A stretch of 64,000 nt of DNA from positions 496,001 through 560,000 of the forward strand of contig NZ_JAPFQM010000006.1 in the NCBI RefSeq assembly GCF_026241205.1, written 5' to 3'. This DNA is from Thermomicrobium sp. 4228-Ro. Lineage in GTDB: Bacteria; Chloroflexota; Chloroflexia; Thermomicrobiales; Thermomicrobiaceae. The stretch's first letter is position 1. Each line of letters opens with the position of its first letter. Under the pieces are notes generated by a model. It worked only from the letters and a program-made list of their open reading frames with translations, made no database searches and was not told the DNA's origin. Positions 1-64,000 of the stretch are shown here, piece after piece. The position numbers and the translations under genes were made by a program.

Positions 1-155
1 TCCGATAACCCAGTCCACTCTCACCCCGACCTGTACCTGGGTTGGACGCACGTGACCTGAATGTCCGCTGTTCACCATCCGACCTCACCCGGCGCCGGTC
101 GAGCACGGTCGCGGCCGAGCGGACTCGTGCCAGTTCGATCGTCGTGGTGCAGGGT

Positions 156-560
156 CTACCGTGACTCGGCGAGACAGACGAGGACGCGTACGGCCGATCG
201 TGCTCGTTCCTCTGCCGGAATCTCGCGTTCGAGGCTTGCGAGGACGTGTTCGGAGATCCCTGCCAGTCGTGCGAGCGGGATCAGCTCCGGTCGCTCGCGC
301 ACGGCGCGGGAGAGAAAGTCCGTGATGTGAAACCCGACGAGTTCGCTCGTCTCGGGATCGATGCGCACGGCGAGCCAGTCTGGGTCATCGAGGAAGACGC
401 TCACCGCGAACTCCTGCGGAACACACCAGAGGAGCAAGAGTTCGTCTGCCAGCGGGTTGTACTGAACCGAGACCTCCGACTCGCGGAGGCGTGCTGTCAG
501 TTCGTCCGGAGGAGGGATGCGGGGCCGGTAGTTGTAGACTGGGAGTTCGCTCAGGGCCAT
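156..560 (-). CDS. Small hypothetical protein, DUF2283-like (antitoxin-like partner)
   Basis: 134 aa. The start is the ATG at 560, inside a longer open frame; residues upstream of it are not protein-like. The middle holds a YNPLADELLLLW stretch, then AVRIDPETSELVGFHITDF. This resembles the short DUF2283 fold, in which a strand pair reading 'value of the residue' is followed by 'G-x-E-I-x-D-F'. The C-terminus is charged and helical. It overlaps the end of the upstream gene by 10 bp, so the two are translationally coupled. In many genomes DUF2283 genes sit directly after a small DUF4258/RelE-like toxin, and this order fits. The family assignment is by pattern only and is uncertain; coding status is well supported. 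Confidence 0.6.
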   Translation of the reverse strand: MALSELPVYNYRPRIPPPDELTARLRESEVSVQYNPLADELLLLWCVPQEFAVSVFLDDPDWLAVRIDPETSELVGFHITDFLSRAVRERPELIPLARLAGISEHVLASLEREIPAEERARSAVRVLVCLAESR

Positions 561-880
561 AGCGCTGTCTCCTTGGGATGAACCCGATCGGTCAGGTAGG
601 CGGTCACGATCACCGCCGGGTTGCTGGAATAGTCCACCACCACTTTCAGATAGGCCGCGGTTCGAAACGAGAGTGCACTCGCCATCTGGTAGAAGCAGCG
701 TCTGGTCGGATGCAGCTTGTCCTGGGTGATCACGAGTGGGTCCTGGACAACAGCGAGAACCGCATCGACGGTGAGCGACCTCCGGCCGCGCTCCGTGACG
801 ATCTGGTACCACGCTTCCTCGCGCAACTCGACCGTGTTGCCGAGCCGGTCACGCGCCCTGTCGGGAAAACCTGGAGCCAT
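551..880 (-). CDS. Small hypothetical protein, possible DUF4258/RelE-like toxin
   Basis: 109 aa from the ATG at 880; an upstream in-frame TTG at 907 would add nine residues. The sequence has an N-terminal amphipathic helix (WYQIVTERGRRSLTV) and a predicted strand-rich C-terminal half ending in KVVVDYSSNPAVIVTAYLTD. That 'K-V-V-V-D-Y ... I-V-T-A-Y' ending is typical of small RNase-like or DUF4258-type proteins that are paired with DUF2283 partners. Its stop overlaps the start of the next gene by 10 bp. A two-gene toxin-antitoxin module is inferred from size, order and overlap; no catalytic residue can be assigned. Confidence 0.55.
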   Translation of the reverse strand: MAPGFPDRARDRLGNTVELREEAWYQIVTERGRRSLTVDAVLAVVQDPLVITQDKLHPTRRCFYQMASALSFRTAAYLKVVVDYSSNPAVIVTAYLTDRVHPKETALWP

Positions 881-991
881 GGGCGTCTCTTTCGCTCTAT
901 CGGCCAACTGTTCCTATGACGCGAGAGGACGCGTGATCCTACGCGGGCAGGTACTGCCTGCGCGCCGCCTTGCTGTCTCGCGCTCTCGCCC

Positions 992-3900
992 TCATCCGGT
1001 CGCGTCCTCCTCCCTCCCATGCCGCACCCGCTCGTCCCCCGGCGGTGGGTCGAGCGGGGAGCGGTAGGGCTCGCCGAGCGTCTGGGCGGCGACCAGCGCG
1101 TCGTAGGCGGCCAGCACCAGCCGAGCCGTCCGATAGTCGCCGTACTCCCGCTCCTCGTTCTGCCGCAGCACCGGGAAAGTGCCCAGGACGTACTCGACGT
1201 CGCTCCGCTCCAGCCCGTAGAGCAGGAAGTAGGCCGCGTCCAGTTCGGCCCGCAGCTGCGCCCGCCGCGCCGGATCCCAGCGGAACGGTGGCCCCTGGTC
1301 CCCGAGGTCGCGGGCGAAGGGCGCGAGGTCCCAGGCGGTGTACACCAGCTCGAGCACGCGCGGGCGCAGCCACCCGGCCAACGTCTCGCCGGGCGACCAG
1401 GCGCAGGGGCGCTGGTAGACGCTGGGCGGGAGGATGGGGAGCTGCTGCATCACGTGGAACTTCAGGTGCGTTCCACTCGCCTTGCAACGAGCCACATAGT
1501 CGAGCACGAGGGCGTCGAGGTTGGCGAGGAGCGCCCAGGCGACATCGGCGTGCACCTTGCCAGGAAGAAGTAAAAGGAAAGTATCTCCCACCCCCACGGC
1601 CGGGAGGACGCTGGCGATGACGGTGCGCTCGTCCGTCGAGCGGGCGATATCCCGCCAGCCGAGGAGCCAGCGGTGCGGCCAGCCCCGCCGCGCCAGCCGC
1701 GCTGTGACCTCGCTTTCCGGCACCCAGTAGCGCGGCAGGACGACCAGCGCTGGATCCTGCTTGGCCGCCAGGGTGAGCGCGACCGCCTCGTCCGGCTGGC
1801 GCGGCGGCCGCTCGAGGGAGGGCCCGCCGGCCTCCGGCTCGTCCTCCCAGCGGCCCGGCCCACCGTAGCTCGCCCAGCGGTGGTCGAACTGGTGCAGGAG
1901 CTTGGCCTCGTAGAGCGGCAGGTACCGCTCCTCCCCGCGCGCGAACACGTTCCCGCGCAGGGCGAACCCAGCGTGCTCGAGCGGCTCGCGCGTGCGGAAG
2001 AGGTGGGAATCCGAAGTCATGTTGAACAGACCTTGGCAGAACTGTACGCCCCACGGGTTCCCGTCCGGGTCGTCCTCGCGCACGAGCACCGGGACGCGCT
2101 GGTAGATGGCGCGGACGAGGTCGGCATCGCGGCGGCGGACGAAGACCGGCGCCGTGCGCGTGTTGGGGTTGATGCGGGCGAAGTCCTCCGGTGCCAGCGT
2201 GTAGACCCGCTCGGGATCGTCGAGGTCAGCGAGTTCCTGCAGGAGGAAGGCGAAGCGCGGCGGCTCCGGATGGTTCCCCTGCGCCAGCGTCACCAGCGCG
2301 AAGCGGTAACTGCGGTGCACACCGGCGAAGATACCACGCCGGTTCTCGAAGTCGAAGAGCGAGACGAGCGCCCGGTGGTCGACGAGTCGAGCGAAGAGGT
2401 GCCGGGTGGTGTGGTCGGTGGCCAGGTTCGTGGGGACGACCAGCCCGGCGCGGCCGCGCGGGCCGAGGAGTTGCCAGGCCAGCTCGGTGAAGACGGCGTA
2501 GGTGTTGACCTTGCCCTCACCCACGAGAGGAAAGCGGAACGATCGCTTGACGAAATCCGCAATACGATGAACTGCCTTGTGGTATCGCTGCCATTCAGCG
2601 TACAGCTGGCACTCCTGCTCTGTCCCGCTGGCGAGCTTGGCTATCGCGCGCTTCCGATCCTCACCCGACAGGGTGGCGATCCGAAGGGCACCGCGCGACG
2701 CGAAAAACTTTACTTCCTCAGGCTGCAGCTGTTCCCACGGCGGGTTGCCGAGGACGACGTCGAAGCCGCCGCCGGCGAAGACGTCGGGGAACTCGAGCGG
2801 CCAGTGGAAGAAGCGCAGCTCGCTGGCGAGCGCTTCGGCCGTCGCGGCGACCATGGGGTCGACCGGCTTGCCGGCCAGCGCCTGCCGGACGTGCCCGGTC
2901 GTCGGCACGCGCTCGCTGCTCGTGAGGTCGACGAAGAAGGCGGCCGTCCAGAGGTCGCAGGCCGCTCGCAACCGCTGGAAGCGCGGGTCGTTGGCCAGCT
3001 GCCGGTAGGCCTGTTCCTTGGCCAGCCGCTCCTCGACCGTCCGCTCGGGCATCCGCTCGACCCCCTCGGTGAGGAGACCCAGGTCGAAGAGCGTCTCGTC
3101 GACGTCGACGGCGCCTTCGGTGAGCGGCAGTTGCTGGCGCTCGCGCTGGTTCCGCTGGCGGATCCCGCGCGCTCGCGCCCGCTCGTCGCGCTCGTCGCGC
3201 TCGTAGGCGGCGTCGGGGATCCCCTCTTTCAGCGCAGCGAGGTCGAAGACGCCGACGAGCGAGTCGCCGCAGCGGATGCGGTGGTCGAGGAAGGTGAGCG
3301 GTTGCCCCGGGACGTGCGCCTCGATCCAGAGCGCGACCTTGCACAGCTCGACGGCCAGTGGGTTCTTGTCGACGCCGTACAGGCAGTGGGCCACCACGTC
3401 GCGCAGGGCCGCGCGGAGCGCCTCGGGCGCGGGCTCCTCCTCGCCGGTGCGGGCGCGCGCCAGCTCGCGGGCCAGCCGCCGGGCGGCGGCCAGCAGGAAG
3501 TGGCCGGAACCGGCTGCCGGGTCGCAGACGTTGAGGGAGAGGACGGCCTGCTCGCGCTCCTCCCGGGTCTTCTTGTCGCGCAGGCGGGCCCCGAGCACCG
3601 GCTCGAGCGCGCTGGTCACCAGCTCGCGCACCAGTTCCGGCGGGGTGTAGTAGGAGCCGGTCGAGCGGCGCTCGGTACCGGGCGCGAAGCGGAACGGCTC
3701 GGGAGCGTCGAGGTCGAGGAGCGGCGCGTGGTCGAGCAGGCTCTCGTAGACCGAGCCCAGCTCCTCGACGTCGAGCGCGGCGTAGTTGACGCGCCGCAGC
3801 GTCCCCCGCTCGTCGCGGATGCGCGAGAGGGCGTCGACCGCAGCCAGGAGGTCGTGGTTCCGCAGCCGCCACCCCTCGAACGGATCGGGACGGAAGAGCT

Positions 3901-5053
3901 CGCCGTCGAGGACGGGGAGGTCGAGGAGGGCAGCGAGCGGGCGACCGTCCGGGAGCTGGCCGGTGCCGCGGAGGAGGGCGAAGAGGACGCAGAGCCCGGC
4001 CCACTGGTCGTCGTGCTCGTCGGTCGAGGAGCGTTCCTCGGCCAGGCGGCGCAGGCGTTCGAGGCAGTAGCCCTGACGGTAGAGGTCGTTCCCGCCGAGG
4101 AGCCCACGCTCCTCGACCACCAGGAGGAAGAGGAGCCGGTAGACGAGGCGCAGCAGGAGCTCGTAGAAGCGGGCCGGCGTGAGCGCTCCTCGGGCGACCG
4201 CATCGCGCAGCGCCGCGTTGGCCGGGTGGCGCAGGAAGCCGTTGCCGAGGATGCGGATCGCCTGCTCGACGCCATCACGCAAGCGGTCGCGGGCTCGCGC
4301 ACCGTGCTCGCGCGCCAGCTGGTGGTACTGCTCGAGCCAGCACTGGGGCGCGTCGGCCAGCCCGCTGGGCAGGCGCGAGCGGTGGAGCAGCCGGTAGAGG
4401 ACGGTGAAGTCGACGAAGCGCTCGCCGGCCATGATCGCCTCGAGGTCGAACTCGAGGTAGGACTCGGTGCGCAGCGCGGGGGAGGTGCGCTGCAGGCGCA
4501 GGATGCGGCCATTGGTGACGAGTCCCCACAGTTGCCCGCCGCGGTTGAGGAACTCCTGGACGAGCGCGTGCGGCGAGCGGCGCGGCCGGCCGGAGGGGTC
4601 GACGCGGCCGAGTTCCTGGCGGGCGCCAGCGATGTGGACGGGTGGGGCGTCGCCCGGGCTCCCGGCCCGGTGGGAGATCCAGTAGGTCTCCTCGCCGAGC
4701 TGGTAGGCCCGTTCGTTGCGCTCCAGGTCGTAGCCGAGCAGGGAGAGGAGGGGGACGACCCAGACGTTGCGGGTGAGGCTGGTGGCGCGGTCGGACTCGG
4801 GGAGCTGCGCCAGGCGGCTCTGGAAGATGCGGAAGAGGTCGAGCGCGTCGCGGTAGGCCTGCGCCAGGGCGTCGCGGAACGAGCGCTCGTCGGGGAAGCC
4901 GAAGTCGCGCGGGCGCTGGCCCGGGAGGCTGGCGGGATCGGTGCGGAGCGTTTCCAGGAAGTCGGGGGAGAAGAGGCTCCCGACCAGGCGAATGGCGGTG
5001 GTGCCGGTGTGGCTCAGGCCGGTGGCGAGTTCGCGGGGAGCGGCCAGGGCCAT
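992..5053 (-). CDS. Large N6-adenine DNA methyltransferase, DISARM DrmMI / Eco57I-like
   Basis: 1353 aa, starting at the ATG at 5053. Around residue 508 is the AdoMet-binding motif I (CDPAAGSGHFLLAAA). Around residue 769 is the catalytic motif IV (VVLGNPPWEQLQ), which defines a gamma-class adenine-N6 methyltransferase. About 480 residues precede motif I; they include a segment near 200-230 (SPHALVQEFL, then LWGLVTNGRILRL) also seen at the front of large type IIG and defence methyltransferases. A long C-terminal region probably recognises DNA. I see no clear PD-(D/E)XK motif, so cleavage activity is not supported. An SNF2 helicase on the same strand lies upstream across a repeat-filled gap. 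That pairing is the DrmMI-DrmD pair of class 1 DISARM; a solitary type IIG or PglX-like enzyme is the alternative. Confidence 0.8.
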   Translation of the reverse strand: MALAAPRELATGLSHTGTTAIRLVGSLFSPDFLETLRTDPASLPGQRPRDFGFPDERSFRDALAQAYRDALDLFRIFQSRLAQLPESDRATSLTRNVWVVPLLSLLGYDLERNERAYQLGEETYWISHRAGSPGDAPPVHIAGARQELGRVDPSGRPRRSPHALVQEFLNRGGQLWGLVTNGRILRLQRTSPALRTESYLEFDLEAIMAGERFVDFTVLYRLLHRSRLPSGLADAPQCWLEQYHQLAREHGARARDRLRDGVEQAIRILGNGFLRHPANAALRDAVARGALTPARFYELLLRLVYRLLFLLVVEERGLLGGNDLYRQGYCLERLRRLAEERSSTDEHDDQWAGLCVLFALLRGTGQLPDGRPLAALLDLPVLDGELFRPDPFEGWRLRNHDLLAAVDALSRIRDERGTLRRVNYAALDVEELGSVYESLLDHAPLLDLDAPEPFRFAPGTERRSTGSYYTPPELVRELVTSALEPVLGARLRDKKTREEREQAVLSLNVCDPAAGSGHFLLAAARRLARELARARTGEEEPAPEALRAALRDVVAHCLYGVDKNPLAVELCKVALWIEAHVPGQPLTFLDHRIRCGDSLVGVFDLAALKEGIPDAAYERDERDERARARGIRQRNQRERQQLPLTEGAVDVDETLFDLGLLTEGVERMPERTVEERLAKEQAYRQLANDPRFQRLRAACDLWTAAFFVDLTSSERVPTTGHVRQALAGKPVDPMVAATAEALASELRFFHWPLEFPDVFAGGGFDVVLGNPPWEQLQPEEVKFFASRGALRIATLSGEDRKRAIAKLASGTEQECQLYAEWQRYHKAVHRIADFVKRSFRFPLVGEGKVNTYAVFTELAWQLLGPRGRAGLVVPTNLATDHTTRHLFARLVDHRALVSLFDFENRRGIFAGVHRSYRFALVTLAQGNHPEPPRFAFLLQELADLDDPERVYTLAPEDFARINPNTRTAPVFVRRRDADLVRAIYQRVPVLVREDDPDGNPWGVQFCQGLFNMTSDSHLFRTREPLEHAGFALRGNVFARGEERYLPLYEAKLLHQFDHRWASYGGPGRWEDEPEAGGPSLERPPRQPDEAVALTLAAKQDPALVVLPRYWVPESEVTARLARRGWPHRWLLGWRDIARSTDERTVIASVLPAVGVGDTFLLLLPGKVHADVAWALLANLDALVLDYVARCKASGTHLKFHVMQQLPILPPSVYQRPCAWSPGETLAGWLRPRVLELVYTAWDLAPFARDLGDQGPPFRWDPARRAQLRAELDAAYFLLYGLERSDVEYVLGTFPVLRQNEEREYGDYRTARLVLAAYDALVAAQTLGEPYRSPLDPPPGDERVRHGREEDATG

Positions 5054-5189
5054 GGGTACGTCCTCTCCGGAGGTGGGACGAGCCGACCGGTCGTCGTGCT
5101 GTCTGGCGCGCACTGTAGCAGAGGCGCAGGGTGGCTGGGAAGGGGTAATCGGTACGGGATGCTGCACGCGCTGCCGGGGCGCGGCACGC

Positions 5190-5690
5190 CGGTAGCCCCC
5201 TCATCTCCCGGCCTCCTCTCCTGCGCGGTGCGGGAGAGGGGTGCCCGAACGTCCCGGAGGGGTCGGGCGTGCGTGACCCGGCCGGCCCGAGAGGGCCGGG
5301 AACGGACGCACGTCCGGGCGCGGCACGCCGCGTCCCTACAGGGAAAAACGGGCGACGCACGCGTCGCCCCTACACGGGAAACGCGTGGGTGGATCGTGAC
5401 GGTCGCCCGCCGTTCGTCTACGGGCCCCAGACAACGACCGACCGCTGTAGGGGTCGCGCGTGCGTGACCCGTCCGGCCCGGAGGGCCGGGGAACGTGGCC
5501 CGGTTCCCGCGCCTGCGGCGCGCCACGCCGGTAGCCCCCCCTCACCCCCCGACCCCCTCTCCCGCACCGCGCGGGAGAGGGGGTGGCGAGCGGAGCGAGG
5601 TGGGGGTGGGGTGTGCGTAGACGGGCGACGCGTGCGTCGCCCCGACAAGGGAGACGTGGTGGGACGCCGGGCCTGAGTGCGGCGGGGGTG
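5190..5690. repeat. Palindromic repeat block between methyltransferase and helicase genes
   Basis: This gene-free gap contains two degenerate copies of the hairpin-rich element described at 47711, near 5255-5341 and 5442-5545. It also carries the palindrome GGGCGACG-CACG-CGTCGCCC near 5351. A long hairpin at 5553-5583 has a 13-bp stem (CCCCCTCTCCCGC against GCGGGAGAGGGGG). Open frames that cross the block are by-products of its composition. Confidence 0.75.
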
Positions 5691-5742
5691 AGGGGACAGG
5701 CCGGGCCAGCGGCGCTCCACCTCGACACGGGGAACGCCGCGC

Positions 5743-8640
5743 TCACCGCTTCGGCTGCAAGACGAGCAGGGCGACCAGGTCAGGTGGCCAGAGCGGCTCG
5801 ACCGCCAGCCCGCGCAGGCGGGCACCAGCCGCCTCGCGGACACGCCGGTGCGCCTCGCGCAGTGCGGTCGCGCGGGCTTCGAGTTGCCCAGCGAGCGGGC
5901 CGGCCGGCTCGGGCTGCCCGAGCAGCTCGGCGAGCGGCTCCAGCGCGAGCGCCGCCAGCTCGCGGCGTTCAGCGAGCGGGATCTCGGCCTCGGGACGCGC
6001 CGCATCGAGCAAGCGACGAGCCTCGCCGGGGTCGAGCCACTGCTCGGCCAGGAGGTCGCAGCCGGTGACGAGGACGTCCTCGAGCACGGCGTCCGGCCGC
6101 TCCGGCCGGCGGAGCAGGAAGCGGGCACGCAGCAGGGCGAGCGTGGTCACGCGCGGGACGAGACCGGTGCGGACGACGCCGGCTCGGGCTACGACCGACG
6201 CCGCGGTCGGCCGCTCGAAGGCGAGCTCGACGAGGTAGCGGGCGAGCGCGGCGGTGAACGGGTGGTTGCGGCCGACCCAGGGTGTACCGGAGGGGTGCGG
6301 GAAGGTGAAGGCGATGCGCCAGGGCTCCCGCACCTGCCGCGGAAGGGCGAGCTGCACCGCGTCCGGGAGCGTGGCGAGCCCGCTGAGCGTGAGCGTCCCG
6401 TCGTCGTCGAGGCGGACGTGGGCACCGAGCCGCTGGGCTGCAGCGGCCACGAAGTCGCGGACGGCGTGCTCGTCACCGAGCACGGCATCGCACGCTTCCA
6501 GTTCGCGCAGGACGGCTCGGGGGTCGAGCGCGTGCTGGGCGAAGCGGGTGCGGCGGACGCGCTCGCGCTCGGTGTCCTCGTCCCAGCGACGGAGCAGCGC
6601 GTCGCTGGGATCGGGGCCGAGCGGCAGCGCGAGCTGGGTCTGGCGCGGGCGCTCGAAGAGCCGGTGGACGAGGAGTTCGGCGAGCCAGCCCTCGTCCTCG
6701 GGGACGGGGACGTAAATGCCGAGATGCTTGCGGATCTGGTCGGCCTTGCGGATCAGGATGTCGACCACCTCGGCGTCGACCGGGTTATCGAGGCCGTAGA
6801 GGCGCACGGCGGTGACGTGCGGTCGGGACTGGCCGAAGCGGTCGACCCGGCCTTCGCGCTGCTCCAGCCGGTTCGGGTTCCAGGGGAGGTCGTAGTGGAG
6901 GACGGCATCGAAGGCGTCTTGGAGGTTGACGCCTTCGCTCAGGCAGTCGGTCGCGACGAGGACGCGCTGCGGTGCCTGCTGGAGCGCCTGGACACGCTCG
7001 CGGCGTTCCTCGTCGCCGATGCGGCCGGTCAGGCACTCGACGACGAGGTCGGGGAACTCCGCTTCGAGCGCCGCGCGCAGCTGCTCGGCGACGTACTCGG
7101 CGGTATCGACGAAGACGCACCAGACGACGGGTGCCGAGCCGCGCGCGAGCAGCTCGCGCACAGCGGCGAGGCATTCCTGGAGTTTGGTGTCCTGGGCTGG
7201 ATCCGCCGCGAGCGTCCGAGCGCGGCGGGCGAGGTCGCGGAGGCGCCGGCGCTCGCTGTCGCTCAGCGCGGTACGGCGGTCGCTCGCCAGCTCCAGCCGG
7301 TGGCTGGGCACCTCGTCGAGCGCTGGCTGCTCGGTCGGTTCGAGTCCGAAGAGTGCGGCCGGTTCGGCGCCGTTCGCGCTGGGGAGTTCGGCGAGCGGCG
7401 TGGCCTCCGCCTCGTCTTCGCTGGGGGGCTCGCGCCGCTCGAGCGCTTCGGCACCGGCCCGCGGGCTGGACATGACGCAGCGCAGGAGGGTGAGGGCGGC
7501 CCACCACTGGAAGCGGCGCTCGCGGTCGGGGAGCTGGCGGCTCCGCTCGACGAGCTGGCGGCAGAAGGTGAACACCTCGTCGAAGAGCTCTCGGTAGGCT
7601 GGCGAGAGACGGTAGGTGCGTTCGACAGCCTGGCGCTGTGGGTAGTGGTGTTCAGCTTCTGGCCACTGCGAACGGATATCGGCCCGAGTCCGCTGGACGA
7701 AATGGCGGGCCAGCTGCCGGCGCTGCTCCTCGTCGAGTCGGTCGAGCTCCCACTGCTCGAAGGTGGGGTCGAGGAGGCCGAGCAGGCGCTGGAAGGCGCG
7801 CTGGATGCCGGAGTGCGGTGTGGCAGTGAGCAGCAGGAGATGGCGACGAGGGTCGCGGGCGAGTGCGCGGACGAGCTCGTAGCGGAGGTGGCGCGGGTCG
7901 CGCTCGGCCGCGCTGGCTGGGACGACACCGTGGGCCTCGTCGACGATGACCAGGTCGGGTGCCTCGGCGAGGAAGGGCTCGCGGTTGCGGGGCAGCTTGA
8001 GGAAGTCGATCGAGGCGACGACGACCGGGTAGTGGCGGTACAGCGAACGGCCGGTGGGGAGCGTCCGCTCGAGCGCAGCGAGCGTGGCTGGCGCGACGAC
8101 GACCGGTTCGAGATTGAACTTGTCGCGCAGCTCGCTCGCCCACTGGTCGGTGAGCGGCGGCGGACAGAGGACGGTCAGACGGCGGATCTCGCCGTTGTCC
8201 CAGAGCTCGCGGGCGATGAGTCCCGCTTCGATCGTCTTGCCGACACCGACGTCGTCGGCGATGAGGAGGCGTACGGGGTCGAGTCGCAGCGCCATGAGGA
8301 GGGGGACGAGCTGGTAGGGGCGCGGACGGACGGAGATGCGTCCGAGCGAACGGAAGGGGGCAGCACCCTCGCGCAGGAGCAAGCGGGTAGCCAGCCCGAG
8401 CAGGCGCACTGCCTCGGCGTCGGCGAGCGCAGTGGGATCGGGGAGCGGGAAGCGAGCGGGTTCGAGCCGCTCGCTGGGGAGCGTGTAGGCGAGCAGGTCG
8501 GCCAGCTGGCGGTGGACAGGGAGTGCGTCCTCGGTCGTCCCGGTGAGCGGTCGGAGCAGGACGACCGCGGGATCGTCACCGGGCAGGACGACCCACTCGC
8601 GGTAGCGGTAGCGGACGACCGAACCGGGCTGGACGGACAT
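5743..8640 (-). CDS. SNF2-family helicase, DISARM DrmD-like
   Basis: 965 aa from the ATG at 8640; residues upstream of it look like non-coding DNA. The helicase core is complete: Walker A DDVGVGKTIEAG near residue 125, Walker B VIVDEAHG near 232, motif III LLLTATPHSG, motif V ATDCLSEGVNLQ and motif VI QREGRVDRFGQSR near 592. The N-terminal ~100 residues (GSVVRYRYREWVVLPG) match the small N-terminal domain of defence-associated SNF2 proteins, and a helical C-terminal third follows the core. In class 1 DISARM, DrmD is an SNF2 helicase encoded next to the adenine methyltransferase DrmMI. Here the methyltransferase lies downstream on the same strand, 689 bp away. RapA-like transcription ATPase is the main alternative. 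Confidence 0.82.
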   Translation of the reverse strand: MSVQPGSVVRYRYREWVVLPGDDPAVVLLRPLTGTTEDALPVHRQLADLLAYTLPSERLEPARFPLPDPTALADAEAVRLLGLATRLLLREGAAPFRSLGRISVRPRPYQLVPLLMALRLDPVRLLIADDVGVGKTIEAGLIARELWDNGEIRRLTVLCPPPLTDQWASELRDKFNLEPVVVAPATLAALERTLPTGRSLYRHYPVVVASIDFLKLPRNREPFLAEAPDLVIVDEAHGVVPASAAERDPRHLRYELVRALARDPRRHLLLLTATPHSGIQRAFQRLLGLLDPTFEQWELDRLDEEQRRQLARHFVQRTRADIRSQWPEAEHHYPQRQAVERTYRLSPAYRELFDEVFTFCRQLVERSRQLPDRERRFQWWAALTLLRCVMSSPRAGAEALERREPPSEDEAEATPLAELPSANGAEPAALFGLEPTEQPALDEVPSHRLELASDRRTALSDSERRRLRDLARRARTLAADPAQDTKLQECLAAVRELLARGSAPVVWCVFVDTAEYVAEQLRAALEAEFPDLVVECLTGRIGDEERRERVQALQQAPQRVLVATDCLSEGVNLQDAFDAVLHYDLPWNPNRLEQREGRVDRFGQSRPHVTAVRLYGLDNPVDAEVVDILIRKADQIRKHLGIYVPVPEDEGWLAELLVHRLFERPRQTQLALPLGPDPSDALLRRWDEDTERERVRRTRFAQHALDPRAVLRELEACDAVLGDEHAVRDFVAAAAQRLGAHVRLDDDGTLTLSGLATLPDAVQLALPRQVREPWRIAFTFPHPSGTPWVGRNHPFTAALARYLVELAFERPTAASVVARAGVVRTGLVPRVTTLALLRARFLLRRPERPDAVLEDVLVTGCDLLAEQWLDPGEARRLLDAARPEAEIPLAERRELAALALEPLAELLGQPEPAGPLAGQLEARATALREAHRRVREAAGARLRGLAVEPLWPPDLVALLVLQPKR

Positions 8641-8936
8641 GCGCGGCTCCTCCCCTGTGCGAGCGACCGCTCGGCAGGATGGCGGCAGGTGGGGCTGTGT
8701 GTCAAGGGGGCGGGCGGTGTGGATCGGAGCCGTCGCCAGCCCGCGAGTGCGCGGTACGGTGGAACAGCTGACGGTACGTGAGGTGGGTTCAGCGGATGCC
8801 ACAGGGTCTGCTTGCGTGTCGCACGCCTGTCCCGCTCGCTGGCCCGTCTGGGCTAGGAGTTCTCGACTCTGGTGTGCCTGCTGGACGCCTGCTATTCTCG
8901 TCACTGCGGAACGGATGCCAGGCGGGAGGGCGGCGT

Positions 8937-9758
8937 ATGGGTGAGCCAGCGAGACGGGTGTCGGAGCAGGCTGCACGCGCTCACGGGGTACCCAGCGCAG
9001 GCGAGCCGGAGCGGTCGGCCCGGGTGCAGCTGGGCTGGCCGGGCCGCAGGCTCGCGGTGCTGGCGGCTCTCCTGGCCTTCGTGCTCGCCGGCGTGCCGGC
9101 CTTGGCGGGGCCAGGTTCCTTCGGCGCGTTCGAGCGCGTCCGGCAGGTGGCACAGCCGCTCGTGACCGGGACGGTGCAACAGGCTGCCGCGCCCGGCGAG
9201 CAGATGCTCATGGAGGCAACCGTCGGGCCGAGCGCAACGGCCGAGCCCACAGCGACGGGAGAGCCGACGGTGGAGCCGACCCCGACGGTGCCTGCCGAAC
9301 CGACCGAGACCGTGGAACCCTCGCCGGTGACCGAGCCGACCGCAACGGTGGAGCCCACGGAAACCGTCGAGCCGACCGAGGCGGTCGAACCGACGGAAAC
9401 CGTCGAGCCGACGGAAACCGTCGAGCCGACGGAAACCGTCGAGCCGTCGCCGACGGCAGAACCCGAACCCACCGAGTCGCCGGTGCGCGAGGTCGCCCGG
9501 GAGAACCACGGCGCGGCCGTGTCGGAGGTCGCCAAGTCGCACGACGGTGAGGGGAACCACGGCGAGCAGGTGCGTACGGTCGCGCGGGACAACCACGGGC
9601 GAGCTGTCTCCGAAGCGGCGAAAGCGAAGCCTGCGGACGACGGAGTACCTGGCGTCTCCGAGACGGCGCGGGACAACCACGGGGCGCAGGTGCGGGAGGC
9701 GGCCGAGCAGCACGGCAAGGGTGCCGGGAAAAAGTCAGCGGGCGGGGCGGACGACTGA
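8937..9758 (+). CDS. Secreted or anchored low-complexity protein with PTETVE and NHG repeats
   Basis: 273 aa. The ATG at 8937 follows GGGAGGG at good spacing and is preferred to the open frame that starts further upstream. A hydrophobic segment (LAVLAALLAFVLAGVPAL) near residues 40-58 is a signal or anchor helix. A spacer then leads into a proline/threonine/glutamate tract with several PTETVE or PTEAVE repeats, resembling a cell-wall-spanning stalk. The tail carries three imperfect copies of a motif of the form V-x-x-x-A-R-x-N-H-G-x-x-V-x-x-x-A. No catalytic domain is seen. An envelope role is inferred. It is divergent from the SNF2 helicase gene and probably independent of it. Confidence 0.7.
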   Translation: MGEPARRVSEQAARAHGVPSAGEPERSARVQLGWPGRRLAVLAALLAFVLAGVPALAGPGSFGAFERVRQVAQPLVTGTVQQAAAPGEQMLMEATVGPSATAEPTATGEPTVEPTPTVPAEPTETVEPSPVTEPTATVEPTETVEPTEAVEPTETVEPTETVEPTETVEPSPTAEPEPTESPVREVARENHGAAVSEVAKSHDGEGNHGEQVRTVARDNHGRAVSEAAKAKPADDGVPGVSETARDNHGAQVREAAEQHGKGAGKKSAGGADD

Positions 9759-10393
9759 CCGCTATCCGCCAGGTTCCGGGTGAGGCGCGGAGCGCTCGTG
9801 TGCGGCGGCAGTCCGTGCGTCGTAGCGGATCGCTGGACAGCAGATCCGATGGTGCGGGAAACGTCGCGCGCGACGCTGGTTCCAGCGTCGCGTGTCCACC
9901 CGTGGGTCGTACCGGCTGCGCCGGGATGGTGGTGGTTCCCGGTGCTCCCGGACGGGTGAGGCGGGCACGCCCGAACCGTCGCGTCGCTTCGGTGCGACCC
10001 CAGGGATGCCGGTGGACTGGTGGTGGGGAGGGGCCGGTCTGCCGGCCACCGCGGGTGCTGGGACACGAAACGCGTTCCCGGTGGGCGCGGACTGCCTCGC
10101 CTAGCTGCGCCGGGAGTGCAGGGACGTGGCCGGTTTCCGGTCCGCCGGGGGCGTCACACCTGTCTGACGCGTTCGTGGCCGGGCGTGCCCGAGCTGGACG
10201 CGAACAGCGGTGGTCTCCGGATCGGGTGCCGTCGTGTACCGTCGACAGCGTGCCAGCCGGTCGTCCCTGTGGCGTCTCGATCTACCCTACCCGGACACGC
10301 CACCGAGGCATGACCCGTGCGCGCCGCGGTCTCGCTGGTCCGGTGGGCCGAGCAGGTCGGCGGCCGCCGATCCATCGCGCCGGTGCGCCAGGC
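9759..10393. other. Gene-free interval with one strong hairpin
   Basis: 635 bases between two converging genes. No open frame here looks like a protein. The only clear structure is the inverted repeat at 9869-9892. Confidence 0.5.
9869..9892 (+). terminator. Perfect hairpin, likely terminator or 3' stabiliser
   Basis: The arms CGCGACGCTGG and CCAGCGTCGCG are exact complements separated by TT. The hairpin is 110 bp beyond the stop at 9758. No T-tract follows, so intrinsic termination is uncertain; a Rho-assisted or bidirectional terminator is possible. Confidence 0.45.
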
Positions 10394-12763
10394 TCACTGC
10401 GGCAGGCGCACCAGCTCCTCGCCGACGAGCGTGTCAGCGGCGTCGACTGCTCCTGGCGTCGTCCCGCGGTCCCACCAGAGGCGGACCGTGAACGTCGGTT
10501 CGTCGCCCCAGCTGACGCTACAGAGCCAGAGTGTCCGCTCGAGCGTGCCGGTACCGGCGAACTGGAGCGGCGTCGTCGTAGCGCAACCGGCGTCCGTTCC
10601 CAGCGTCGCCGTGCCGCTCACCACCTCGATGACGAGCGGCGTGCCGGGGAGCCCGGTTGCGCCCAGCGCGACGTCCGGTTGGCCGGTCAGACCGAGCCCG
10701 TCCCAGGTCGGTAGCAGCTGCACACCGAGGACAGGTGGAACCCAGCCCGGTGCGAGCGGGGTACCGGCTGCGCCGTCACCGGGAATCGTCTCGTTCACCT
10801 GCATCCCGGCGGCGGCGAGCGTCCCGGCATCGCTCCAGGCGATGGCGGTGCCAGCGAAGCGGGTGAGCGTGCGGAGCTGCTCGGGAAGGTAGACGATACC
10901 GAGCCCTCTCCCGGGAAGGACGAACGAGAGGCGCAGCGGGGTCGGTGTATCGAGCGGCCAGAGCTCGACGGTCGTCGGCGCCTGCACGGTGCTGGCGTTC
11001 GCGACCGCGAGACCAGTGACGTCACCGGGAGCGGAAGCGAGGGCGAGCGGGAAGAGGAGGCTGGTGCCGGCAGCGACCGGTGCGACAGCTGGTAAGGTGA
11101 AGGCGCGGCCACCGGTCGGTGTGTACTTGACGGTGTCGGCCAGCACGCCGATAGGACCGGTCGCCCGGATATGCAGCGTGGCGAGCGCCGGGATCGGTGC
11201 GGTGGGATTGCCGATGATCCCCACGGTCGGTGGGAGGTCGGGCCGGTAGAGGATCTCCTGGGAGAGTGGGGCGAGCGTCCGGCGCTCGGTCCGGACCGGC
11301 GCACCCGTCGGATCGACAAAGACGAGGTCGACGGTGACCGGAGCCTGGGCGAGGTTGGTGAAGGCGAGGCCGGTGTTCCAGCCGCTGTGGGCGGCGTAGA
11401 TGATGGGCACGAGGAGGTCGGTCGGCCCGGTCCGTGCCTCGACGGCCAGCGCGCTCAGGGCGAGCTGGTGGCTCGGTTTGATCCGATCGGCGCTGGCGAG
11501 GGCCCCGCAGGAGCTCCGGATCCAGGCGCTGCCCAGGAAGCCGCTGGCGAGCGAGGCCTCCCGGAGGTCCAGGTGCCAGACCTGCCCCGCTTCGAGCGTC
11601 CGGCTTCCCGACCACTTCTCGAGGCCAGCGCCGTCGCGGATGGTGACTGTCACCCCGCAGCTCTGGAGCCCGCGGTGGGCGACGTGCAGCACCGTCGTCC
11701 ACCCGTTGTGCCACTGGACGAGCGGGACAGTGAGCAGGCTCGCCGGATCAGGAGCGGGAGCGACCGGGAGGCTGGAGACGAGCGTCGCTCCGTCGGTGAC
11801 GCCGTCGGCACCGGCTGGCTGGCCGGCCGTCAGCAAGAGCTGGGCAGCGAAACGGGGTTCGCGGCAGATCGTCTCGCGGACGTGCGCGATCACCGTGTAA
11901 CGGGCGCCGGTGGGGATGGTGCCGTCGTCGTCCGAGGGGGCAGCGCCCCAGTCGATCGTGATCGCGTCGCCGCTCACCGTCGCCAGCCAGCGTCCGCTGG
12001 TGTCCAGGGCGGTCGGATCGGCCAGGCCGAGGCTCCCGGCATAGCGGGTACCGTAGCGCACTTCCACCACCGTGACCGGACCGATCCCTTTGGGAAGCAG
12101 GACGGCATCGGCGGTGTCGGGTGCACCCTTGACGGCAGCGAGTTCCACCGGTTCCGTGCGAGCGACACAGGCGGTGGTATCGGAGGCCAGGGCGTCGACG
12201 GGCGCCGTCGCCGTGATGACGACGGGTTGTCCGTCGGGGCAATCGACGATGATCGCCGTGTACGGGCCCTCCGGTTCCCAGCCGGGCGGTGACCAGTCGA
12301 TCCAGACTTCACCGGCGAGCGCGCCCCAGGTGTAGTCGATGCCGGGCTGGTAGCCCGCGATCTCGACCCGGTCGACGTGCAGGGCTGCGGTCGGCAGGTC
12401 GACCCGGTCGAGCCCGTCGGTCGTGTGTTGCCGGACGGTCGCAGGGTATCGCCGGCAGGTGCCGAAGAGTTCGCTCGCGGTGACGGTGGCGTGCGCGTGT
12501 GGCTCGACGCGGACGGTCTTCAGTTCGGCGCCGCTGGTCGTGCGGAGGGTAAGGTCGAGCGGCACGCTTTCCGGATTCTGGAGGGCGATCGTGCCGTACC
12601 AGGGGCCGGTGTCGCCGTAGTGCTCGCCGTTGGGCAGGAACGGGACGACGAGCGTCGTCGGCAGTTGCTGCGGTGTCGCGGCGTGGGCGGTGAAAAAGGG
12701 CAAAGTGAGGTTGAGCAGCAGGAAGAGACGACCGAGGACCGAAAGCCACCGTCGCGCTGGCAT
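10394..12763 (-). CDS. Large secreted protein with repeated beta-rich extracellular domains
   Basis: 789 aa, starting at the ATG at 12763 behind AGGGAGGG. Residues 1-28 form a signal peptide (SVLGRLFLLLNLTLPFFTAHA, cleavage after AHA). The mature protein is low in lysine and rich in Val, Thr, Pro and Gly. It contains recurring phrases such as PIIYAAHSGWNTGLAFTNL and VPLVQWHNGWTTVLHVAH, suggesting repeated beta-sandwich modules. A C-terminal part resembles a visceral or cohesin-type binding module, with paired Cys in several places. No enzyme motif was found. Similar large secreted proteins are common in Chloroflexota and are usually unannotated. Surface adhesion or S-layer association is a guess. 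Confidence 0.72.
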   Translation of the reverse strand: MPARRWLSVLGRLFLLLNLTLPFFTAHAATPQQLPTTLVVPFLPNGEHYGDTGPWYGTIALQNPESVPLDLTLRTTSGAELKTVRVEPHAHATVTASELFGTCRRYPATVRQHTTDGLDRVDLPTAALHVDRVEIAGYQPGIDYTWGALAGEVWIDWSPPGWEPEGPYTAIIVDCPDGQPVVITATAPVDALASDTTACVARTEPVELAAVKGAPDTADAVLLPKGIGPVTVVEVRYGTRYAGSLGLADPTALDTSGRWLATVSGDAITIDWGAAPSDDDGTIPTGARYTVIAHVRETICREPRFAAQLLLTAGQPAGADGVTDGATLVSSLPVAPAPDPASLLTVPLVQWHNGWTTVLHVAHRGLQSCGVTVTIRDGAGLEKWSGSRTLEAGQVWHLDLREASLASGFLGSAWIRSSCGALASADRIKPSHQLALSALAVEARTGPTDLLVPIIYAAHSGWNTGLAFTNLAQAPVTVDLVFVDPTGAPVRTERRTLAPLSQEILYRPDLPPTVGIIGNPTAPIPALATLHIRATGPIGVLADTVKYTPTGGRAFTLPAVAPVAAGTSLLFPLALASAPGDVTGLAVANASTVQAPTTVELWPLDTPTPLRLSFVLPGRGLGIVYLPEQLRTLTRFAGTAIAWSDAGTLAAAGMQVNETIPGDGAAGTPLAPGWVPPVLGVQLLPTWDGLGLTGQPDVALGATGLPGTPLVIEVVSGTATLGTDAGCATTTPLQFAGTGTLERTLWLCSVSWGDEPTFTVRLWWDRGTTPGAVDAADTLVGEELVRLPQ

Positions 12764-12894
12764 CGCGCACCACCCTCCCTGGACGAACGGGCGCGTACGC
12801 TCTGCCGCGCGCCCGGTTGCAATGCCGACAGGACCAAGGTACCGGCAGGGAACCAGGCTGTCAAGCGGTCGTGGTTGTGGACGCGCGGCGTCCG

Positions 12895-13641
12895 TCACTC
12901 CCAGCGGAAGCGCCAGGCCGCGACGGCGAGCGAGGCGATCGTCCAGAGTGCGAGCACGAGGAGCGCCTGCGACTCGTGCTGCCACCAAGCGGTGTTCTCC
13001 CAGGCAGCGCGGAGCACGGTCACCACCGGCGTGGCGGGGAAGACGGTCGCGACCTGCTGGACGCGCTCGGGCAGGATCTCGCGCGGGAGAGCCATGCCGG
13101 AGAGGAAGAGCATCGGGTAGAAGAGCAGCATCGAGGCGACCTGGGCCGTGCGTGCCGTCGGTGCGAGAGCAGCCAGGGCGAAGCCGAAGGCGTACAGGGC
13201 GAGACCACCGACCATCCCTGCGGCGATCGCGCTCGGCAGCGAACCAGGGAATCGGAGATGATAGCCGGCCTTCGCGACCAGGACGAGGAGCAGGATGCCG
13301 CAGACCGTGAGGAGCGCGAGTGAGACGAGGTGCGCGAGGAAGATGGCGAACGGGGACAGCGGGGTGACCGCGAGGCGGCGCAGGAAGCCGCGCTCGCGAT
13401 AGCTGGCCAGCGAGATGGGCAAGTTGAAGATCCCGACGGTCGCCAGCACCAGCGCGATGTAGCCTGGGACAGTCACGTCGATGGTGCCCAGCCCACCCAA
13501 CTCAGGTTTTGGCTCGTTACCGTAGATACTGCCGAACAGGAGGATAAGCAGGGGTGGGAAGGCGAGCGGGAAGAAGGCGGCGAAGGGTTCGCGGAGCTGC
13601 AGGAGAAACTCGAGCCATATCAGGCGAACGAGACCACGCAT
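12895..13641 (-). CDS. ABC-2 type transporter permease
   Basis: 248 aa integral membrane protein with about six hydrophobic segments. It starts with MRGLVRLIWLEFLLQLREP, the usual cytoplasmic lead-in of ABC-2 permeases, followed by FFPLAFPPLLILLFGSIYG. The segment MLLFYPMLFLSGMALPREILP is the family signature near the end of TM5. It starts 3 bp after the stop of the ATP-binding protein gene, so the two form one export system, most likely for a drug, lipid or peptide. It is the last gene of the operon that begins at 15471. Confidence 0.88.
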   Translation of the reverse strand: MRGLVRLIWLEFLLQLREPFAAFFPLAFPPLLILLFGSIYGNEPKPELGGLGTIDVTVPGYIALVLATVGIFNLPISLASYRERGFLRRLAVTPLSPFAIFLAHLVSLALLTVCGILLLVLVAKAGYHLRFPGSLPSAIAAGMVGGLALYAFGFALAALAPTARTAQVASMLLFYPMLFLSGMALPREILPERVQQVATVFPATPVVTVLRAAWENTAWWQHESQALLVLALWTIASLAVAAWRFRWE

Positions 13642-13644
13642 GGC

Positions 13645-14565
13645 TCACGACTCCTCTCGCACCAGCGGCGTACCCGTCAGGGTGAGATAGGCGTCCTCCA
13701 GGCGGCCACTCGAGACTCGAAGCTCGCGGAGGGGGACTCCCTGCTCGACGAGCTGCTGCACGACGGCAGCGACCGCGCGGTCGTCTTCGGCATACACGGT
13801 AAGGGTCTCGTCGCGGTACTCCGTACCGCGGACGCCCGGAATGGCGGACAGCCGGGGAACTGCACTGCCGTCCGGAATCCGGAGCGTGACGAGCAGGTTC
13901 CCGACCGTGCGTGCGATGAGGCGCGAGGGTGAGTCGAGCGCGACGATGCGGCCCCGGTGGAAGACCGCGACGCGGTCGCAGAGCGCCTCGGCCTCCTCCA
14001 TGAGGTGGGTGCTCAGGAGGATCGTCTTGCCGCGCGCACGGAGCGAGCGGATGAGTTCCCAGACGGTACGCCGACCGTGGGGGTCGAGGCCGGTCGTGAG
14101 TTCGTCGAGAAAGAGGATAGCCGGGTCATGGACGAGTGCGAGGGCGAGAAAGAGGCGCTGTTTCTGCCCGCCGCTCAGTTTGCCGAAGGGCGTACGGCGT
14201 TGCTCGGCCAGACCGAGCTGGGCGAGGAGTTCGCGGCCGTCCCGGGAGCGCGGGTAGAGAGCGGCGAAGAGCGCCAGGGCTTCACCGACGCGGAGGCGGT
14301 CGGGGAGCGCGCTCTCCTGGAGCTGGACGCCGATGTGCGCGGCGAGCTGCCGACGCTCGCGGGCCGGGTCGCGACCGAGGACGCGCACGACACCGGCATC
14401 CGGACGTCGCAGGCCCTCGAGACACTCGATGGTCGTCGTCTTGCCGGCACCGTTGGGCCCGACGATACCGAAGATCTCGCCGTCCTCGACCCGGAAGCTC
14501 ACACCATCGACCGCTACGGTCGAACCGTAGACCTTCCGCAACCCTTCGACTTCGATGACGTTCAC
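13645..14565 (-). CDS. ABC transporter ATP-binding protein (ABC-2 / drug export type)
   Basis: 306 aa with a GTG start. Walker A is GPNGAGKTTTIECL, the Q-loop is VQLQESALP, the signature is LSGGQKQRLFLALALVHDP, Walker B is ILFLDELTTGLDPHGR, and the switch His follows in LLSTHLMEEA. Note Glu-Leu in LDEL rather than the usual LDEP. The C-terminal ~80 residues form the extra domain found in CcmA/DrrA-type exporters. The GTG overlaps the regulator stop by 4 bp, so expression is coupled to that regulator, and the permease follows directly. Confidence 0.92.
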   Translation of the reverse strand: MNVIEVEGLRKVYGSTVAVDGVSFRVEDGEIFGIVGPNGAGKTTTIECLEGLRRPDAGVVRVLGRDPARERRQLAAHIGVQLQESALPDRLRVGEALALFAALYPRSRDGRELLAQLGLAEQRRTPFGKLSGGQKQRLFLALALVHDPAILFLDELTTGLDPHGRRTVWELIRSLRARGKTILLSTHLMEEAEALCDRVAVFHRGRIVALDSPSRLIARTVGNLLVTLRIPDGSAVPRLSAIPGVRGTEYRDETLTVYAEDDRAVAAVVQQLVEQGVPLRELRVSSGRLEDAYLTLTGTPLVREES

Positions 14566-14918
14566 GCCGTCCCTCCTGTCTGTTCGGTCGACCGGTCGGT
14601 GGTGCCGGGTGTGCCGTCGGGTTGGGGCGCTTGGCCGGAGAGCAGGGCGAGCAGGGCTGCACGGTGGCTCTCGAAGGCCGCCCGGCCCCGCGGCGTGAGC
14701 GCGACGTAGGTACGCGGCTTCCGTCCGACGAAGGTCTTGCGGCTGCGCACGTAGCCCGCTTCCTCCAACCGAAGGAGATGGGCCGAGAGGTTGCCGTCGG
14801 TGAGTTCCAGGAGGTCGCGCAGGTAGGTGAACTCGACCTCGCTGTTTGGAGCGAGGGCCGCGAGGGCAGCCATGATGCGCAGGCGTGTCGGCTGGTGGAT
14901 CAGTTCATCGAGCGTCAT
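14562..14918 (-). CDS. Winged-helix transcriptional regulator (HTH_34 / PadR-ArsR-like)
   Basis: 118 aa. It begins with IHQPTRLRIMAAL, continues with FTYLRDLLELTDGNLSAHLLRLEEAGYV as helix-turn-helix, and then a wing (KTFVGRKPRTYVALTPRGRAAF). This is the compact 'winged helix DNA-binding' family that often controls adjacent ABC exporters. It overlaps the membrane protein gene upstream by 14 bp and the ATPase gene downstream by 4 bp. It probably represses its own operon; the direct repeats at 15501-15530 upstream of the first gene are a candidate operator. Confidence 0.85.
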   Translation of the reverse strand: MTLDELIHQPTRLRIMAALAALAPNSEVEFTYLRDLLELTDGNLSAHLLRLEEAGYVRSRKTFVGRKPRTYVALTPRGRAAFESHRAALLALLSGQAPQPDGTPGTTDRSTEQTGGTA

Positions 14919-15471
14919 CGTGCCCGCTCCACCAGAGCCAGAGACCGCCGGCGAGCAGTGCGCCGCCTCCGAGAAGGCCGACCAGGAGTGCGAACGCAGC
15001 TGGGCCGAGGAGAAAGCCGATCGTCGCGACAGCGGTGACGAAGAGCCCGAGGACCAGCATGAGGCGCGTCAGCCAGATGCCGATGAGGACGTATCCCGCC
15101 ATGATACCGGTCACGAGTACGAAGCTGGCGACATGCGGATCGCGCGGGAAGAGGAGCGAGGACCAGAGAGCGAGGTAACCGCTCGCGACCAGCCAGGACA
15201 GGTCGATGCGGCGCCCGAGCGGTGAGCGGACGCGCCGCTCGTAGAACACCTGCAAGCCGAACGTCACGGCGAATCCGAGCGTGACGAGTCCGGCCCAGAG
15301 GTAGGTGAGCGCGGTGCGAGCGAGAAAGAGGGTGCCGAGATAGCCCACCAGCCAGACGATGCCCCAGGTGACGAGCGTCGGAGCGACGGTCCAGCGGAGG
15401 ACCGTGCGGCGGACGATCTGCTCGGTGCGGGCGATCGTGGCGAGGGCCGCTCGGATGTCTTCCGGTTGCAT
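14905..15471 (-). CDS. Multi-pass membrane protein of the ABC exporter operon
   Basis: 188 aa from the ATG at 15471. The N-terminus (MQPEDIRAALATIARTEQIV) is a soluble helix. About six hydrophobic spans follow, including VTWGIVWLVGYLGTLFLAR and the final FLLGPAAFALLVGLLGGGAL. There is no enzyme motif. Homologous proteins travel with the HTH_34 regulator and an ABC-2 exporter, so it may be a sensor or accessory component. It is the promoter-proximal gene of a four-gene transcript. Confidence 0.75.
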   Translation of the reverse strand: MQPEDIRAALATIARTEQIVRRTVLRWTVAPTLVTWGIVWLVGYLGTLFLARTALTYLWAGLVTLGFAVTFGLQVFYERRVRSPLGRRIDLSWLVASGYLALWSSLLFPRDPHVASFVLVTGIMAGYVLIGIWLTRLMLVLGLFVTAVATIGFLLGPAAFALLVGLLGGGALLAGGLWLWWSGHDDAR

Positions 15472-15500
15472 CGTGCGTGCTCCTCCGTAGAGACAGAAGA

Positions 15501-15530
15501 ATAGAGTACTTTGCACTATAGAGTACCTTG
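15501..15530 (-). promoter_or_regulatory. Direct repeats ATAGAGTAC(T/C)TTG upstream of regulator operon
   Basis: Two 13-bp copies, at 15501-15513 and 15518-15530, differ at one base and are spaced 17 bp apart start to start, about 1.5 helix turns. Read on the minus strand, the segment contains TATAGT as a possible -10 and AAAGTAC half-sites. The position, 30-60 bp upstream of the operon start at 15471, fits an operator for the HTH_34 regulator. Confidence 0.5.
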
Positions 15531-15723
15531 TCTTCACTGCTGCGTCAAGTGGGTCGGCAGGCGCTGGTCGTGACACGCCCGGCTGGCCGCTTACAGGCTC
15601 GCCGGTTCGGGTCTGCGTGTTACGGGGAGCGGGCGGGAGTGCAGGAGACGGTGCATTCGACCTGAGGATACGGTAGGCACAGGCGCGTCGCTGTGGTATG
15701 CTGTGCACGTCGAGGAGGGGTTT

Positions 15724-16839
15724 GTGGCCTTCACGGTCCAGGACTTCGAGGATCTGGTTCGGTTGCTGGAGCTGCATCCGGAGTGGCGGGCGCAGCTGCG
15801 ACGCCTGCTCTTGACCGAGGAACTCTTGACGGTGCCGGAGCGGCTGGCACGCGTGGAGCAGCTCCTGGTCGAGCAAGGAGAGCAGCTGCGGGAACTGCGG
15901 CGCATTGCCGAGGAGCACACGCGGCAGCTCCAGGAGCATACGCAGGAGCTGCGGGAACTGCGGCGCATTGCCGAGGAGCACACGCGGCAACTCCAGGAGC
16001 ATACGCAGGAGCTGCGGGAACTGCGGCGCATTGCCGAGGAGCACACGCGGCAACTCCAGGAGCATACGCAGGAGCTGCGGGAACTGCGGCGCATTGCCGA
16101 GGAGCACACGCGGCAACTCCAGGAGCATACGCAGGAGCTGCGGGAACTGCGGCGCATTGCCGAGGAGCACACGCGGCAACTCCAGGAGCATAGCCAACAG
16201 CTGCGCGAACTGCGGCGCACCGCCGAGGAGCACACGCGGCAACTCCAGGAGCACACGAAGGAATTGCAAGAACTCCGGCGGATCGTCGAGGAGCACACGC
16301 GGCAGCTGCTCGCGTTGACGCGCGAAGTCGGTGAGCTCCGCGAGGCAGTCCGCGTCCTGGAGGAGCGGCTCGACCGGCTGTCGCAACGGGTCGACGCGGC
16401 CCTCGGGCAGGTGTTCGAGTTGCGTGCCCAGCAACGGTTGAGCTCGTGGCTCGGTCGTTTGGTCCGCGGTATGCGCGTCAGGCCGCCGGGGGAATGGGAG
16501 CAAGAGTTCCGAGGACGCCTCGGGGACGAGGCGTTCGATCGGCTTCTGGATGCCGATCTCCTCGTCCGGGGGAGGCTCCGCACCGACGATGCACGCGAGG
16601 TCTGGCTGGTCGTCGAGGTTTCCTGGGTGATCGACCTGCGGGATGTCGACCGTGTCCTCGAGTGGGCCACGCTGCTCCGCGCCGCCGGGTTGACGGCGGT
16701 ACCGGTCGTCCTAGGGTCGCGGCTGACCGACGAGGCTCGCCTTCTGGCCCAGCGTGACGGCGTGCTGGTCGTCGAGGCCGACGAGCAGTCGGTCCGCAGC
16801 GAGGGGTGGGAGCGCGTGCAGGAGCGCTGGGTCGCCTGA
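15724..16839 (+). CDS. Coiled-coil repeat protein with nuclease-like C-terminal domain
   Basis: 371 aa from the GTG at 15724 behind GAGGAGGGG; an in-frame GTG at 15703 is the other possible start. The N-terminal FTVQDFEDLVRLLELHPEWR module is recurrent in thermophilic Chloroflexota and cyanobacteria. Next come seven 21-residue repeats (63 nt each) built on LRELRRIAEEHTRQLQEHTQE-like units, predicted to form a long coiled coil. The C-terminal ~110 residues (REVWLVVEVSWVIDLRDVDRV) resemble the PD-(D/E)XK-like tail of this family (E-V-S in place of the usual E-x-K). Biological role is unknown. Confidence 0.78.
   Translation: MAFTVQDFEDLVRLLELHPEWRAQLRRLLLTEELLTVPERLARVEQLLVEQGEQLRELRRIAEEHTRQLQEHTQELRELRRIAEEHTRQLQEHTQELRELRRIAEEHTRQLQEHTQELRELRRIAEEHTRQLQEHTQELRELRRIAEEHTRQLQEHSQQLRELRRTAEEHTRQLQEHTKELQELRRIVEEHTRQLLALTREVGELREAVRVLEERLDRLSQRVDAALGQVFELRAQQRLSSWLGRLVRGMRVRPPGEWEQEFRGRLGDEAFDRLLDADLLVRGRLRTDDAREVWLVVEVSWVIDLRDVDRVLEWATLLRAAGLTAVPVVLGSRLTDEARLLAQRDGVLVVEADEQSVRSEGWERVQERWVA
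15886..16326 (+). repeat. Seven in-frame 63-bp tandem repeats
   Basis: The first five units are nearly identical at the DNA level. The last two diverge at the protein level (RTAEEH, then QELRRIVEEH with LALTRE). The near-identity of the early units implies recent expansion by slippage or unequal exchange, so copy number may vary between strains. Confidence 0.92.
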
Positions 16840-17302
16840 GGGCGGGCTGATCCCCGCTCGCCCAGTCGTTCCTGGCGACGAGCGCTGTGGGAGCCGGGGA
16901 AGCGTTTCGCCTGGTTCGCTTCTCGCCAGTCCTCCATCCGGTACACAGGAGCGCACGCGGGAAGGGGCTACGTGCGTCTCGCGGGGTCTTTTCGCGTACC
17001 CGGCTCTTCTGCGTGCTGCAGAGTCGCCTGCCTACCGTCACGCACCCCCATGTGGCCGCTCCAGAGAGCGGGAGCATGGGTGCCGCACCGCTTTCACCGG
17101 CGCGACAGCCGGCCCGTCCCTGCTGGTGCGCGTGCGTCGACATCTGTACCCCCGTGGACAGACCCGGATGCTGACGGAGTCCCGAGAGGCCGCGATGGAC
17201 GTGAGTACCGCGCTGCTCGTCGGGTGACCGCGCGCCGGTACCTACCGTGGCGTTAGAATGGAGCCAAGAGACCGGTGTTCGTGCGTTGCGAGGAGGCGCA
17301 CC
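16840..17302. other. Gene-free interval before the methylcitrate operon
   Basis: 463 bases with no convincing gene. TAGAAT at 17254-17259 is a possible -10, about 44 bp before the start at 17303, but no good -35 is visible at normal spacing. Confidence 0.4.
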
Positions 17303-18424
17303 ATGGGTGCTGTGGAGTACCGGCCAGGGCTGGAGGGGGTCATCGCCACCGAGACCGCGATCTCCTACCTCGACGTCGAGCACGAGGAGATCGTCGTCCG
17401 CGGGTACAACCTCCTCGACCTGGCGCGCCAGCGGACCTACGTGGACGTTGTCGGCCTTCTGGTAAACGGTCACCTGCCCGATGCGGTCGAGCGGGCTGAC
17501 CTCGAGCGGCAGCTGCTCGCGGTCGCCAGCGTTCCGGCGGAGATCTGGCAGATCCTGCGGCTGCTCCCGCCCGGGATGGACGCGATGGACCGCCTGCGGA
17601 CGGCGGTCTCGGCGCTCGGCGGCTGGGACCCGGCGGCCAACTCGGCTGACCCCGAGCAGGACCGGCAGAGTGGCTTCCGGGTTATCGCGCAGTCGGCGAC
17701 GATCGTCGCCAACCTGCTCCGCGTCGCCGAGGGGGGCGAGCCGAACTTGCCCGATCCGCGCCGCTCCTATCCCGAGAACTTCCTCTGGATGATCACCGGG
17801 CGCCAGCCGAGCCCGGCCGAGGTGCGGGCCTTCGACCAGACCTTGATCGCCTATGCCGAACACGAGCTGCCGAACTCGACCTTCGCGGCTCGCGTCATCG
17901 CCTCGACCCTGGCCGACCTCTATGGCGCACTGACGGGTGCGGTCGCCTCGCTGAAAGGGCGGCTCCACGGTGGTGCCAACGAGGCGGTTATGGAGATGCT
18001 GCTCGAGGCTGGTGACGAGGACGGTCTCGAGCGGCTGATCCGCGAGAAGCTCGCCCGCAAGGAGCGGATCATGGGCTTCGGCCACCGCGTCTACATGCGG
18101 CGGATGGACCCGCGCGCTCAGCTCCTCAAGGAGACGCTGGCCCAGCTGGTCGCCGAGAAAGGCGACCCGGAAGGGGAGAAGCTGGTGCGGATGTGCCAGC
18201 GTGGCGAGGACGTGATGCGCGAGGAGAGAGGACTCTTCCCGAACCTCGACTACTATGCGGCGCCGGTTTACTGGGTGCTCGGTATTCCGATCGACCTCTA
18301 TACGCCGATCTTCTTCGCCGCGCGCACGGCCGGATTGGTCGCGCACGTGGTCGAGCAGCACGCGCACAACCGGCTCTTCCGGCCGCGGGTGCTCTACACC
18401 GGCCCGCGTGGCCTCAAGCCGTGA
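17303..18424 (+). CDS. prpC: Citrate / 2-methylcitrate synthase
   Basis: 373 aa; the ATG at 17303 follows GAGGAGG. It condenses acetyl- or propionyl-CoA with oxaloacetate. The catalytic residues of the family are present: His in LKGRLHGGANEAVMEML, His in IMGFGHRVYMRRMDPR and Asp in FPNLDYYAAPVYW. The C-terminal AHVVEQHAHNRLFRPR is the conserved substrate-binding Arg region. The length matches short bacterial type II synthases. PrpD- and PrpB-type genes follow immediately, so the methylcitrate cycle (propionate oxidation) is the likely role. Sequence alone does not exclude ordinary citrate synthase activity. Confidence 0.9.
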   Translation: MGAVEYRPGLEGVIATETAISYLDVEHEEIVVRGYNLLDLARQRTYVDVVGLLVNGHLPDAVERADLERQLLAVASVPAEIWQILRLLPPGMDAMDRLRTAVSALGGWDPAANSADPEQDRQSGFRVIAQSATIVANLLRVAEGGEPNLPDPRRSYPENFLWMITGRQPSPAEVRAFDQTLIAYAEHELPNSTFAARVIASTLADLYGALTGAVASLKGRLHGGANEAVMEMLLEAGDEDGLERLIREKLARKERIMGFGHRVYMRRMDPRAQLLKETLAQLVAEKGDPEGEKLVRMCQRGEDVMREERGLFPNLDYYAAPVYWVLGIPIDLYTPIFFAARTAGLVAHVVEQHAHNRLFRPRVLYTGPRGLKP

Positions 18425-18454
18425 GTGACGAGCGAGTGAAGGGAGCGACAGACC

Positions 18455-19900
18455 GTGGGGGAGGCGGGAAGTGGGGCGCGGCCAGCGCCCGATGCGGTCC
18501 TGGTGGAGATCGCGCGGTACGTCCTGGAGACCGAGATCGCGAGTCCGGTCGCCTACGAGACGGCACGGCTGGCGCTGGCCGACTCGCTGGCCTGCGCCTG
18601 CGAGGCGCTCCTCCACCCGGACTGTACCGAGCTGATCGGTCCGGTCGCGCCAGGTACCATCGTGCCCCATGGCGTCAAGGTGCCGGGAACTGCGCTCGTG
18701 CTCGATCCGGTGCAGGCGGCGTTCGCTATCAGTGCGCTCGTGCGCTGGCTCGACTACAACGACACCTGGCTGGCCAAGGAGTGGGGGCATCCGTCCGATA
18801 ACTTCGGTGCCATCCTGGCGGTCGCCGACTTCGTGAGCCGGCAGCGGCGGGAGCGGGGCGAGCTATCCTACCGGGTGCGTGACGTCCTCACGGCGGCGAT
18901 CAAGGCGTACGAGATCCAGGGCGTGCTGGCGCTGGAAAACAGCCTGAACCGCGTCGGGTTCGACCACGTGCAGTTCGTCAAGGTCGCCTCGGCGGCCGTC
19001 GCCGCGGCACTGTTCGGTGGCGGGTTCGACGAGGTGGTGAGCGCACTCTCCAATGCCTGGGTCGACGGCCCAGCGCTCCGGACCTACCGGCATTACCCGA
19101 ACACCGGGCCGCGCAAGTCGTGGGCGGCAGCCGATGCGACCAGCCGGGCGGTGCGGCTGGCCTGGCTGGCGCTGCGCGGTGAGCCGGGTTATCCGACCGC
19201 GCTCAGTGCGCCGCAGTGGGGGTTCCAGGACGTGGTGCTCCGGGGGCAACCGGTCGTGCTGGCACGGCCGCTGGGGAGCTACGTGATGGAGAACGTGCTC
19301 TTCAAGATCGCCTTCCCGGCCGAGTTCCACGGTCAGACGGCCGTCGAGGCAGCCCTGCGGCTGCACCCGCTGGTGCGCCAGCGGCTCGACGAGATCGCTG
19401 AGATCGTGATCGAGACGCAGGAGTCGGCCAAGCGGATCATCGACAAGCCGGGGCCCTTCGCCAACCCGGCCGACCGCGACCACTCGATCCAGTACATGAC
19501 GGCGGTCGCGCTGCTGTATGGGGAGCTGCGCTACGAGCACTACCTCGAGCCGATCGCGTCCGACCCGCGCATTCCGGAACTGATCGCCAAGATGCGCGTG
19601 GTCGAGAACCCGGAGTTCAGTCGCGACTATCTCGATCCCGACAAGCGCTCGATCGCCAATGCCGTCCAGGTCGTCTTCCGCGACGGAAGCCGTAGCGAGC
19701 GGGTGGTAGTCGAGTATCCGATCGGGCACCCGCGCCGCCGGGCCGAGGGGCTGCCGCTCTTGCGCCAGAAGCTGGCGCGCGCGCTGCGGCTCGTCTTTCC
19801 CGAGTACCGGGCGCGAGCGCTGGAAACGCTCCTTCTCGACGATCCGGCGTTCCCCGACTGGCCGGTCGATCGTTTCCTGGACGCGTTGCACCGGGGGTGA
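18455..19900 (+). CDS. prpD: 2-methylcitrate dehydratase (MmgE/PrpD family)
   Basis: 481 aa with a GTG start behind GAAGGGAG. MmgE/PrpD features include LALADSLACACEAL near the N-terminus, LVRWLDYNDTWLAKEWGHPSDN (the conserved D-x-N-D-T active-site loop) and GPRKSWAAADATSRA. Near the C-terminus are the usual DRDHSIQYMTAVALLYGEL and YPIGHPRRRAEG. It should dehydrate 2-methylcitrate to 2-methyl-cis-aconitate. It lies 30 bp after the synthase gene and 3 bp before the lyase gene, so the three are one operon. Confidence 0.92.
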   Translation: MGEAGSGARPAPDAVLVEIARYVLETEIASPVAYETARLALADSLACACEALLHPDCTELIGPVAPGTIVPHGVKVPGTALVLDPVQAAFAISALVRWLDYNDTWLAKEWGHPSDNFGAILAVADFVSRQRRERGELSYRVRDVLTAAIKAYEIQGVLALENSLNRVGFDHVQFVKVASAAVAAALFGGGFDEVVSALSNAWVDGPALRTYRHYPNTGPRKSWAAADATSRAVRLAWLALRGEPGYPTALSAPQWGFQDVVLRGQPVVLARPLGSYVMENVLFKIAFPAEFHGQTAVEAALRLHPLVRQRLDEIAEIVIETQESAKRIIDKPGPFANPADRDHSIQYMTAVALLYGELRYEHYLEPIASDPRIPELIAKMRVVENPEFSRDYLDPDKRSIANAVQVVFRDGSRSERVVVEYPIGHPRRRAEGLPLLRQKLARALRLVFPEYRARALETLLLDDPAFPDWPVDRFLDALHRG

Positions 19901-19903
19901 GCG

Positions 19904-20815
19904 ATGAGCTGGATCCGCCAGCAGCCGCGTCCCCAGCAGGAGCTGGCACAGGCGTTCCGCGATGCGGTCGCTGCGGGGCTGGTCGTCCTGCCGGGCGTCT
20001 ATGACGGACTCTCAGCGCTTTTGGCTCGTGCTGCGGGATTCCCGGCGCTCTATCTCTCCGGGGCCGCGTTCACGGCCAGTCGAGGCCTGCCCGACCTCGG
20101 TCTGGTGGGGCTGGCGGAAGTCGTCGAGCGGGCACGCGAGATCGTGCGAGCGACCGAGCTCCCGCTGATCGTCGACATCGATACCGGGTACGGCGGGGTG
20201 CTCAACGCGGCGCGGGCCGCGCGGGAGCTCGCCGAGGCGCGGGTGGCTGGGGTACAGATCGAGGATCAACAGCAGCCGAAGAAGTGTGGGCATCTCACGG
20301 CCAAGCTGCTCGCGCCGCCGGAGGAGCTGGAGCACAAGGTGCGGGCGATGAAGGAAGTCGCGCCGGATCTTTACGTTATCGCCCGCACCGATGCCTACGA
20401 GCAGGAAGGGGTGGAGGGGGTGGTGGGGCGGGCGCGACGGTATCTGGCAGCCGGTGCCGACGCCATCTTTCCCGAGGCGCTGCCGGACGAGGCAGCGTTC
20501 CGGGAGGTGGCAGCAGCGCTGCCTGGTGTCACCCTCCTCGCCAACCTGACCGAGTTCGGCCGGACGCCAGCCTTTACCGCAGCACAAGTGGCGGAGTGGG
20601 GGTACCGGATCGCGCTCTTTCCGGTCTCGGCGTTGCGAGTCGCCGCGAAGGCGATGGAGCAGCTCTACCGGACACTGGCTGTGGAGGGGACGACACGGCG
20701 GTTCGTCGATGCGATGCAGTCGCGGGCGGAGCTCTACGAACTCCTCGGCTACTTCGCCTACGAGGAGTTCGACGCCACGCTCGCGCGCTCGACGCTGCCG
20801 GAGTGGGAGGGGTGA
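19904..20815 (+). CDS. prpB: 2-methylisocitrate lyase (isocitrate lyase/PEP mutase superfamily)
   Basis: 303 aa. The PEP mutase/ICL fold is clear: GVYDGLSALLARAAGFPALYLSG, then the metal-binding LIVDIDTGYGG and the catalytic cysteine loop QQQPKKCGHL. Next come VIARTDAYEQEG and ANLTEFGRTP. PrpB carries the KKCGH loop, like isocitrate lyase, and the short length favours PrpB. It should split 2-methylisocitrate into pyruvate and succinate. It is the last gene of the operon; GC content falls sharply within the next 100 bp, marking the edge of the AT-richer island. Confidence 0.92.
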   Translation: MSWIRQQPRPQQELAQAFRDAVAAGLVVLPGVYDGLSALLARAAGFPALYLSGAAFTASRGLPDLGLVGLAEVVERAREIVRATELPLIVDIDTGYGGVLNAARAARELAEARVAGVQIEDQQQPKKCGHLTAKLLAPPEELEHKVRAMKEVAPDLYVIARTDAYEQEGVEGVVGRARRYLAAGADAIFPEALPDEAAFREVAAALPGVTLLANLTEFGRTPAFTAAQVAEWGYRIALFPVSALRVAAKAMEQLYRTLAVEGTTRRFVDAMQSRAELYELLGYFAYEEFDATLARSTLPEWEG

Positions 20816-21336
20816 GCGGGCAGGTATGTCGACCGACTCGTCCTCTGTCTCCGCGGTTGTTGTGAGGAACGAACGGCACAATCTTGCCAGATTTTGGGTC
20901 TGAGAATTGATCGGTTCGGTGTAGATGATTGGTCTGCTCAACAGATATCGCATGATAGGAATATAGTATTTTCATTATAGCTCACCGATGGTTTCTTGCG
21001 CCAGAATTGAGCACTGTTAGTGAAGCATATCATCGCGTCGCTTCGTGGAAATTACTCAAATCTATCTGTAACTCGAATTCTGGAGCGCCTCGTGTTTTTT
21101 TTGCGTGCCGACTGACAGTGCCGGGCTGGCCTCGCTCGGGAGTCCCGTTCCTTCGCATCGAGTGTCGATTGGCCGCTTGACGCGCTCTCGTGAGCGTCGC
21201 AGGTGTCACCAGAGCGGGTGTGCGGCTGTGTTGTCATGGTGAACCTGTGGAATACTATGGCCGATTATACCCAGGGGTAGGTCAAGTTTCAGCGCAGGCT
21301 CTCTGACAGGAGAGCGTGTGACAGCACCGGAGGCCC
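20816..21336. other. AT-rich left boundary of the island
   Basis: 521 bases, visibly lower in GC than any flanking gene, with runs such as TTTTTTTT near 21094. No gene is supported. An imperfect inverted pair, CAGAATTGAG near 21002 and CTCGAATTCTG near 21073, could be the remnant of a mobile-element end. GATTATAC near 21262 could be a -10 for the downstream operon. All of these are weak. Confidence 0.4.
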
Positions 21337-23766
21337 ATGATGCGGAGAGCGAGAGCATGGCTATCCTTCGGGCAAGTTGCCGCAGCGTTCGCCATGGGGA
21401 TCGGGGCTGTGCTTCTGGCGAAGGTCATTCGTGGGAAGCGCAAGCGCCAGAGGAAGGCAACACCTGTACGAGAGATGGTCCCCGGTTCCGAGGCGCATCA
21501 TGCGGTCCAAGGAGCTGAGAGATCCGCGGTGATCGCGGATTCCACGAAAGGTCTCAGTGACGGTGCTTTGTTGACCGTGTTGCCCGACCGAGACTCAGAC
21601 GCGTCTCCGGCGACCTCTGCTGCATGCCGAGGCGTGTGGCAAGAGGGAGATGCCGGAGCAGTTCCCGTCCAAGAGCAAAGTGATGAAAGTTTCTTGTATA
21701 CACAACATAGTGATGATAATTGTGAATACGTACTCGCAGAGCGCAGTGATAGTGAAGATCGTGGTGGAGACATAGTCATTGAGTCTGTGCCTACTCTTCC
21801 TGTCCCGCAGCAGCCAGTGGAAAATGTGCCCGAGAGCCAAGTGTCCGACGTGAACGACCTGTGGCAAGAGACTACTGAACAACAGGATTCCCACCGGGGG
21901 CGCCGACCGCCAGAGCGACGGGGTGGGCGACCGCGACGCGAGATTGTGGAGGAACCGAGGCAGCGACCACGGCGCCCATCTGCTCAACGTGTTGATGAGC
22001 GACCGTTCCTCGTTCGATGTCGCCGTGAGGAGCGGGGGTGGGTGGTTGGGTTCGAGCCACTCGACGATAATCTCATCTTCCTCCAGGACGGGCAGCCGCT
22101 CGAGCCTGAGCGTATTGTTGAGACCTTCCTTCCACTGCGTAGTGATTCCAAGGTGGTTGTGTCAGGTAATCAAGGGTGGGAGCTGTCTTACGCTCCCCTG
22201 AGCGACTCTTGCTACTTCTTTCGCCTCGAAAGTCCCACAGAAGGAAGTCTTGTCGAAGACGACGAGTTGGAAGCAGGACAAGCATATCTCATAATAGTGC
22301 AGGGAAGATTAGAGACTGCGTATGGCATGGAAGAAGAGACGATTGCGCTTCCTGGTTGGTCGGCCTACTATTTCGCGGGCGCTCATGCGACTGAGAAATT
22401 GAACATCGGCGCGCGAGTGATGCCCCTCCGCCGGCCATCCGAACGAGGGCTCTGGATTGTGGGTCATCCGGTGGATGGGGTGGACGAACGCTACCACGCC
22501 TTTTTCGATGTGTCCAAAATCGGCTGGGGCAAATTGCTCGCGGATGTTCGCGCGGTCGTCATACGACTTGAGCGGGGCTCTCGAGCATTCTCCTGTTCCT
22601 GGGAAGTATCCGGTGACGAAACTGAGATCCCGGACGATATCCGGGCTGAGCTGAGGGGTATCGGTGCGGGGCGCTTTGCTGTCCGATGCTACGATGGAAA
22701 CCAGCGGCTGGTGGTGAGCAGGGATTTCCGTCTTGCTGTTGGGCTCAAAAAGGTATCACGAACCTCGCTCAGCGATGGTTCCGTTCGGGTCGAGTTCGAC
22801 CTCGATCCCAATTTCCGTGTCGAAGCAGTCGACGGCAGTGTCGAATTATCCTGTGCCGAACCCTTCGCCTTTGTCATCCGTCCGCACCAGCGTCAAGCAC
22901 GCCCAGAATGGTGGGATCTCTTCGAGTGGAGGGTGCATGCGCCTTCTGGGAACTCTGTTCTTCTCGGCGTGGATCTGGGGCGAGCAGTCTGGGCACTCGG
23001 GGAGGGTGAGCAACCTCCAGTTGGAGATGAGTGGGGTGTCGAGGTGCTCCAGCTTCAGCGGTCGGACTTCGCTGCCACTTCGAAGAAAGTTGTCTGGATC
23101 TGGGTTCCGTGGTCCTTGAGGGGTAACAAGGTTGCGGTGTGCATAGCGCAATGTAACCGAAATAATCAAGGCATGGCTCTTCCTGAGCGAATGGTTGTAA
23201 AAGATGGGCATTTCTATCGTCTGCCGTTACGAGAGCTTGAGCATTTGATTCCCGAACAAACTGGTGAGTACGCAGTCATTCTCCAGCATGCCAAAGGCAC
23301 GCTGGAAATTGGTCGCTTCGATCTGCGCTACCAATGCCGGTTGTGTGGTTTTCGTGCCCGAGAGCAAAAAGCGATTCTCCATCATGCCGCTGTCCGACAC
23401 CTTTCAGAATGTTTCAACGAAATATCGGCAATCGAGATCTGGGAACGCGAGGGGAAGCTGCTTCCTGACCGAGTGTATGTCTGCGGATACTGTGGGAAGG
23501 GGTTTCCGGAATACGGGGCTGAGAATGGCAATACTGCTGTGAGTGCGCACCAGTTGTACGAGTGCCCACGGGCTCGCCAAGGAACGAATGTGGAGCCTGT
23601 TACGGTGAAAATTCGCGTTCTTGAGCGAGGACAGGACGACGAGGGAATGATCAAGGCGCTGGTTGGTGACAAAAGGCGTTGTCGGTATTGTGCACTCGAG
23701 ATTGATATCCAAGACGCCCCGAGTCATTTATGCAATCATGCTCCTCAACTCGTCGAGCTTTGCTGA
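21337..23766 (+). CDS. Unknown membrane-anchored protein with C-terminal zinc fingers; partner of giant helicase
   Basis: 809 aa; the ATG at 21337 follows GGAGGCCC. I do not recognise the family as a whole. Residues ~10-31 (FGQVAAAFAMGIGAVLLAKVI) form one hydrophobic helix followed by a basic cluster (RGKRKRQRK), suggesting a cytoplasmic protein tethered to the membrane. Residues ~40-220 are acidic and disordered, ending in an Arg/Pro tract. Residues ~225-650 are beta-rich with many aromatics, giving several predicted sandwich modules. Three Cys/His clusters follow, starting at residues 667 (CRLCGF...HH...RH), 716 (CGYCG...H...C) and 782 (CRYC...HLCNH). The stop is 19 bp before the helicase gene. 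Codon use is AT-richer than in neighbouring genes, which suggests transfer. Confidence 0.85.
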   Translation: MMRRARAWLSFGQVAAAFAMGIGAVLLAKVIRGKRKRQRKATPVREMVPGSEAHHAVQGAERSAVIADSTKGLSDGALLTVLPDRDSDASPATSAACRGVWQEGDAGAVPVQEQSDESFLYTQHSDDNCEYVLAERSDSEDRGGDIVIESVPTLPVPQQPVENVPESQVSDVNDLWQETTEQQDSHRGRRPPERRGGRPRREIVEEPRQRPRRPSAQRVDERPFLVRCRREERGWVVGFEPLDDNLIFLQDGQPLEPERIVETFLPLRSDSKVVVSGNQGWELSYAPLSDSCYFFRLESPTEGSLVEDDELEAGQAYLIIVQGRLETAYGMEEETIALPGWSAYYFAGAHATEKLNIGARVMPLRRPSERGLWIVGHPVDGVDERYHAFFDVSKIGWGKLLADVRAVVIRLERGSRAFSCSWEVSGDETEIPDDIRAELRGIGAGRFAVRCYDGNQRLVVSRDFRLAVGLKKVSRTSLSDGSVRVEFDLDPNFRVEAVDGSVELSCAEPFAFVIRPHQRQARPEWWDLFEWRVHAPSGNSVLLGVDLGRAVWALGEGEQPPVGDEWGVEVLQLQRSDFAATSKKVVWIWVPWSLRGNKVAVCIAQCNRNNQGMALPERMVVKDGHFYRLPLRELEHLIPEQTGEYAVILQHAKGTLEIGRFDLRYQCRLCGFRAREQKAILHHAAVRHLSECFNEISAIEIWEREGKLLPDRVYVCGYCGKGFPEYGAENGNTAVSAHQLYECPRARQGTNVEPVTVKIRVLERGQDDEGMIKALVGDKRRCRYCALEIDIQDAPSHLCNHAPQLVELC

Positions 23767-23785
23767 ACGGAGGGTGTGAGGAACT

Positions 23786-26700
23786 ATGCATTCGGGCGCT
23801 CTCTGGTATTTGGCCGATCGACTACGTGATCAGTATCAATCCTTTCTGGAGACAGCGTTTTCGTTCCGAGATCCGGTCCTTCGTCGCTCGTTTGCCGACG
23901 CGTTGCGGGGCCTCGAGCTGGTTCGTGAACCGTATGTCGAGCTGTCACCGCGTTATCACAGGAGCAATCCGCCACGTGCTCTCTTTAGAGAGTTATTGGG
24001 CCAAGATGTCTTGTCCGCTCTTTTGACAGCGTTGCATGGTGAGCGGCCGCTGTATTCCCATCAAGAGCAGGCACTCCGCCGCGTGTGGTCTGGCAACAAT
24101 GTGGTCGTGGCAACTGGTACAGGGAGTGGGAAGACTGAGGCGTTCCTCCTACCGATTCTTTTGTCGCTCTATGAGGAGTGGTGCCGAGGAACGCTCGGTC
24201 CGGGCGTGCGTGCTCTGATCCTCTATCCGATGAACGCACTGGCGTTCGATCAACGGGCGAGACTTGCAGAGATCGCGCGTGTCCTCAAAGAGGAGGAATC
24301 ACCGTTCCATTTCACCTTCGGTCAGTATACCGGTCATACACCGGAGGACGAACGTGATAAAGGGCGAGCCGCAATGGATTGGGAGGAGGAACGCACACCA
24401 CATACAATCCTAGAAAATGGCCGCGTTGTCCATGGGGAGCTCGTCTTTCGGAGGGAGATGCGCGCGACACCCCCGCATATCCTCATTACGAATTATTCAA
24501 TGCTCGAATATCTGCTCATACGTCCCACGGATAGTCCCCTCTTCGACGGAGAGGCGGCACGGCACTGGCGCTTCCTTGTTGTCGATGAAGTGCATACGTA
24601 CTCGGGCGTCCGTGGTCAGGAACTTGCGCTCCTATTACGACGGTTGAAGGTACGGCTTCGCCAGGCGGGGAATCGCAATCGCCTGTTCTGTATCGCTACC
24701 AGCGCTACGCTTTTTACTGGCCAAGAGGCGAAGCAGCAGGCAGCTCAGTTTGCGGAGCGGCTCTTTGGGGAGCCGTTCAGCCCGGACGATATCATCCTGG
24801 GGCAGCGGGCCGACTTGAGCGAGATCTTTCCCCGGGAGGACTTGGGGGAGCTGGGTGAGCATGTATCTCGCCTTACAAGCGCGCTGCAAGGTGGTCCGCG
24901 GCCGCTCGACACTGTTGCGCACGAGGTATTTCCGGAAGAAGTCGAAAGGCAGCGGGCCGAGGCACAGCTGCTCAGGCTCTTGAGTCGTTTGGGAGAGCGG
25001 CCGGGAAGAGACGGCCAGTCGCTCCTATCGACACTTCGTCTCCATATCTTCGTGCGGGGGTTGGAAGGAGCGTTTGTGCGCTACGTTCCAGGATTACAAG
25101 TGACGCTATCAGATCAAAGTGATGAATCGGCCAAATGCTTCGAGCTCGCGCTCTGCCGATTTTGCGGTCAGCACTATCTCGTTGGGCAAGTGAGTGGCGA
25201 TCGTTTTATTGCGGCGAATCGAGACTATTCAAGTGTCGGTTATCGCATCGACTATCTACTGCCGCTTGACAGTGATGAGGTGGATCGTAAGCCGAATATC
25301 TGGCTGTGTCCTGTTTGCGGGGCGCTCAGCAAGTCAGCTCGGTGCTCACGAGGTTGTGAAGGTGAGACAATACCTGTGTACTTTGAGGAAGAAGCTCATG
25401 ATCGGGATTCCGGTGAACTGAAGTACTGTCTGGTCTGTAATGTTGCTGCTTCTGATCCCGTCCGTGAGCTGGTCTACGGTGGTGAGTGGGTTCAGGCTGT
25501 CATCGCCACAACGATTCTCGATCTGCTCCCGAAGGGGCGACGAAAGATGCTCGCGTTCGCGGACGGTCGACAGGACGCCGCGTATTTTGCCGTGCGGCTG
25601 GACGAATGGGCGTCGCAACTCGCGCTCCGGCGTGGAATCGTTCAAGCTCTGAAGTCACTAACGAACGGAGAGGATCGAGACGGCCTTTCACTGCGTGAAC
25701 TTCACGAGGATCTCTTGGCGCTGTTGCCGCAGCTCTTCGACGATCCAGCCCATCGTACACACCGAGAGCGGAGGAAGGAGCTCTGGAAGCTCTTGTTGCA
25801 AGAGTTGCGGTCTTCTGAGGAAAACGGTTCCCTCGAATCAGCTGCGATTGCATTTTGGCGCCTTGGCTGGCCTTGGTTCAGGGGATTGCCTGAAAGTATA
25901 CTGGCTAAGCTCTTGCAACTCGAGTATCAGCGAGCTGTCGAGGTTGCGGAGTTTCTGCTGCTCTCGCTGATTCGTAGTGATTCTCTCGCGATTGAGCTTC
26001 TCGATCCCAATACCAGACTTGCAAATGATCTCCCGATGAATCGCCGTTATGTGCGTATCGGTTCTCCGGATGCAGACAAGACTGTCGTCAGTTGGGATGG
26101 CGTAGAGCGAGGATCCCCGAATCGGCGAGTGGATTACCTTGTCCGCTTTTTGCGGCGACAGAATCCATCGCTCTCGGTACAGGAGGCACGGGCAAAAGCG
26201 GGTGAAGTCTTGCAATCGTTCTGGGAATGGATGCGTCGTGAGGAAGAAGGGCTGCGTGAGCAAGATAAAATCCTCATTCGCGATCCTGGAAAGGGCTTTC
26301 AGCTCAATCCGCTCTGGCTCCGTCTTGCACGGCGTGATGAACAAAGCTTCTACCGATGCGATTGCTGTGGGCGTCCCAGTGCTCTTCTTGGAGCGGGGCC
26401 GTGTCCACGCTACGGTTGCCCCGGTACTCTGCAGCCGGCTTCTCCCTCAAAGGGGGAATCCCGGTTTTATCGCGAGTTATATGAATCGTTCTCTGGGGAG
26501 TCGCGTCGGTTTCTCGTCGAAGAGCACACCGCTCAGCTAACTACACAAAAGGCTCAAGAATATCAGCTCCGCTTTAGTCGTGGTGACCTTCATGTCCTGA
26601 GCTGCTCGACTACCTTTGAACTCGGCGTTGATCTGGGTGACATCGATGTTGTCTTTCTGCGCAACGTCCCTCCGGAACCGTTCAACTACACCCAGCGAGC

Positions 26701-28312
26701 TGGCCGCACTGGTCGACGGCAGCAGCTTGGTCTCGTAGTCACATTCTGTCGGCGGCGTCCCCACGATCTCTATCACTTTCGGTTCCCTGAGCGTCTCTTG
26801 CAGGGTGAAAGCCACACCATGGTTCCTCGTCACTGGAGTCGGCGGGTGATCCAACGGCATGTGAATGCCGTCGTCTTTTCCCGTTTCTTCCGAGCTTTCC
26901 CTGAACGCTTCCGTAACGTCGAGGCGATGGTCGGTGAGCGATGGGATCCTGGCGAGCTGTGCGGCCAGCTTGGAGCCTTCATCACGGCCCACTTTCGCGA
27001 TCTGCTTGATGAGATACAGGCCGTGCTGCGGGATTGCCTTGACCAGGACTCGCCTGAAGTGGTGAATGCGGAGCAACTCCTCGCTGGTGTCAACGAGTCA
27101 GGTGGTGTGCTCGATCGTGCGCTGGCAGAGATCTGTGAGGATTACCGTGCAGTGCGTGGGCTGGAGGAACAGGCGCGGAACGAGCGGCGGTACAAAGATG
27201 CAGATTGGGCTCATCGACGTGCTGAGACTATCGCGCGAGAAGATGTCTTGTCCTTCCTCTCCCGCAAGGCAGTGATACCGAAGTACGGATTTCCTGTCGA
27301 TGTCGTCGAGCTAACAGTTCCAGATAGTTCGAAGGGAGTCGAATTGACGCGTGATCTCCGCTTCGCGATCAGCGAGTACGCGCCCGGGCAATCGGTCATC
27401 GCTAACAAGTGGAAGTGGGAGTCGGGCGGAGTGAAGATACTCCCAGCTCGCGCATTACCACGACGTCGTTTCCGCTATTGTGAACAGCACCGGAGCTACA
27501 TTGAGCGCGACTACAGCGACGAGGCTGAACTCCCGCCGTTGCCATGTGGTTGCACTGGGCACAAGGGGCAGTACGTACAACCCATCTTTGGCTTTTTTGT
27601 TCCGCGGGGCAGCGCGGAGCAAGCACGTGCACGACCGAGGCAAACGTTGCCCTTAGCGTTCTTCGTCGACCTCGGAGAGTCCAAGCCGAGCCACTATGAC
27701 GAGTATGGTGCTCCCGCGGTGATTCGTGTTGCAGCAGTCGAGCGGAGACCCGTTGTTGTCCTGAGTCAAGGAGTTCGGGCGCAAGGATTCAAGATTTGTC
27801 TACAATGCGGAACTGCAAGGGATGCACGCTCGAAGCAGCACCTCCGTCGCGATGGTAAGGAGTGCGACGGACAATTCGAACGCGTGATGCTCGGACATTC
27901 GTTTCTCACCGACGTTGTACGTGTCGATTTCCTCATTCCTTCCTCCGAAAGTGATCTCGTTGCCTTGAACCATGGCTTGGTTGCGGTGCTTGTGGCTGGG
28001 CTCAGTAGGGCCTTGGAAGTGCCTGTGGCAGAACTCGGCGGAGTACCAGTTTTCGCTTCGGGTTATCCTTCGGTCGTCTTGTTCGACGACGTTCCGGCTG
28101 GTGGTGGGCTCGTTGCCCGCCTTAAAGAGAAGACAGTTCTTGAACAAGTCCTCCGCTATGCATACGAACAAGTTGATGGCCGGTGTGGCTGTGGTCCTCA
28201 TGGTAGTTGCTATTCCTGTCTTCGGACGTTTGCCAATCAAGCGGTTCACGCTTTGCTACGAAGAGGGCTGGTGTTTGTATATCTCGAACAGGTTCGTAAG
28301 GGGTTGGTCTAG
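23786..28312 (+). CDS. Giant DEAD/DEAH helicase with DUF1998-type C-terminus (DruE / DrmA-DrmB-like)
   Basis: 1508 aa; the ATG follows GAGG at 7 bp. Superfamily 2 motifs: SHQEQALRRV (Q-like), Walker A ATGTGSGKTEAF at 109-120, YPMNALAFDQ (Ia), ITNYSMLEYLL, the DEVH box LVVDEVHTYSGVRGQELALL and CIATSATLF (III). Later come FELGVDLGDIDVVFL (V) and YTQRAGRTGRRQQLG (VI). Several Cys clusters interrupt the core: CRFCG, CPVCG with CSRGC, CLVC, and CDCCG with CPRYGCPG. The last ~250 residues carry the DUF1998 pattern, with VVLFDDVPAGGG and the terminal CGCG...CYSCLRTFANQ cluster. Such helicase-DUF1998 proteins include DruE of Druantia and, as separate subunits, DrmA plus DrmB of DISARM. With its 809-aa partner it forms a two-gene cassette resembling type III Druantia in layout. 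Exact system is unresolved. Confidence 0.88.
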   Translation: MHSGALWYLADRLRDQYQSFLETAFSFRDPVLRRSFADALRGLELVREPYVELSPRYHRSNPPRALFRELLGQDVLSALLTALHGERPLYSHQEQALRRVWSGNNVVVATGTGSGKTEAFLLPILLSLYEEWCRGTLGPGVRALILYPMNALAFDQRARLAEIARVLKEEESPFHFTFGQYTGHTPEDERDKGRAAMDWEEERTPHTILENGRVVHGELVFRREMRATPPHILITNYSMLEYLLIRPTDSPLFDGEAARHWRFLVVDEVHTYSGVRGQELALLLRRLKVRLRQAGNRNRLFCIATSATLFTGQEAKQQAAQFAERLFGEPFSPDDIILGQRADLSEIFPREDLGELGEHVSRLTSALQGGPRPLDTVAHEVFPEEVERQRAEAQLLRLLSRLGERPGRDGQSLLSTLRLHIFVRGLEGAFVRYVPGLQVTLSDQSDESAKCFELALCRFCGQHYLVGQVSGDRFIAANRDYSSVGYRIDYLLPLDSDEVDRKPNIWLCPVCGALSKSARCSRGCEGETIPVYFEEEAHDRDSGELKYCLVCNVAASDPVRELVYGGEWVQAVIATTILDLLPKGRRKMLAFADGRQDAAYFAVRLDEWASQLALRRGIVQALKSLTNGEDRDGLSLRELHEDLLALLPQLFDDPAHRTHRERRKELWKLLLQELRSSEENGSLESAAIAFWRLGWPWFRGLPESILAKLLQLEYQRAVEVAEFLLLSLIRSDSLAIELLDPNTRLANDLPMNRRYVRIGSPDADKTVVSWDGVERGSPNRRVDYLVRFLRRQNPSLSVQEARAKAGEVLQSFWEWMRREEEGLREQDKILIRDPGKGFQLNPLWLRLARRDEQSFYRCDCCGRPSALLGAGPCPRYGCPGTLQPASPSKGESRFYRELYESFSGESRRFLVEEHTAQLTTQKAQEYQLRFSRGDLHVLSCSTTFELGVDLGDIDVVFLRNVPPEPFNYTQRAGRTGRRQQLGLVVTFCRRRPHDLYHFRFPERLLQGESHTMVPRHWSRRVIQRHVNAVVFSRFFRAFPERFRNVEAMVGERWDPGELCGQLGAFITAHFRDLLDEIQAVLRDCLDQDSPEVVNAEQLLAGVNESGGVLDRALAEICEDYRAVRGLEEQARNERRYKDADWAHRRAETIAREDVLSFLSRKAVIPKYGFPVDVVELTVPDSSKGVELTRDLRFAISEYAPGQSVIANKWKWESGGVKILPARALPRRRFRYCEQHRSYIERDYSDEAELPPLPCGCTGHKGQYVQPIFGFFVPRGSAEQARARPRQTLPLAFFVDLGESKPSHYDEYGAPAVIRVAAVERRPVVVLSQGVRAQGFKICLQCGTARDARSKQHLRRDGKECDGQFERVMLGHSFLTDVVRVDFLIPSSESDLVALNHGLVAVLVAGLSRALEVPVAELGGVPVFASGYPSVVLFDDVPAGGGLVARLKEKTVLEQVLRYAYEQVDGRCGCGPHGSCYSCLRTFANQAVHALLRRGLVFVYLEQVRKGLV

Positions 28313-28868
28313 CTAGCATGTGAGCGTCATGTTGGGATGGTTTGTTGCGGCTCGTTGTGATGACGTGCGTCGTTGGGCTCTGGGCTGGCACTACCGGTGT
28401 GCTATCGTGACCTGACAGTGATCGACTGAGGCGCGTCTGGTGACAAGGCACATACAGCCTCTCAACGCGTGCGCGATCATTCATGAGGAGATTGTGGCGG
28501 TATCCGTCTCGAGTGTGAGCGAATCATGTCGACACCGCTACGAGGCCGGTATTGAGTAGGAGTGCAATGGGCCCTGTTGGTGTCCCTGTTGTCGACAGTA
28601 TGGCCGGAAGCGAGCAGGATGAATGGCGTTCCGTTGTGGGGGACTGTATCGTGCAACGAGTGGGCCCGACAGTGGGATGCTAGCGTACGTGCTCGCGGCG
28701 ATGGCGAGTCCGCGCATGATCGTTGGCGAGCTGCAAAGCGAAAGACTCGGTCTACCGATCGTTGCGTTTCGGCAAGAAGCTGACTCCGCGGATTCAGATG
28801 GAGATGACGGCTGCAGTCCCGCTGGTTCGGTCGACAGACGACAAAAGCGGCCGTGAAAATGACGCTTG
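28313..28868. other. Right boundary of the AT-richer island, no gene supported
   Basis: 556 bases between the helicase stop and the PRC-barrel gene. GC content rises toward the right end. Short open frames here have no protein-like character or ribosome binding sites. I see no tRNA or clear attachment repeat. Confidence 0.4.
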
Positions 28869-29564
28869 TCAGTGCCGACCCCGCCGCGCCGTAGCGGCGT
28901 CGACCGAGAGGCGCACCTCGTCTTCGGTGACGCTGGCGATCCAGGCTGCCGGGATGTGCAGGTGCTCGCCACCGAAGAGCCCAGGGTCGACGGCCAGGCT
29001 GACGATCTCGCCGTCCTCGTTGAGGTGCACGTGCTCGACCTTGCCGAGCCGCGTGCCGTCGCTCGCGACGACCACCGTCCCACGGTCGATCCGGACCGCT
29101 TCCGGCGGGAGGTTGCTCGCTGTTTCGACCGGTTCGGCCACCGGCGGTGGTGAACTCGGCAAGGTGCCACCGGTCGGATCGAAGGGCGCGATCCGCGGTT
29201 CGGGGATCGTCGGGCCGCTGGTCGGTACACCCCAGACGAACGGCACGGTGCCGAGCCCGCCTCCGCTCGGCCAGACGTAGGGAACCGTTGCGGCTTCTTC
29301 GGCGGTGAGACGGACGAACTCGGCCTCGACGAACTGCGGGAGCTCGTCAGCCTGCTCGGCGTCGAGGGAGAGCCAGACCGTCCCGTCCGGTGCGACGGCT
29401 TCGATCAAGGCCCGATCGACGATCCGGTCCTCGGTCAGGAGGAATCCGCGGTGGACGATGATCGCTTGTACCTCCCGCGTTTCTGGATCGAGGACGAGCT
29501 GGTCGACCGTGCCGATCCGCTTCCCGTCACGGCTCATCACCGGGCGGCCGAGTTCGATATGCAT
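28869..29564 (-). CDS. Tandem PRC-barrel domain protein
   Basis: 231 aa from the ATG at 29564 behind GGGAGGAG. Two PRC-barrel domains flank a proline-rich linker. The first covers about residues 5-75 (VMSRDGKRIGTVDQLVLDP and IIVHRGFLLTEDRIV). The second covers about 150-220 (VVASDGTRLGKVEHVHLNEDG and IPAAWIASVTEDEVRL). PRC barrels mediate protein-protein or RNA contacts and are often stress-related in thermophiles. It diverges from the fur-type gene across 133 bp. No specific partner is indicated. Confidence 0.85.
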   Translation of the reverse strand: MHIELGRPVMSRDGKRIGTVDQLVLDPETREVQAIIVHRGFLLTEDRIVDRALIEAVAPDGTVWLSLDAEQADELPQFVEAEFVRLTAEEAATVPYVWPSGGGLGTVPFVWGVPTSGPTIPEPRIAPFDPTGGTLPSSPPPVAEPVETASNLPPEAVRIDRGTVVVASDGTRLGKVEHVHLNEDGEIVSLAVDPGLFGGEHLHIPAAWIASVTEDEVRLSVDAATARRGRH

Positions 29565-29672
29565 CGCGACTCCTCCCTCGAGCTCATCGGATGTTCTCGT
29601 CCTTGAGAGGATAACCGGTGCAAGACACGACGAAAAGAGCGAGCGGCGGACGCGTCGGACGCTGACAGGCGC

Positions 29673-29678
29673 TATACT
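29673..29678 (+). promoter_or_regulatory. Candidate -10 (TATACT) for the Fur-family regulator gene
   Basis: TATACT ends 19 bp before the ATG at 29698, which would give a very short leader. No clean -35 is present at 17 bp, so an activator or a relaxed sigma site would be needed. Confidence 0.35.
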
Positions 29679-29697
29679 GGGGCGAGCGAGGGTGCGC

Positions 29698-30138
29698 ATG
29701 CGGAGGCTCGAGACGATCCTCGAAGCGATGCACGAGCGAGGCTGGCGGGTGACCGGACCGCGCCGGGTGATCGTGGAATGTATCCTGACGCAGCGCGAGC
29801 CGTTCTCGGCGGAGGAAATCTACCGGACGCTGCGGCGCCGGCAGCCGACCATCGGGCGCGCGACGGTTTTCCGTACCCTCGACCTCTTGGCCGAGCTCGG
29901 CGTCGTCGAGCGAGTCCACCATCCCTCCGGTGTGCATCGCTACGTGGTCAGCGGCGACGGGCACCGGCATCACGTGGTCTGTATCCGCTGCGGTGCGGTG
30001 GCCGAGTTCGCGGGCTGCAACCTAGAGCCGCTGTTGACCCATGTCGCCGACCAGACGCGCTTCCGGATTCTCGACCACTGGCTCGAGCTGAGTGGCCTCT
30101 GCCAGACCTGCCAACGAGACGCGCGCGCTGCCTCCTGA
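29698..30138 (+). CDS. zur: Fur-family metal regulator, probably Zur
   Basis: 146 aa from the ATG at 29698. The N-terminal winged helix reads GWRVTGPRRVIVECILTQREPFSAEEIY, and the recognition helix region is IGRATVFRTLDLLAELGVV. The dimerisation domain has GHRHHVVCIRCGAVAEF and the terminal LCQTCQR, giving the two CxxC structural zinc motifs. A zinc/manganese-type ABC transporter operon follows 134 bp downstream, with a Fur-type palindrome between them, which makes Zur the best call. The histidine-rich loop in the transporter's binding protein favours zinc over manganese. Mur or PerR roles cannot be excluded from sequence. Confidence 0.82.
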   Translation: MRRLETILEAMHERGWRVTGPRRVIVECILTQREPFSAEEIYRTLRRRQPTIGRATVFRTLDLLAELGVVERVHHPSGVHRYVVSGDGHRHHVVCIRCGAVAEFAGCNLEPLLTHVADQTRFRILDHWLELSGLCQTCQRDARAAS

Positions 30139-30191
30139 TGCGTTCCCTGGCTGCGGACTGGCACTCCGCACGGGGGTCTTGTGCGTGTAAT

Positions 30192-30206
30192 TGATACGCT
30201 GTATCA
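30192..30206 (+). promoter_or_regulatory. Fur/Zur-type operator palindrome TGATAC-N3-GTATCA
   Basis: A perfect 6-3-6 inverted repeat located 66 bp before the znuA-type start at 30273. A further half-site, GTATCATGAG, lies at 30251. Fur-family proteins bind palindromes of this style (Mur and Zur boxes are close variants). The same 6-3-6 core with one mismatch recurs at 32956. Confidence 0.7.
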
Positions 30207-30272
30207 TGTGCTGCGTGGCGTGCGTCGGCCTGCCTTGCCGGTGAGACGACGTATCATGAGGGTGGAGGGTAG

Positions 30273-31247
30273 ATGATGCCGGTTCGTCGACTGCTCCTGG
30301 TGGGGTTCCTCGTCGGTGCGCTCGCGGCCTGTCGCGGCGCGGGGATGCCGACTGCATCACCGGAAAGCTCGGTCGCGCCGGCTGGCACGCCGGCTCCGTC
30401 GAGTGCGCGGCGTGTCGTCGTGGTCGCGAGCCTCCCGATCTTCGCTACCATGGTCGAAGCAGTCGGTGGTGACCTGGTCGAGGTGAGTGCTGTGCTGCCA
30501 CCAGGGACTGACCCGCATACCTACCAACCGACTCCACGCGATGTGGCCAAGCTCGCGGAAGCTGATCTCGTCGTCTACAATGGCGGTGAGCTGGATCCCT
30601 GGATGGAACGGCAGCTGGAAGCGGTCGGGAGTCGTGCGCGGGTGGTCGTCCTGTCGGAGGGGTTGGAACCCCCGCCTGGTGTGGTCGAGGAAGAGGAGCA
30701 CGTCGGCGAAGCGCCGACCGCGGAGCACGAGCACGGTGTGAATCCGCACTTCTGGCTGGACCCGGATTTCGGCATCGTGTACGTCCAGCGGATCGCCGAT
30801 GGGCTCGCGCAGGTCGATCCGGCGCACGCGGTGACGTACCGTGCCAATGCCGAGCGCTACACGAGCGAGATCCGTACCTTCGACGCCTGGGCCAAGGAGC
30901 AGATCGCGACGATCCCACCGGAGCGCCGCAAGCTGGTGACATTTCACGACGCATTTCCCCACTTCGCCGCACACTATGGCTTGGAGCTGGTCGGTGTGGT
31001 CGTCCTGAGTCCGGGGCGCGAGCCTTCCCCGCAGGAGATCGCCCAGCTCGTGGAGCGGATCCGTCGGGAGGGGGTACCGGCCATCTTCGTCGAGCCGCAG
31101 TTCAATCCCAAGCTGGCACAGACGATCGCACGGGAGGCGGGGGTCCGCGTCCTCGAGCTGTACAGCGATGCGGCGCCACCGGGGATGGACTATGTGGGGT
31201 TGATGCGCCAGAACGTGACCAACGTGGTCGAAGGGTTGCGTGGATGA
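30273..31247 (+). CDS. znuA: Metal ABC transporter substrate-binding lipoprotein (ZnuA-like)
   Basis: 324 aa. The lipoprotein signal peptide has the lipobox LAAC near residues 17-20. Metal ligands follow the cluster A-I pattern: His in PPGTDPHTYQPTPRD, His in NPHFWLDP, His in LVTFHDAFPHFAAHYG, and an acidic ligand near the C-terminus (LYSDAAPPG). An acidic/His loop (VVEEEEHVGEAPTAEHEHG) between strands is typical of zinc-specific members. Its stop overlaps the ATPase start (ATGA). It should capture zinc outside the membrane and hand it to the permease at 32052. Confidence 0.92.
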   Translation: MMPVRRLLLVGFLVGALAACRGAGMPTASPESSVAPAGTPAPSSARRVVVVASLPIFATMVEAVGGDLVEVSAVLPPGTDPHTYQPTPRDVAKLAEADLVVYNGGELDPWMERQLEAVGSRARVVVLSEGLEPPPGVVEEEEHVGEAPTAEHEHGVNPHFWLDPDFGIVYVQRIADGLAQVDPAHAVTYRANAERYTSEIRTFDAWAKEQIATIPPERRKLVTFHDAFPHFAAHYGLELVGVVVLSPGREPSPQEIAQLVERIRREGVPAIFVEPQFNPKLAQTIAREAGVRVLELYSDAAPPGMDYVGLMRQNVTNVVEGLRG

Positions 31248-32068
31248 TGGGTGGAACGGTCACGCTGGACGCGGCAGCGCGGGTGACCACGACGCCGGTG
31301 ATTCACGTGGAGAACCTCACTACCGGATACCGGCGCGGCGAGCCGGTCCTGCGCGACGTCACGTTTCAGGTGGAGCGTGGTGCGCTGGTGGGCGTACTCG
31401 GCCCGAACGGGAGCGGGAAATCGACACTCTTCCGTTCGCTGCTCGGTCTCCTGCCGCCCTGGCAGGGGCGCGTCTTGATCGATGGCCGACCGGCCCGGCC
31501 GAACCCAGACGTCGCCTACATCCCGCAACGCGAGACGATCGACTGGGACTTCCCCGTCACGGTACTCGACGTGACGCTGATGGGCCGGTATCCGCGCCTG
31601 GGGTTCTTGCGTTGGCCTGGAAAGCTCGATCGGGAGCTGGCACTGTGGGCGCTCGAACAGGTGGGGATGGTCGATTTCCGTGACCGGCTGATCGCCGAGC
31701 TTTCCGGTGGTCAGCGCCAGCGTGTCTTCCTGGCTCGCGCGCTGGCTCAAGAGCCCGACCTGTTTTTGCTCGACGAACCGGTGAGCGGGGTCGATGCACC
31801 GACGCAGCACTTCGTGTTCGAGCTCCTGGAGCGGCTCTGCCGGCAGGGGAAGACGGCACTGGTCGCGACTCACGACCTCTCGTGCGTGGCGCAGCGATTC
31901 GACCGGGTGCTCCTCCTCAATCGGGAGGTGATCGCGTACGGACCACCGCAGGAGGTGTTCACCGAAACGCTCCTCAACCGGACGTTCCAGTCGCACCTCT
32001 TGCTCCTGCGCTACGGAGACCGGGTGATCGTGGTCGAGAGCGAGGACGGGGATGAGCGGAGTTGTTGA
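31244..32068 (+). CDS. znuC: Metal ABC transporter ATP-binding protein (ZnuC-like)
   Basis: 274 aa. Walker A is GPNGSGKSTLFRSLLG, the Q-loop is YIPQRETIDWDFPVTV, the signature is LSGGQRQRVFLARALAQEP, Walker B is LFLLDEPVSGVDAP and the switch His follows in LVATHDLS. The 'RETIDWDFP' Q-loop phrase is typical of Mn/Zn chelate-type ATPases. It overlaps the binding-protein gene by 4 bp and the permease gene by 17 bp, indicating tight coupling in one operon. Confidence 0.93.
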   Translation: MMGGTVTLDAAARVTTTPVIHVENLTTGYRRGEPVLRDVTFQVERGALVGVLGPNGSGKSTLFRSLLGLLPPWQGRVLIDGRPARPNPDVAYIPQRETIDWDFPVTVLDVTLMGRYPRLGFLRWPGKLDRELALWALEQVGMVDFRDRLIAELSGGQRQRVFLARALAQEPDLFLLDEPVSGVDAPTQHFVFELLERLCRQGKTALVATHDLSCVAQRFDRVLLLNREVIAYGPPQEVFTETLLNRTFQSHLLLLRYGDRVIVVESEDGDERSC

Positions 32069-32909
32069 TCTCCTGCTCGAGCCGCTGCGCTACGGCTTCC
32101 TGCTCCGCGCGTTGGTAGCAGCACTCCTGGTCGGCGCGATCTGTGCGCTAGTCGGGAGCTACGTGGTCCTCAAAGGTCTCGCCTTCATCGGCGATGCGCT
32201 GGCTCATGTGGCCTTCACCGGTATCGTCGTCGCCTTTCTGGCTGGGTTCAGCTTCTACGTCGGGGCGCTGGCAGCAGCGGTCGCAGCCGGGCTCGGCATC
32301 GGTTGGGTGACGCGGCGGATCGGACTGAGTACCGATACGGCGATCGGGATCGTCTTCAGTGGGGTATTCGCCCTGGGCGTCGTCCTCATGGCGATCGGTA
32401 TCCGCACCTACACGGTCGACCTCTTCAGCTATGTCTTCGGCGACATCCTGGCGGTGCGGGCGCGCGATCTGTGGATGATCGGGACAGCAGGGGCGTTGGT
32501 GCTCACCGTCATGGTCGTGTTTTATAAGGAACTCCTGTTCGCCCACTTCGATCCGGTCGTGGCTGAGGCGGCGGGGCTGCCGGTGGGCGCCCTGCAACTG
32601 CTCCTCTTGCTGCTGCTCTCGATCACTGTCGTCGTCTCCGTGCAAGCGGTCGGTGTGGTGCTGGTACTGGCGATGCTCGTGACGCCCGCTGCGACGGCTG
32701 CACTGGTCGCGCGGCGCATGCCGAGCATGATGACGCTGGCGGTGCTGTTCGGTGCTGTCGCGGCGCTGGTGGGGTTCTACCTGAGCTACTACCTGAGCGT
32801 TCCCTCCGGCGGTGCGATCGTCCTGGTCGCGACCATGCTCTTCCTCCTGGTCGCAGCGATGGTGCGCGGGCGCGGTGCCTGGCGGCGGTTGATGGCCGCG
32901 CGGAGCTGA
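32052..32909 (+). CDS. znuB: Metal ABC transporter permease (ZnuB-like)
   Basis: 285 aa with about eight to nine membrane spans. Family phrases include [38 protein letters not shown], the region [20 protein letters not shown] (coupling helix) and [14 protein letters not shown]. It is the last gene of the operon. A second Fur-type palindrome lies 47 bp after its stop, ahead of the next gene. Confidence 0.92.
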
Positions 32910-32955
32910 ATGGGGCGGCCGGTCATGCCGAAAAGAGGGTGCGTAGCGTACTCAG

Positions 32956-32970
32956 TGATACCTCGTATCG
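32956..32970 (+). promoter_or_regulatory. Second Fur/Zur-type palindrome TGATAC-N3-GTATCG
   Basis: It has the same 6-3-6 geometry as the site at 30192, with one mismatch in the last base. It lies 144 bp upstream of the DsrE-like gene at 33114 and suggests that gene shares the metal regulon. Confidence 0.55.
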
Positions 32971-33113
32971 ATATCGCATGGTCGACGGTTGTCGGAGGTA
33001 CCGGAACAGGTTGACGAGCTGTTGCGGCGACGTGGGCGCTCACCGACGCTTCGCGCGAGCGGTGATTCGGTGAGCCTTCGAGGCAGTGCGGTCGAGGAAG
33101 GAGGGGAAGCAGC

Positions 33114-33518
33114 ATGCGAGTCGCCTATGTCTTCGCGACGCCACGAGCGGCGAGCTACAAACTCGGTCAGATGATCCTGCCCCAGTTGGAGGCGGGAACG
33201 CACGGTGTCGAGGTGGTCGGGATGTTCTTCTTCGATGACAACGTCTTCGTCCTCCGTCGTGGGGATCCGATCGGCGAGCGACTGGCGCGGGTAGCCAAGG
33301 AGCGCGGCATCGTGCTCATGATGTGCGACATGTGCGCGCTGGAGCGACACCTGGCGGAGGGACAGCCACGCTGGTGCGACCCGGTGACGGGCCAGGGCCG
33401 GGCCGAGCCGGCCGACTGCCGGCCGGTCGATACGGTCGAGGGGGTGCAGGTCGGTTGCTTTCCCGATCTCTCTGCGGCACTGGCGCAGCATCCGCCGGAT
33501 CAGGTGATCACGCTGTGA
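33114..33518 (+). CDS. Small DsrE/SaoD-like cysteine-rich protein
   Basis: 134 aa; the ATG follows AGGAGGGG. A DsrE/TusD-like alpha/beta fold is suggested by MRVAYVFATPRAASYKLGQM and a second strand (VEVVGMFFFDDNVF). Cysteines are conserved-looking: LMMCDMCALER, RWCDP, ADCRP and VGCFPD. DsrE-fold proteins carry or transfer sulfur on Cys. This one sits alone between the zinc transporter operon and a converging membrane-protein gene, under a Fur-type palindrome. A sulfur-handling or metal-stress role is inferred from that context. Confidence 0.68.
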   Translation: MRVAYVFATPRAASYKLGQMILPQLEAGTHGVEVVGMFFFDDNVFVLRRGDPIGERLARVAKERGIVLMMCDMCALERHLAEGQPRWCDPVTGQGRAEPADCRPVDTVEGVQVGCFPDLSAALAQHPPDQVITL

Positions 33519-33580
33519 GAGTGCCGGGGCGCACTCCTCGCTGTCGTGCGCTTCCTTGCGAAAACGTCTGTGCTCGTGTG

Positions 33581-33976
33581 CTACAACCGCGAGCGCTGCT
33601 GTTCGAACCGGTAGACACCGGCCAGCACAGCGAGGGTGGCCACGACGTGCATGAGGATGAGGAGAAAACGGGTTCCGGGACGCTCGGTGGCAGCGAACGG
33701 TGGGACGAGGAGAACGACAAAGACGAGCGCTGCCAGAATGAGAAAGAGCAGGAAAGGGCGTTGTGTCCGGCGTCGTAGGAAGCTGTAGAAAGCCGTCCCG
33801 ACCAGGATCGGCACCACAGTCAGGACGACTACTTGGGGGAGCCCTACCTCGCTTTCCGTCTGGCCCGGCGGCTGGACGCGCAGCGAGACACCCACCGCAC
33901 GAGCGATGAGCCAGAGGAACGCGTTGATGATGGCTGCGATGACTGCAGCGAGCACACCGGAGCGCCAGATGAGCAT
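33581..33976 (-). CDS. Membrane protein, DUF6069-like
   Basis: 131 aa from the ATG at 33976 behind GAAGGGG. Four hydrophobic spans follow the pattern of DUF6069: an N-terminal span with INAFLWLIARAVGVSL, then PQVVVLTVVPILVGTAFY, LLFLILAALVFVVLLVPPF and a last helix LILMHVVATLAVLAGVY. The function of this family is unknown. It converges with the DsrE-like gene. Confidence 0.7.
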   Translation of the reverse strand: MLIWRSGVLAAVIAAIINAFLWLIARAVGVSLRVQPPGQTESEVGLPQVVVLTVVPILVGTAFYSFLRRRTQRPFLLFLILAALVFVVLLVPPFAATERPGTRFLLILMHVVATLAVLAGVYRFEQQRSRL

Positions 33977-34271
33977 ACCTCGACCCCTTCGCTCTCCCAC
34001 TTCACAGTGGCTACCGTACCTGTAGACATGCCCGAAGCTCCTTCGATATACAGAGTATCTCATGGTACACCGGGTGTCTGCGATGTCTACGGGAATACGG
34101 ATCTCGATTCAGTATTCTGTTGAGTGTCGTGAGCAAAAGAGAGGCATCCGATCGCCGTCTCGTCGGTCCTTGCACCGATGAGCAGGGTGGGCCTTCGTGG
34201 TTCGGGAATACCGGGCGGCTGCAGCTCCGTACGGTGCGTCGTCTGGGGCTCGGGGCGTGCGGTGGCTTCGC

Positions 34272-34724
34272 TCAGCGCGGCCGCTCGATCGGGTGTTGCG
34301 AGAGGTCATTCCAGCTGAGAAGTGCACCGTTGAGCGCTGCCTCGCGGCTCCGGGCAGCGTCCACTGACGAAAAGGCAGCGATCCCGTAGCCCATCGGCGA
34401 GCGGAGCGCCGGGCTGACCAGATACCAGGCACGTTCAGCGTTCAACCAGGCTTCGGTCTCGTAATCGTGGACCCACACCGCGACCCACTGGGGCGGCTGC
34501 TTCTCCCGGTAGCGCAAGAGGCAGCCGATGTCGTCGAACAAGACAGCGTCTCCTTTGGCTGCTGCGGCAGCCGCGGCGAAGCGAGGGTCGGAAATGATCA
34601 TCCCGCACTCGGCACAGGTATCTCGCCCGTAGCGGATGTCGGGCGGGGTGAGCTCGCCCCGCTTTCGACAGGCAGCTGCTGCGAGATGGGCGAGCGCGAG
34701 AGCGAGAAACGCGCGGCGGGTCAT
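34272..34724 (-). CDS. nosL: NosL copper chaperone lipoprotein
   Basis: 150 aa. The signal peptide ends in a lipobox (AAAAC near residue 19). The copper-binding motif TCAECGMIISDPRFA (C-x2-C-G-M) is the NosL hallmark, followed by LFDDIGCLLRYR and WVHDYETEAWLNAERAWYLV. NosL delivers Cu(I) for the CuZ site of nitrous-oxide reductase outside the membrane. The start overlaps the nosY stop by 4 bp, so it is the last gene of the nos operon. Confidence 0.92.
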   Translation of the reverse strand: MTRRAFLALALAHLAAAACRKRGELTPPDIRYGRDTCAECGMIISDPRFAAAAAAAKGDAVLFDDIGCLLRYREKQPPQWVAVWVHDYETEAWLNAERAWYLVSPALRSPMGYGIAAFSSVDAARSREAALNGALLSWNDLSQHPIERPR

Positions 34725-35548
34725 CGCAGCACCTCCCGGCGGAGCATCATGTAGGCCGCGACCGCGCTCGCGATGATCCAGGCGAACAGGACACCGGACA
34801 GAACGAGCAGCAGGGTGCCGCCGAGCCGCTCGTCAGCATAGAGTCCGGCCGGGCCGAGCAGCTCCAGCGAACCAGCCAGCGAGCGAAGCGCAGCGATACG
34901 GTACGCCTCGACGGGGTTCGCGAGCGCGAGAGCCAGCAACCAGCTCGGTGGTAGGCGAACAGCCAGCGCCGTGCCCATCAGCCCGAGGTCACCGAGAAAA
35001 ACCATGACGAGCCACAGGCTGAGTGCCAGGCTGACAGCAGTGCTCGTCCGGGCACAGTGGCTGGAGAGGAACAGTCCCAGCGTGAGGGAGGCCCAGGCGA
35101 GCAGGACCGTCAGCCCGGCAAGGAGGAGGTAAGCGAATGGATCAGTTGCACCGACCAGCAAGAGGAGCACTGCACTTGCACCGAAGCCGATCATGACTGC
35201 TGCTGCCAGTGCGCCACCGAGCCCGATCGCTTTCGCTGCGAAGTAGGTGCCGGTCCCGATCGGCTGCGTGAGCCAGAATTCGAGCGCGCCCCGCTCGCGG
35301 TCCCCCGCCAGTGCCAGACCACCGAGGGTGAGCCCCATCAGGGGAACCAGGAGAAGCATGACGTTGACGAGGCTTGCTGCGGTGCGGCCGAAACCGCTCA
35401 CTGGACTGGCCGCACCGGTGAGATAGACGAGCAGCGAGAGTGCCGTGCTCAGGAGGAGTAACGCCGCAGCGTCGGCGAGTAACCAGCGGTTGCGGAGCGC
35501 ATCGCGCAGTTCCTTGCGTGTGAGTACGGTGAGCGTGTTACCACCCAT
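34721..35548 (-). CDS. nosY: NosY ABC permease
   Basis: 275 aa from the ATG at 35548. Six membrane spans; the N-terminal TVLTRKELRDALRNRW is the usual cytoplasmic lead of NosY. DRERGALEFWLTQPIG is the conserved loop between TM2 and TM3. It forms the membrane part of the NosDFY complex that supports CuZ assembly. It overlaps the end of the nosD-nosF fusion by 11 bp and the start of nosL by 4 bp. Confidence 0.9.
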   Translation of the reverse strand: MGGNTLTVLTRKELRDALRNRWLLADAAALLLLSTALSLLVYLTGAASPVSGFGRTAASLVNVMLLLVPLMGLTLGGLALAGDRERGALEFWLTQPIGTGTYFAAKAIGLGGALAAAVMIGFGASAVLLLLVGATDPFAYLLLAGLTVLLAWASLTLGLFLSSHCARTSTAVSLALSLWLVMVFLGDLGLMGTALAVRLPPSWLLALALANPVEAYRIAALRSLAGSLELLGPAGLYADERLGGTLLLVLSGVLFAWIIASAVAAYMMLRREVLR

Positions 35549-37907
35549 CGGACTCCTCCAGATGGAAATCCTGTACGGCGATACCGACTCGTGCGAGGAC
35601 GAAGAACGGTTCGCCCTTGCGGCTCGCTGGGACGACGAGGCGCAACTGCTGGCCATCCCGGTACACGGTGAATCCGTGCGCAGTGAGGAGGTGCCAGGCG
35701 GGCTGCAGGGTGTCCGGTTCCAGATTGAGTACGAGCAGGACCTGCCCGTCCTGCTGCAGCCGCCGGGTCACTGGTACCTCAGCGACCACGCGACCGGCCT
35801 CGATGCGCAACACCCGCGTCGCCAGTCGCCAGATGTCGTCCGGCCGGTGCGAGGCGAACACGATCGTGCGTCCGCTGTCGCGCAGTTGCTCGAGGATGGT
35901 CAGGAGGTCTTCCCGTGCTGCGGTGTCCAGATTGGCTGTCGGCTCGTCGAGTAAGAGCAACGGCGGGTCACCGATCGTCGCCAAGGCGAGCGCGAGACGC
36001 TGTTGCATGCCGCCGGAGAGCGTCCGCACCGGTTGCCACCAGACCTGCTGGAGGCCGAAGCGCTCGAGCCGCTGCCAAGCCTGTTCAAGAGGCTCACCGC
36101 GGAGTTGGGCGATGGTCAGCACGAGTTCGCTGACCGAGAGATCGAGAAGCGGTAGCTGCTGCGGGACGTAACCGATACGCGCTCGCACTGCCGGTCCCTC
36201 GCGCAACGGCGAGCGCCCGAAGACGTTCACCACGCCCTCGAACGTCGTCCGTCCGAGGAGGCAGCGGAGGATCGTCGTCTTCCCAGCACCGTTCGGCCCC
36301 CAAAGGGCGATGGCTTCACCGGGGAACACGCTGAAGCTCACCCGGTCCAGCACGACCCGGTCAGCGAAGCGCTTGGTGAGATCGTGTACGTCGATGATCG
36401 GCGCTGCTCCGGCGAGCTCACCACTCGCGACGGTCGTCGAGATCGCGGTCTGCTTATCGATCGTCGATACCGGCATCCCTGTGCGCATGCGGGTATGCGT
36501 CGCTGCAACTGCCGCCGGCCACGGTCGGCGCAGCCCGAGGGCGAAGAAGAGGAGGAGCACAGTGACGACGCTGAGTGGGAGGAGCGCCCCTGATCGGCTT
36601 GGTGACCCCGCCTGCCACGGTACCGGTGGCCAGTCCATCGGCTGTACGAGCGGAGCGGGATCGGCGAACCGGGGTGGTGGTTGGAAGACAGGGACCGTGC
36701 GGACGGCGAGGTCGAGCGCGGTCATCGCCAGGCTGAACCGGAAGAACGCGAGGAGTGGCTCGCGGTCGGTGAGCACGCTGGACAGTGCCCGGCTGGTGTA
36801 GGGAAGATCGCCGATGCCGTCGCGATCGGTATCGTATCCGACGTAGTCGCTCCAGAAGTTGCCGCGTCCGTTTTCCGCCCAAGCGATCTGCGCAAGGGTG
36901 CCACCACCTTGGGGAGCCGCTTGTTCGAGGTTCTCGAGGAAGACGTTGGCAGTGATGAGGTTGCGTCGTGTCGCTGGCGTCACCAGAAGCCCGATGTCGT
37001 TGTAGGCGATCCAGTTCCCGCTGATCCGATTCGACGTGTTGTCGGAGAGCGGTGAGTTGTCGAGGTAGAGACCGACACGGTTGTGCAGCATCAGGTTCCC
37101 CTCGATGGTCGCGCCGTCGGTCTCTTTGAGTGCCAGACCGTAGCCAGAGGGTCCGCGGTTGTGGAGGAAGGCATTGTAGCGGACGGTCTGACGTGCGCCG
37201 TACATGAAGTAGATTCCGACCGAGTTGTCGCGCAGGATGTTCCGTTCCACTGTGCTCTCGTTCGAGTACATAACGTGTACCCCGTACCGGCCGCGTTCGA
37301 TGCGATTGCCCTGCACGAGCGTGCCGTCGGAGTACCAGACGAGGACGTCGCGACTGTCCTGGACGTGATTCTCGAGGACGCGAGCTCGCGGGCTGTACCA
37401 CAGCTTGATGCCGTCACCGCGCTGCGGTTCGGGCAGTGGCTTGCCGATGACCAGGTTGTCCTGGACGAGACCATCCGGTGCATCGAGGAGCTGAATACCG
37501 AAAAGACTATCGAGCACGTGATTGCCGACGATCGCCACACGCGGTGCCTGGACGAGGATGCCGCTATCCTCATGGTCGTGGCTCGTGCCGCTCCCGCGGA
37601 TGACGAACCCTTGGAGGTGAACATCCGGCGCGGTGATACGGACGACCGTACCGGTTCCCTTGCCATCGATGACCGGCCAGTCTTCGCCGATCAGGGTCAA
37701 TGGTCGGTCGAGGACGATCGGCCCGAGGTAGTTCCCGCCACGTACCCGGATCGTCGAACCGGGCGGTATGGTCGCGATCGTGGCCGAAAGGTCGTGCAGC
37801 GGGCAGGTGGGACAGACGACGAGTTCATCAGCCCGAGCGTCCGGTGTCGTCGAGCGGCTGAACACTGCGGTCAGCACCAACACGGCCGCGAGGACGAGCC
37901 GGCGCAT
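35538..37907 (-). CDS. nosDF: NosD-NosF fusion: periplasmic beta-helix protein joined to ABC ATPase
   Basis: 789 aa from the ATG at 37907. Residues 1-27 form a signal peptide. Residues ~30-400 are the NosD right-handed beta-helix (CASH repeats such as GILVQAPRVAIVGNHVLDS), with the NosD endings NGRGNFWSDYVGYDTDRDGIGD and LTDREPLLAFF. A single transmembrane helix (LLPLSVVTVLLLFFALGL) lies near 450-470. After a linker, residues ~515-789 form a complete NosF ATPase: WGPNGAGKTTILRCL, TLSGGMQQRLALALA, LLLLDEPTANLDTA and a switch His in FASHRPDD. NosD and NosF are normally separate proteins. The topology (outside, one span, inside) makes the fusion physically sensible, and there is no stop or frameshift between the halves. 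Confidence 0.9.
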   Translation of the reverse strand: MRRLVLAAVLVLTAVFSRSTTPDARADELVVCPTCPLHDLSATIATIPPGSTIRVRGGNYLGPIVLDRPLTLIGEDWPVIDGKGTGTVVRITAPDVHLQGFVIRGSGTSHDHEDSGILVQAPRVAIVGNHVLDSLFGIQLLDAPDGLVQDNLVIGKPLPEPQRGDGIKLWYSPRARVLENHVQDSRDVLVWYSDGTLVQGNRIERGRYGVHVMYSNESTVERNILRDNSVGIYFMYGARQTVRYNAFLHNRGPSGYGLALKETDGATIEGNLMLHNRVGLYLDNSPLSDNTSNRISGNWIAYNDIGLLVTPATRRNLITANVFLENLEQAAPQGGGTLAQIAWAENGRGNFWSDYVGYDTDRDGIGDLPYTSRALSSVLTDREPLLAFFRFSLAMTALDLAVRTVPVFQPPPRFADPAPLVQPMDWPPVPWQAGSPSRSGALLPLSVVTVLLLFFALGLRRPWPAAVAATHTRMRTGMPVSTIDKQTAISTTVASGELAGAAPIIDVHDLTKRFADRVVLDRVSFSVFPGEAIALWGPNGAGKTTILRCLLGRTTFEGVVNVFGRSPLREGPAVRARIGYVPQQLPLLDLSVSELVLTIAQLRGEPLEQAWQRLERFGLQQVWWQPVRTLSGGMQQRLALALATIGDPPLLLLDEPTANLDTAAREDLLTILEQLRDSGRTIVFASHRPDDIWRLATRVLRIEAGRVVAEVPVTRRLQQDGQVLLVLNLEPDTLQPAWHLLTAHGFTVYRDGQQLRLVVPASRKGEPFFVLARVGIAVQDFHLEESDGW

Positions 37908-37911
37908 CGTG

Positions 37912-38547
37912 TCACCCCCGTTGCACTGGCCCGCGCAGGCGAGCGAAGACACCGACGATCGTGCTCAGTGCAGCGAGCACAGCGAGGTAGAGGCCACTGC
38001 CGAAGCGGGTCTCGACGACGAACTGACCGACGCGGCCGGTACCCAGCACCGGTGGCGTGAACGGTTTGATCGCGCTGGAGAGTGCGGCGTGCGGGTCGAG
38101 ATGGTGGCCGAAGTACCACAGCCAGTACTGCAAGTCGGCGATGAAGATGAGCGGGAACACGACGACCAGCAGGGAGAGCCAGGCCGTCCAGCGGCGTCGC
38201 ACGACGGCAGCCAGCAGCGCCAGCGCTGCCAGGGCAGCGACACCGTAGGGTGCGATGGCCCGCTCGAAGGTGGCGGCCTCTTCGAGCTTCATCATGCCGA
38301 TGTAGTGGTTGAGCCCGTTGACCTCCTGGACGTCACCGGCGAGCTTCGTGAGGTAGATCCACACCCGTAGCCCGCCGGGATACTGCGGCGCCAGGAGCGT
38401 CATGTGCCAATACGGGAGTGCCAGCGAGGCGGCGAGCGCGACAGCTGCCACGAGGAACGGCACTCGATCGTCGATGCGGGAGATCGCGGTGACGAGTGCC
38501 TGGCGGATTCCGGTTCGGGGTATGACCTGCGTCGTCGAAACGGTCAT
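37912..38547 (-). CDS. nosB: NosB-like membrane protein of the nos cluster
   Basis: 211 aa from the ATG at 38547 behind AAAGGA; an in-frame ATG at 38568 lacks a ribosome binding site. Five hydrophobic spans include PFLVAAVALAASLALPYWHM and LSLLVVVFPLIFIADLQYWL. A conserved-looking soluble loop has WIYLTKLAGDVQEVNGLNHYIG. This protein, directly after nosZ, matches NosB of Wolinella-type (clade II) nos operons in position and type. Its biochemical role is unsettled. A strong palindrome separates it from nosZ. Confidence 0.82.
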   Translation of the reverse strand: MTVSTTQVIPRTGIRQALVTAISRIDDRVPFLVAAVALAASLALPYWHMTLLAPQYPGGLRVWIYLTKLAGDVQEVNGLNHYIGMMKLEEAATFERAIAPYGVAALAALALLAAVVRRRWTAWLSLLVVVFPLIFIADLQYWLWYFGHHLDPHAALSSAIKPFTPPVLGTGRVGQFVVETRFGSGLYLAVLAALSTIVGVFARLRGPVQRG

Positions 38548-38593
38548 CGTCTGCGATCCTTTCGTCATCCAAAGAGCGCTTTCGACCGAGTGA

Positions 38594-38627
38594 CCTAGGC
38601 TGGGGAGCAGCTGCTCCCCAGCCTAGG
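38594..38627 (-). terminator. 34-bp perfect palindrome between nosZ and nosB
   Basis: The 17-bp arms CCTAGGCTGGGGAGCAG and CTGCTCCCCAGCCTAGG are exact complements with no spacer. It lies 10 bp beyond the nosZ stop and 46 bp before nosB. In RNA it would form a very stable hairpin, so nosZ probably ends or is stabilised here with partial read-through to nosB. There is no U-tract. Confidence 0.75.
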
Positions 38628-38637
38628 CGTTGCGGGG

Positions 38638-40659
<2,022 letters not shown>

Positions 40660-40862
40660 CGTCCGTCCCTCCTCGTCCAAGCCCGCCACTCCCATTCGCT
40701 GCTTCCAGTGTCGTCGTGTTCCGGATAGACGAACACACCCGGCCGGGTAGTCCGTGCCTATCTGGCGGGATGGTTTTCTGGCCTATCCGTTCGGGTAGGG
40801 GCGATCGGGTCGGAGGCAACCGAAGATACCAGGCAAACTGGAGAGGAGGAGCGGAGGGAGCG

Positions 40863-41606
40863 ATGCCGAGCGCACTCGATGTCTTGGCCCAGGAGGTCGT
40901 TGCTTGCCAGCGCTGCCCCCGGTTGGTGGCCTATCGCGAGGCGATCGCACGCCACAAGCGCCGTGCCTACCGCGACGAGGAGTACTGGGGGCGGCCGGTG
41001 CCTGGCTTCGGCGATCCGCAGGCGCGTCTCGTTGTGATCGGCCTCGCGCCGGCAGCGCACGGTGGCAACCGCACCGGGCGGATGTTCACCGGCGACAGCT
41101 CGGGGGACTGGCTCTACCGCGCGCTCTATCGCGCTGGGTTCGCCAGCCAGCCGGTCAGCCGTTCCCGCGACGACGGGCTGGAACTCCGCGATGCCTACGT
41201 CACTGCCGCGTGCCGCTGTGCGCCACCGGACAACCGTCCGACGCGCCAGGAGCTCGCTGCCTGCCAGCCGTATCTCGTGCGGGAGCTGCAACTCCTCGAG
41301 CGCGCACGCGTGCTCGTCTGCCTCGGCCAGATCGCGTTCGCGGCGGCACTGGCCGCGCTGCGGAACCTGGGTGCCGGAGCACCGGTACCGGTCGACGAGA
41401 CTGCGACCAGGCCGCCGCGTTTCCGGCACGGTGCGGTCTACCGCTGGGAGACGGTGCCAGCGCGCGAGCATGGTTTCTGGCTCGTCGCCAGCTACCACCC
41501 GAGCCGCCGCAATACGCAGACCGGGCTCCTCAGCGAAGCCATGTTCGATGCGGTCTTCGCGCGAGCGCGGGAACTCCTCGGTGATGACGGTCGTCAGTCC
41601 AGTTGA
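40863..41606 (+). CDS. Family 5 uracil-DNA glycosylase (UDGb type, Fe-S)
   Basis: 247 aa; the ATG at 40863 follows GGAGGGAG. Motif A is GLAPAAHGGNRTGRMFTGD, the family 5 signature, which lacks the polar catalytic residue of families 1-4. Motif B is ASYHPSRRNTQTG. Iron-sulfur ligands are C15 and C18 (ACQRCP) and two further cysteines in AACRCAPPDNRPTRQELAAC. This enzyme removes uracil, and often hypoxanthine, from DNA; it is common in thermophiles, where cytosine deaminates quickly. Its 3' end overlaps the converging frameshifted gene by 13 bp. Confidence 0.92.
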   Translation: MPSALDVLAQEVVACQRCPRLVAYREAIARHKRRAYRDEEYWGRPVPGFGDPQARLVVIGLAPAAHGGNRTGRMFTGDSSGDWLYRALYRAGFASQPVSRSRDDGLELRDAYVTAACRCAPPDNRPTRQELAACQPYLVRELQLLERARVLVCLGQIAFAAALAALRNLGAGAPVPVDETATRPPRFRHGAVYRWETVPAREHGFWLVASYHPSRRNTQTGLLSEAMFDAVFARARELLGDDGRQSS

Positions 41607-42135
41607 ACGAGTTGCGGTGCGACCGCCTCGCCCCACTGGTCAGCCAGGCCGATACCGAGCGACTCGGCGACCGCGTCGGTGCGGCTGTCGATCGCTCGGC
41701 CGAAGAGGTACGGTGCCACCGTTCCGCTCACGCCGTGCTTCCGGAGTGCCTGGCGGATCTTCTCACGCTGCAACCGGCCGGCGAACTCGACGACATCACG
41801 GGGTGGAGGCGGCCCTTCGCCTCGACGAGGAGCCAGCGTGCCCCGTGCTCGGGATGCTCGAGCTGCACGATGACGTCGAACTCGCCGTTCAGCGCGACGA
41901 AGCGCGGGCGCGTGATGACCCGCCAACCGGCTGCCGTATGGAGGGCGATGAGTCCTCGAGCAGCCTCTGCTCCTGCTTCCGTACTGAGGAGCAGCACGAG
42001 TTCGTCGAATGCCCGGTCATGCTCCGGCGACTCGCGCACCAGCTGTTCGACCGCCTCGCTCAGTCGCTGGACGACTTGCCGGAGTTCGGCGATCGCCTGC
42101 TCGGCCTGCCGGAACGCTTCGATACTCGCTGCCAC
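41594..42135 (-). pseudogene. Frameshifted coiled-coil / PD-(D/E)XK nuclease-like gene
   Basis: Two overlapping minus-strand frames together read as one protein. The first starts at the GTG at 42135 behind GGAGG and gives IEAFRQAEQAIAELRQV, later NGEFDVIVQLEHPEHGARW and LLVEAKGRLHP. The second continues with DVVEFAGRLQREKIRQALRKHG and ends at 41594. They join at the run CCCC (GGGG at 41801-41804): one extra C would restore a single frame of about 180 aa with no other damage. The E-F-D ... E-A-K pattern suggests a PD-(D/E)XK fold. It is either a recent pseudogene, a sequencing error in a homopolymer, or a slippery-site frameshift. A functional parallel is the gene at 15724. Confidence 0.75.
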
Positions 42136-42244
42136 TGCGAGCACCTCCGTCGCACTGCTTCAGTATACCGGGGTCGCCGTGGAACGAGAAATCGATCGTC
42201 GCGCGGTCGGAGGCGCCAGACCGACACGCGCACGAGACGCGCGA

Positions 42245-42282
42245 CGGGCGGCCGGCGGTCTGGTGGGCGCACCGGCCGCCCG
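42245..42282 (-). terminator. Hairpin downstream of the TrpB2 gene
   Basis: CGGGCGGCCGG and CCGGCCGCCCG are perfect 11-bp arms around a 16-nt loop. It lies 25 bp beyond the stop at 42307 and upstream of the next minus-strand gene. A terminator role is likely, but there is no T-tract. Confidence 0.5.
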
Positions 42283-42306
42283 CCGCCAGGATCGTTCTCC
42301 GAGCCG

Positions 42307-43674
42307 TTACCGTGCGACCGGCGGGAGATCGGCCAGCGCGGCCTGGACGGCCTCCTCGGGATACTCGTAGTCCTCGAGCTTCCCTGCTAGGTACGCCTCG
42401 TAGGCGGCGAGGTCGAAGTGTCCGTGCCCGCTCAAGCCGATCAGGATCGCCTTCTCCTCGCCGGTCTCGGCGCAGCGCCGTGCCTCGTCGATCGCTGCCC
42501 GCACGGCGTGGGCCGACTCCGGTGCCGGGACGATCCCCTCGGCCCGTGCGAAGAGCACCGCCCCTTCGAACACCTTGGTCTGCGGGAGCGCGATCGCCTC
42601 GATCAGCCCCTGCTCGTAGAGGTGACTGACCAGCGGTGCCATCCCGTGGTAGCGCAGCCCACCGGCGTGGATGCTGGCGGGAATGAAGGTGTGGCCGAGC
42701 GTGTGCATCTTGAGGAGCGGCGTCGTGCGCGCCGTGTCGCCGAAGTCGTAGGTGTAGACGCCCCGCGTCAGCGAGGGGCAGGCCGTCGGTTCGACCGCGA
42801 CGATGCGCACGTCCTTGCCCTGGAGCTTGTCGCGGACGAACGGGAAGGTGAGCCCGGCGAAGTTCGAGCCGCCCCCGACACAGCCGAAGATGACGTCGGG
42901 ATAGTCACCGGCCAGCTCGAACTGCCGCTGGGCTTCCAGGCCGATCACCGTCTGGTGCAGCAGCACGTGGTTGAGCACGCTGCCCAGCGAGTACTTGGTG
43001 TCGGCCCGCGAGGCGGCGTCCTCGACCGCTTCCGAGATGGCGATACCCAGGCTGCCCGGATGGTTCGGGTCCTGCTCGTAGAAGCGGCGACCGGACGCGG
43101 TATCCGGGCTGGGGCTCGGCACGCACTGGGCGCCCCAGGTCTCCATCAGGATCCGCCGGTACGGCTTTTGGAGGTAACTGGCCCGCACCATGTACACCTT
43201 GAGTTCGAGGTCGAAGAAGGCACAGGCCATCGCCAGCGAGCTTCCCCACTGCCCTGCTCCGGTCTCGGTGGTGAGGCGCTTCACCCCGGCCTGCTTGTTG
43301 TAGTAGGCCTGAGCGACCGCGGTATTCGGCTTGTGGCTGCCCGCTGGGCTCACGCCCTCGTACTTGTAGTAGATGCGCGCTGGTGTACCGAGCACCCGCT
43401 CGAGCCGCCGCGCCCGGAACAGCGGCGTGGGACGCCAGAGCCGGTAGACGTCGAGCACCGGCCCGGGAATCTCCACCCACCGCTCCTGCGTGACCTCCTG
43501 GAGGATCAGCTCCATCGGGAACAGCGGCTCGAGGTCGCCCGGCCCGACCGGCTCACCGGTCGCGGGATGGATGGGTGGCGGGGGCGCACTCGACAAGTCG
43601 GCAGTCAGGTTGTACCAGTGGGTCGGAAGGTCGGCCTCGGTCAGCACGAACTTCACGGTTTCTCCAGCAGTCAC
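42307..43674 (-). CDS. trpB: TrpB2-type tryptophan synthase beta chain
   Basis: 455 aa with a GTG start behind GGAGGA. The PLP lysine is in [14 protein letters not shown] and the phosphate-binding loop is [11 protein letters not shown]. The TrpB2 hallmarks are the long N-terminal extension (residues 1-70, with [12 protein letters not shown]), [14 protein letters not shown]-type binding strands and [16 protein letters not shown]. TrpB2 converts indole and serine to tryptophan, or salvages indole; it binds TrpA weakly. No trpA or other trp gene is nearby, so indole rescue or a serine-related role is plausible. Confidence 0.92.
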
Positions 43675-43954
43675 GCTCGTCCTCCGCTCCGTGTCGGTTC
43701 CGTTCGTCGCTGCAGGGATTGTAAAGGAACGGCTGGAGAGCGCAAGCCGGAGCGCTCACCCAGCCAGGTCGCCCCAGGCGTGCCTGCTGCTCCCGCGCAC
43801 CACGCTGGTCTCGCGCGCCCGATCGCGGCCGGAGTGCCCGTCCGCAGCACCTGCGCTTCGTGCCGTCGCCTCCGGTATCCCAGCACCGCCACGCGTACCA
43901 CGCGCTCGGTGTCCCCGTCGCTGGTCGCCGTGCGGGCTCGGGTCGCCCCACCGC

Positions 43955-44944
43955 TCAGTGCCGGTGCGCCGAGAGCGGGACGTCGTCGAGCGGCAAGAGG
44001 CAGCTGCGCAGCCCTTCGGGCGACTCGAGCGAGCAGCCGCGGAAGGCTTCCGGCAGGGCCACCGGCTGTTCGGGCTGCAACGTGACGTGCAGGATACCGA
44101 AGCGGTCGCGGAGCACTCGAGCCAGATCGAGCAGCACGTCCGGCCAGGCCCGCGTCTCGTCCACCTCGACATGCCCGCTCAGCGCGACGAAGCCGCTCGT
44201 CACCGTCCAGACGTGCAGGTCGTGGACGCCGACGACACCGGGGACGCCCAGCATGGCGTGGCGCACCGCCTCCGGGTCGATGTGAGCCGGGGTGGCTTCG
44301 AGCAACACCTCGACCGAGTCCCACAGCACGTGCCAGGCGGAGCGGAGCACCAGGAGGCCGATGGCAGCCGAGAGGATCGGGTCGACCGGTGTCCAGCCGG
44401 TGAACCAGATCACCAATCCTGCCGCGATCGCGGCGACCGAACCGAGCAGGTCACCCACGACGTGCAGGAAGGCGCTGCGCAGGTTGACGTCGTGGCGGTG
44501 CAGGGCGCCCCGCGTGAGTACCCAGGCCGAGGCGCCATTGGCAGCGAGTCCGGCGACGGCGACCGCCAGCATCAGCGGGGCGTCGACCGGACGCGGCGCG
44601 AGGAGCCGCTGGAACGCTTCCCAGAAGATGCCTGCGCAGACCAGGACGAGGAAGGCAGCGTTGGCCAGTGCGGCCAGGACTTCCGCCCGGTAGAACCCAT
44701 AGGAACGGGCTGGTGTCGCTGGACGGCGCGCCAGCCAGCTGGCGAAGAGGGCCAGCCCGAGCGCGGCCGCATCGGTCGCCATGTGCGCAGCGTCGGCCAG
44801 GAGCGCGAGCGAACCGGCGAGCCAACCGCCGATCGCCTCGGCCAGCATGAAGGTGAGCGTGATCGCGAGCGCCCAGGCGAGTGCCCGCTGCTTGTACTCG
44901 GCACGCAAGCTGGCCGGTGCGTGCGTGTGCTCATGCTCGTGCAT
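43955..44944 (-). CDS. Cation diffusion facilitator, CzcD/ZitB type
   Basis: 329 aa from the ATG at 44944. The His-rich N-terminus is MHEHEHTHAP. Six TM helices follow, with metal-site residues in LLADAAHMATDAAALGLAL (H-x3-D, TM2) and FLHVVGDLLGSVAAI (H-x3-D, TM5). The cytoplasmic C-terminal domain has GVHDLHVWTVTSGFVALSGHVEVD. It exports Zn or related divalent cations by proton antiport. The start overlaps the end of the lutB-lutA fusion gene by 14 bp, so the two are likely co-transcribed, although no functional link is obvious. Confidence 0.9.
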   Translation of the reverse strand: MHEHEHTHAPASLRAEYKQRALAWALAITLTFMLAEAIGGWLAGSLALLADAAHMATDAAALGLALFASWLARRPATPARSYGFYRAEVLAALANAAFLVLVCAGIFWEAFQRLLAPRPVDAPLMLAVAVAGLAANGASAWVLTRGALHRHDVNLRSAFLHVVGDLLGSVAAIAAGLVIWFTGWTPVDPILSAAIGLLVLRSAWHVLWDSVEVLLEATPAHIDPEAVRHAMLGVPGVVGVHDLHVWTVTSGFVALSGHVEVDETRAWPDVLLDLARVLRDRFGILHVTLQPEQPVALPEAFRGCSLESPEGLRSCLLPLDDVPLSAHRH

Positions 44945-47186
44945 GGGCCGTCCGCTCTCCCGCAGGCACGCCAGCGAGGTCGGCGAGCCGCTCGGCGAAG
45001 AGTTCGGCCAGGTGCACGGCTCGCTGCGGGTTCCCGTGAGCATGTAACCCGCCGCGGATCTGCATGAGGCAGCCAGGATTGTCGGCGACGATCACCGGTG
45101 CACCCGTTTCGCTGGCTGTCCGCAGCTTGCGCTCCAGAATCGCAGCCGAGAGGTGCGGGTAGTCGAGGCTGAACGTCCCACCGAACCCGCAGCAGAAGCT
45201 GGATTCCTGCATCTCGGCGATCGTGCAACCCAGCACCTCGGTGAGCAGGCGGCGCGGTTGCTCGCGCAGGCCGAGCGCGTTGGCCGACTGGCAGCTGTCG
45301 TGGTAGGTCACGGTCGGGCCGGGCCGTGTCCAGTCCTGTGGGCCGAGGCGCGCGACCCGATCGAGGAAGGTGACGAGGTCGACCAGGCGCTCGGCGACCC
45401 GGGCGGCTCGCTCCTGCCAGGCCGGCTCGTTCCGGAAGAGGTGCTGGTAGTCCTGGGCGATCGCCGCGTAGCAGCTCGTCGAGGGAGTCACGATCCAGTC
45501 GGCTTCGACCCGCTCGAGCACTGCGATCGTCTGCCGGGCCAGTTCCAAGGCGTGCGGCCGGTCACCGGCGTTGCTGGCGACCAGCCCGCAGCAGTGCTGC
45601 TCCAGCGGGAAGACGACGCGGCAGCCGCAGGCTTCCAGGACACGCACGGTCGCCTCACCCATCTCGGGGAGCAGGCGATCGATGAGACAACCCGGGAAGA
45701 AGGCGACCGTCTTCCCAGCGACCTGGCTCCCGGCCAGGAGCGGCTCGGGTGCTGGCCGGTCGAGCGCGGCGGGCAGCGCGAGGTGACGCAGGCGGTCGCG
45801 CAGCGGACGGCGGGCCGGTGCCACGAGGTGCCGCTCGCTGGTCGCGCCATCGACGAACGGCAACGAGCGGAGGAAACCGTCCCGGTCGGCCAGGGGAGCA
45901 GCGGCCAGTGCAGCCAGCCGTGCCCAGCGGTCGCCACTGCGGGGGTCGCTCCAGCGCTCGAGTGCCGCGCGCTTGAGGAACGGGAGCCCCAGCTTCTCGG
46001 CGACACGGGCGCGCACGTCCAGGATGAGCCGCGGGATCGGAATCGCGACCGGGCAGACGGTCTCGCAGGCATTGCAGGACACGCACAGGCTCTGCGGGTC
46101 AGCGACTGCCTCCAGACCGTGGTGGATCGCGGTCAGCGGCAGGCCGATCGGGCCGGTGTAGATAGAGCCGAACAGGTGCCCGCTCACGACCTGGTACGGT
46201 GGACAGACGTTGGAGCAGGCACCGCAGCGGATACAGTAGAGCGCGTCGATCAGCTCGGGATCCTCGCGCGCTGCCAGCCGGCCGTTGTCGAGCAGGACGA
46301 TATGCTGCTCGCGCGGGCCGTGCGCGCCGCGGACGAGCTGGATCTCGATATCGGCCGTCCGCGTCGGCCCGGTGAGGAACAGCACGCGCACCGTCATCTT
46401 CTGTCCAGCCCCGGCGCGTGGCAAAGCGCGCACGAGCGGCGGGATATCGTCGAGCGAGGGGACGATCTTGTCGATCCCGACGATCGCCACGTGGATCGGC
46501 GGGAGCGTCGCGACCAGTTCGGCGTTGCCCTCGTTGGTCACGATGACCAGCGTGCCCGTCTCGGCGATCGCGGCGTTGGCTCCGGTGATCCCGACGTCGG
46601 CCTCGATGAAAGCGCGTCGCAGTTCCTGTCGTGCGACCTCGACCAGTTGCGGCGGGTCGGGCGGGACGGGACGCCCGAGCACGCGGGAAAAGAGTTCCGC
46701 GATCTGCTCGCGCGACTTGTGGATGGCCGGGCCGATCAGGTGCGAGGGACGCTCCCCGGCCAGCTGGACGATCCACTCGCCGAGGTCGGTCTCCACGACG
46801 CGCGCACCGGCATGCTCGAGCGCTTCGTTGAGCTGGATCTCCTCGGTCGCCATCGATTTCGACTTCACGACCAGCCGGGCACCGCGCTGCTGGACGAGGT
46901 CAGCGACGTACCGGCGGGCGTCCTCGGCCGTCCGGGCGAGGTAGACGGTCGCGCCGACCGCTTCCGCCTCGCGCCGGAACTGCTCGACGAGTTCGGGGAG
47001 ACGCGCGATGGCCGCCTCCTTGCGACGGCGCAAGTCGCTGCGCAGGGCCGCGAAGTCGAGCCCAGCGAACGCCTCGGCGCGCCGCTGGCGGTAGCGCGTG
47101 AGCGTCCGCTCGAGTGCTTCGCGCTGCGCGTGGTTGGCGAGTGCCGCCTCGAGTGCCCGCTGGAAAGCCTCGCTCCGCGCCGGCAT
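44931..47186 (-). CDS. LutB-LutA fusion: lactate utilisation iron-sulfur protein
   Basis: 751 aa; the ATG follows GGAGAGAGGAG. The N-terminal ~300 residues are the LUD domain of LutB/LldF (VKSKSMATEEIQLN, then GITGANAAIAETGTLVIVTNEGN). Two [4Fe-4S] motifs follow near 320-390: CIRCGACSNVCPPYQ and CVSCNACETVCPVAIP. The C-terminal ~260 residues are LutA/LldE, with two CCG domains: FFPGCLIDRLLP with EQHCCGLVASNAGDRP, and YHDSCQSANALGL with SSFCCGFGGTFSLDYP, ending in DNPGC. LutA and LutB are usually separate genes; the fusion joins them in reversed (B-A) order. It should oxidise L-lactate with LutC, which is not found in this window. Confidence 0.9.
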   Translation of the reverse strand: MPARSEAFQRALEAALANHAQREALERTLTRYRQRRAEAFAGLDFAALRSDLRRRKEAAIARLPELVEQFRREAEAVGATVYLARTAEDARRYVADLVQQRGARLVVKSKSMATEEIQLNEALEHAGARVVETDLGEWIVQLAGERPSHLIGPAIHKSREQIAELFSRVLGRPVPPDPPQLVEVARQELRRAFIEADVGITGANAAIAETGTLVIVTNEGNAELVATLPPIHVAIVGIDKIVPSLDDIPPLVRALPRAGAGQKMTVRVLFLTGPTRTADIEIQLVRGAHGPREQHIVLLDNGRLAAREDPELIDALYCIRCGACSNVCPPYQVVSGHLFGSIYTGPIGLPLTAIHHGLEAVADPQSLCVSCNACETVCPVAIPIPRLILDVRARVAEKLGLPFLKRAALERWSDPRSGDRWARLAALAAAPLADRDGFLRSLPFVDGATSERHLVAPARRPLRDRLRHLALPAALDRPAPEPLLAGSQVAGKTVAFFPGCLIDRLLPEMGEATVRVLEACGCRVVFPLEQHCCGLVASNAGDRPHALELARQTIAVLERVEADWIVTPSTSCYAAIAQDYQHLFRNEPAWQERAARVAERLVDLVTFLDRVARLGPQDWTRPGPTVTYHDSCQSANALGLREQPRRLLTEVLGCTIAEMQESSFCCGFGGTFSLDYPHLSAAILERKLRTASETGAPVIVADNPGCLMQIRGGLHAHGNPQRAVHLAELFAERLADLAGVPAGERTAHARA

Positions 47187-47339
47187 CGTCCGCTCCTCTC
47201 TCCCCCGAACCCGTCCGCTCGCCTGTCAAGTGTAACGCTGTTTCGGACAGCGGGGAGCACGGAATCCAGCGTCGGGCTATCCCTGTCGGGAGCAGGCTGC
47301 GTGACCGAGCCTGTCCGCGAGAGCCGGGAACCGAACTCG

Positions 47340-47945
47340 ATCCCCGTGCCTGTCGGCGCGGCGGGGCGAGGCACGCCTCGCCCCTACACCGAATTGTGGG
47401 CGACGCACGTGTCGCCCCTACCGGAGAAATGCGGTGGGGGGTGCTGCGAACGCGGCGGGGGTGAGGGGTGTCGTGCCGACACGCAACAACGACGGTCGCC
47501 AGCCGGTCGTTCACCGGCACCCTGCCGACCACTGCCCCCGGTAGGGGTCAGGCGTGCCTGACCCGTCCGGCCCGCCAGGGCCGGGAACGGACCACGTACC
47601 CGCGCCTGTCGGCGCGGGTGGGCGCGGCACGCCGCGCCCCTACAGGGTTCGGCTGGTACCCGACGGTCGCCTGTGCATCGTGTACCTGCACCGCGCACAC
47701 CACCGTCACCCCTGTAGGGGTCAGGCGTGCCTGACCCGGCCGGCCCGTAGGGCCGGGAACGGACCACGTACCCGCGCCTCCGGCGCGGGTGGGCGCGGCA
47801 CGCCGCGCCCCTACAGGGTTCGGCTGGTACCCGACGGTCGCCCGTGTATCGCGTACCTGCACCGCGCACACCACCGTCGTCCCCTGTAGGGGTCAGGCGT
47901 GCGTGACCCGGCCGGCCCGTAGGGCCGGGAACCGGTGCTGGAGCG
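47340..47945. repeat. Array of hairpin-rich intergenic elements
   Basis: Three successive copies of the 107-bp element (near 47540-47646, 47711-47817 and a truncated one at 47880-47935) are separated by a conserved spacer of about 64 bp that begins GTTCGGCTGGTACCCGACGG. Upstream is a unit with TGTCGCCCCTACCGGAG and GACGGTCGCCAGCCGGTCG that recurs at 53040-53160. No gene is supported inside the array. Confidence 0.85.
47711..47817 (+). repeat. Type copy of the 107-bp four-hairpin element
   Basis: The ends CCTGTAGGGG and CCCCTACAGG are perfect 10-bp terminal inverted repeats. Inside are four hairpins in order: GGGTCAGG-CGTG-CCTGACCC; CCGGCCC-GTA-GGGCCGG; CGCGCC-TCC-GGCGCG; GGGCGCGG-CACG-CCGCGCCC. 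In other copies the last reads GGGCGACG-CACG-CGTCGCCC, a compensated change that keeps the stem. No open frame of its own. It is MITE-like or REP-like. Confidence 0.85.
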
Positions 47946-48047
47946 CGCCACGGGCTCGGTTGCGCGGAAAACGCGTGGTCTCCCCCTTCGTTGGAGCGCG
48001 CTACACTTCTTACGATGTCGTCTTGGAGTCAGGAACGGAGCACCTGC

Positions 48048-49715
48048 GTGCGCGTCGCCGAGCTCCTGGAACTCCCGGTTCTCCATGGGTCGCGTGTCGT
48101 CGCCGGAGCGCGCGGTCTCGATGCGCGCATCCGCTGGGTGCACGTGGTCGACCTGCCTGACCCGCTTCCCTGGATCGACCGCGGGATGCTGATGCTGAGT
48201 ACCGGCATCGCCTGGCCGCGCCGCGACGAGGAGCTGGCCGAGCTGGTGCGCCGGCTCGCCGAGCATGGGGTCGCGGCGCTCGGGCTCGCTGTGCCGCACT
48301 ACTTCTCTCGCTTTCCCGATGCGATGCGGGTGGCGGCCGACGAGGTCGGACTCCCGTTGATCGAAATCCCGTGGGAGATCCCGTTCGTCCGGATCACCGA
48401 GACGGTGCACCAGGCCATCCTGCGCGAGCAGTGGCAAGAACTCGAGCGTGCCGAGCAACTGCACCGGGAACTCATGCGGGCAGCTGCACGCACGCGCAGC
48501 TTGGACCGGCTGGTGCGTACGCTCGGCGAACTCCTCGGCCGCTCGATCACGGTCGAGGAGCCCGACGGTACGCTGCTCGCCTACTACCAGCGTGGCCCCT
48601 ACGAGGACGCTGCCCGCCAGGCGACGATCGAATCGGGGCGAGCCCCCGACTGGCTCCAGGAGGGGCTCGCTGCACGCGGCTACCTGCCGCCCCAGGGGAC
48701 GCAACCGTACCGTGTCCCGTCCATTCCCGAGCTGGGCTTGCGCGAGCGCGTGGTCTGCCCGATCTGGCTGCACGGTGAACTGGTCGGCCTGGTCTGGATC
48801 ATCGAGGGAGACGAGCCGCTGAGCGGACTCGATCTGCGGGCAGCCGAGCATGCCGCGCTCGTCTTCGCGCTCCTCTTCGCCCAGCAGCGTGAGCTGGCGC
48901 AACTGGAAGCCCGGCTCGGCTACGCGTTCCTGACCACGTTGCTCGAGGGTCGCTTCAGTGGCTCGCCGCAGGAACTGGAGCGGGCACGCGCTCTCGGGTA
49001 CGATCCAGCACGCGGCTACCGCGTCGCCGTGATCGCGCTGGGCGAACCGCCGCTGACCGTCGAGTCGTTCCAGCGGCGCGAGCAGGTGGCACTGCGGGTG
49101 CGCCGGACGCTCCGCCAGCTCGGCAGCGCACCGCTGGTTGCGACGCTGCACGACCAGGTCATCGCGCTGGTGGAACGAGACGAACACCTGGCGGCGCTCT
49201 GGCACGAACTCGCACCGTGCGGACTCACGGCCGTCGCCGGGCGCGCCTACGCCGGGCCGGAAGGAGTGCGCCGGAGCTACAGCGAGGCCCGTACGCTCCT
49301 GGAGTACGTCGATCGGCCGGGGCTCTACCGCTACGAGGACCTCGTGCTCGAGCGGGTCCTCGCTGGCGACAGCGAGGCGCGCCAGGCGTTCGTCGCGCTC
49401 TGGCTGGGTCCGCTCGAGCAGGCCCGGCACGGCGACCGGCTCATCGAGACGCTGCTCGGCTGGGTGCGGGCGCGCTTTTCGGTCAACGCGGTGGCCGAGC
49501 AACTGGCCGTGCACCCCAACACCGTGCGCTATCGGCTCGAGCAGGCCGGCGCGCTGCTCGGGCGCGACCTCACTGACCCCGACACCCAGTTCGAGTTGCA
49601 GCTCCTGGTGCGTCTGCTCGCCCCGGAAGCCAGGGCCGGGGCCGCGCTCACAACGGCGGACGGATCGGGACAGCCGACCGGTACGGCCGGTGCACAGCAG
49701 CGCGTACCGCACTGA
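48048..49715 (+). CDS. PucR-family transcriptional regulator
   Basis: 555 aa. The GTG at 48048 lies 7 bp after GGAACGGAG and makes the protein begin with VRVAELLELPVLHGSRVVAG, the normal PucR N-terminus; an in-frame ATG at 48015 has no ribosome binding site. TACACT at 48002-48007 could be the -10. The N-terminal PucR sensing domain contains RWVHVVDLPDP and LMLSTGIAW. A GGDEF-like central domain follows. The C-terminal HTH_30 helix-turn-helix has ARFSVNAVAEQLAVHPNTVR and YRLEQAGALLGRDL. PucR proteins control purine, amino-acid or related catabolic genes. No target is obvious; the neighbour to the left is the lactate operon on the other strand. Confidence 0.9.
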   Translation: MRVAELLELPVLHGSRVVAGARGLDARIRWVHVVDLPDPLPWIDRGMLMLSTGIAWPRRDEELAELVRRLAEHGVAALGLAVPHYFSRFPDAMRVAADEVGLPLIEIPWEIPFVRITETVHQAILREQWQELERAEQLHRELMRAAARTRSLDRLVRTLGELLGRSITVEEPDGTLLAYYQRGPYEDAARQATIESGRAPDWLQEGLAARGYLPPQGTQPYRVPSIPELGLRERVVCPIWLHGELVGLVWIIEGDEPLSGLDLRAAEHAALVFALLFAQQRELAQLEARLGYAFLTTLLEGRFSGSPQELERARALGYDPARGYRVAVIALGEPPLTVESFQRREQVALRVRRTLRQLGSAPLVATLHDQVIALVERDEHLAALWHELAPCGLTAVAGRAYAGPEGVRRSYSEARTLLEYVDRPGLYRYEDLVLERVLAGDSEARQAFVALWLGPLEQARHGDRLIETLLGWVRARFSVNAVAEQLAVHPNTVRYRLEQAGALLGRDLTDPDTQFELQLLVRLLAPEARAGAALTTADGSGQPTGTAGAQQRVPH

Positions 49716-49785
49716 ACGCCGAGCGCTCCTCTGCCGAGATATCATTCTGTAGGGCAGGATGGTCTCGTCTGTCTCGGGAGGGGAC

Positions 49786-50502
49786 ATGCGCAGGCGCTGG
49801 TGGCTCTGGACGGCGATCGGACTGGTGGTCGCTTGGTACGCGTATGGGCATCTCGTCAACGGACTGGCGGAACGTGCGCAGGGCGGCGCCAGATCCACGC
49901 GCGGCACGTCGATCACGTCCTCCGGGTGGTCGACGTCGGCTGGTTGGGAGCAGTCGTCCGGCCGCGTGGGCTGGACCGAACCCGCGCAGGAGTCGCGTCC
50001 GGCCTGGCGGATCACGATCACGAACGGTCGGCCGTCCTCCTGTCTCGGTGAACTCGGACGCGACGACTGGGGACGATGGGTTTGTCGCGAGCGTCTCCCC
50101 TGGGGTGAGTCGGGGACGGAAATCTGCGACGGGCTGTTCGGATCGTGTCGACCAGCTGACCCTTGGGAGGCATCGATCGCGACATCGGGAGTCGATTGGT
50201 GCGATACTCCCTGGGGACCATCGAGCTGCGAGAAGGACGACCTGGGACCCGGAAGCGGGCCGTTGTTCAGCAGCGACGAGACGGACGACACCCGATGGCC
50301 CTGGCAGCGCCAGGACGAAGGCGAGCCGCGGTTCGGCTCCTCGGGGCCGTATCCGAGCGCTGATCCGTGGAAGCGCGACACGGGTGACGATGGGTGGTTC
50401 CCGCGCGCGCAGCCGCCGAGCCGCGAGGAGCAGCGTTCGCTGTTTCCCGTACCCGGTTCTGCTGGCGACGGCGGGTCCTCGAGCGGGCGTGACTGGCCGT
50501 AG
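49786..50502 (+). CDS. Small secreted or membrane-anchored hypothetical protein
   Basis: 238 aa; the ATG at 49786 follows GGGAGGGG, better than the start 27 bp earlier. One N-terminal hydrophobic helix (WWLWTAIGLVVAWYAYGHLV) is followed by a long, hydrophilic, Trp/Asp/Ser/Gly-rich region with several cysteines (SSCLGELGRDDWGRWVC, EICDGLFGSC, DWCDTPWGPSSC). It has no recognised domain. The low-complexity tail looks disordered. Coding status is supported by the start signal and the stop just before the repeat block. Function is unknown. Confidence 0.6.
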   Translation: MRRRWWLWTAIGLVVAWYAYGHLVNGLAERAQGGARSTRGTSITSSGWSTSAGWEQSSGRVGWTEPAQESRPAWRITITNGRPSSCLGELGRDDWGRWVCRERLPWGESGTEICDGLFGSCRPADPWEASIATSGVDWCDTPWGPSSCEKDDLGPGSGPLFSSDETDDTRWPWQRQDEGEPRFGSSGPYPSADPWKRDTGDDGWFPRAQPPSREEQRSLFPVPGSAGDGGSSSGRDWP

Positions 50503-50504
50503 GG

Positions 50505-51180
50505 CCAGCACGCCCTGTAACGGCGCCCCTCGTCCACCCGTCCTGTAGGGGCGAGGCGTGCCTCGCCCAGCCGCGCCGGAGGCGCGGGAGTCGACCGCCC
50601 AGGTCTTCGCACGCGGTCGAACACCCCTCACCCCCGCCTCGCTCCGCTCGGCACCCCCTCTCCCGCATCGCGCGGGAGAGGGGGCCGGGGGGTGAGGGGT
50701 GCTCCATCGCCTACCTCGGCTATCCACGCCGGGATGTGTGGGAACGTGGGCGGTTTCCCGGCCCTACCGGGTCGGACGGGTCACGCACGCGTGACCCCTA
50801 CGCGGTGGTCGATGGGGGTCAGCGGGCCATGAGGGTGGGGACGTCGGTAGGACGATGGCCGGGTTTTCCGTCGGGGCGAGGCGTGCCTCGCCCAGCCGCA
50901 CCGCCAGGTACGGCACGGTGACCACGGTTGCCGGTCCTACCGGGCCGGAAGGGTCAGGCACACCTGACCCGAAGGGGCACGCACGCGTGACCCCTACAGG
51001 GTGCAGCGGCGGGGCTCTGCGGCGACCGTGACCGACGAGCGATCCCCGTCGGTGCATCGTCCACCCGTCCTGTAGGGGCGAGGCGTGCCTCGCCCGGCTG
51101 CGCCGGAGGCGCGACACGGTGGCGATACTTGCCGGCACTGTCGTGCCAGCGGGCCGGGTACGCCTGACCCCTCCACGACG
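50505..51180. repeat. Palindromic repeat block
   Basis: It contains several units of the family: GGGCGAGG-CGTG-CCTCGCCC near 50548, 50875 and 51076; CTCTCCCGC palindromes near 50660-50690; and GGGTCAGG-CACA-CCTGACCC near 50953. The phrase CGTCCACCCGTCCTGTAGGG occurs at both ends of the block. No gene is supported. Confidence 0.8.
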
Positions 51181-51227
51181 TTCCATCCCTCACGCCAGCC
51201 ACTGCTGCGGCACAACGTGGGCAGCTC

Positions 51228-51920
51228 TCACCCCTCGCGGATGTGCTTGGCCAGCTCGCGCTGGCGCTGGAAGACGAACCGGACGATCGCGTCCTCGGTC
51301 CGCCGGTCGAGCCGCTCGAACTGGCAGCCGTGATCCCAGCGCGGTGGATCGGCTCGCTCCACCGGTACAACGCGACGCACCGCGGCGACGGCACCGACCG
51401 GTTGTGTCGTGCCGGGGAGCGCGAACCGGACAGCCAGGCGATCGCCGGGCCGGAGTTGCTGCGGCAGCCGGAGCCGGATCCCACCGGCACTGAGGTCGAC
51501 GATCGTGCCGCGGAGCGGTTGCGGGTCACTGTCGGTGGAAAGCAGCAAGAGTTCCTCGGGCACCAGGGTCACCGAAACGCGACAGTGCTCGCGACGCTGC
51601 ATCCGCTCCCAGGGGCCAGCCGGTGTCAGGACGAGCCGGGCCTGCGGCTCGAGGACCGTCGCCACGACCTCGCAGGGGACCACGTAGAGCGCGTCGTCGG
51701 GTACGGTGGTGCCGAGGTAGACGAGGTCACCGCGATGTACCGAAACGTAGGCTAGCTGGACCATCGGCCAGCCGACGACGACCCGCTGGCCGTCCGGGCT
51801 GAAGTCCTCGACCCGCGTGCGGTGCCAGGTGAGCCGGTCGTGGCGGTGCGGGACGCCCAGTTCGGCTGCTTGCCAGACGGTGAATCCCTTCGGCGGTTGC
51901 GTGACCGATCGTTGCACCAC
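51228..51920 (-). CDS. PilZ-domain protein, YcgR-like flagellar brake candidate
   Basis: 230 aa from the GTG at 51920 behind GAGAGGAAG; another GTG at 51968 is less well placed. The N-terminal half is a YcgR-N-like beta barrel (TRVEDFSPDGQRVVVGWP). The C-terminal PilZ domain carries the c-di-GMP signature: an arginine motif in MQRREHCRVSV and TIVDLSAGGIRLRL (D-x-S-x-x-G). In flagellated bacteria such proteins slow the motor when c-di-GMP is high. The nearby flagellin and chemotaxis genes support that role. Confidence 0.85.
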   Translation of the reverse strand: MVQRSVTQPPKGFTVWQAAELGVPHRHDRLTWHRTRVEDFSPDGQRVVVGWPMVQLAYVSVHRGDLVYLGTTVPDDALYVVPCEVVATVLEPQARLVLTPAGPWERMQRREHCRVSVTLVPEELLLLSTDSDPQPLRGTIVDLSAGGIRLRLPQQLRPGDRLAVRFALPGTTQPVGAVAAVRRVVPVERADPPRWDHGCQFERLDRRTEDAIVRFVFQRQRELAKHIREG

Positions 51921-52035
51921 CGGACGCTTCCTCTCGGTCTGTCGAAAAGAATCGGTCGCCGGTCGCACTGGCTGAAGCCGTACTCAGTGTACCGCGCGAG
52001 CGAACCGGCGCAGTGGCTGGCGACTCCCACGTCTC

Positions 52036-52557
52036 TCAGGCATGGCCGAGCGCCACACCGGTTGCAAAGACCAACGAGCCACCGAGAATGACCTGGACGA
52101 TCGACCGCACGAGCGACATCCGGAAGAAACGGAAGCGGATCCAGGCGATGGTGACCAGCTCGATACCGACGACCACATACGCCAGCACGAGTGCAGCCTG
52201 GACGTGCGGGATGAGGAACGGTAAGGAGTGCAGGATCCCACCGAGGAAGGTAGAAACAGCGGTGATGAGTCCACGCTGGACCGGCCCGCCGCGGCCGGTC
52301 AGTTCGCCGGTATCGGAGAGCGCTTCGGCGAATCCCATGCTGATGGCCGCACCGATCGAGGCGGAGAGCCCGACGAGGAACGCGACGCGGGACTCGTTCG
52401 TCGCGAAGGCGCTGGTGAAGATCGGCGCCAGGGTCGAGACCGAGCCGTCCATGAGGCCGAGGAGGAACGGTTGGACCACCTGCAGGACGAAACTGCGCTC
52501 GTCGAAGCGGTTGCGCAGGATCGGGAGCTGGCCCCACCACGGTCGCTCGCGTGTCAT
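52036..52557 (-). CDS. VIT1/CCC1-family Fe/Mn transporter
   Basis: 173 aa from the ATG at 52557 behind GGGAGGGAGG. Five hydrophobic spans are seen. [22 protein letters not shown] is the VIT1 'G-x-x-D-G' TM1 motif, and [23 protein letters not shown] contains the conserved S-M-G-x-x-E element of the metal pocket. It is short for the family; ferritin-like extensions are absent. It may export or sequester Fe(II) or Mn(II). A Fur-like palindrome lies about 50 bp upstream. Confidence 0.82.
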
Positions 52558-52598
52558 CGTCGCCTCCCTCCCGTTCACGTCCTCTGCCCGTGAAGCGA

Positions 52599-52613
52599 GA
52601 ATGAGACTCATTC
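52599..52613 (-). promoter_or_regulatory. Fur-box-like palindrome GAATGAG-A-CTCATTC
   Basis: A perfect 7-1-7 inverted repeat at 42-56 bp upstream of the transporter start. It matches the 7-1-7 geometry and AATGA/TCATT core of Fur boxes. It differs from the zinc-type sites at 30192 and 32956, so a separate iron regulator is implied. Confidence 0.55.
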
Positions 52614-52779
52614 GCAACAACCGGAACAGCAGAGTACAGGAAGCGGTTCCGGGTCAAACACCCCGGCCGAGCGGTGCACGCTGGCGAGTCGCAGACGCGT
52701 GAGACCGGTCGCTCCTTCCAGGGGGTCGAGGCGGTGCATGGCCGGCAGCGGGTACCTGCCGGTCGCCCAGCGTTGACCA

Positions 52780-53600
52780 CGCGGCCGTGTTCGTTCCCGT
52801 CGGGGCGGGGATATGGACCTGTTCCCGCGCCTTTGGGGCAGTCGGGCGATGCGCGCGTCGCCCCTACCGGGAAACGGGCGTGGCCGGTTGCCGACAGCCG
52901 CCTGCGGCATCGTCTACCGGCGCTCCTGCAGCCCACGTCGACCGCCGTAGGGGTCGGGCGTGCCCGACCCACCCGGCCCGGAGGGCCGGGAAACCCATCG
53001 CGATCCCGCGCCGCTGGCGCGGCTGGGCGGTGCACGGGTCGCCCCTACCGGAGAAATACGGTGGGGTGCTGCGAACACGGGGGTGAGGGGTGCCGTGCCG
53101 GCACGCAACAACGACGGTCGCCAGCCGGTCGTTCACCGTCCCCATCGACCACCGCCATCGCTGTAGGGGTCACGCGTGCGTGACCCGGCCAGCCCGGTAG
53201 GGCCGGGAACGGACCACGTACCCGCGCCTCCGGCGCGGCCGGGCGACGCACGCGTCGCCCCTACAGGGTTCGGCTGGTACCCGACGGTCGCATGTGTATT
53301 GCGTACCTGCACCGCGCACACAACCGTCGTCCCCTGTAGGGGTCAGGCGTGCCTGACCCGGCCGGCCCGCCAGGGCCGGGAACGGACCACGTACCCGCGC
53401 CTGTCGGCGCGGCTGGGCGACGCACGCGTCGCCCCTACAGGAGAAATGCGGTGGGGGGGCCGCGACAGCGGCGGGGGTGAGGGGTGTCGACCGGCTGCGG
53501 TGTCATGGCCCGTCGATCCCCGCGCCATTCGGGACGGCGGGCGCGGCACGCCGCGCCCCTACGAATGCGGGCGACCCACGCGTCGCCCCGACGGAGACGA
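52780..53600. repeat. Array of hairpin-rich elements
   Basis: This region holds at least four copies of the element family, including nearly full ones at 53160-53267 and 53334-53441, joined by the same spacer (GTTCGGCTGGTACCCGACGG). 53040-53160 is a direct copy of 47400-47540. The unit GGGCGCGG-CACG-CCGCGCCC occurs near 53545. No gene is supported here. Confidence 0.82.
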
Positions 53601-53865
53601 CACGCGCGGCGTCCAGTGCCGGTCGATCGGTTCCGCCTCACCGGCGGCAGCGCACGCCGGGCAGGAACCGGTACTTCCTTCCCTATCGTGCCGGGCAGCG
53701 AGCCTGCCGAAACACCAGAGCAGAGAGGAGGCCCCGCCGCCGGGTCAGGCGGTACGAAGCGAGGTCGACCGCGGGCGACGGCGAGACGGTCGCGAGGGTT
53801 TCGGGAACAGTAGGCCGGCGCAGGGACGTGCCGGCGGAACGACGGAACGGCAAGGGAGGCCGGAG

Positions 53866-55416
53866 ATGCGGATCTACAACAACGTCAACGCGGTCAACGC
53901 GCAGCGCAACCTCTCGATCACCGGGTTCGCCCTGGCCAAGTCGATCGAGAAGCTCTCGAGCGGCTTGCGCATCAACCGGGCGGCCGACGACGCGGCTGGG
54001 CTCTCGATCTCCGAGAAGCTGCGGGCGCAGATCCGCGGTGTCCAGCAGGCGATGCGCAACGCCCAGGACGGCGTCTCGATGATCCAGACGGCCGAAGGTG
54101 CGCTCAACGAAGTGCACTCGATGCTCCAGCGCATGCGCGAGCTGGCCGTCCAGGCCGCGAACGACACGCTGACGACCGAGGACCGGGCAGCGATCAACAG
54201 CGAGCTGCAGAACCTGCAGCAGGAGATCAACGCGATCGCCAACCGCACGACGTTCAACGGGAAACTCCTCCTCACCGGTTCGCTGGCGACCAGCGTGGCG
54301 GGCACCTCGGCTTTCACGGTCGGGAGCCAGATCGGTGATCAAGGCTCGGTGACGAATATCACGATCAACGGGACAGTGGGCGACGGTACCTATACCATCA
54401 GCTACGACGAGACCACTAACCAGCTGGTGGCGACCGACGGATCGACAACTTATTACGCTTCGCTGCCGGCGGATAACGCCTACACGCCTCCTGGCCCGAC
54501 GAGCATCACTTTCGACGATGGATCGGGAAACGGCTTCACCCTGAACTTGAGCGGCGGTTTCCGCACTGCAGACTTGCTCGGGCGAGCGCTCGAAGGGCGG
54601 AGCATCACGGTGTCGAGCGGTGCCGTCGATGCGACGTCCGACCTTCGCGGTACGCCAGTCACGACGATCCAGACTGCACTCGGTCACGTGAGTGCGATCG
54701 ACGTGAGCGGGGCGCTGGCATCCGACACCTACACGTTCAGCTACAACGGGACGACGCAAGAGCTCACACTCACGCGTGGTTCGGACGGGGCTGGCCAGAC
54801 GCTCGCCGTACCGGCCTCAGTCGCTGCTGGTGGGCGGTTCACTCTCGACTTCGAAGCCCTGGGCGTCAAGGTAACCATCGAGACCACCACCGGCTTTGCG
54901 ACCAAGGACGATATCGGTTACGGGCTCGACCGGTATGTCTTGTCGACCTCGGGTAATGGCTCGGCTCACTTCCAGGTCGGTCCGAACAGCGGGCACTCCT
55001 ACCTGGTCGCCTTCAACCGCGTCCTGGTGGACAACAACAGCACCACTCCAGCGGAACTGCAGAACCTGTATAATAAACTCCAGGACTTCGCGGACCAGGT
55101 CGACAGCTCGCCGGGCACGAATGCCCAGCAGGTCCAGGCAGCCCAGGACCTCATCACGGCGATCGACGGAGCGATCAGCTACATCAACGACGTCCGGTCG
55201 CAACTCGGTGCGGCGCAGAACCGGCTCGAGCACACGATCGCCAACCTGGGCGTCCAGCACGAGAACCTGACCGCCTCGGAGAGCCGGATCCGCGACGTCG
55301 ACATGGCGGCGGAGATGGTCACCTTCACCCGCAACCAGATCCTCCAGCAGGCGGGCGTGGCCGTCCTGGCCCAGGCCAACGCGATGCCGCAGTCGGTCCT
55401 GCAGCTCCTGCGCTAG
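53866..55416 (+). CDS. fliC: Flagellin
   Basis: 516 aa; the ATG at 53866 follows AAGGGAGG. The D0/D1 N-terminus is canonical: MRIYNNVNAVNAQRNL, then IEKLSSGLRINRAADDAAGL, and AMRNAQDGVSMIQTAEGALN. The C-terminus is also canonical: LGAAQNRLEHTIANLGVQ, then ENLTASESRIRDVDMAAEMV and a final VAVLAQANAMPQSVLQLLR. The middle (~residues 140-400) is a beta-rich, Thr/Ser/Gly-rich surface domain (for example TVGDGTYTISYDETTNQL) repeated in style, giving a larger flagellin than minimal ones. No sigma-28 promoter of the usual form was seen upstream, where a repeat array ends. Confidence 0.96.
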   Translation: MRIYNNVNAVNAQRNLSITGFALAKSIEKLSSGLRINRAADDAAGLSISEKLRAQIRGVQQAMRNAQDGVSMIQTAEGALNEVHSMLQRMRELAVQAANDTLTTEDRAAINSELQNLQQEINAIANRTTFNGKLLLTGSLATSVAGTSAFTVGSQIGDQGSVTNITINGTVGDGTYTISYDETTNQLVATDGSTTYYASLPADNAYTPPGPTSITFDDGSGNGFTLNLSGGFRTADLLGRALEGRSITVSSGAVDATSDLRGTPVTTIQTALGHVSAIDVSGALASDTYTFSYNGTTQELTLTRGSDGAGQTLAVPASVAAGGRFTLDFEALGVKVTIETTTGFATKDDIGYGLDRYVLSTSGNGSAHFQVGPNSGHSYLVAFNRVLVDNNSTTPAELQNLYNKLQDFADQVDSSPGTNAQQVQAAQDLITAIDGAISYINDVRSQLGAAQNRLEHTIANLGVQHENLTASESRIRDVDMAAEMVTFTRNQILQQAGVAVLAQANAMPQSVLQLLR

Positions 55417-55432
55417 TCGAGCGCGCGCAGCA

Positions 55433-55460
55433 CGCCCCGGCCGGGTTTCCGGCCGGGGCG
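55433..55460 (+). terminator. Strong hairpin after flagellin
   Basis: CGCCCCGGCCGG and CCGGCCGGGGCG form a perfect 12-bp stem with a GTTT loop, 17 bp beyond the stop. It probably terminates or stabilises the flagellin transcript. The following TCCCCGTTTCC is only weakly T-rich. Confidence 0.75.
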
Positions 55461-55531
55461 TCCCCGTTTCCGGAGCGGCGCACGGCGGCACGCTCGGCTG
55501 AACGGGCCGACCTCGCCGACGAGGGATGAGC

Positions 55532-56161
55532 ATGGTGGCGAGCGATGGCAACCGAACAGTGGGGATGACGCGGAACGCGACGCTGGCCAGGCAGTTCGAT
55601 GCCGCAGCGGCCCGGTACCGTCTCGCGGCGCGGGTCGCCGGGCCAGCCCCGGCCCCGGTCGTCGCCAGCGCCGAGGTGGCGGTCGACCGCGCGCCCGATG
55701 GCCGGCCTGTGCGGGTGTGCGGTGCGCTGGCGATCCACGGTGTGACGACCTGGTTCGTGCTCGACCTCGCCAGCCAGCGCGTCACTGTCCGCGATGCGCG
55801 TGGCGGCAGCTGGGAAGGCCAGCTCGCGCACGCTCCCGAAGCGTTCCGGGCACTGGCAGCTCGATACGTCGGAACCGGGCAGCCGCGAGACGAGACGCCC
55901 ACGATCGAGCGGGCCGTCGTCGAGCGCGGCGGCGTGCGCCTGGCCGCCGCGCGGGCGCTCGCCGACCAGGGCGAGCGGACCGAACTCGTCCTGCGCGTCG
56001 ACGACAGCGAGCTCCTCGCGCGGATCCGCGCGACGCGCCTCGCGCTGGACTGGCAGTTCCTGGCACTCTCTTTCCTGCAGGGTCAGCGGGTCGAAGACGC
56101 GCTGACTCGCCTGGTCGCGACATCAGTCGCCGGTGTCTCCCGGCTGTCCGACCCCCGGTAG
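55532..56161 (+). CDS. Hypothetical protein downstream of flagellin
   Basis: 209 aa. The ATG at 55532 lies 6 bp after GAGGG; an in-frame ATG at 55526 is too close to it. The protein is soluble and alpha/beta. It has VRVCGALAIHGVTTWFVLDL in a likely beta sheet and helical regions LRVDDSELLARIRATRLAL and FLQGQRVEDALTRL. No signal peptide or known motif. Its position after flagellin suggests a flagellar accessory role such as a chaperone or glycosylation helper, but nothing in the sequence proves it. Confidence 0.6.
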   Translation: MVASDGNRTVGMTRNATLARQFDAAAARYRLAARVAGPAPAPVVASAEVAVDRAPDGRPVRVCGALAIHGVTTWFVLDLASQRVTVRDARGGSWEGQLAHAPEAFRALAARYVGTGQPRDETPTIERAVVERGGVRLAAARALADQGERTELVLRVDDSELLARIRATRLALDWQFLALSFLQGQRVEDALTRLVATSVAGVSRLSDPR

Positions 56162-57232
56162 GGGCGACCCGTGCGTTGTCCGGCCGCGCCGGAGGCGCGG
56201 GAATCGATCGGTGGTGCCACGGCACCCGTCCTGGACACCCCTCACCCCCGCCGCTGTCGCAGCACCCCACCGCATTTCTCCTGTAGGGGCGACGCGTGCG
56301 TTGCCCGGCCGCGCCGGAGGCGCGGGAATCGATCGGTGGTGCCACGGCACCCGTCCTGGACACCCCTCACCCCCGCCGCTGTCGCAGCACCCCCTCTCCC
56401 GCACCGCGCGGGAGAGGGGGTCGGGGGGTGAGGGGTGCCGCCCGGCTGCCGCCTCCGTCGACGCTGGACTGTGTGGGAACGGGTTCGGTTTTCCGGGCCT
56501 GACGGCCCGGCTGGGTCACGCACGCCTGACCCCTACAGGGGCAACGGTGGTGTGCGCGGTGGAGGTACACGATGCACAGGCGACCGTCAGGTACCAGGCG
56601 AACCCTGTCGGGGCGACGCGTGCGTCGCCCGGCCATGCCGGAAGCGCGGGTACGTGGTTCGTTCCCGGCCCTGGCGGGCCGGCCGGGTCACGCACGCGTG
56701 ACCCCTACAGGATCGACTGGTTTCCGAATGACTGGGATAGGTGGTACCGCATCGACCGCCGGGCCATCGCCCGCTATTCCCTTGTAGGGGCGACGCGTGC
56801 GTCGCCCAGCCGCGCCTGGCGGCACGGCAACGGGGTGTGGTTCCCGGGCCTGCCGGGCCGGCTGGGGCAGGCACGCCTGCCCCCTACACCGATCGACCGT
56901 GATCGGGAGGGCGCGGATCGGTGGTGTGCAGGCGCCCGTCGGCACTGCGTGTCGCCCGGTCGAACACCCCTCACCCCCGACTCGCTTCCGCTCGGCACCC
57001 CGTCCGCGTTCTCCCGGGAGGGGCGCGGCACGCCGCGCCGAACGGTGCGGGAACAGGGTTGATCCCCAGGCCTCGCGGCCCGGCTGGGTCAGGCACGCGT
57101 GACCCCGACAGGGGACGACGGTGGCCTATCGGGTGGCGGTCCGCGGTCGGTGGGCGAGCGCCCCCGGCCGGCTCCGTTTTCTTCGCAGGGGCGACGCGTG
57201 CGTCGCCCGGCCGCGCCAGAGGCGCGGGAACT
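56161..57232. repeat. Left arm of large inverted repeat flanking the che module
   Basis: The inner part, 56881-57232, is the reverse complement of 61095-61443 almost base for base. Further blocks (56161-56400, a CGTCGACGCTGGA block near 56453, a spacer block near 56540-56610 and 56710-56815) have inverted counterparts at 61480-61962. Block order is the same except that the GACTGGTTTCC block is displaced. All units belong to the hairpin family. No gene is supported. Confidence 0.85.
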
Positions 57233-57409
57233 CGCCGTGGCAGCACGGTGCCCGGCTCTTCTCTCCTCCGCGAACCGGGAACCGCTGGTCCTGCCGCCAT
57301 AGGAACGGTCGCAACCGGGATGCAGGACGAACCGGCTACCGACGCCGGTACCAGGTAGCCTCAAGATCGTCCTGCGTTCAGCCGTTGCTCTCGCATGAGG
57401 AGGGCGGGG

Positions 57410-59308
57410 ATGAACGAGGAACTTCTCAAGCGGGTCGGCGACAAGATCTTTCCGTGCCTGGGCTTCAGCCCGACCGAACTCCTCTGGCAGCGCCTGGCCC
57501 GCGTCGTGCAGCAGGAAGCGGGCCGGGCTGGAGCTGCCAGCGTGGAGGAGTTCCTCCAGCGTGCGCTGCGCGGCGAGCAGGCTGTCCTCGAGGCGATCTG
57601 CCAGGGATTGACGATCAACGAGACCTACTTCTTCCGGGAACCCAAGCATTTCGATGCGCTGGGCCAGCTCCTCCCCGAACTGGCCCAGCTGCAACAGCCG
57701 CTCCGCATCCTCTCCGCCGGTTGCTCGAGCGGGGAGGAGCCGTACTCGCTGGCGATGACCGCGCAGGACGTGCTCGGGCCACGCGGCCTGGCGTTCGAGG
57801 TGCTCGGGATCGACATCGACAGCCAGGCACTCGAGCGGGCCCGCAGAGGCTGCTACCGGCAGTGGTCGTTCCGTGACCAGGGGATGGAGCGGGCACGGTC
57901 ACACGTGGAACAGCGTGGCGAGCTCTGGTGCGTGCGCGAAGCGATCCGCCAGCGGGTGCGCTTCGAGCAGGTCAACCTCATCGAGCGTGTCCCGCCCGGC
58001 CCGTTCGCGGTGATCTTCTGCCGGAACACGCTCATGTACTTCACCAGCGAGCACCGCGCGGCGATCGTCCGCCAGTTCACCGAGACGCTGCTGCCGGGCG
58101 GAATCCTGGTTATCGGATCGGCGGAAACGCTCGAGAAGCCTCCGGCCGAACTCGAGCGCGTGTCGGTCGCTGGAGCGTACCTGTACCGCAAGAGGGAGCC
58201 GGTCGTGTCCAGGGCAGCCGATCCCGCCGAGCGGACGCGGGTGCTCCTCGTCAGTCGCACGCCGGTGAGCCGCGTCGCCATCCGGCAGGCACTGCGCCTG
58301 CTCCCCGCCATCGAACTGATCGGTGAAGTCCGCTCGATCGAAGAGGTGCGGGGGCGGCTCGAAGAGAACGGTACTGCGGTCGTGCTCCTGGACGCACTCG
58401 AAGACCAGGCTGTCATCGAGCGATTGGCTGTCCTGGAGGAGCGGCCGGTGGTCATCGTGACCCGACCGGGCCACCCGCACCTGCGTGGCGTGCCGGTCGT
58501 CGTGGTACCGGAGCTCGTGCCGGGAGCGTTGCGGCGCGTGGCGCCGGAAATCGGTGAGGCTGTGCAGGTCGCCCGCCAGCGCTTCTCGTCCCGTTCGCGC
58601 GCTGCAACGCCAGCACGGCCGGGAACCGGGTTTTTCGGTCGACAGACGACGGTGCCGACCGGTGCGCTCGCTGCCAACGGCCGGCAGGGTGCGCTGCCGC
58701 GGGGCGAGCCGCTGCGGCGACCAGCCGAACGGTTCCTCCTGATCGGCTCCTCGACCGGTGGGCCGGCGGTCGTCACCGACCTGGTCGCGGCGCTCCCGGC
58801 CGGGCTCGGGCTCGGCATCCTCGTCGTGCAGCACATGCCGCCGAACTTCACGCGCAGTTTCGCCGAGCGGCTGGCGCGGATCGGCCAGTACGCAGCGCGC
58901 GAGGCGGTGGACGGCGAGCTGCTCTGCGCCGATACGCTGCTCGTAGCACCAGGTGGACACAACCTGCTGCTCACCCGAGCGGGCCGGGTGCAGGTCGTGC
59001 CCCCCGAGCCGGGCGATATCTATGTCCCCAACGTCAACCGTGCCTTCGTGTCGGCGGCGCGGGCCGGGCTCGGCCAGCGAGTGATGGCGGTCGTCTTGAC
59101 CGGAATGGGTGACGACGGGGCGATCGGGATGGCGGAACTGGCGGCCGCCGGCGCCTACACCGTCGTGCAACGACCGGAGGAGGCGGTGGTAGCAGGAATG
59201 ATCGAGGCGGCACTGGCTCGCGGTGGGGTGCAGAAGGTGCTGCCGACTGCCGATATCCCCAGTGAGGTCGTGCAGTGGGCGCAGCGCGGGGCAGCAGTCC
59301 GCGGCTGA
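57410..59308 (+). CDS. CheR-CheB fusion with degenerate receiver linker
   Basis: 632 aa; the ATG at 57410 follows GAGGAGGG. Residues ~1-265 are the CheR methyltransferase: TINETYFFREPKHFDAL, AdoMet loop ILSAGCSSGEEPYSLAM, FCRNTLMYF. Residues ~275-400 look like a receiver domain without its acidic pair (VLLVSRTPVSRVAIRQAL), so phosphorylation is doubtful. Residues ~440-632 are the CheB esterase: GSSTGGP with catalytic Ser 448, VVQHMPPNFTRSFAERL with the His, and LTGMGDDGAIGM with the Asp. It would add and remove methyl groups on chemoreceptor glutamates. CheY, CheX-like and CheC-like genes follow in the same direction. Confidence 0.93.
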   Translation: MNEELLKRVGDKIFPCLGFSPTELLWQRLARVVQQEAGRAGAASVEEFLQRALRGEQAVLEAICQGLTINETYFFREPKHFDALGQLLPELAQLQQPLRILSAGCSSGEEPYSLAMTAQDVLGPRGLAFEVLGIDIDSQALERARRGCYRQWSFRDQGMERARSHVEQRGELWCVREAIRQRVRFEQVNLIERVPPGPFAVIFCRNTLMYFTSEHRAAIVRQFTETLLPGGILVIGSAETLEKPPAELERVSVAGAYLYRKREPVVSRAADPAERTRVLLVSRTPVSRVAIRQALRLLPAIELIGEVRSIEEVRGRLEENGTAVVLLDALEDQAVIERLAVLEERPVVIVTRPGHPHLRGVPVVVVPELVPGALRRVAPEIGEAVQVARQRFSSRSRAATPARPGTGFFGRQTTVPTGALAANGRQGALPRGEPLRRPAERFLLIGSSTGGPAVVTDLVAALPAGLGLGILVVQHMPPNFTRSFAERLARIGQYAAREAVDGELLCADTLLVAPGGHNLLLTRAGRVQVVPPEPGDIYVPNVNRAFVSAARAGLGQRVMAVVLTGMGDDGAIGMAELAAAGAYTVVQRPEEAVVAGMIEAALARGGVQKVLPTADIPSEVVQWAQRGAAVRG

Positions 59309-59342
59309 AGCGGAGCGAAGAAGCGAGCGGAGGGGGTCGACG

Positions 59343-59723
59343 ATGCTGAAAGTCCTCATCGCTGACGACTCGAAGATGATGCGGGTGATGCATGTGCGGT
59401 CGTTGCGCCAGGTGGGGTACGAGGTGGAGGCGACCGAGGCGAACAACGGCGAGGAAGCGCTGGCAGTGTTCGAGCCCGGGAAGTTCGACCTGGTGATCGT
59501 CGACTGGAACATGCCGGGCATGGACGGCGTGGAATTCGTGCGGGCGGCCCGCGAGAAGGAGCAAGGGACAGGGACGCACACACCGATCCTGATGATCACC
59601 AGCCAGAGCACGGAGGAGCAGATGCTCAAGGCGAAGGACGCGGGGGTCGATAACCTGCTCACGAAACCGGTGACGCCCGAGGCGCTCGGTGCGGCACTCG
59701 AGATGCTGCTGGCACGGGCGTGA
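59343..59723 (+). CDS. cheY: CheY-type response regulator
   Basis: 126 aa, single receiver domain. It has acidic pair D8-D9 (IADDSKMMR), phospho-acceptor D54 (VIVDWNMPGMDG), Thr/Ser switch in ILMITSQS and K108 (LLTKPVTPEAL). It should carry the signal to the flagellar switch. It sits 34 bp after the CheR-CheB gene, with a CheX-like phosphatase gene 32 bp behind it. Confidence 0.94.
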   Translation: MLKVLIADDSKMMRVMHVRSLRQVGYEVEATEANNGEEALAVFEPGKFDLVIVDWNMPGMDGVEFVRAAREKEQGTGTHTPILMITSQSTEEQMLKAKDAGVDNLLTKPVTPEALGAALEMLLARA

Positions 59724-59755
59724 CGGGCGGAGCAGGAGGAAGGAGAAGCGGTGTC

Positions 59756-60268
59756 GTGAGTCAGGCGATCTTGCAGGAGCTGACGACGAGCGGGCGCTTG
59801 GTCGAGTTCATCGGCAAGGCAGCGCAGGAGGCACTCGAACCGCTCTGTGGCGTACCGGTCGAGGTTCTCGGTGAAGCGGAGCTTCCCTGGGCACATCCCC
59901 CGGTCGGGATCGCGCTCGTGACCGTGGTGGATACCAGCGGCACCGGCTTCCAGGCAGTGGTCTGGCTGGGTGGAGCGCTCGAAGCGCTCGCTTCCCTCGC
60001 CGAGGTGTTGCTCGGCGAGCGACCCGATGGCGAGGACGAGATGCTCCAGGACGCCGTACGGGAACTCACGAATATCCTCGCTGGCCAGATGCAGCGACAC
60101 CTGGCGAGTGCTGGCTTGCAGATGGGCTTGGGGCTTCCGGTCTACGTTGGCGGAGCCAGAGCGCTGAATGTCGGTGCGAGCCTCTCGAGCGGCGCAGCAG
60201 TCCACGTGTGCGTCGGGTTGCCCGATCAGCCGGTGCTGAACGTCGGTTTCGCGGCGAAGGAGAGCTGA
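59756..60268 (+). CDS. cheX: CheX-like chemotaxis phosphatase
   Basis: 170 aa from the GTG at 59756, after AGGAGGAAGGAG. The CheX/CheC phosphatase motif is present: DAVRELTNILAGQMQRHL, with Glu and Asn spaced E-x2-N. The fold ends with PVYVGGARALNVGASL, then VHVCVGLPDQPVLNVGF. It should dephosphorylate CheY-P, with which it is directly adjacent. A CheC or FliY-type phosphatase is a less likely alternative. Confidence 0.78.
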   Translation: MSQAILQELTTSGRLVEFIGKAAQEALEPLCGVPVEVLGEAELPWAHPPVGIALVTVVDTSGTGFQAVVWLGGALEALASLAEVLLGERPDGEDEMLQDAVRELTNILAGQMQRHLASAGLQMGLGLPVYVGGARALNVGASLSSGAAVHVCVGLPDQPVLNVGFAAKES

Positions 60269-60287
60269 GAGCAGCGAGGAGCACACG

Positions 60288-61037
60288 ATGTCGGTCAAAG
60301 TCGCGCCGGTCTTCCCACCCTCGGCACCGCTGACCCGCAACCCGAAGGTGCCGCAAAAATACCGCCCGGTGCTCTGGGAACAGCACCTCTTGCCGACGGT
60401 GGCGGAGAACCTGTCGACGCTGCTCGGGATTTCGGTCGGCTTCCTGCCGGAGTCGATCGTGGGAGCGGTCTTCGATCCGGGCAAGTTCCCGGCGCAGTCG
60501 GGCTGGGCCCTGGCGCGGTTCCACATCCACCTGCAGGGCGAGCAGGTGCCGGCGTTTCTCCTGCAACCGCTCGCCGAAGCCTTGGACTGGGGTGCGATCG
60601 GGATGCGTCGTCCACCGGCGACTCGGGAGGCACCGGTTGTCAGCAAGGAGGGCGTGCAGCTCAGCGAGGCGCAGGAGATGGACCTCGCGGCCTATCACGA
60701 GGTGTGCAACGTCGTCACCTGCGGGGTGCTGGCGCGGGCCTGGCGCACCAAGCTGGAGCGGCCGCTCTCCATCCTGCTCGACGGCGTCGCGGCAGTCGTG
60801 CCGGCGCAGTTCCCGCCCGAGCTCACCCAAGGCAAGTGGCTCGTCCTGCAAGCGAGCTTCGGCTACAGCGAACGGCCGATGAAACCGGTCAAAGGGCAGC
60901 CGCCACAGTACGAGAAGCAGACGGTCTGGCTCTTCGTGGTACCGGAGGCGCTCGCTCTGAAAGCGTTGTGGGGTGCGCCGGACGGCAAGGAGAAGGACAA
61001 GACCGCCTGGCTGGTTTCGACCGGGCAGTGGAAGTGA
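60288..61037 (+). CDS. Divergent CheC/CheX-like protein of the che module
   Basis: 249 aa. The family is not obvious at first sight. Residues ~130-165 read MDLAAYHEVCNVVTCGVLAR, then AWRTKLERPLSIL. Glu and Asn in E-V-C-N are spaced as in the CheC/CheX phosphatase helix, followed by Pro 18 residues after Asn, as in CheC. The N-terminus (VAPVFPPSAPLTRNPKVPQ) is a proline-rich lead. The last ~60 residues are beta-rich. It lies 19 bp after the CheX-like gene, so it is part of the same operon. A second phosphatase or a FliN-related adaptor is inferred. Confidence 0.6.
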   Translation: MSVKVAPVFPPSAPLTRNPKVPQKYRPVLWEQHLLPTVAENLSTLLGISVGFLPESIVGAVFDPGKFPAQSGWALARFHIHLQGEQVPAFLLQPLAEALDWGAIGMRRPPATREAPVVSKEGVQLSEAQEMDLAAYHEVCNVVTCGVLARAWRTKLERPLSILLDGVAAVVPAQFPPELTQGKWLVLQASFGYSERPMKPVKGQPPQYEKQTVWLFVVPEALALKALWGAPDGKEKDKTAWLVSTGQWK

Positions 61038-61094
61038 CCGCTGACCGATCACGAGGCGCCGGAGGGGGTCAGGCAGGTCGGGAAACTTGCCGCG

Positions 61095-62110
61095 ATCCCG
61101 CGCCTCCGGCGCGGCCGGGCGCGGCACGCCGCGCCCCTACGAAGAAAACGGACCCGGCCGGGGGCGCTCGCCCACCGAGCGCGGACCGCCACCCGATAGG
61201 CCACCGTCGTCCCCGGTAGGGGTCACGCGTGCCTGACCCAGCCGGGCCGTCAGGCCCGGGGATCAACCCTGTTCCCGCACCGTTCGGCGCGGCGTGCCGC
61301 GCCCCTCCCGGGAGAACGCGGACGGGGTGCCGAGCGCGAGCGAGCCGGGGATGAGGGGTGTTCGACCGGGCGACACGCAGTGCCGACGGGCGCCTGCACA
61401 CCACCGATCCGCGCCCTCCCGATCACGGTCGATCGGCGTAGGGGTCAGGCGTGCCTGACCCGACGGGTCACGCGTGCGTGACCCGTCCGGTCCGCCAGGG
61501 CCGGGAACAGACCACGTACCCGCGCCTCCGGCGCGGCCGGACGACGCACGCCTCGCCCCTCCAGATTTCGGCTGGTACCCGACGGTCGCCTGTCCATCGT
61601 GTACCTGCACCGCGCACACCACCGTTGCCCCTGTAGGGGTCACGCGTGCGTGACCCGTCCGGCCCGGGAGGGCCGGGAAGCGTTCCCGTTCCCACACGAT
61701 CCAGCGTCGACGGAGGCGGCAGCCGGGCGGCACCCCTCACCCCCTGGCCCCCTCTCCCGCGCGGTGCGGGAGAGGGGTGCTGCGACAGCGGCGGGGGTGA
61801 GGGGTGTCCAGGACGGGTGCCGTGGCACCACCGATCGATTCCCGCGCCTCCGGCGCGGCTGGGCGACGCACGCGTCGCCCCGACAAAGGAATAGCGGGCG
61901 ATGGCCCGGCGGTCGATGCGGTACCACCTATCCCAGTCATTCGGAAACCAGTCGATCCTGTAGGGGTCACGCGTGCGTGACCCACCCGGCCGGTAGGGCC
62001 GGGAACGAACCACGTACCCGCGCCTCCGGCGCGGCTGGGCGCGGCACGCCTCGCCCCTACAAGGGAATAGCGGGCGACGCACGCGTCGCCCCGACAACGG
62101 ATGCTGGGCA
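61095..62110. repeat. Right arm of large inverted repeat flanking the che module
   Basis: 61095-61443 mirrors 56881-57232. Further outward lie the spacer block (61560-61625), a CTCTCCCGC palindrome (61750-61778), the copy of 56161-56266 at 61776-61880, and the GACTGGTTTCC block (61885-61962). At least two full hairpin elements are included. The region between 61038 and 62284 has no supported gene. Confidence 0.85.
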
Positions 62111-62284
62111 CGACGTGCCGCGCCCCGCTGTGCTCGCAGCGCGCCCGGTCACTCGCCCCAGGAAGGCGCTCAGAGGCAGCCTGACCAAGAAGTCCCGAAC
62201 CGGCCTGTGCCACTCAAGTGCTGGGCCGTTCCTTCCGAAACCTCGGAATGAGGCGTGAAAGCAGCGGGCGAAGGGGGTACCAGC

Positions 62285-64000
62285 ATGACGTTCGGATTCC
62301 GTGAAAAGGTCCTCGGCATCATCGCCGCGATGGCGGCCGTCTTCGTCCTGCTCGGTGCGGTCGGCTGGTTCTGGCTCGGGAGCAGCCGGAGCGACCTCGA
62401 CCAGGTGCGAGAGACGAGCACTGCCATGGCGACCGTCGGCCAAGTTTCCCGTCGCATGACGGAAGTGCGTGCCGACGTCGTCGCCCACGTCGGCGCGACG
62501 ACCAACAGTGATTACCGCAAGCAGCTCGACGAGCGGATCGCTCGGCTCGACCAGGAGATCGCCGCCGATCTCGACACTCTCGCCGGGACGGCCCACACGG
62601 ATCGGGAGAAGCAGGCGGTGCAGGGCCTCCGCGATGCCTGGACGGCGTACCGGGCGTCGGCCGAGCGCACCCTGCAGCTCTCCCGCAAGTACGACCTCGT
62701 CGCGGCGCAGCAGAACATGACGGGTGATGCGGCTCAGAAGTTCGCTGCGCTCCTCGAGGCGATCCGCAGCCTGGAGGAGGCCTTGCAGGCCGATGCGCAG
62801 GCGGCCACCGTCCAGGCCGACGCGCGGCTCATGCAGATCCAGTTCGCCATGATGGGTGCTGCAGGCCTCGCCGTCGTTGCCTTCCTCGCGGGGTTCCTCG
62901 TCCTGCGACCAGCGCTGCGCACGGTGAGGGAGGTGGCGCGAGCGAGCGAGCGCCTGGCCGAGCAGGAACTGGCAGCGCTGGAAGCGGCGCTCGGCAAGCT
63001 GGCAGCGGGCGATCTGAGCGCGCGCTTCGACGTGACGATGGAACCCCTCGCGGTGCGCGGGCGCGACGAGCTCGGCCGTATGGCGGAGTCGTTCAACCGG
63101 ATGCTCGAGCGCCTGAGCTCGGTCGGGAGCACCTTCGGGCAGGCGCTGGAGGAGCTGGCTGAGCTGGTGCAGCAGGTACGGCGCGCCGTGAGCCAGGTGA
63201 ACGAGGCGGGCGGCCAGACCCGGACGCTCTCGGCCCAGATCGCTGACGCGACCAACGCGGTCGCCCGGACTATCCAGGACGTGGCGCAAGGTTCTTCGAC
63301 CCAGGCCGAGCAGGTGACGAGCGCTTCGACGGCGATCGACGAGATGACGCAGACAATTCAGGCTGTTGCCAAGGCGGCGCAGGAGCAGGGCCGGGCGCTC
63401 CAGCGCGCGACCGAGCTCGTGCAGCACATGGCGGACCGGAACCAGCGGGTGGGCGAGCTGGCCCGCGAGGTGACGGAACGGGCTGGCCGTAACCGGGCGC
63501 AGGCCGAGAACGGCGGCCAGGTCGTGCAACGGACACTCGGGGCCATGGAGAAGGTACGGAAGCAGGTCGAGGAGACGGCTCGTGCGGTTCGAGAGCTCGG
63601 CGAGCGCTCGAAGCAGATCGGCCAGATCGTCGAGGTGATCACCGACCTGACCGAACAGACGAACCTTCTCGCGCTCAATGCGGCGATCGAGGCAGCGCGG
63701 GCTGGGGAGGCCGGCAAGGGGTTCGCGGTCGTGGCCGAGGAGGTACGCAAGCTAGCCGAGCGCTCGGCAGCCTCGACCCAGGAGATCGCCCAGATGGTCC
63801 AGGGGATCCAGCGCACCGTCGAGCAGGCGGTGGCGGCGATGTCCGAGAGTGCTGGCTCTGTCGCACAGGTGAGCGGTGAGGCACGGGAGGTAGCGGAGGT
63901 TTTCGCGGCCATCCGCCAGGCGGCTGAGGAAGTCGCGCAGCGGAACCAGGAACTGCTCCAGTCGCTCGAGGAGATCGCGCAGCGGAGCGCCGAGCTGCGG
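62285..64000 (+). CDS. Methyl-accepting chemotaxis protein (3' end outside window)
   Basis: 572 codons are present with no stop, so the gene is cut by the window edge. The ATG follows GAAGGGGG. TM1 is about residues 9-31 (VLGIIAAMAAVFVLLGAVGW). The sensor domain (~32-185) is a helical four-helix-bundle type. TM2 is about 187-208 ([19 protein letters not shown]). A HAMP segment follows (ALEAALGKLAAGDLSARF, then DELGRMAESFNRMLERL). The signalling tip near 446-490 reads IVEVITDLTEQTNLLALNAA, then IEAARAGEAGKGFAVVAEEV and RKLAERS. It probably feeds the che module to its left; the CheA and CheW partners are not in the window. Confidence 0.95.
   Translation, partial: MTFGFREKVLGIIAAMAAVFVLLGAVGWFWLGSSRSDLDQVRETSTAMATVGQVSRRMTEVRADVVAHVGATTNSDYRKQLDERIARLDQEIAADLDTLAGTAHTDREKQAVQGLRDAWTAYRASAERTLQLSRKYDLVAAQQNMTGDAAQKFAALLEAIRSLEEALQADAQAATVQADARLMQIQFAMMGAAGLAVVAFLAGFLVLRPALRTVREVARASERLAEQELAALEAALGKLAAGDLSARFDVTMEPLAVRGRDELGRMAESFNRMLERLSSVGSTFGQALEELAELVQQVRRAVSQVNEAGGQTRTLSAQIADATNAVARTIQDVAQGSSTQAEQVTSASTAIDEMTQTIQAVAKAAQEQGRALQRATELVQHMADRNQRVGELAREVTERAGRNRAQAENGGQVVQRTLGAMEKVRKQVEETARAVRELGERSKQIGQIVEVITDLTEQTNLLALNAAIEAARAGEAGKGFAVVAEEVRKLAERSAASTQEIAQMVQGIQRTVEQAVAAMSESAGSVAQVSGEAREVAEVFAAIRQAAEEVAQRNQELLQSLEEIAQRSAELR

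Follow-up and report, generated by a model that had tools for sequence, protein, structure and literature searches.

A pair of adjacent genes in Thermomicrobium sp. 4228-Ro probably forms a two-gene anti-phage system on a Druantia III-like branch of the YprA-family helicases, with an 809-residue partner as putative sensor or adaptor and a 1508-residue DruE-family helicase as putative effector. We infer this activity from the family of the helicase, the recurrent pairing of the two genes, the unequal divergence of the two proteins and the defence genes that surround their relatives. The pair lies in the window, that is, the whole stretch of 64,000 nucleotides that was analysed (contig NZ_JAPFQM010000006.1, positions 496,001-560,000, forward strand).

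The gene pair and its insertion site

The two open reading frames are co-directional on the forward strand and 19 bp apart, the partner gene at 21337-23766 (809 aa) preceding the helicase gene at 23786-28312 (1508 aa). They occupy an 8.06 kb insert (20821-28878) that contains no further gene. The GC content of the insert is 56.3%, compared to 70.3% upstream and 68.4% downstream, and third-position GC is 0.56-0.57 in the pair against 0.78-0.91 in neighbour genes, as expected from the earlier note, which had described a lower-GC two-gene island with different codon use. The limits of the insert are defined by the congener G005, in which the sequence matching window position 20820 is joined via 18 bp to that matching 28879, forming a clean empty site. 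A search of the insert borders for mobile-element ends gave no integrase, no tRNA and no convincing repeat. A search for structured RNA over 20500-29500 found none either. Elsewhere in the window, upstream of prpC (15703-16839, forward strand), we observe a gene for a coiled-coil protein with near-identical tandem EEHTRQLQEHTQELRELRRIA repeats, the repeat of its congener homologue being different.

The same site is found in several states in related genomes. G002 carries the pair at this site, with prp genes on one side and a PRC-barrel gene on the other, and the pair adjoins the same PRC-barrel gene on a short contig of G003. G006 retains a remnant, the last 150 residues of the helicase, with 89% identity to the G002 protein, and G004 shows an unrelated gene at the site and a weak trace of the pair at most. 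The pair is located elsewhere, adjoining an ispE-like gene, in G008, an uncultured MAG of the Thermomicrobiaceae, the family of the window genome; its contig is the one also listed as L072. The empty site, the remnant and the pair at another place indicate a locus that is mobile or often lost. It is not a recent arrival, given the diverged copies in G002 and G003: between the window and G002, the five flanking genes are 76-90% identical, whereas identity is 60% for the helicase and 35% for the partner. The proposal in the earlier note that the genes are imported holds for the locus, although the import was not recent.

The partner diverges faster than the helicase. Identity between the window and G002 within the partner is 22% in the linker, 38% in the body and 45% in the zinc part. 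Two other arrangements of the partner gene are found. G003 (L008:1-4460) carries two diverged partners in tandem before a single helicase, as if sensors were being diversified, and a frame change in G008 (L009:7596-10221) splits the partner into two overlapping open reading frames, for which mutation, assembly error and recoding are candidate causes.

The helicase and its place in the DruE family

Pfam identifies DEAD, Helicase_C and MZB/DUF1998 domains in the helicase. More specifically, the forward strand encodes the Walker A motif ATGTGSGKT (residues 109-117) at 24110-24136, motif II DEVH (residues 267-270) at 24584-24595, the helicase C-terminal domain PF00271 at 26495-26719 and the MZB/DUF1998 zinc domain PF09369 at 27986-28222. 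The protein ends 29 residues further on, and past MZB there is no C-terminal nuclease, including the PLD domains seen in Druantia type III. DruE models dominate its PADLOC matches, the best at 8.6e-161, and the closest solved chains are a 2108-aa helicase, a 1970-aa helicase and the helicase YprA. We assign the protein, on its sequence, to the DruE family of YprA-family SF2 helicases, in agreement with the DruE-like SF2 and DUF1998 helicase proposed earlier. The other half of that proposal, an equivalent of DrmA plus DrmB, is not retained: DISARM requires separate DrmA and DrmB genes together with DrmC and a methylase, whereas we observe one fused protein and no DISARM gene adjacent. Druantia types I and II were also rejected, as they require DruA-D or DruM/F/G, while the sole partner gene has no PADLOC match and the insert no other gene.

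In a maximum-likelihood tree built from 22 proteins, the helicases of the window, G002, G003, G008, G236 and G310 form one group (support 100/100). Its sister is a Chloroflexota group whose partners bear sigma domains, and the placement is on the Druantia side, with ARMADA outside. The PADLOC score and the trees with ARMADA as outgroup are the basis for this placement on the Druantia side. A scan of public genomes with the helicase returned 558 relatives, the best 80 of which were kept. The resulting tree of 97 proteins places the window helicase in a clade of 29 (support 1.00), whose sister comprises 57 others, mostly from Actinobacteria, Firmicutes and Chloroflexota. Neither group includes canonical Druantia I, II or III. 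The trees thus separate this DruE clade from canonical Druantia types I, II and III and from ARMADA. Its taxa include Chloroflexota, Bacteroidota, Acidobacteriota, Planctomycetota, Thermodesulfobacteriota, Gammaproteobacteria and a Methanophagales archaeon. On viral contigs, the helicase has only remote relatives, at 25-29%.

The partner protein and its exchanged terminal modules

Searches of the 809-aa partner against PADLOC, Pfam, NCBIfam, plasmids, phages and PDB sequences matched no family or homologue, so this protein, which the earlier note did not recognise as any named partner, lies outside the named families. Its AlphaFold2 model (20-sequence alignment, mean pLDDT 70) and the conservation among homologues agree with the architecture first read from the sequence, namely one helix, a disordered region, beta-rich modules and three Cys/His clusters, all encoded on the forward strand. 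The N-terminal helix (residues 3-38, 21343-21450) is a predicted membrane anchor that runs into the basic segment RGKRKRQRK. The linker that follows (residues 39-220, 21451-21996; 38-220 in the model, pLDDT below 50) is disordered and contains a conserved AT-hook-like motif, RRPPERRGGRPRR (residues 189-201, 21901-21939); such a motif, of the type P-x-x-[RI]-GGR-[PR]-R, occurs in the disordered region of 16 of the 18 complete homologues. The body (residues 221-660, 21997-23316) is modelled confidently, over residues 224-660, as a beta-sandwich of tandem Ig/FnIII-like type; the tandem Ig and FnIII proteins matched by Foldseek are generic multi-Ig proteins with low TM-scores, which support the fold class only. 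Three small C2H2-like zinc-finger folds are predicted in the C-terminal part, with the conserved clusters C667, C670, H683 and H688 (23335-23400), C716, C719, H738 and C743 (23482-23565), and C782, C785, H797 and H801 (23680-23739).

As a membrane helix, the N-terminal segment is weak in the window partner (hydropathy 1.92) and amphipathic in several relatives: among the complete homologues, it is hydrophobic in 11 of 18 and strongly amphipathic in 6 of 18. The earlier note had proposed that a membrane-tethered partner would be a new architecture. The anchor is indeed predicted for the window protein, and for 17 of the 18 complete homologues if amphipathic helices are counted, but the partner is not wholly new, as its Ig-like body is homologous to that of the DruH-like partners of the sister clade.

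In a profile-search survey of the helicase neighbourhoods, 27 clade members have upstream sequence, and in 26 of them the gene directly upstream encodes a partner homologue; 24 of these were seeds or first-round matches, and 2 were added by the second round (about 1e-82). The remaining member, a fragment at a contig edge, carries an L13e module. Later iterative rounds drift into the sister clade and were left out of these counts; how the two groups of partners are related was examined on its own, by profile-profile comparison of disjoint sets. The partner body aligns with the sister-clade partners (hhalign 97.4%, E 1.4e-11) and also, at 94% (E 1.2e-7), with the actinobacterial DruH-like set, in both cases collinearly over about 350-370 columns, which indicates homology. 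The sister-clade partners carry an additional N-terminal region of about 350 residues that is absent from the window clade, and their match to canonical DruH is weak, about 2-6%. The window partner does not match canonical DruH (hhalign 0.1-0.2%) nor any PADLOC model, which rules out that it is itself a member of the DruH3/YjiT family. The DruH model gave no hit in 251 genomes of the phylum, the same search being silent in control genomes as well, and a scan of close-relative contigs with the partner alone found nothing, the family being found with a profile or with the helicase as bait. In E. coli S1-NGR-02-A (L053:12094-20373), an IS3 insertion is followed by the remainder of DruH and DruE read as a single 2759-aa open reading frame.

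Sequence comparison further shows that the terminal module of the partner is swapped across relatives while the Ig-like core is kept, a feature that is new here. Zinc clusters are found in the partners of the window, G002, G003, G008, L074, L078, L079, L080, L082 and L133. A Ribosomal_S9 domain ends the partners of L073 (Bacteroidota, 2.7e-14), L075 (archaeon, 1.9e-10) and L081 (Anaerolineales, 3.2e-12); these modules are 39-43% identical to one another and 30-34% identical to the rpsI product of the window genome, whose C-terminal tail they lack. L13e is detected by Pfam in L090, L149 and L126, and a local profile adds L084, L091, L100, L102 and L122, for a total of eight. Complete sigma-70 regions occur at the N-terminus in L102 and L122 and at the C-terminus in partners of the Chloroflexota sister group (two lineages), and regions 1.2, 2, 3 and 4 of the sigma module all exceed the Pfam cut-offs. 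Finally, a DruE partner from Oscillospiraceae (L143:6745-9939) ends in an RNA-polymerase alpha-CTD (4.4e-10, above the Pfam cut-off). An unbiased Pfam scan of 66 partner C-termini detects L13e in 5, S9 in 3 and alpha-CTD in 1, with weak zinc-finger matches. Assembly errors are an unlikely source of these fusions, because each module sits within the partner frame that immediately precedes the helicase, and because S9 and L13e appear repeatedly in different phyla. Within the openly available main texts, we found no publication that joins Druantia with S9, L13e, sigma-70 or alpha-CTD modules.

Two observations concern the sigma-bearing partners. In L102:5911-9984 and L122:5758-9984, sigma-70 regions 2-3-4 are followed by 1.2, as in a circularly permuted sigma factor, with an L13e-like tail. 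The name MzaA, suggested by PADLOC for the Chloroflexia partners, was rejected, since the matched part is the sigma-70 domain and the same model (PDLC02203) matches a control gene from an arbitrary region; MzaA calls made on sigma-70 domains may be false.

Neighbourhood, alternatives and possible mode of action

The genes flanking the clade members are rich in defence functions. At a PADLOC threshold of 1e-40 or better, 116 flanking open reading frames match 44 models, including AbiE, HmaABC and BrxH/DrmD-type, compared to 2 models (one a sigma-70-like MzaA) for 116 control open reading frames from arbitrary regions of solely Chloroflexota genomes; the ratio is rough, because some matches are split DruE pieces and several models can match one protein. 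The window genome also contains an ARMADA-like cluster, some 12 kb upstream of the pair, with a PglX/DrmMI-like methyltransferase (992-5167, reverse strand) and a RapA/BrxHII-like helicase (5743-9153, reverse strand), whose predicted start is too long, homology beginning near residue 175. Both observations favour the defence association suggested in the earlier note over a housekeeping context. The cluster has its own 1773-aa YprA helicase, of the ARMADA clade, about 6 kb past the left end of the window. Beyond that end, the cluster spans about 485.0-490.4 kb (G000:C6; L011:5038-10359), with a metallo-beta-lactamase-type open reading frame between, such that two YprA-family systems are found within about 45 kb.

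Druantia type III is among the closest known systems. E. coli DruH is reported to be a sensor with three Ig-like domains that evolves faster than DruE, and DruE to load on 3'-tailed DNA (PMC13192584). The window locus likewise has a partner followed by an adjacent DruE-family helicase, with an Ig-like partner outpacing the helicase in evolution. Nevertheless, the window partner has no detectable sequence homology to canonical DruH, its membrane helix and zinc fingers are undescribed for DruH, and the helicase lacks the PLD nuclease. The actinobacterial "type III Druantia" and the sister clade resemble the window pair in their nuclease-less DruE and in the collinear, homologous partner body. 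They differ in the N-terminal region of about 350 residues, in place of which the window clade has the helix and the disordered AT-hook-like linker, and in the C-terminus, which in the window clade consists of exchanged modules. In M. smegmatis, MSMEG_1253/1254 (1132 and 1667 aa, without nuclease domains) block phages, and the full effect needs both (PMC13316683); from gene size and taxon, this pair presumably belongs to the sister clade. The Druantia Type III-like branch described in the main text of Bell et al. 2025 (PMC12458937) comprises DruE relatives mostly without nuclease, and that main text is silent on partner proteins or modules of the branch. By tree, the window helicase falls on a type III-like branch, putatively the published one. 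According to the same main text, ARMADA combines a YprA-family helicase with BrxHII, PglX and a Vsr nuclease, and in TALON/TOTE the TATA-binding protein, a core transcription factor, occurs close to a YprA-like helicase. The window pair shares the helicase lineage with ARMADA but lacks BrxHII, PglX and Vsr, whereas TALON/TOTE consist of separate genes and other components, and no sigma, alpha-CTD or ribosomal protein fused to a partner is described there.

The swappable modules could be read as baits: sigma-70, alpha-CTD and S9 would mimic components of the host's transcription or translation apparatus, and phage hijackers of these components would bind the bait and thereby trigger the helicase. 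Both sigma-70 and alpha-CTD are targets of known T4 proteins, the sigma regions and the alpha-CTD exceed their Pfam cut-offs, and the S9 module is diverged from rpsI and lacks the normal C-terminal tail. We consider this reading unlikely, as L13e is not known from bacterial ribosomes, yet it is the most common module detected by Pfam, so that the modules cannot all be mimics of host machinery. In addition, the C2H2 zinc fingers of the window partner mimic no obvious host target, and most of the bait-like modules also bind nucleic acid, which a plain tether explains equally well.

We hold it still less likely that the pair serves DNA repair or the exclusion of plasmid or foreign DNA, like MrfAB (YprAB), instead of phage defence. 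The YprA family includes repair helicases, according to the main text of PMC12458937, and the window helicase has the DEAD, Helicase_C and MZB domains in common with them; nevertheless, the PADLOC score and the tree put it with Druantia, and a housekeeping role in repair is at odds with the patchy presence, the fast partner divergence, the insertion or deletion at one site and the defence neighbours. A single split system comprising the pair and the ARMADA-like cluster is highly improbable, despite the PglX-like methylase and RapA-like helicase in the window (992-9153) and the YprA helicase beyond it, since the cluster already has that helicase of its own, the two loci differ in strand and are separated by unrelated genes, and the pair has no ARMADA genes beside it in G008 or the other relatives examined. 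We give hardly any credit to a residual or decaying island without function: the G006 remnant and the frame-split partner of G008 do show decay in some strains, but in the window neither gene is disrupted, every motif is present, and the two proteins are conserved in different phyla.

For a two-gene anti-phage system, we propose the following mode of action. The N-terminal helix would anchor the partner in the inner membrane and leave the remainder in the cytoplasm. Its Ig-like domains, the core common to DruH-like partners, may respond to a signal of infection, most likely a protein of the phage, while the linker with its AT-hook-like motif and the zinc fingers at the C-terminus would keep it on nucleic acid. 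The partner could then bring or license the helicase on phage DNA, where the helicase, by analogy with DruE, may load on 3'-tailed or replicating DNA and block circularization or replication. Since the helicase has no nuclease, it would act by unwinding or occupying the DNA, not by cutting it. The replacement of the terminal module by S9, L13e, sigma-70 or alpha-CTD in related systems suggests that this module is a changeable hook, which would set the nucleic acid or machine that is watched. More speculatively, and against our own expectation, the clade may represent a guard/decoy immune family, in which DruE-like helicases are armed by membrane-held sensors and the exchanged sigma-70, alpha-CTD, S9, L13e and zinc-finger modules serve as bait or hooks, comparable to the integrated decoys on plant immune receptors.

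At least 29 helicases, from many phyla and an archaeon, belong to a clade whose partner goes unrecognised by the PADLOC version used. The kept Ig-like core, combined with an exchanged anchor and module, bears on what Druantia partners sense and on why they are so varied. A defence sensor that is fused to sigma-70, alpha-CTD or a ribosomal protein suggests that some Druantia-like systems watch transcription or translation.
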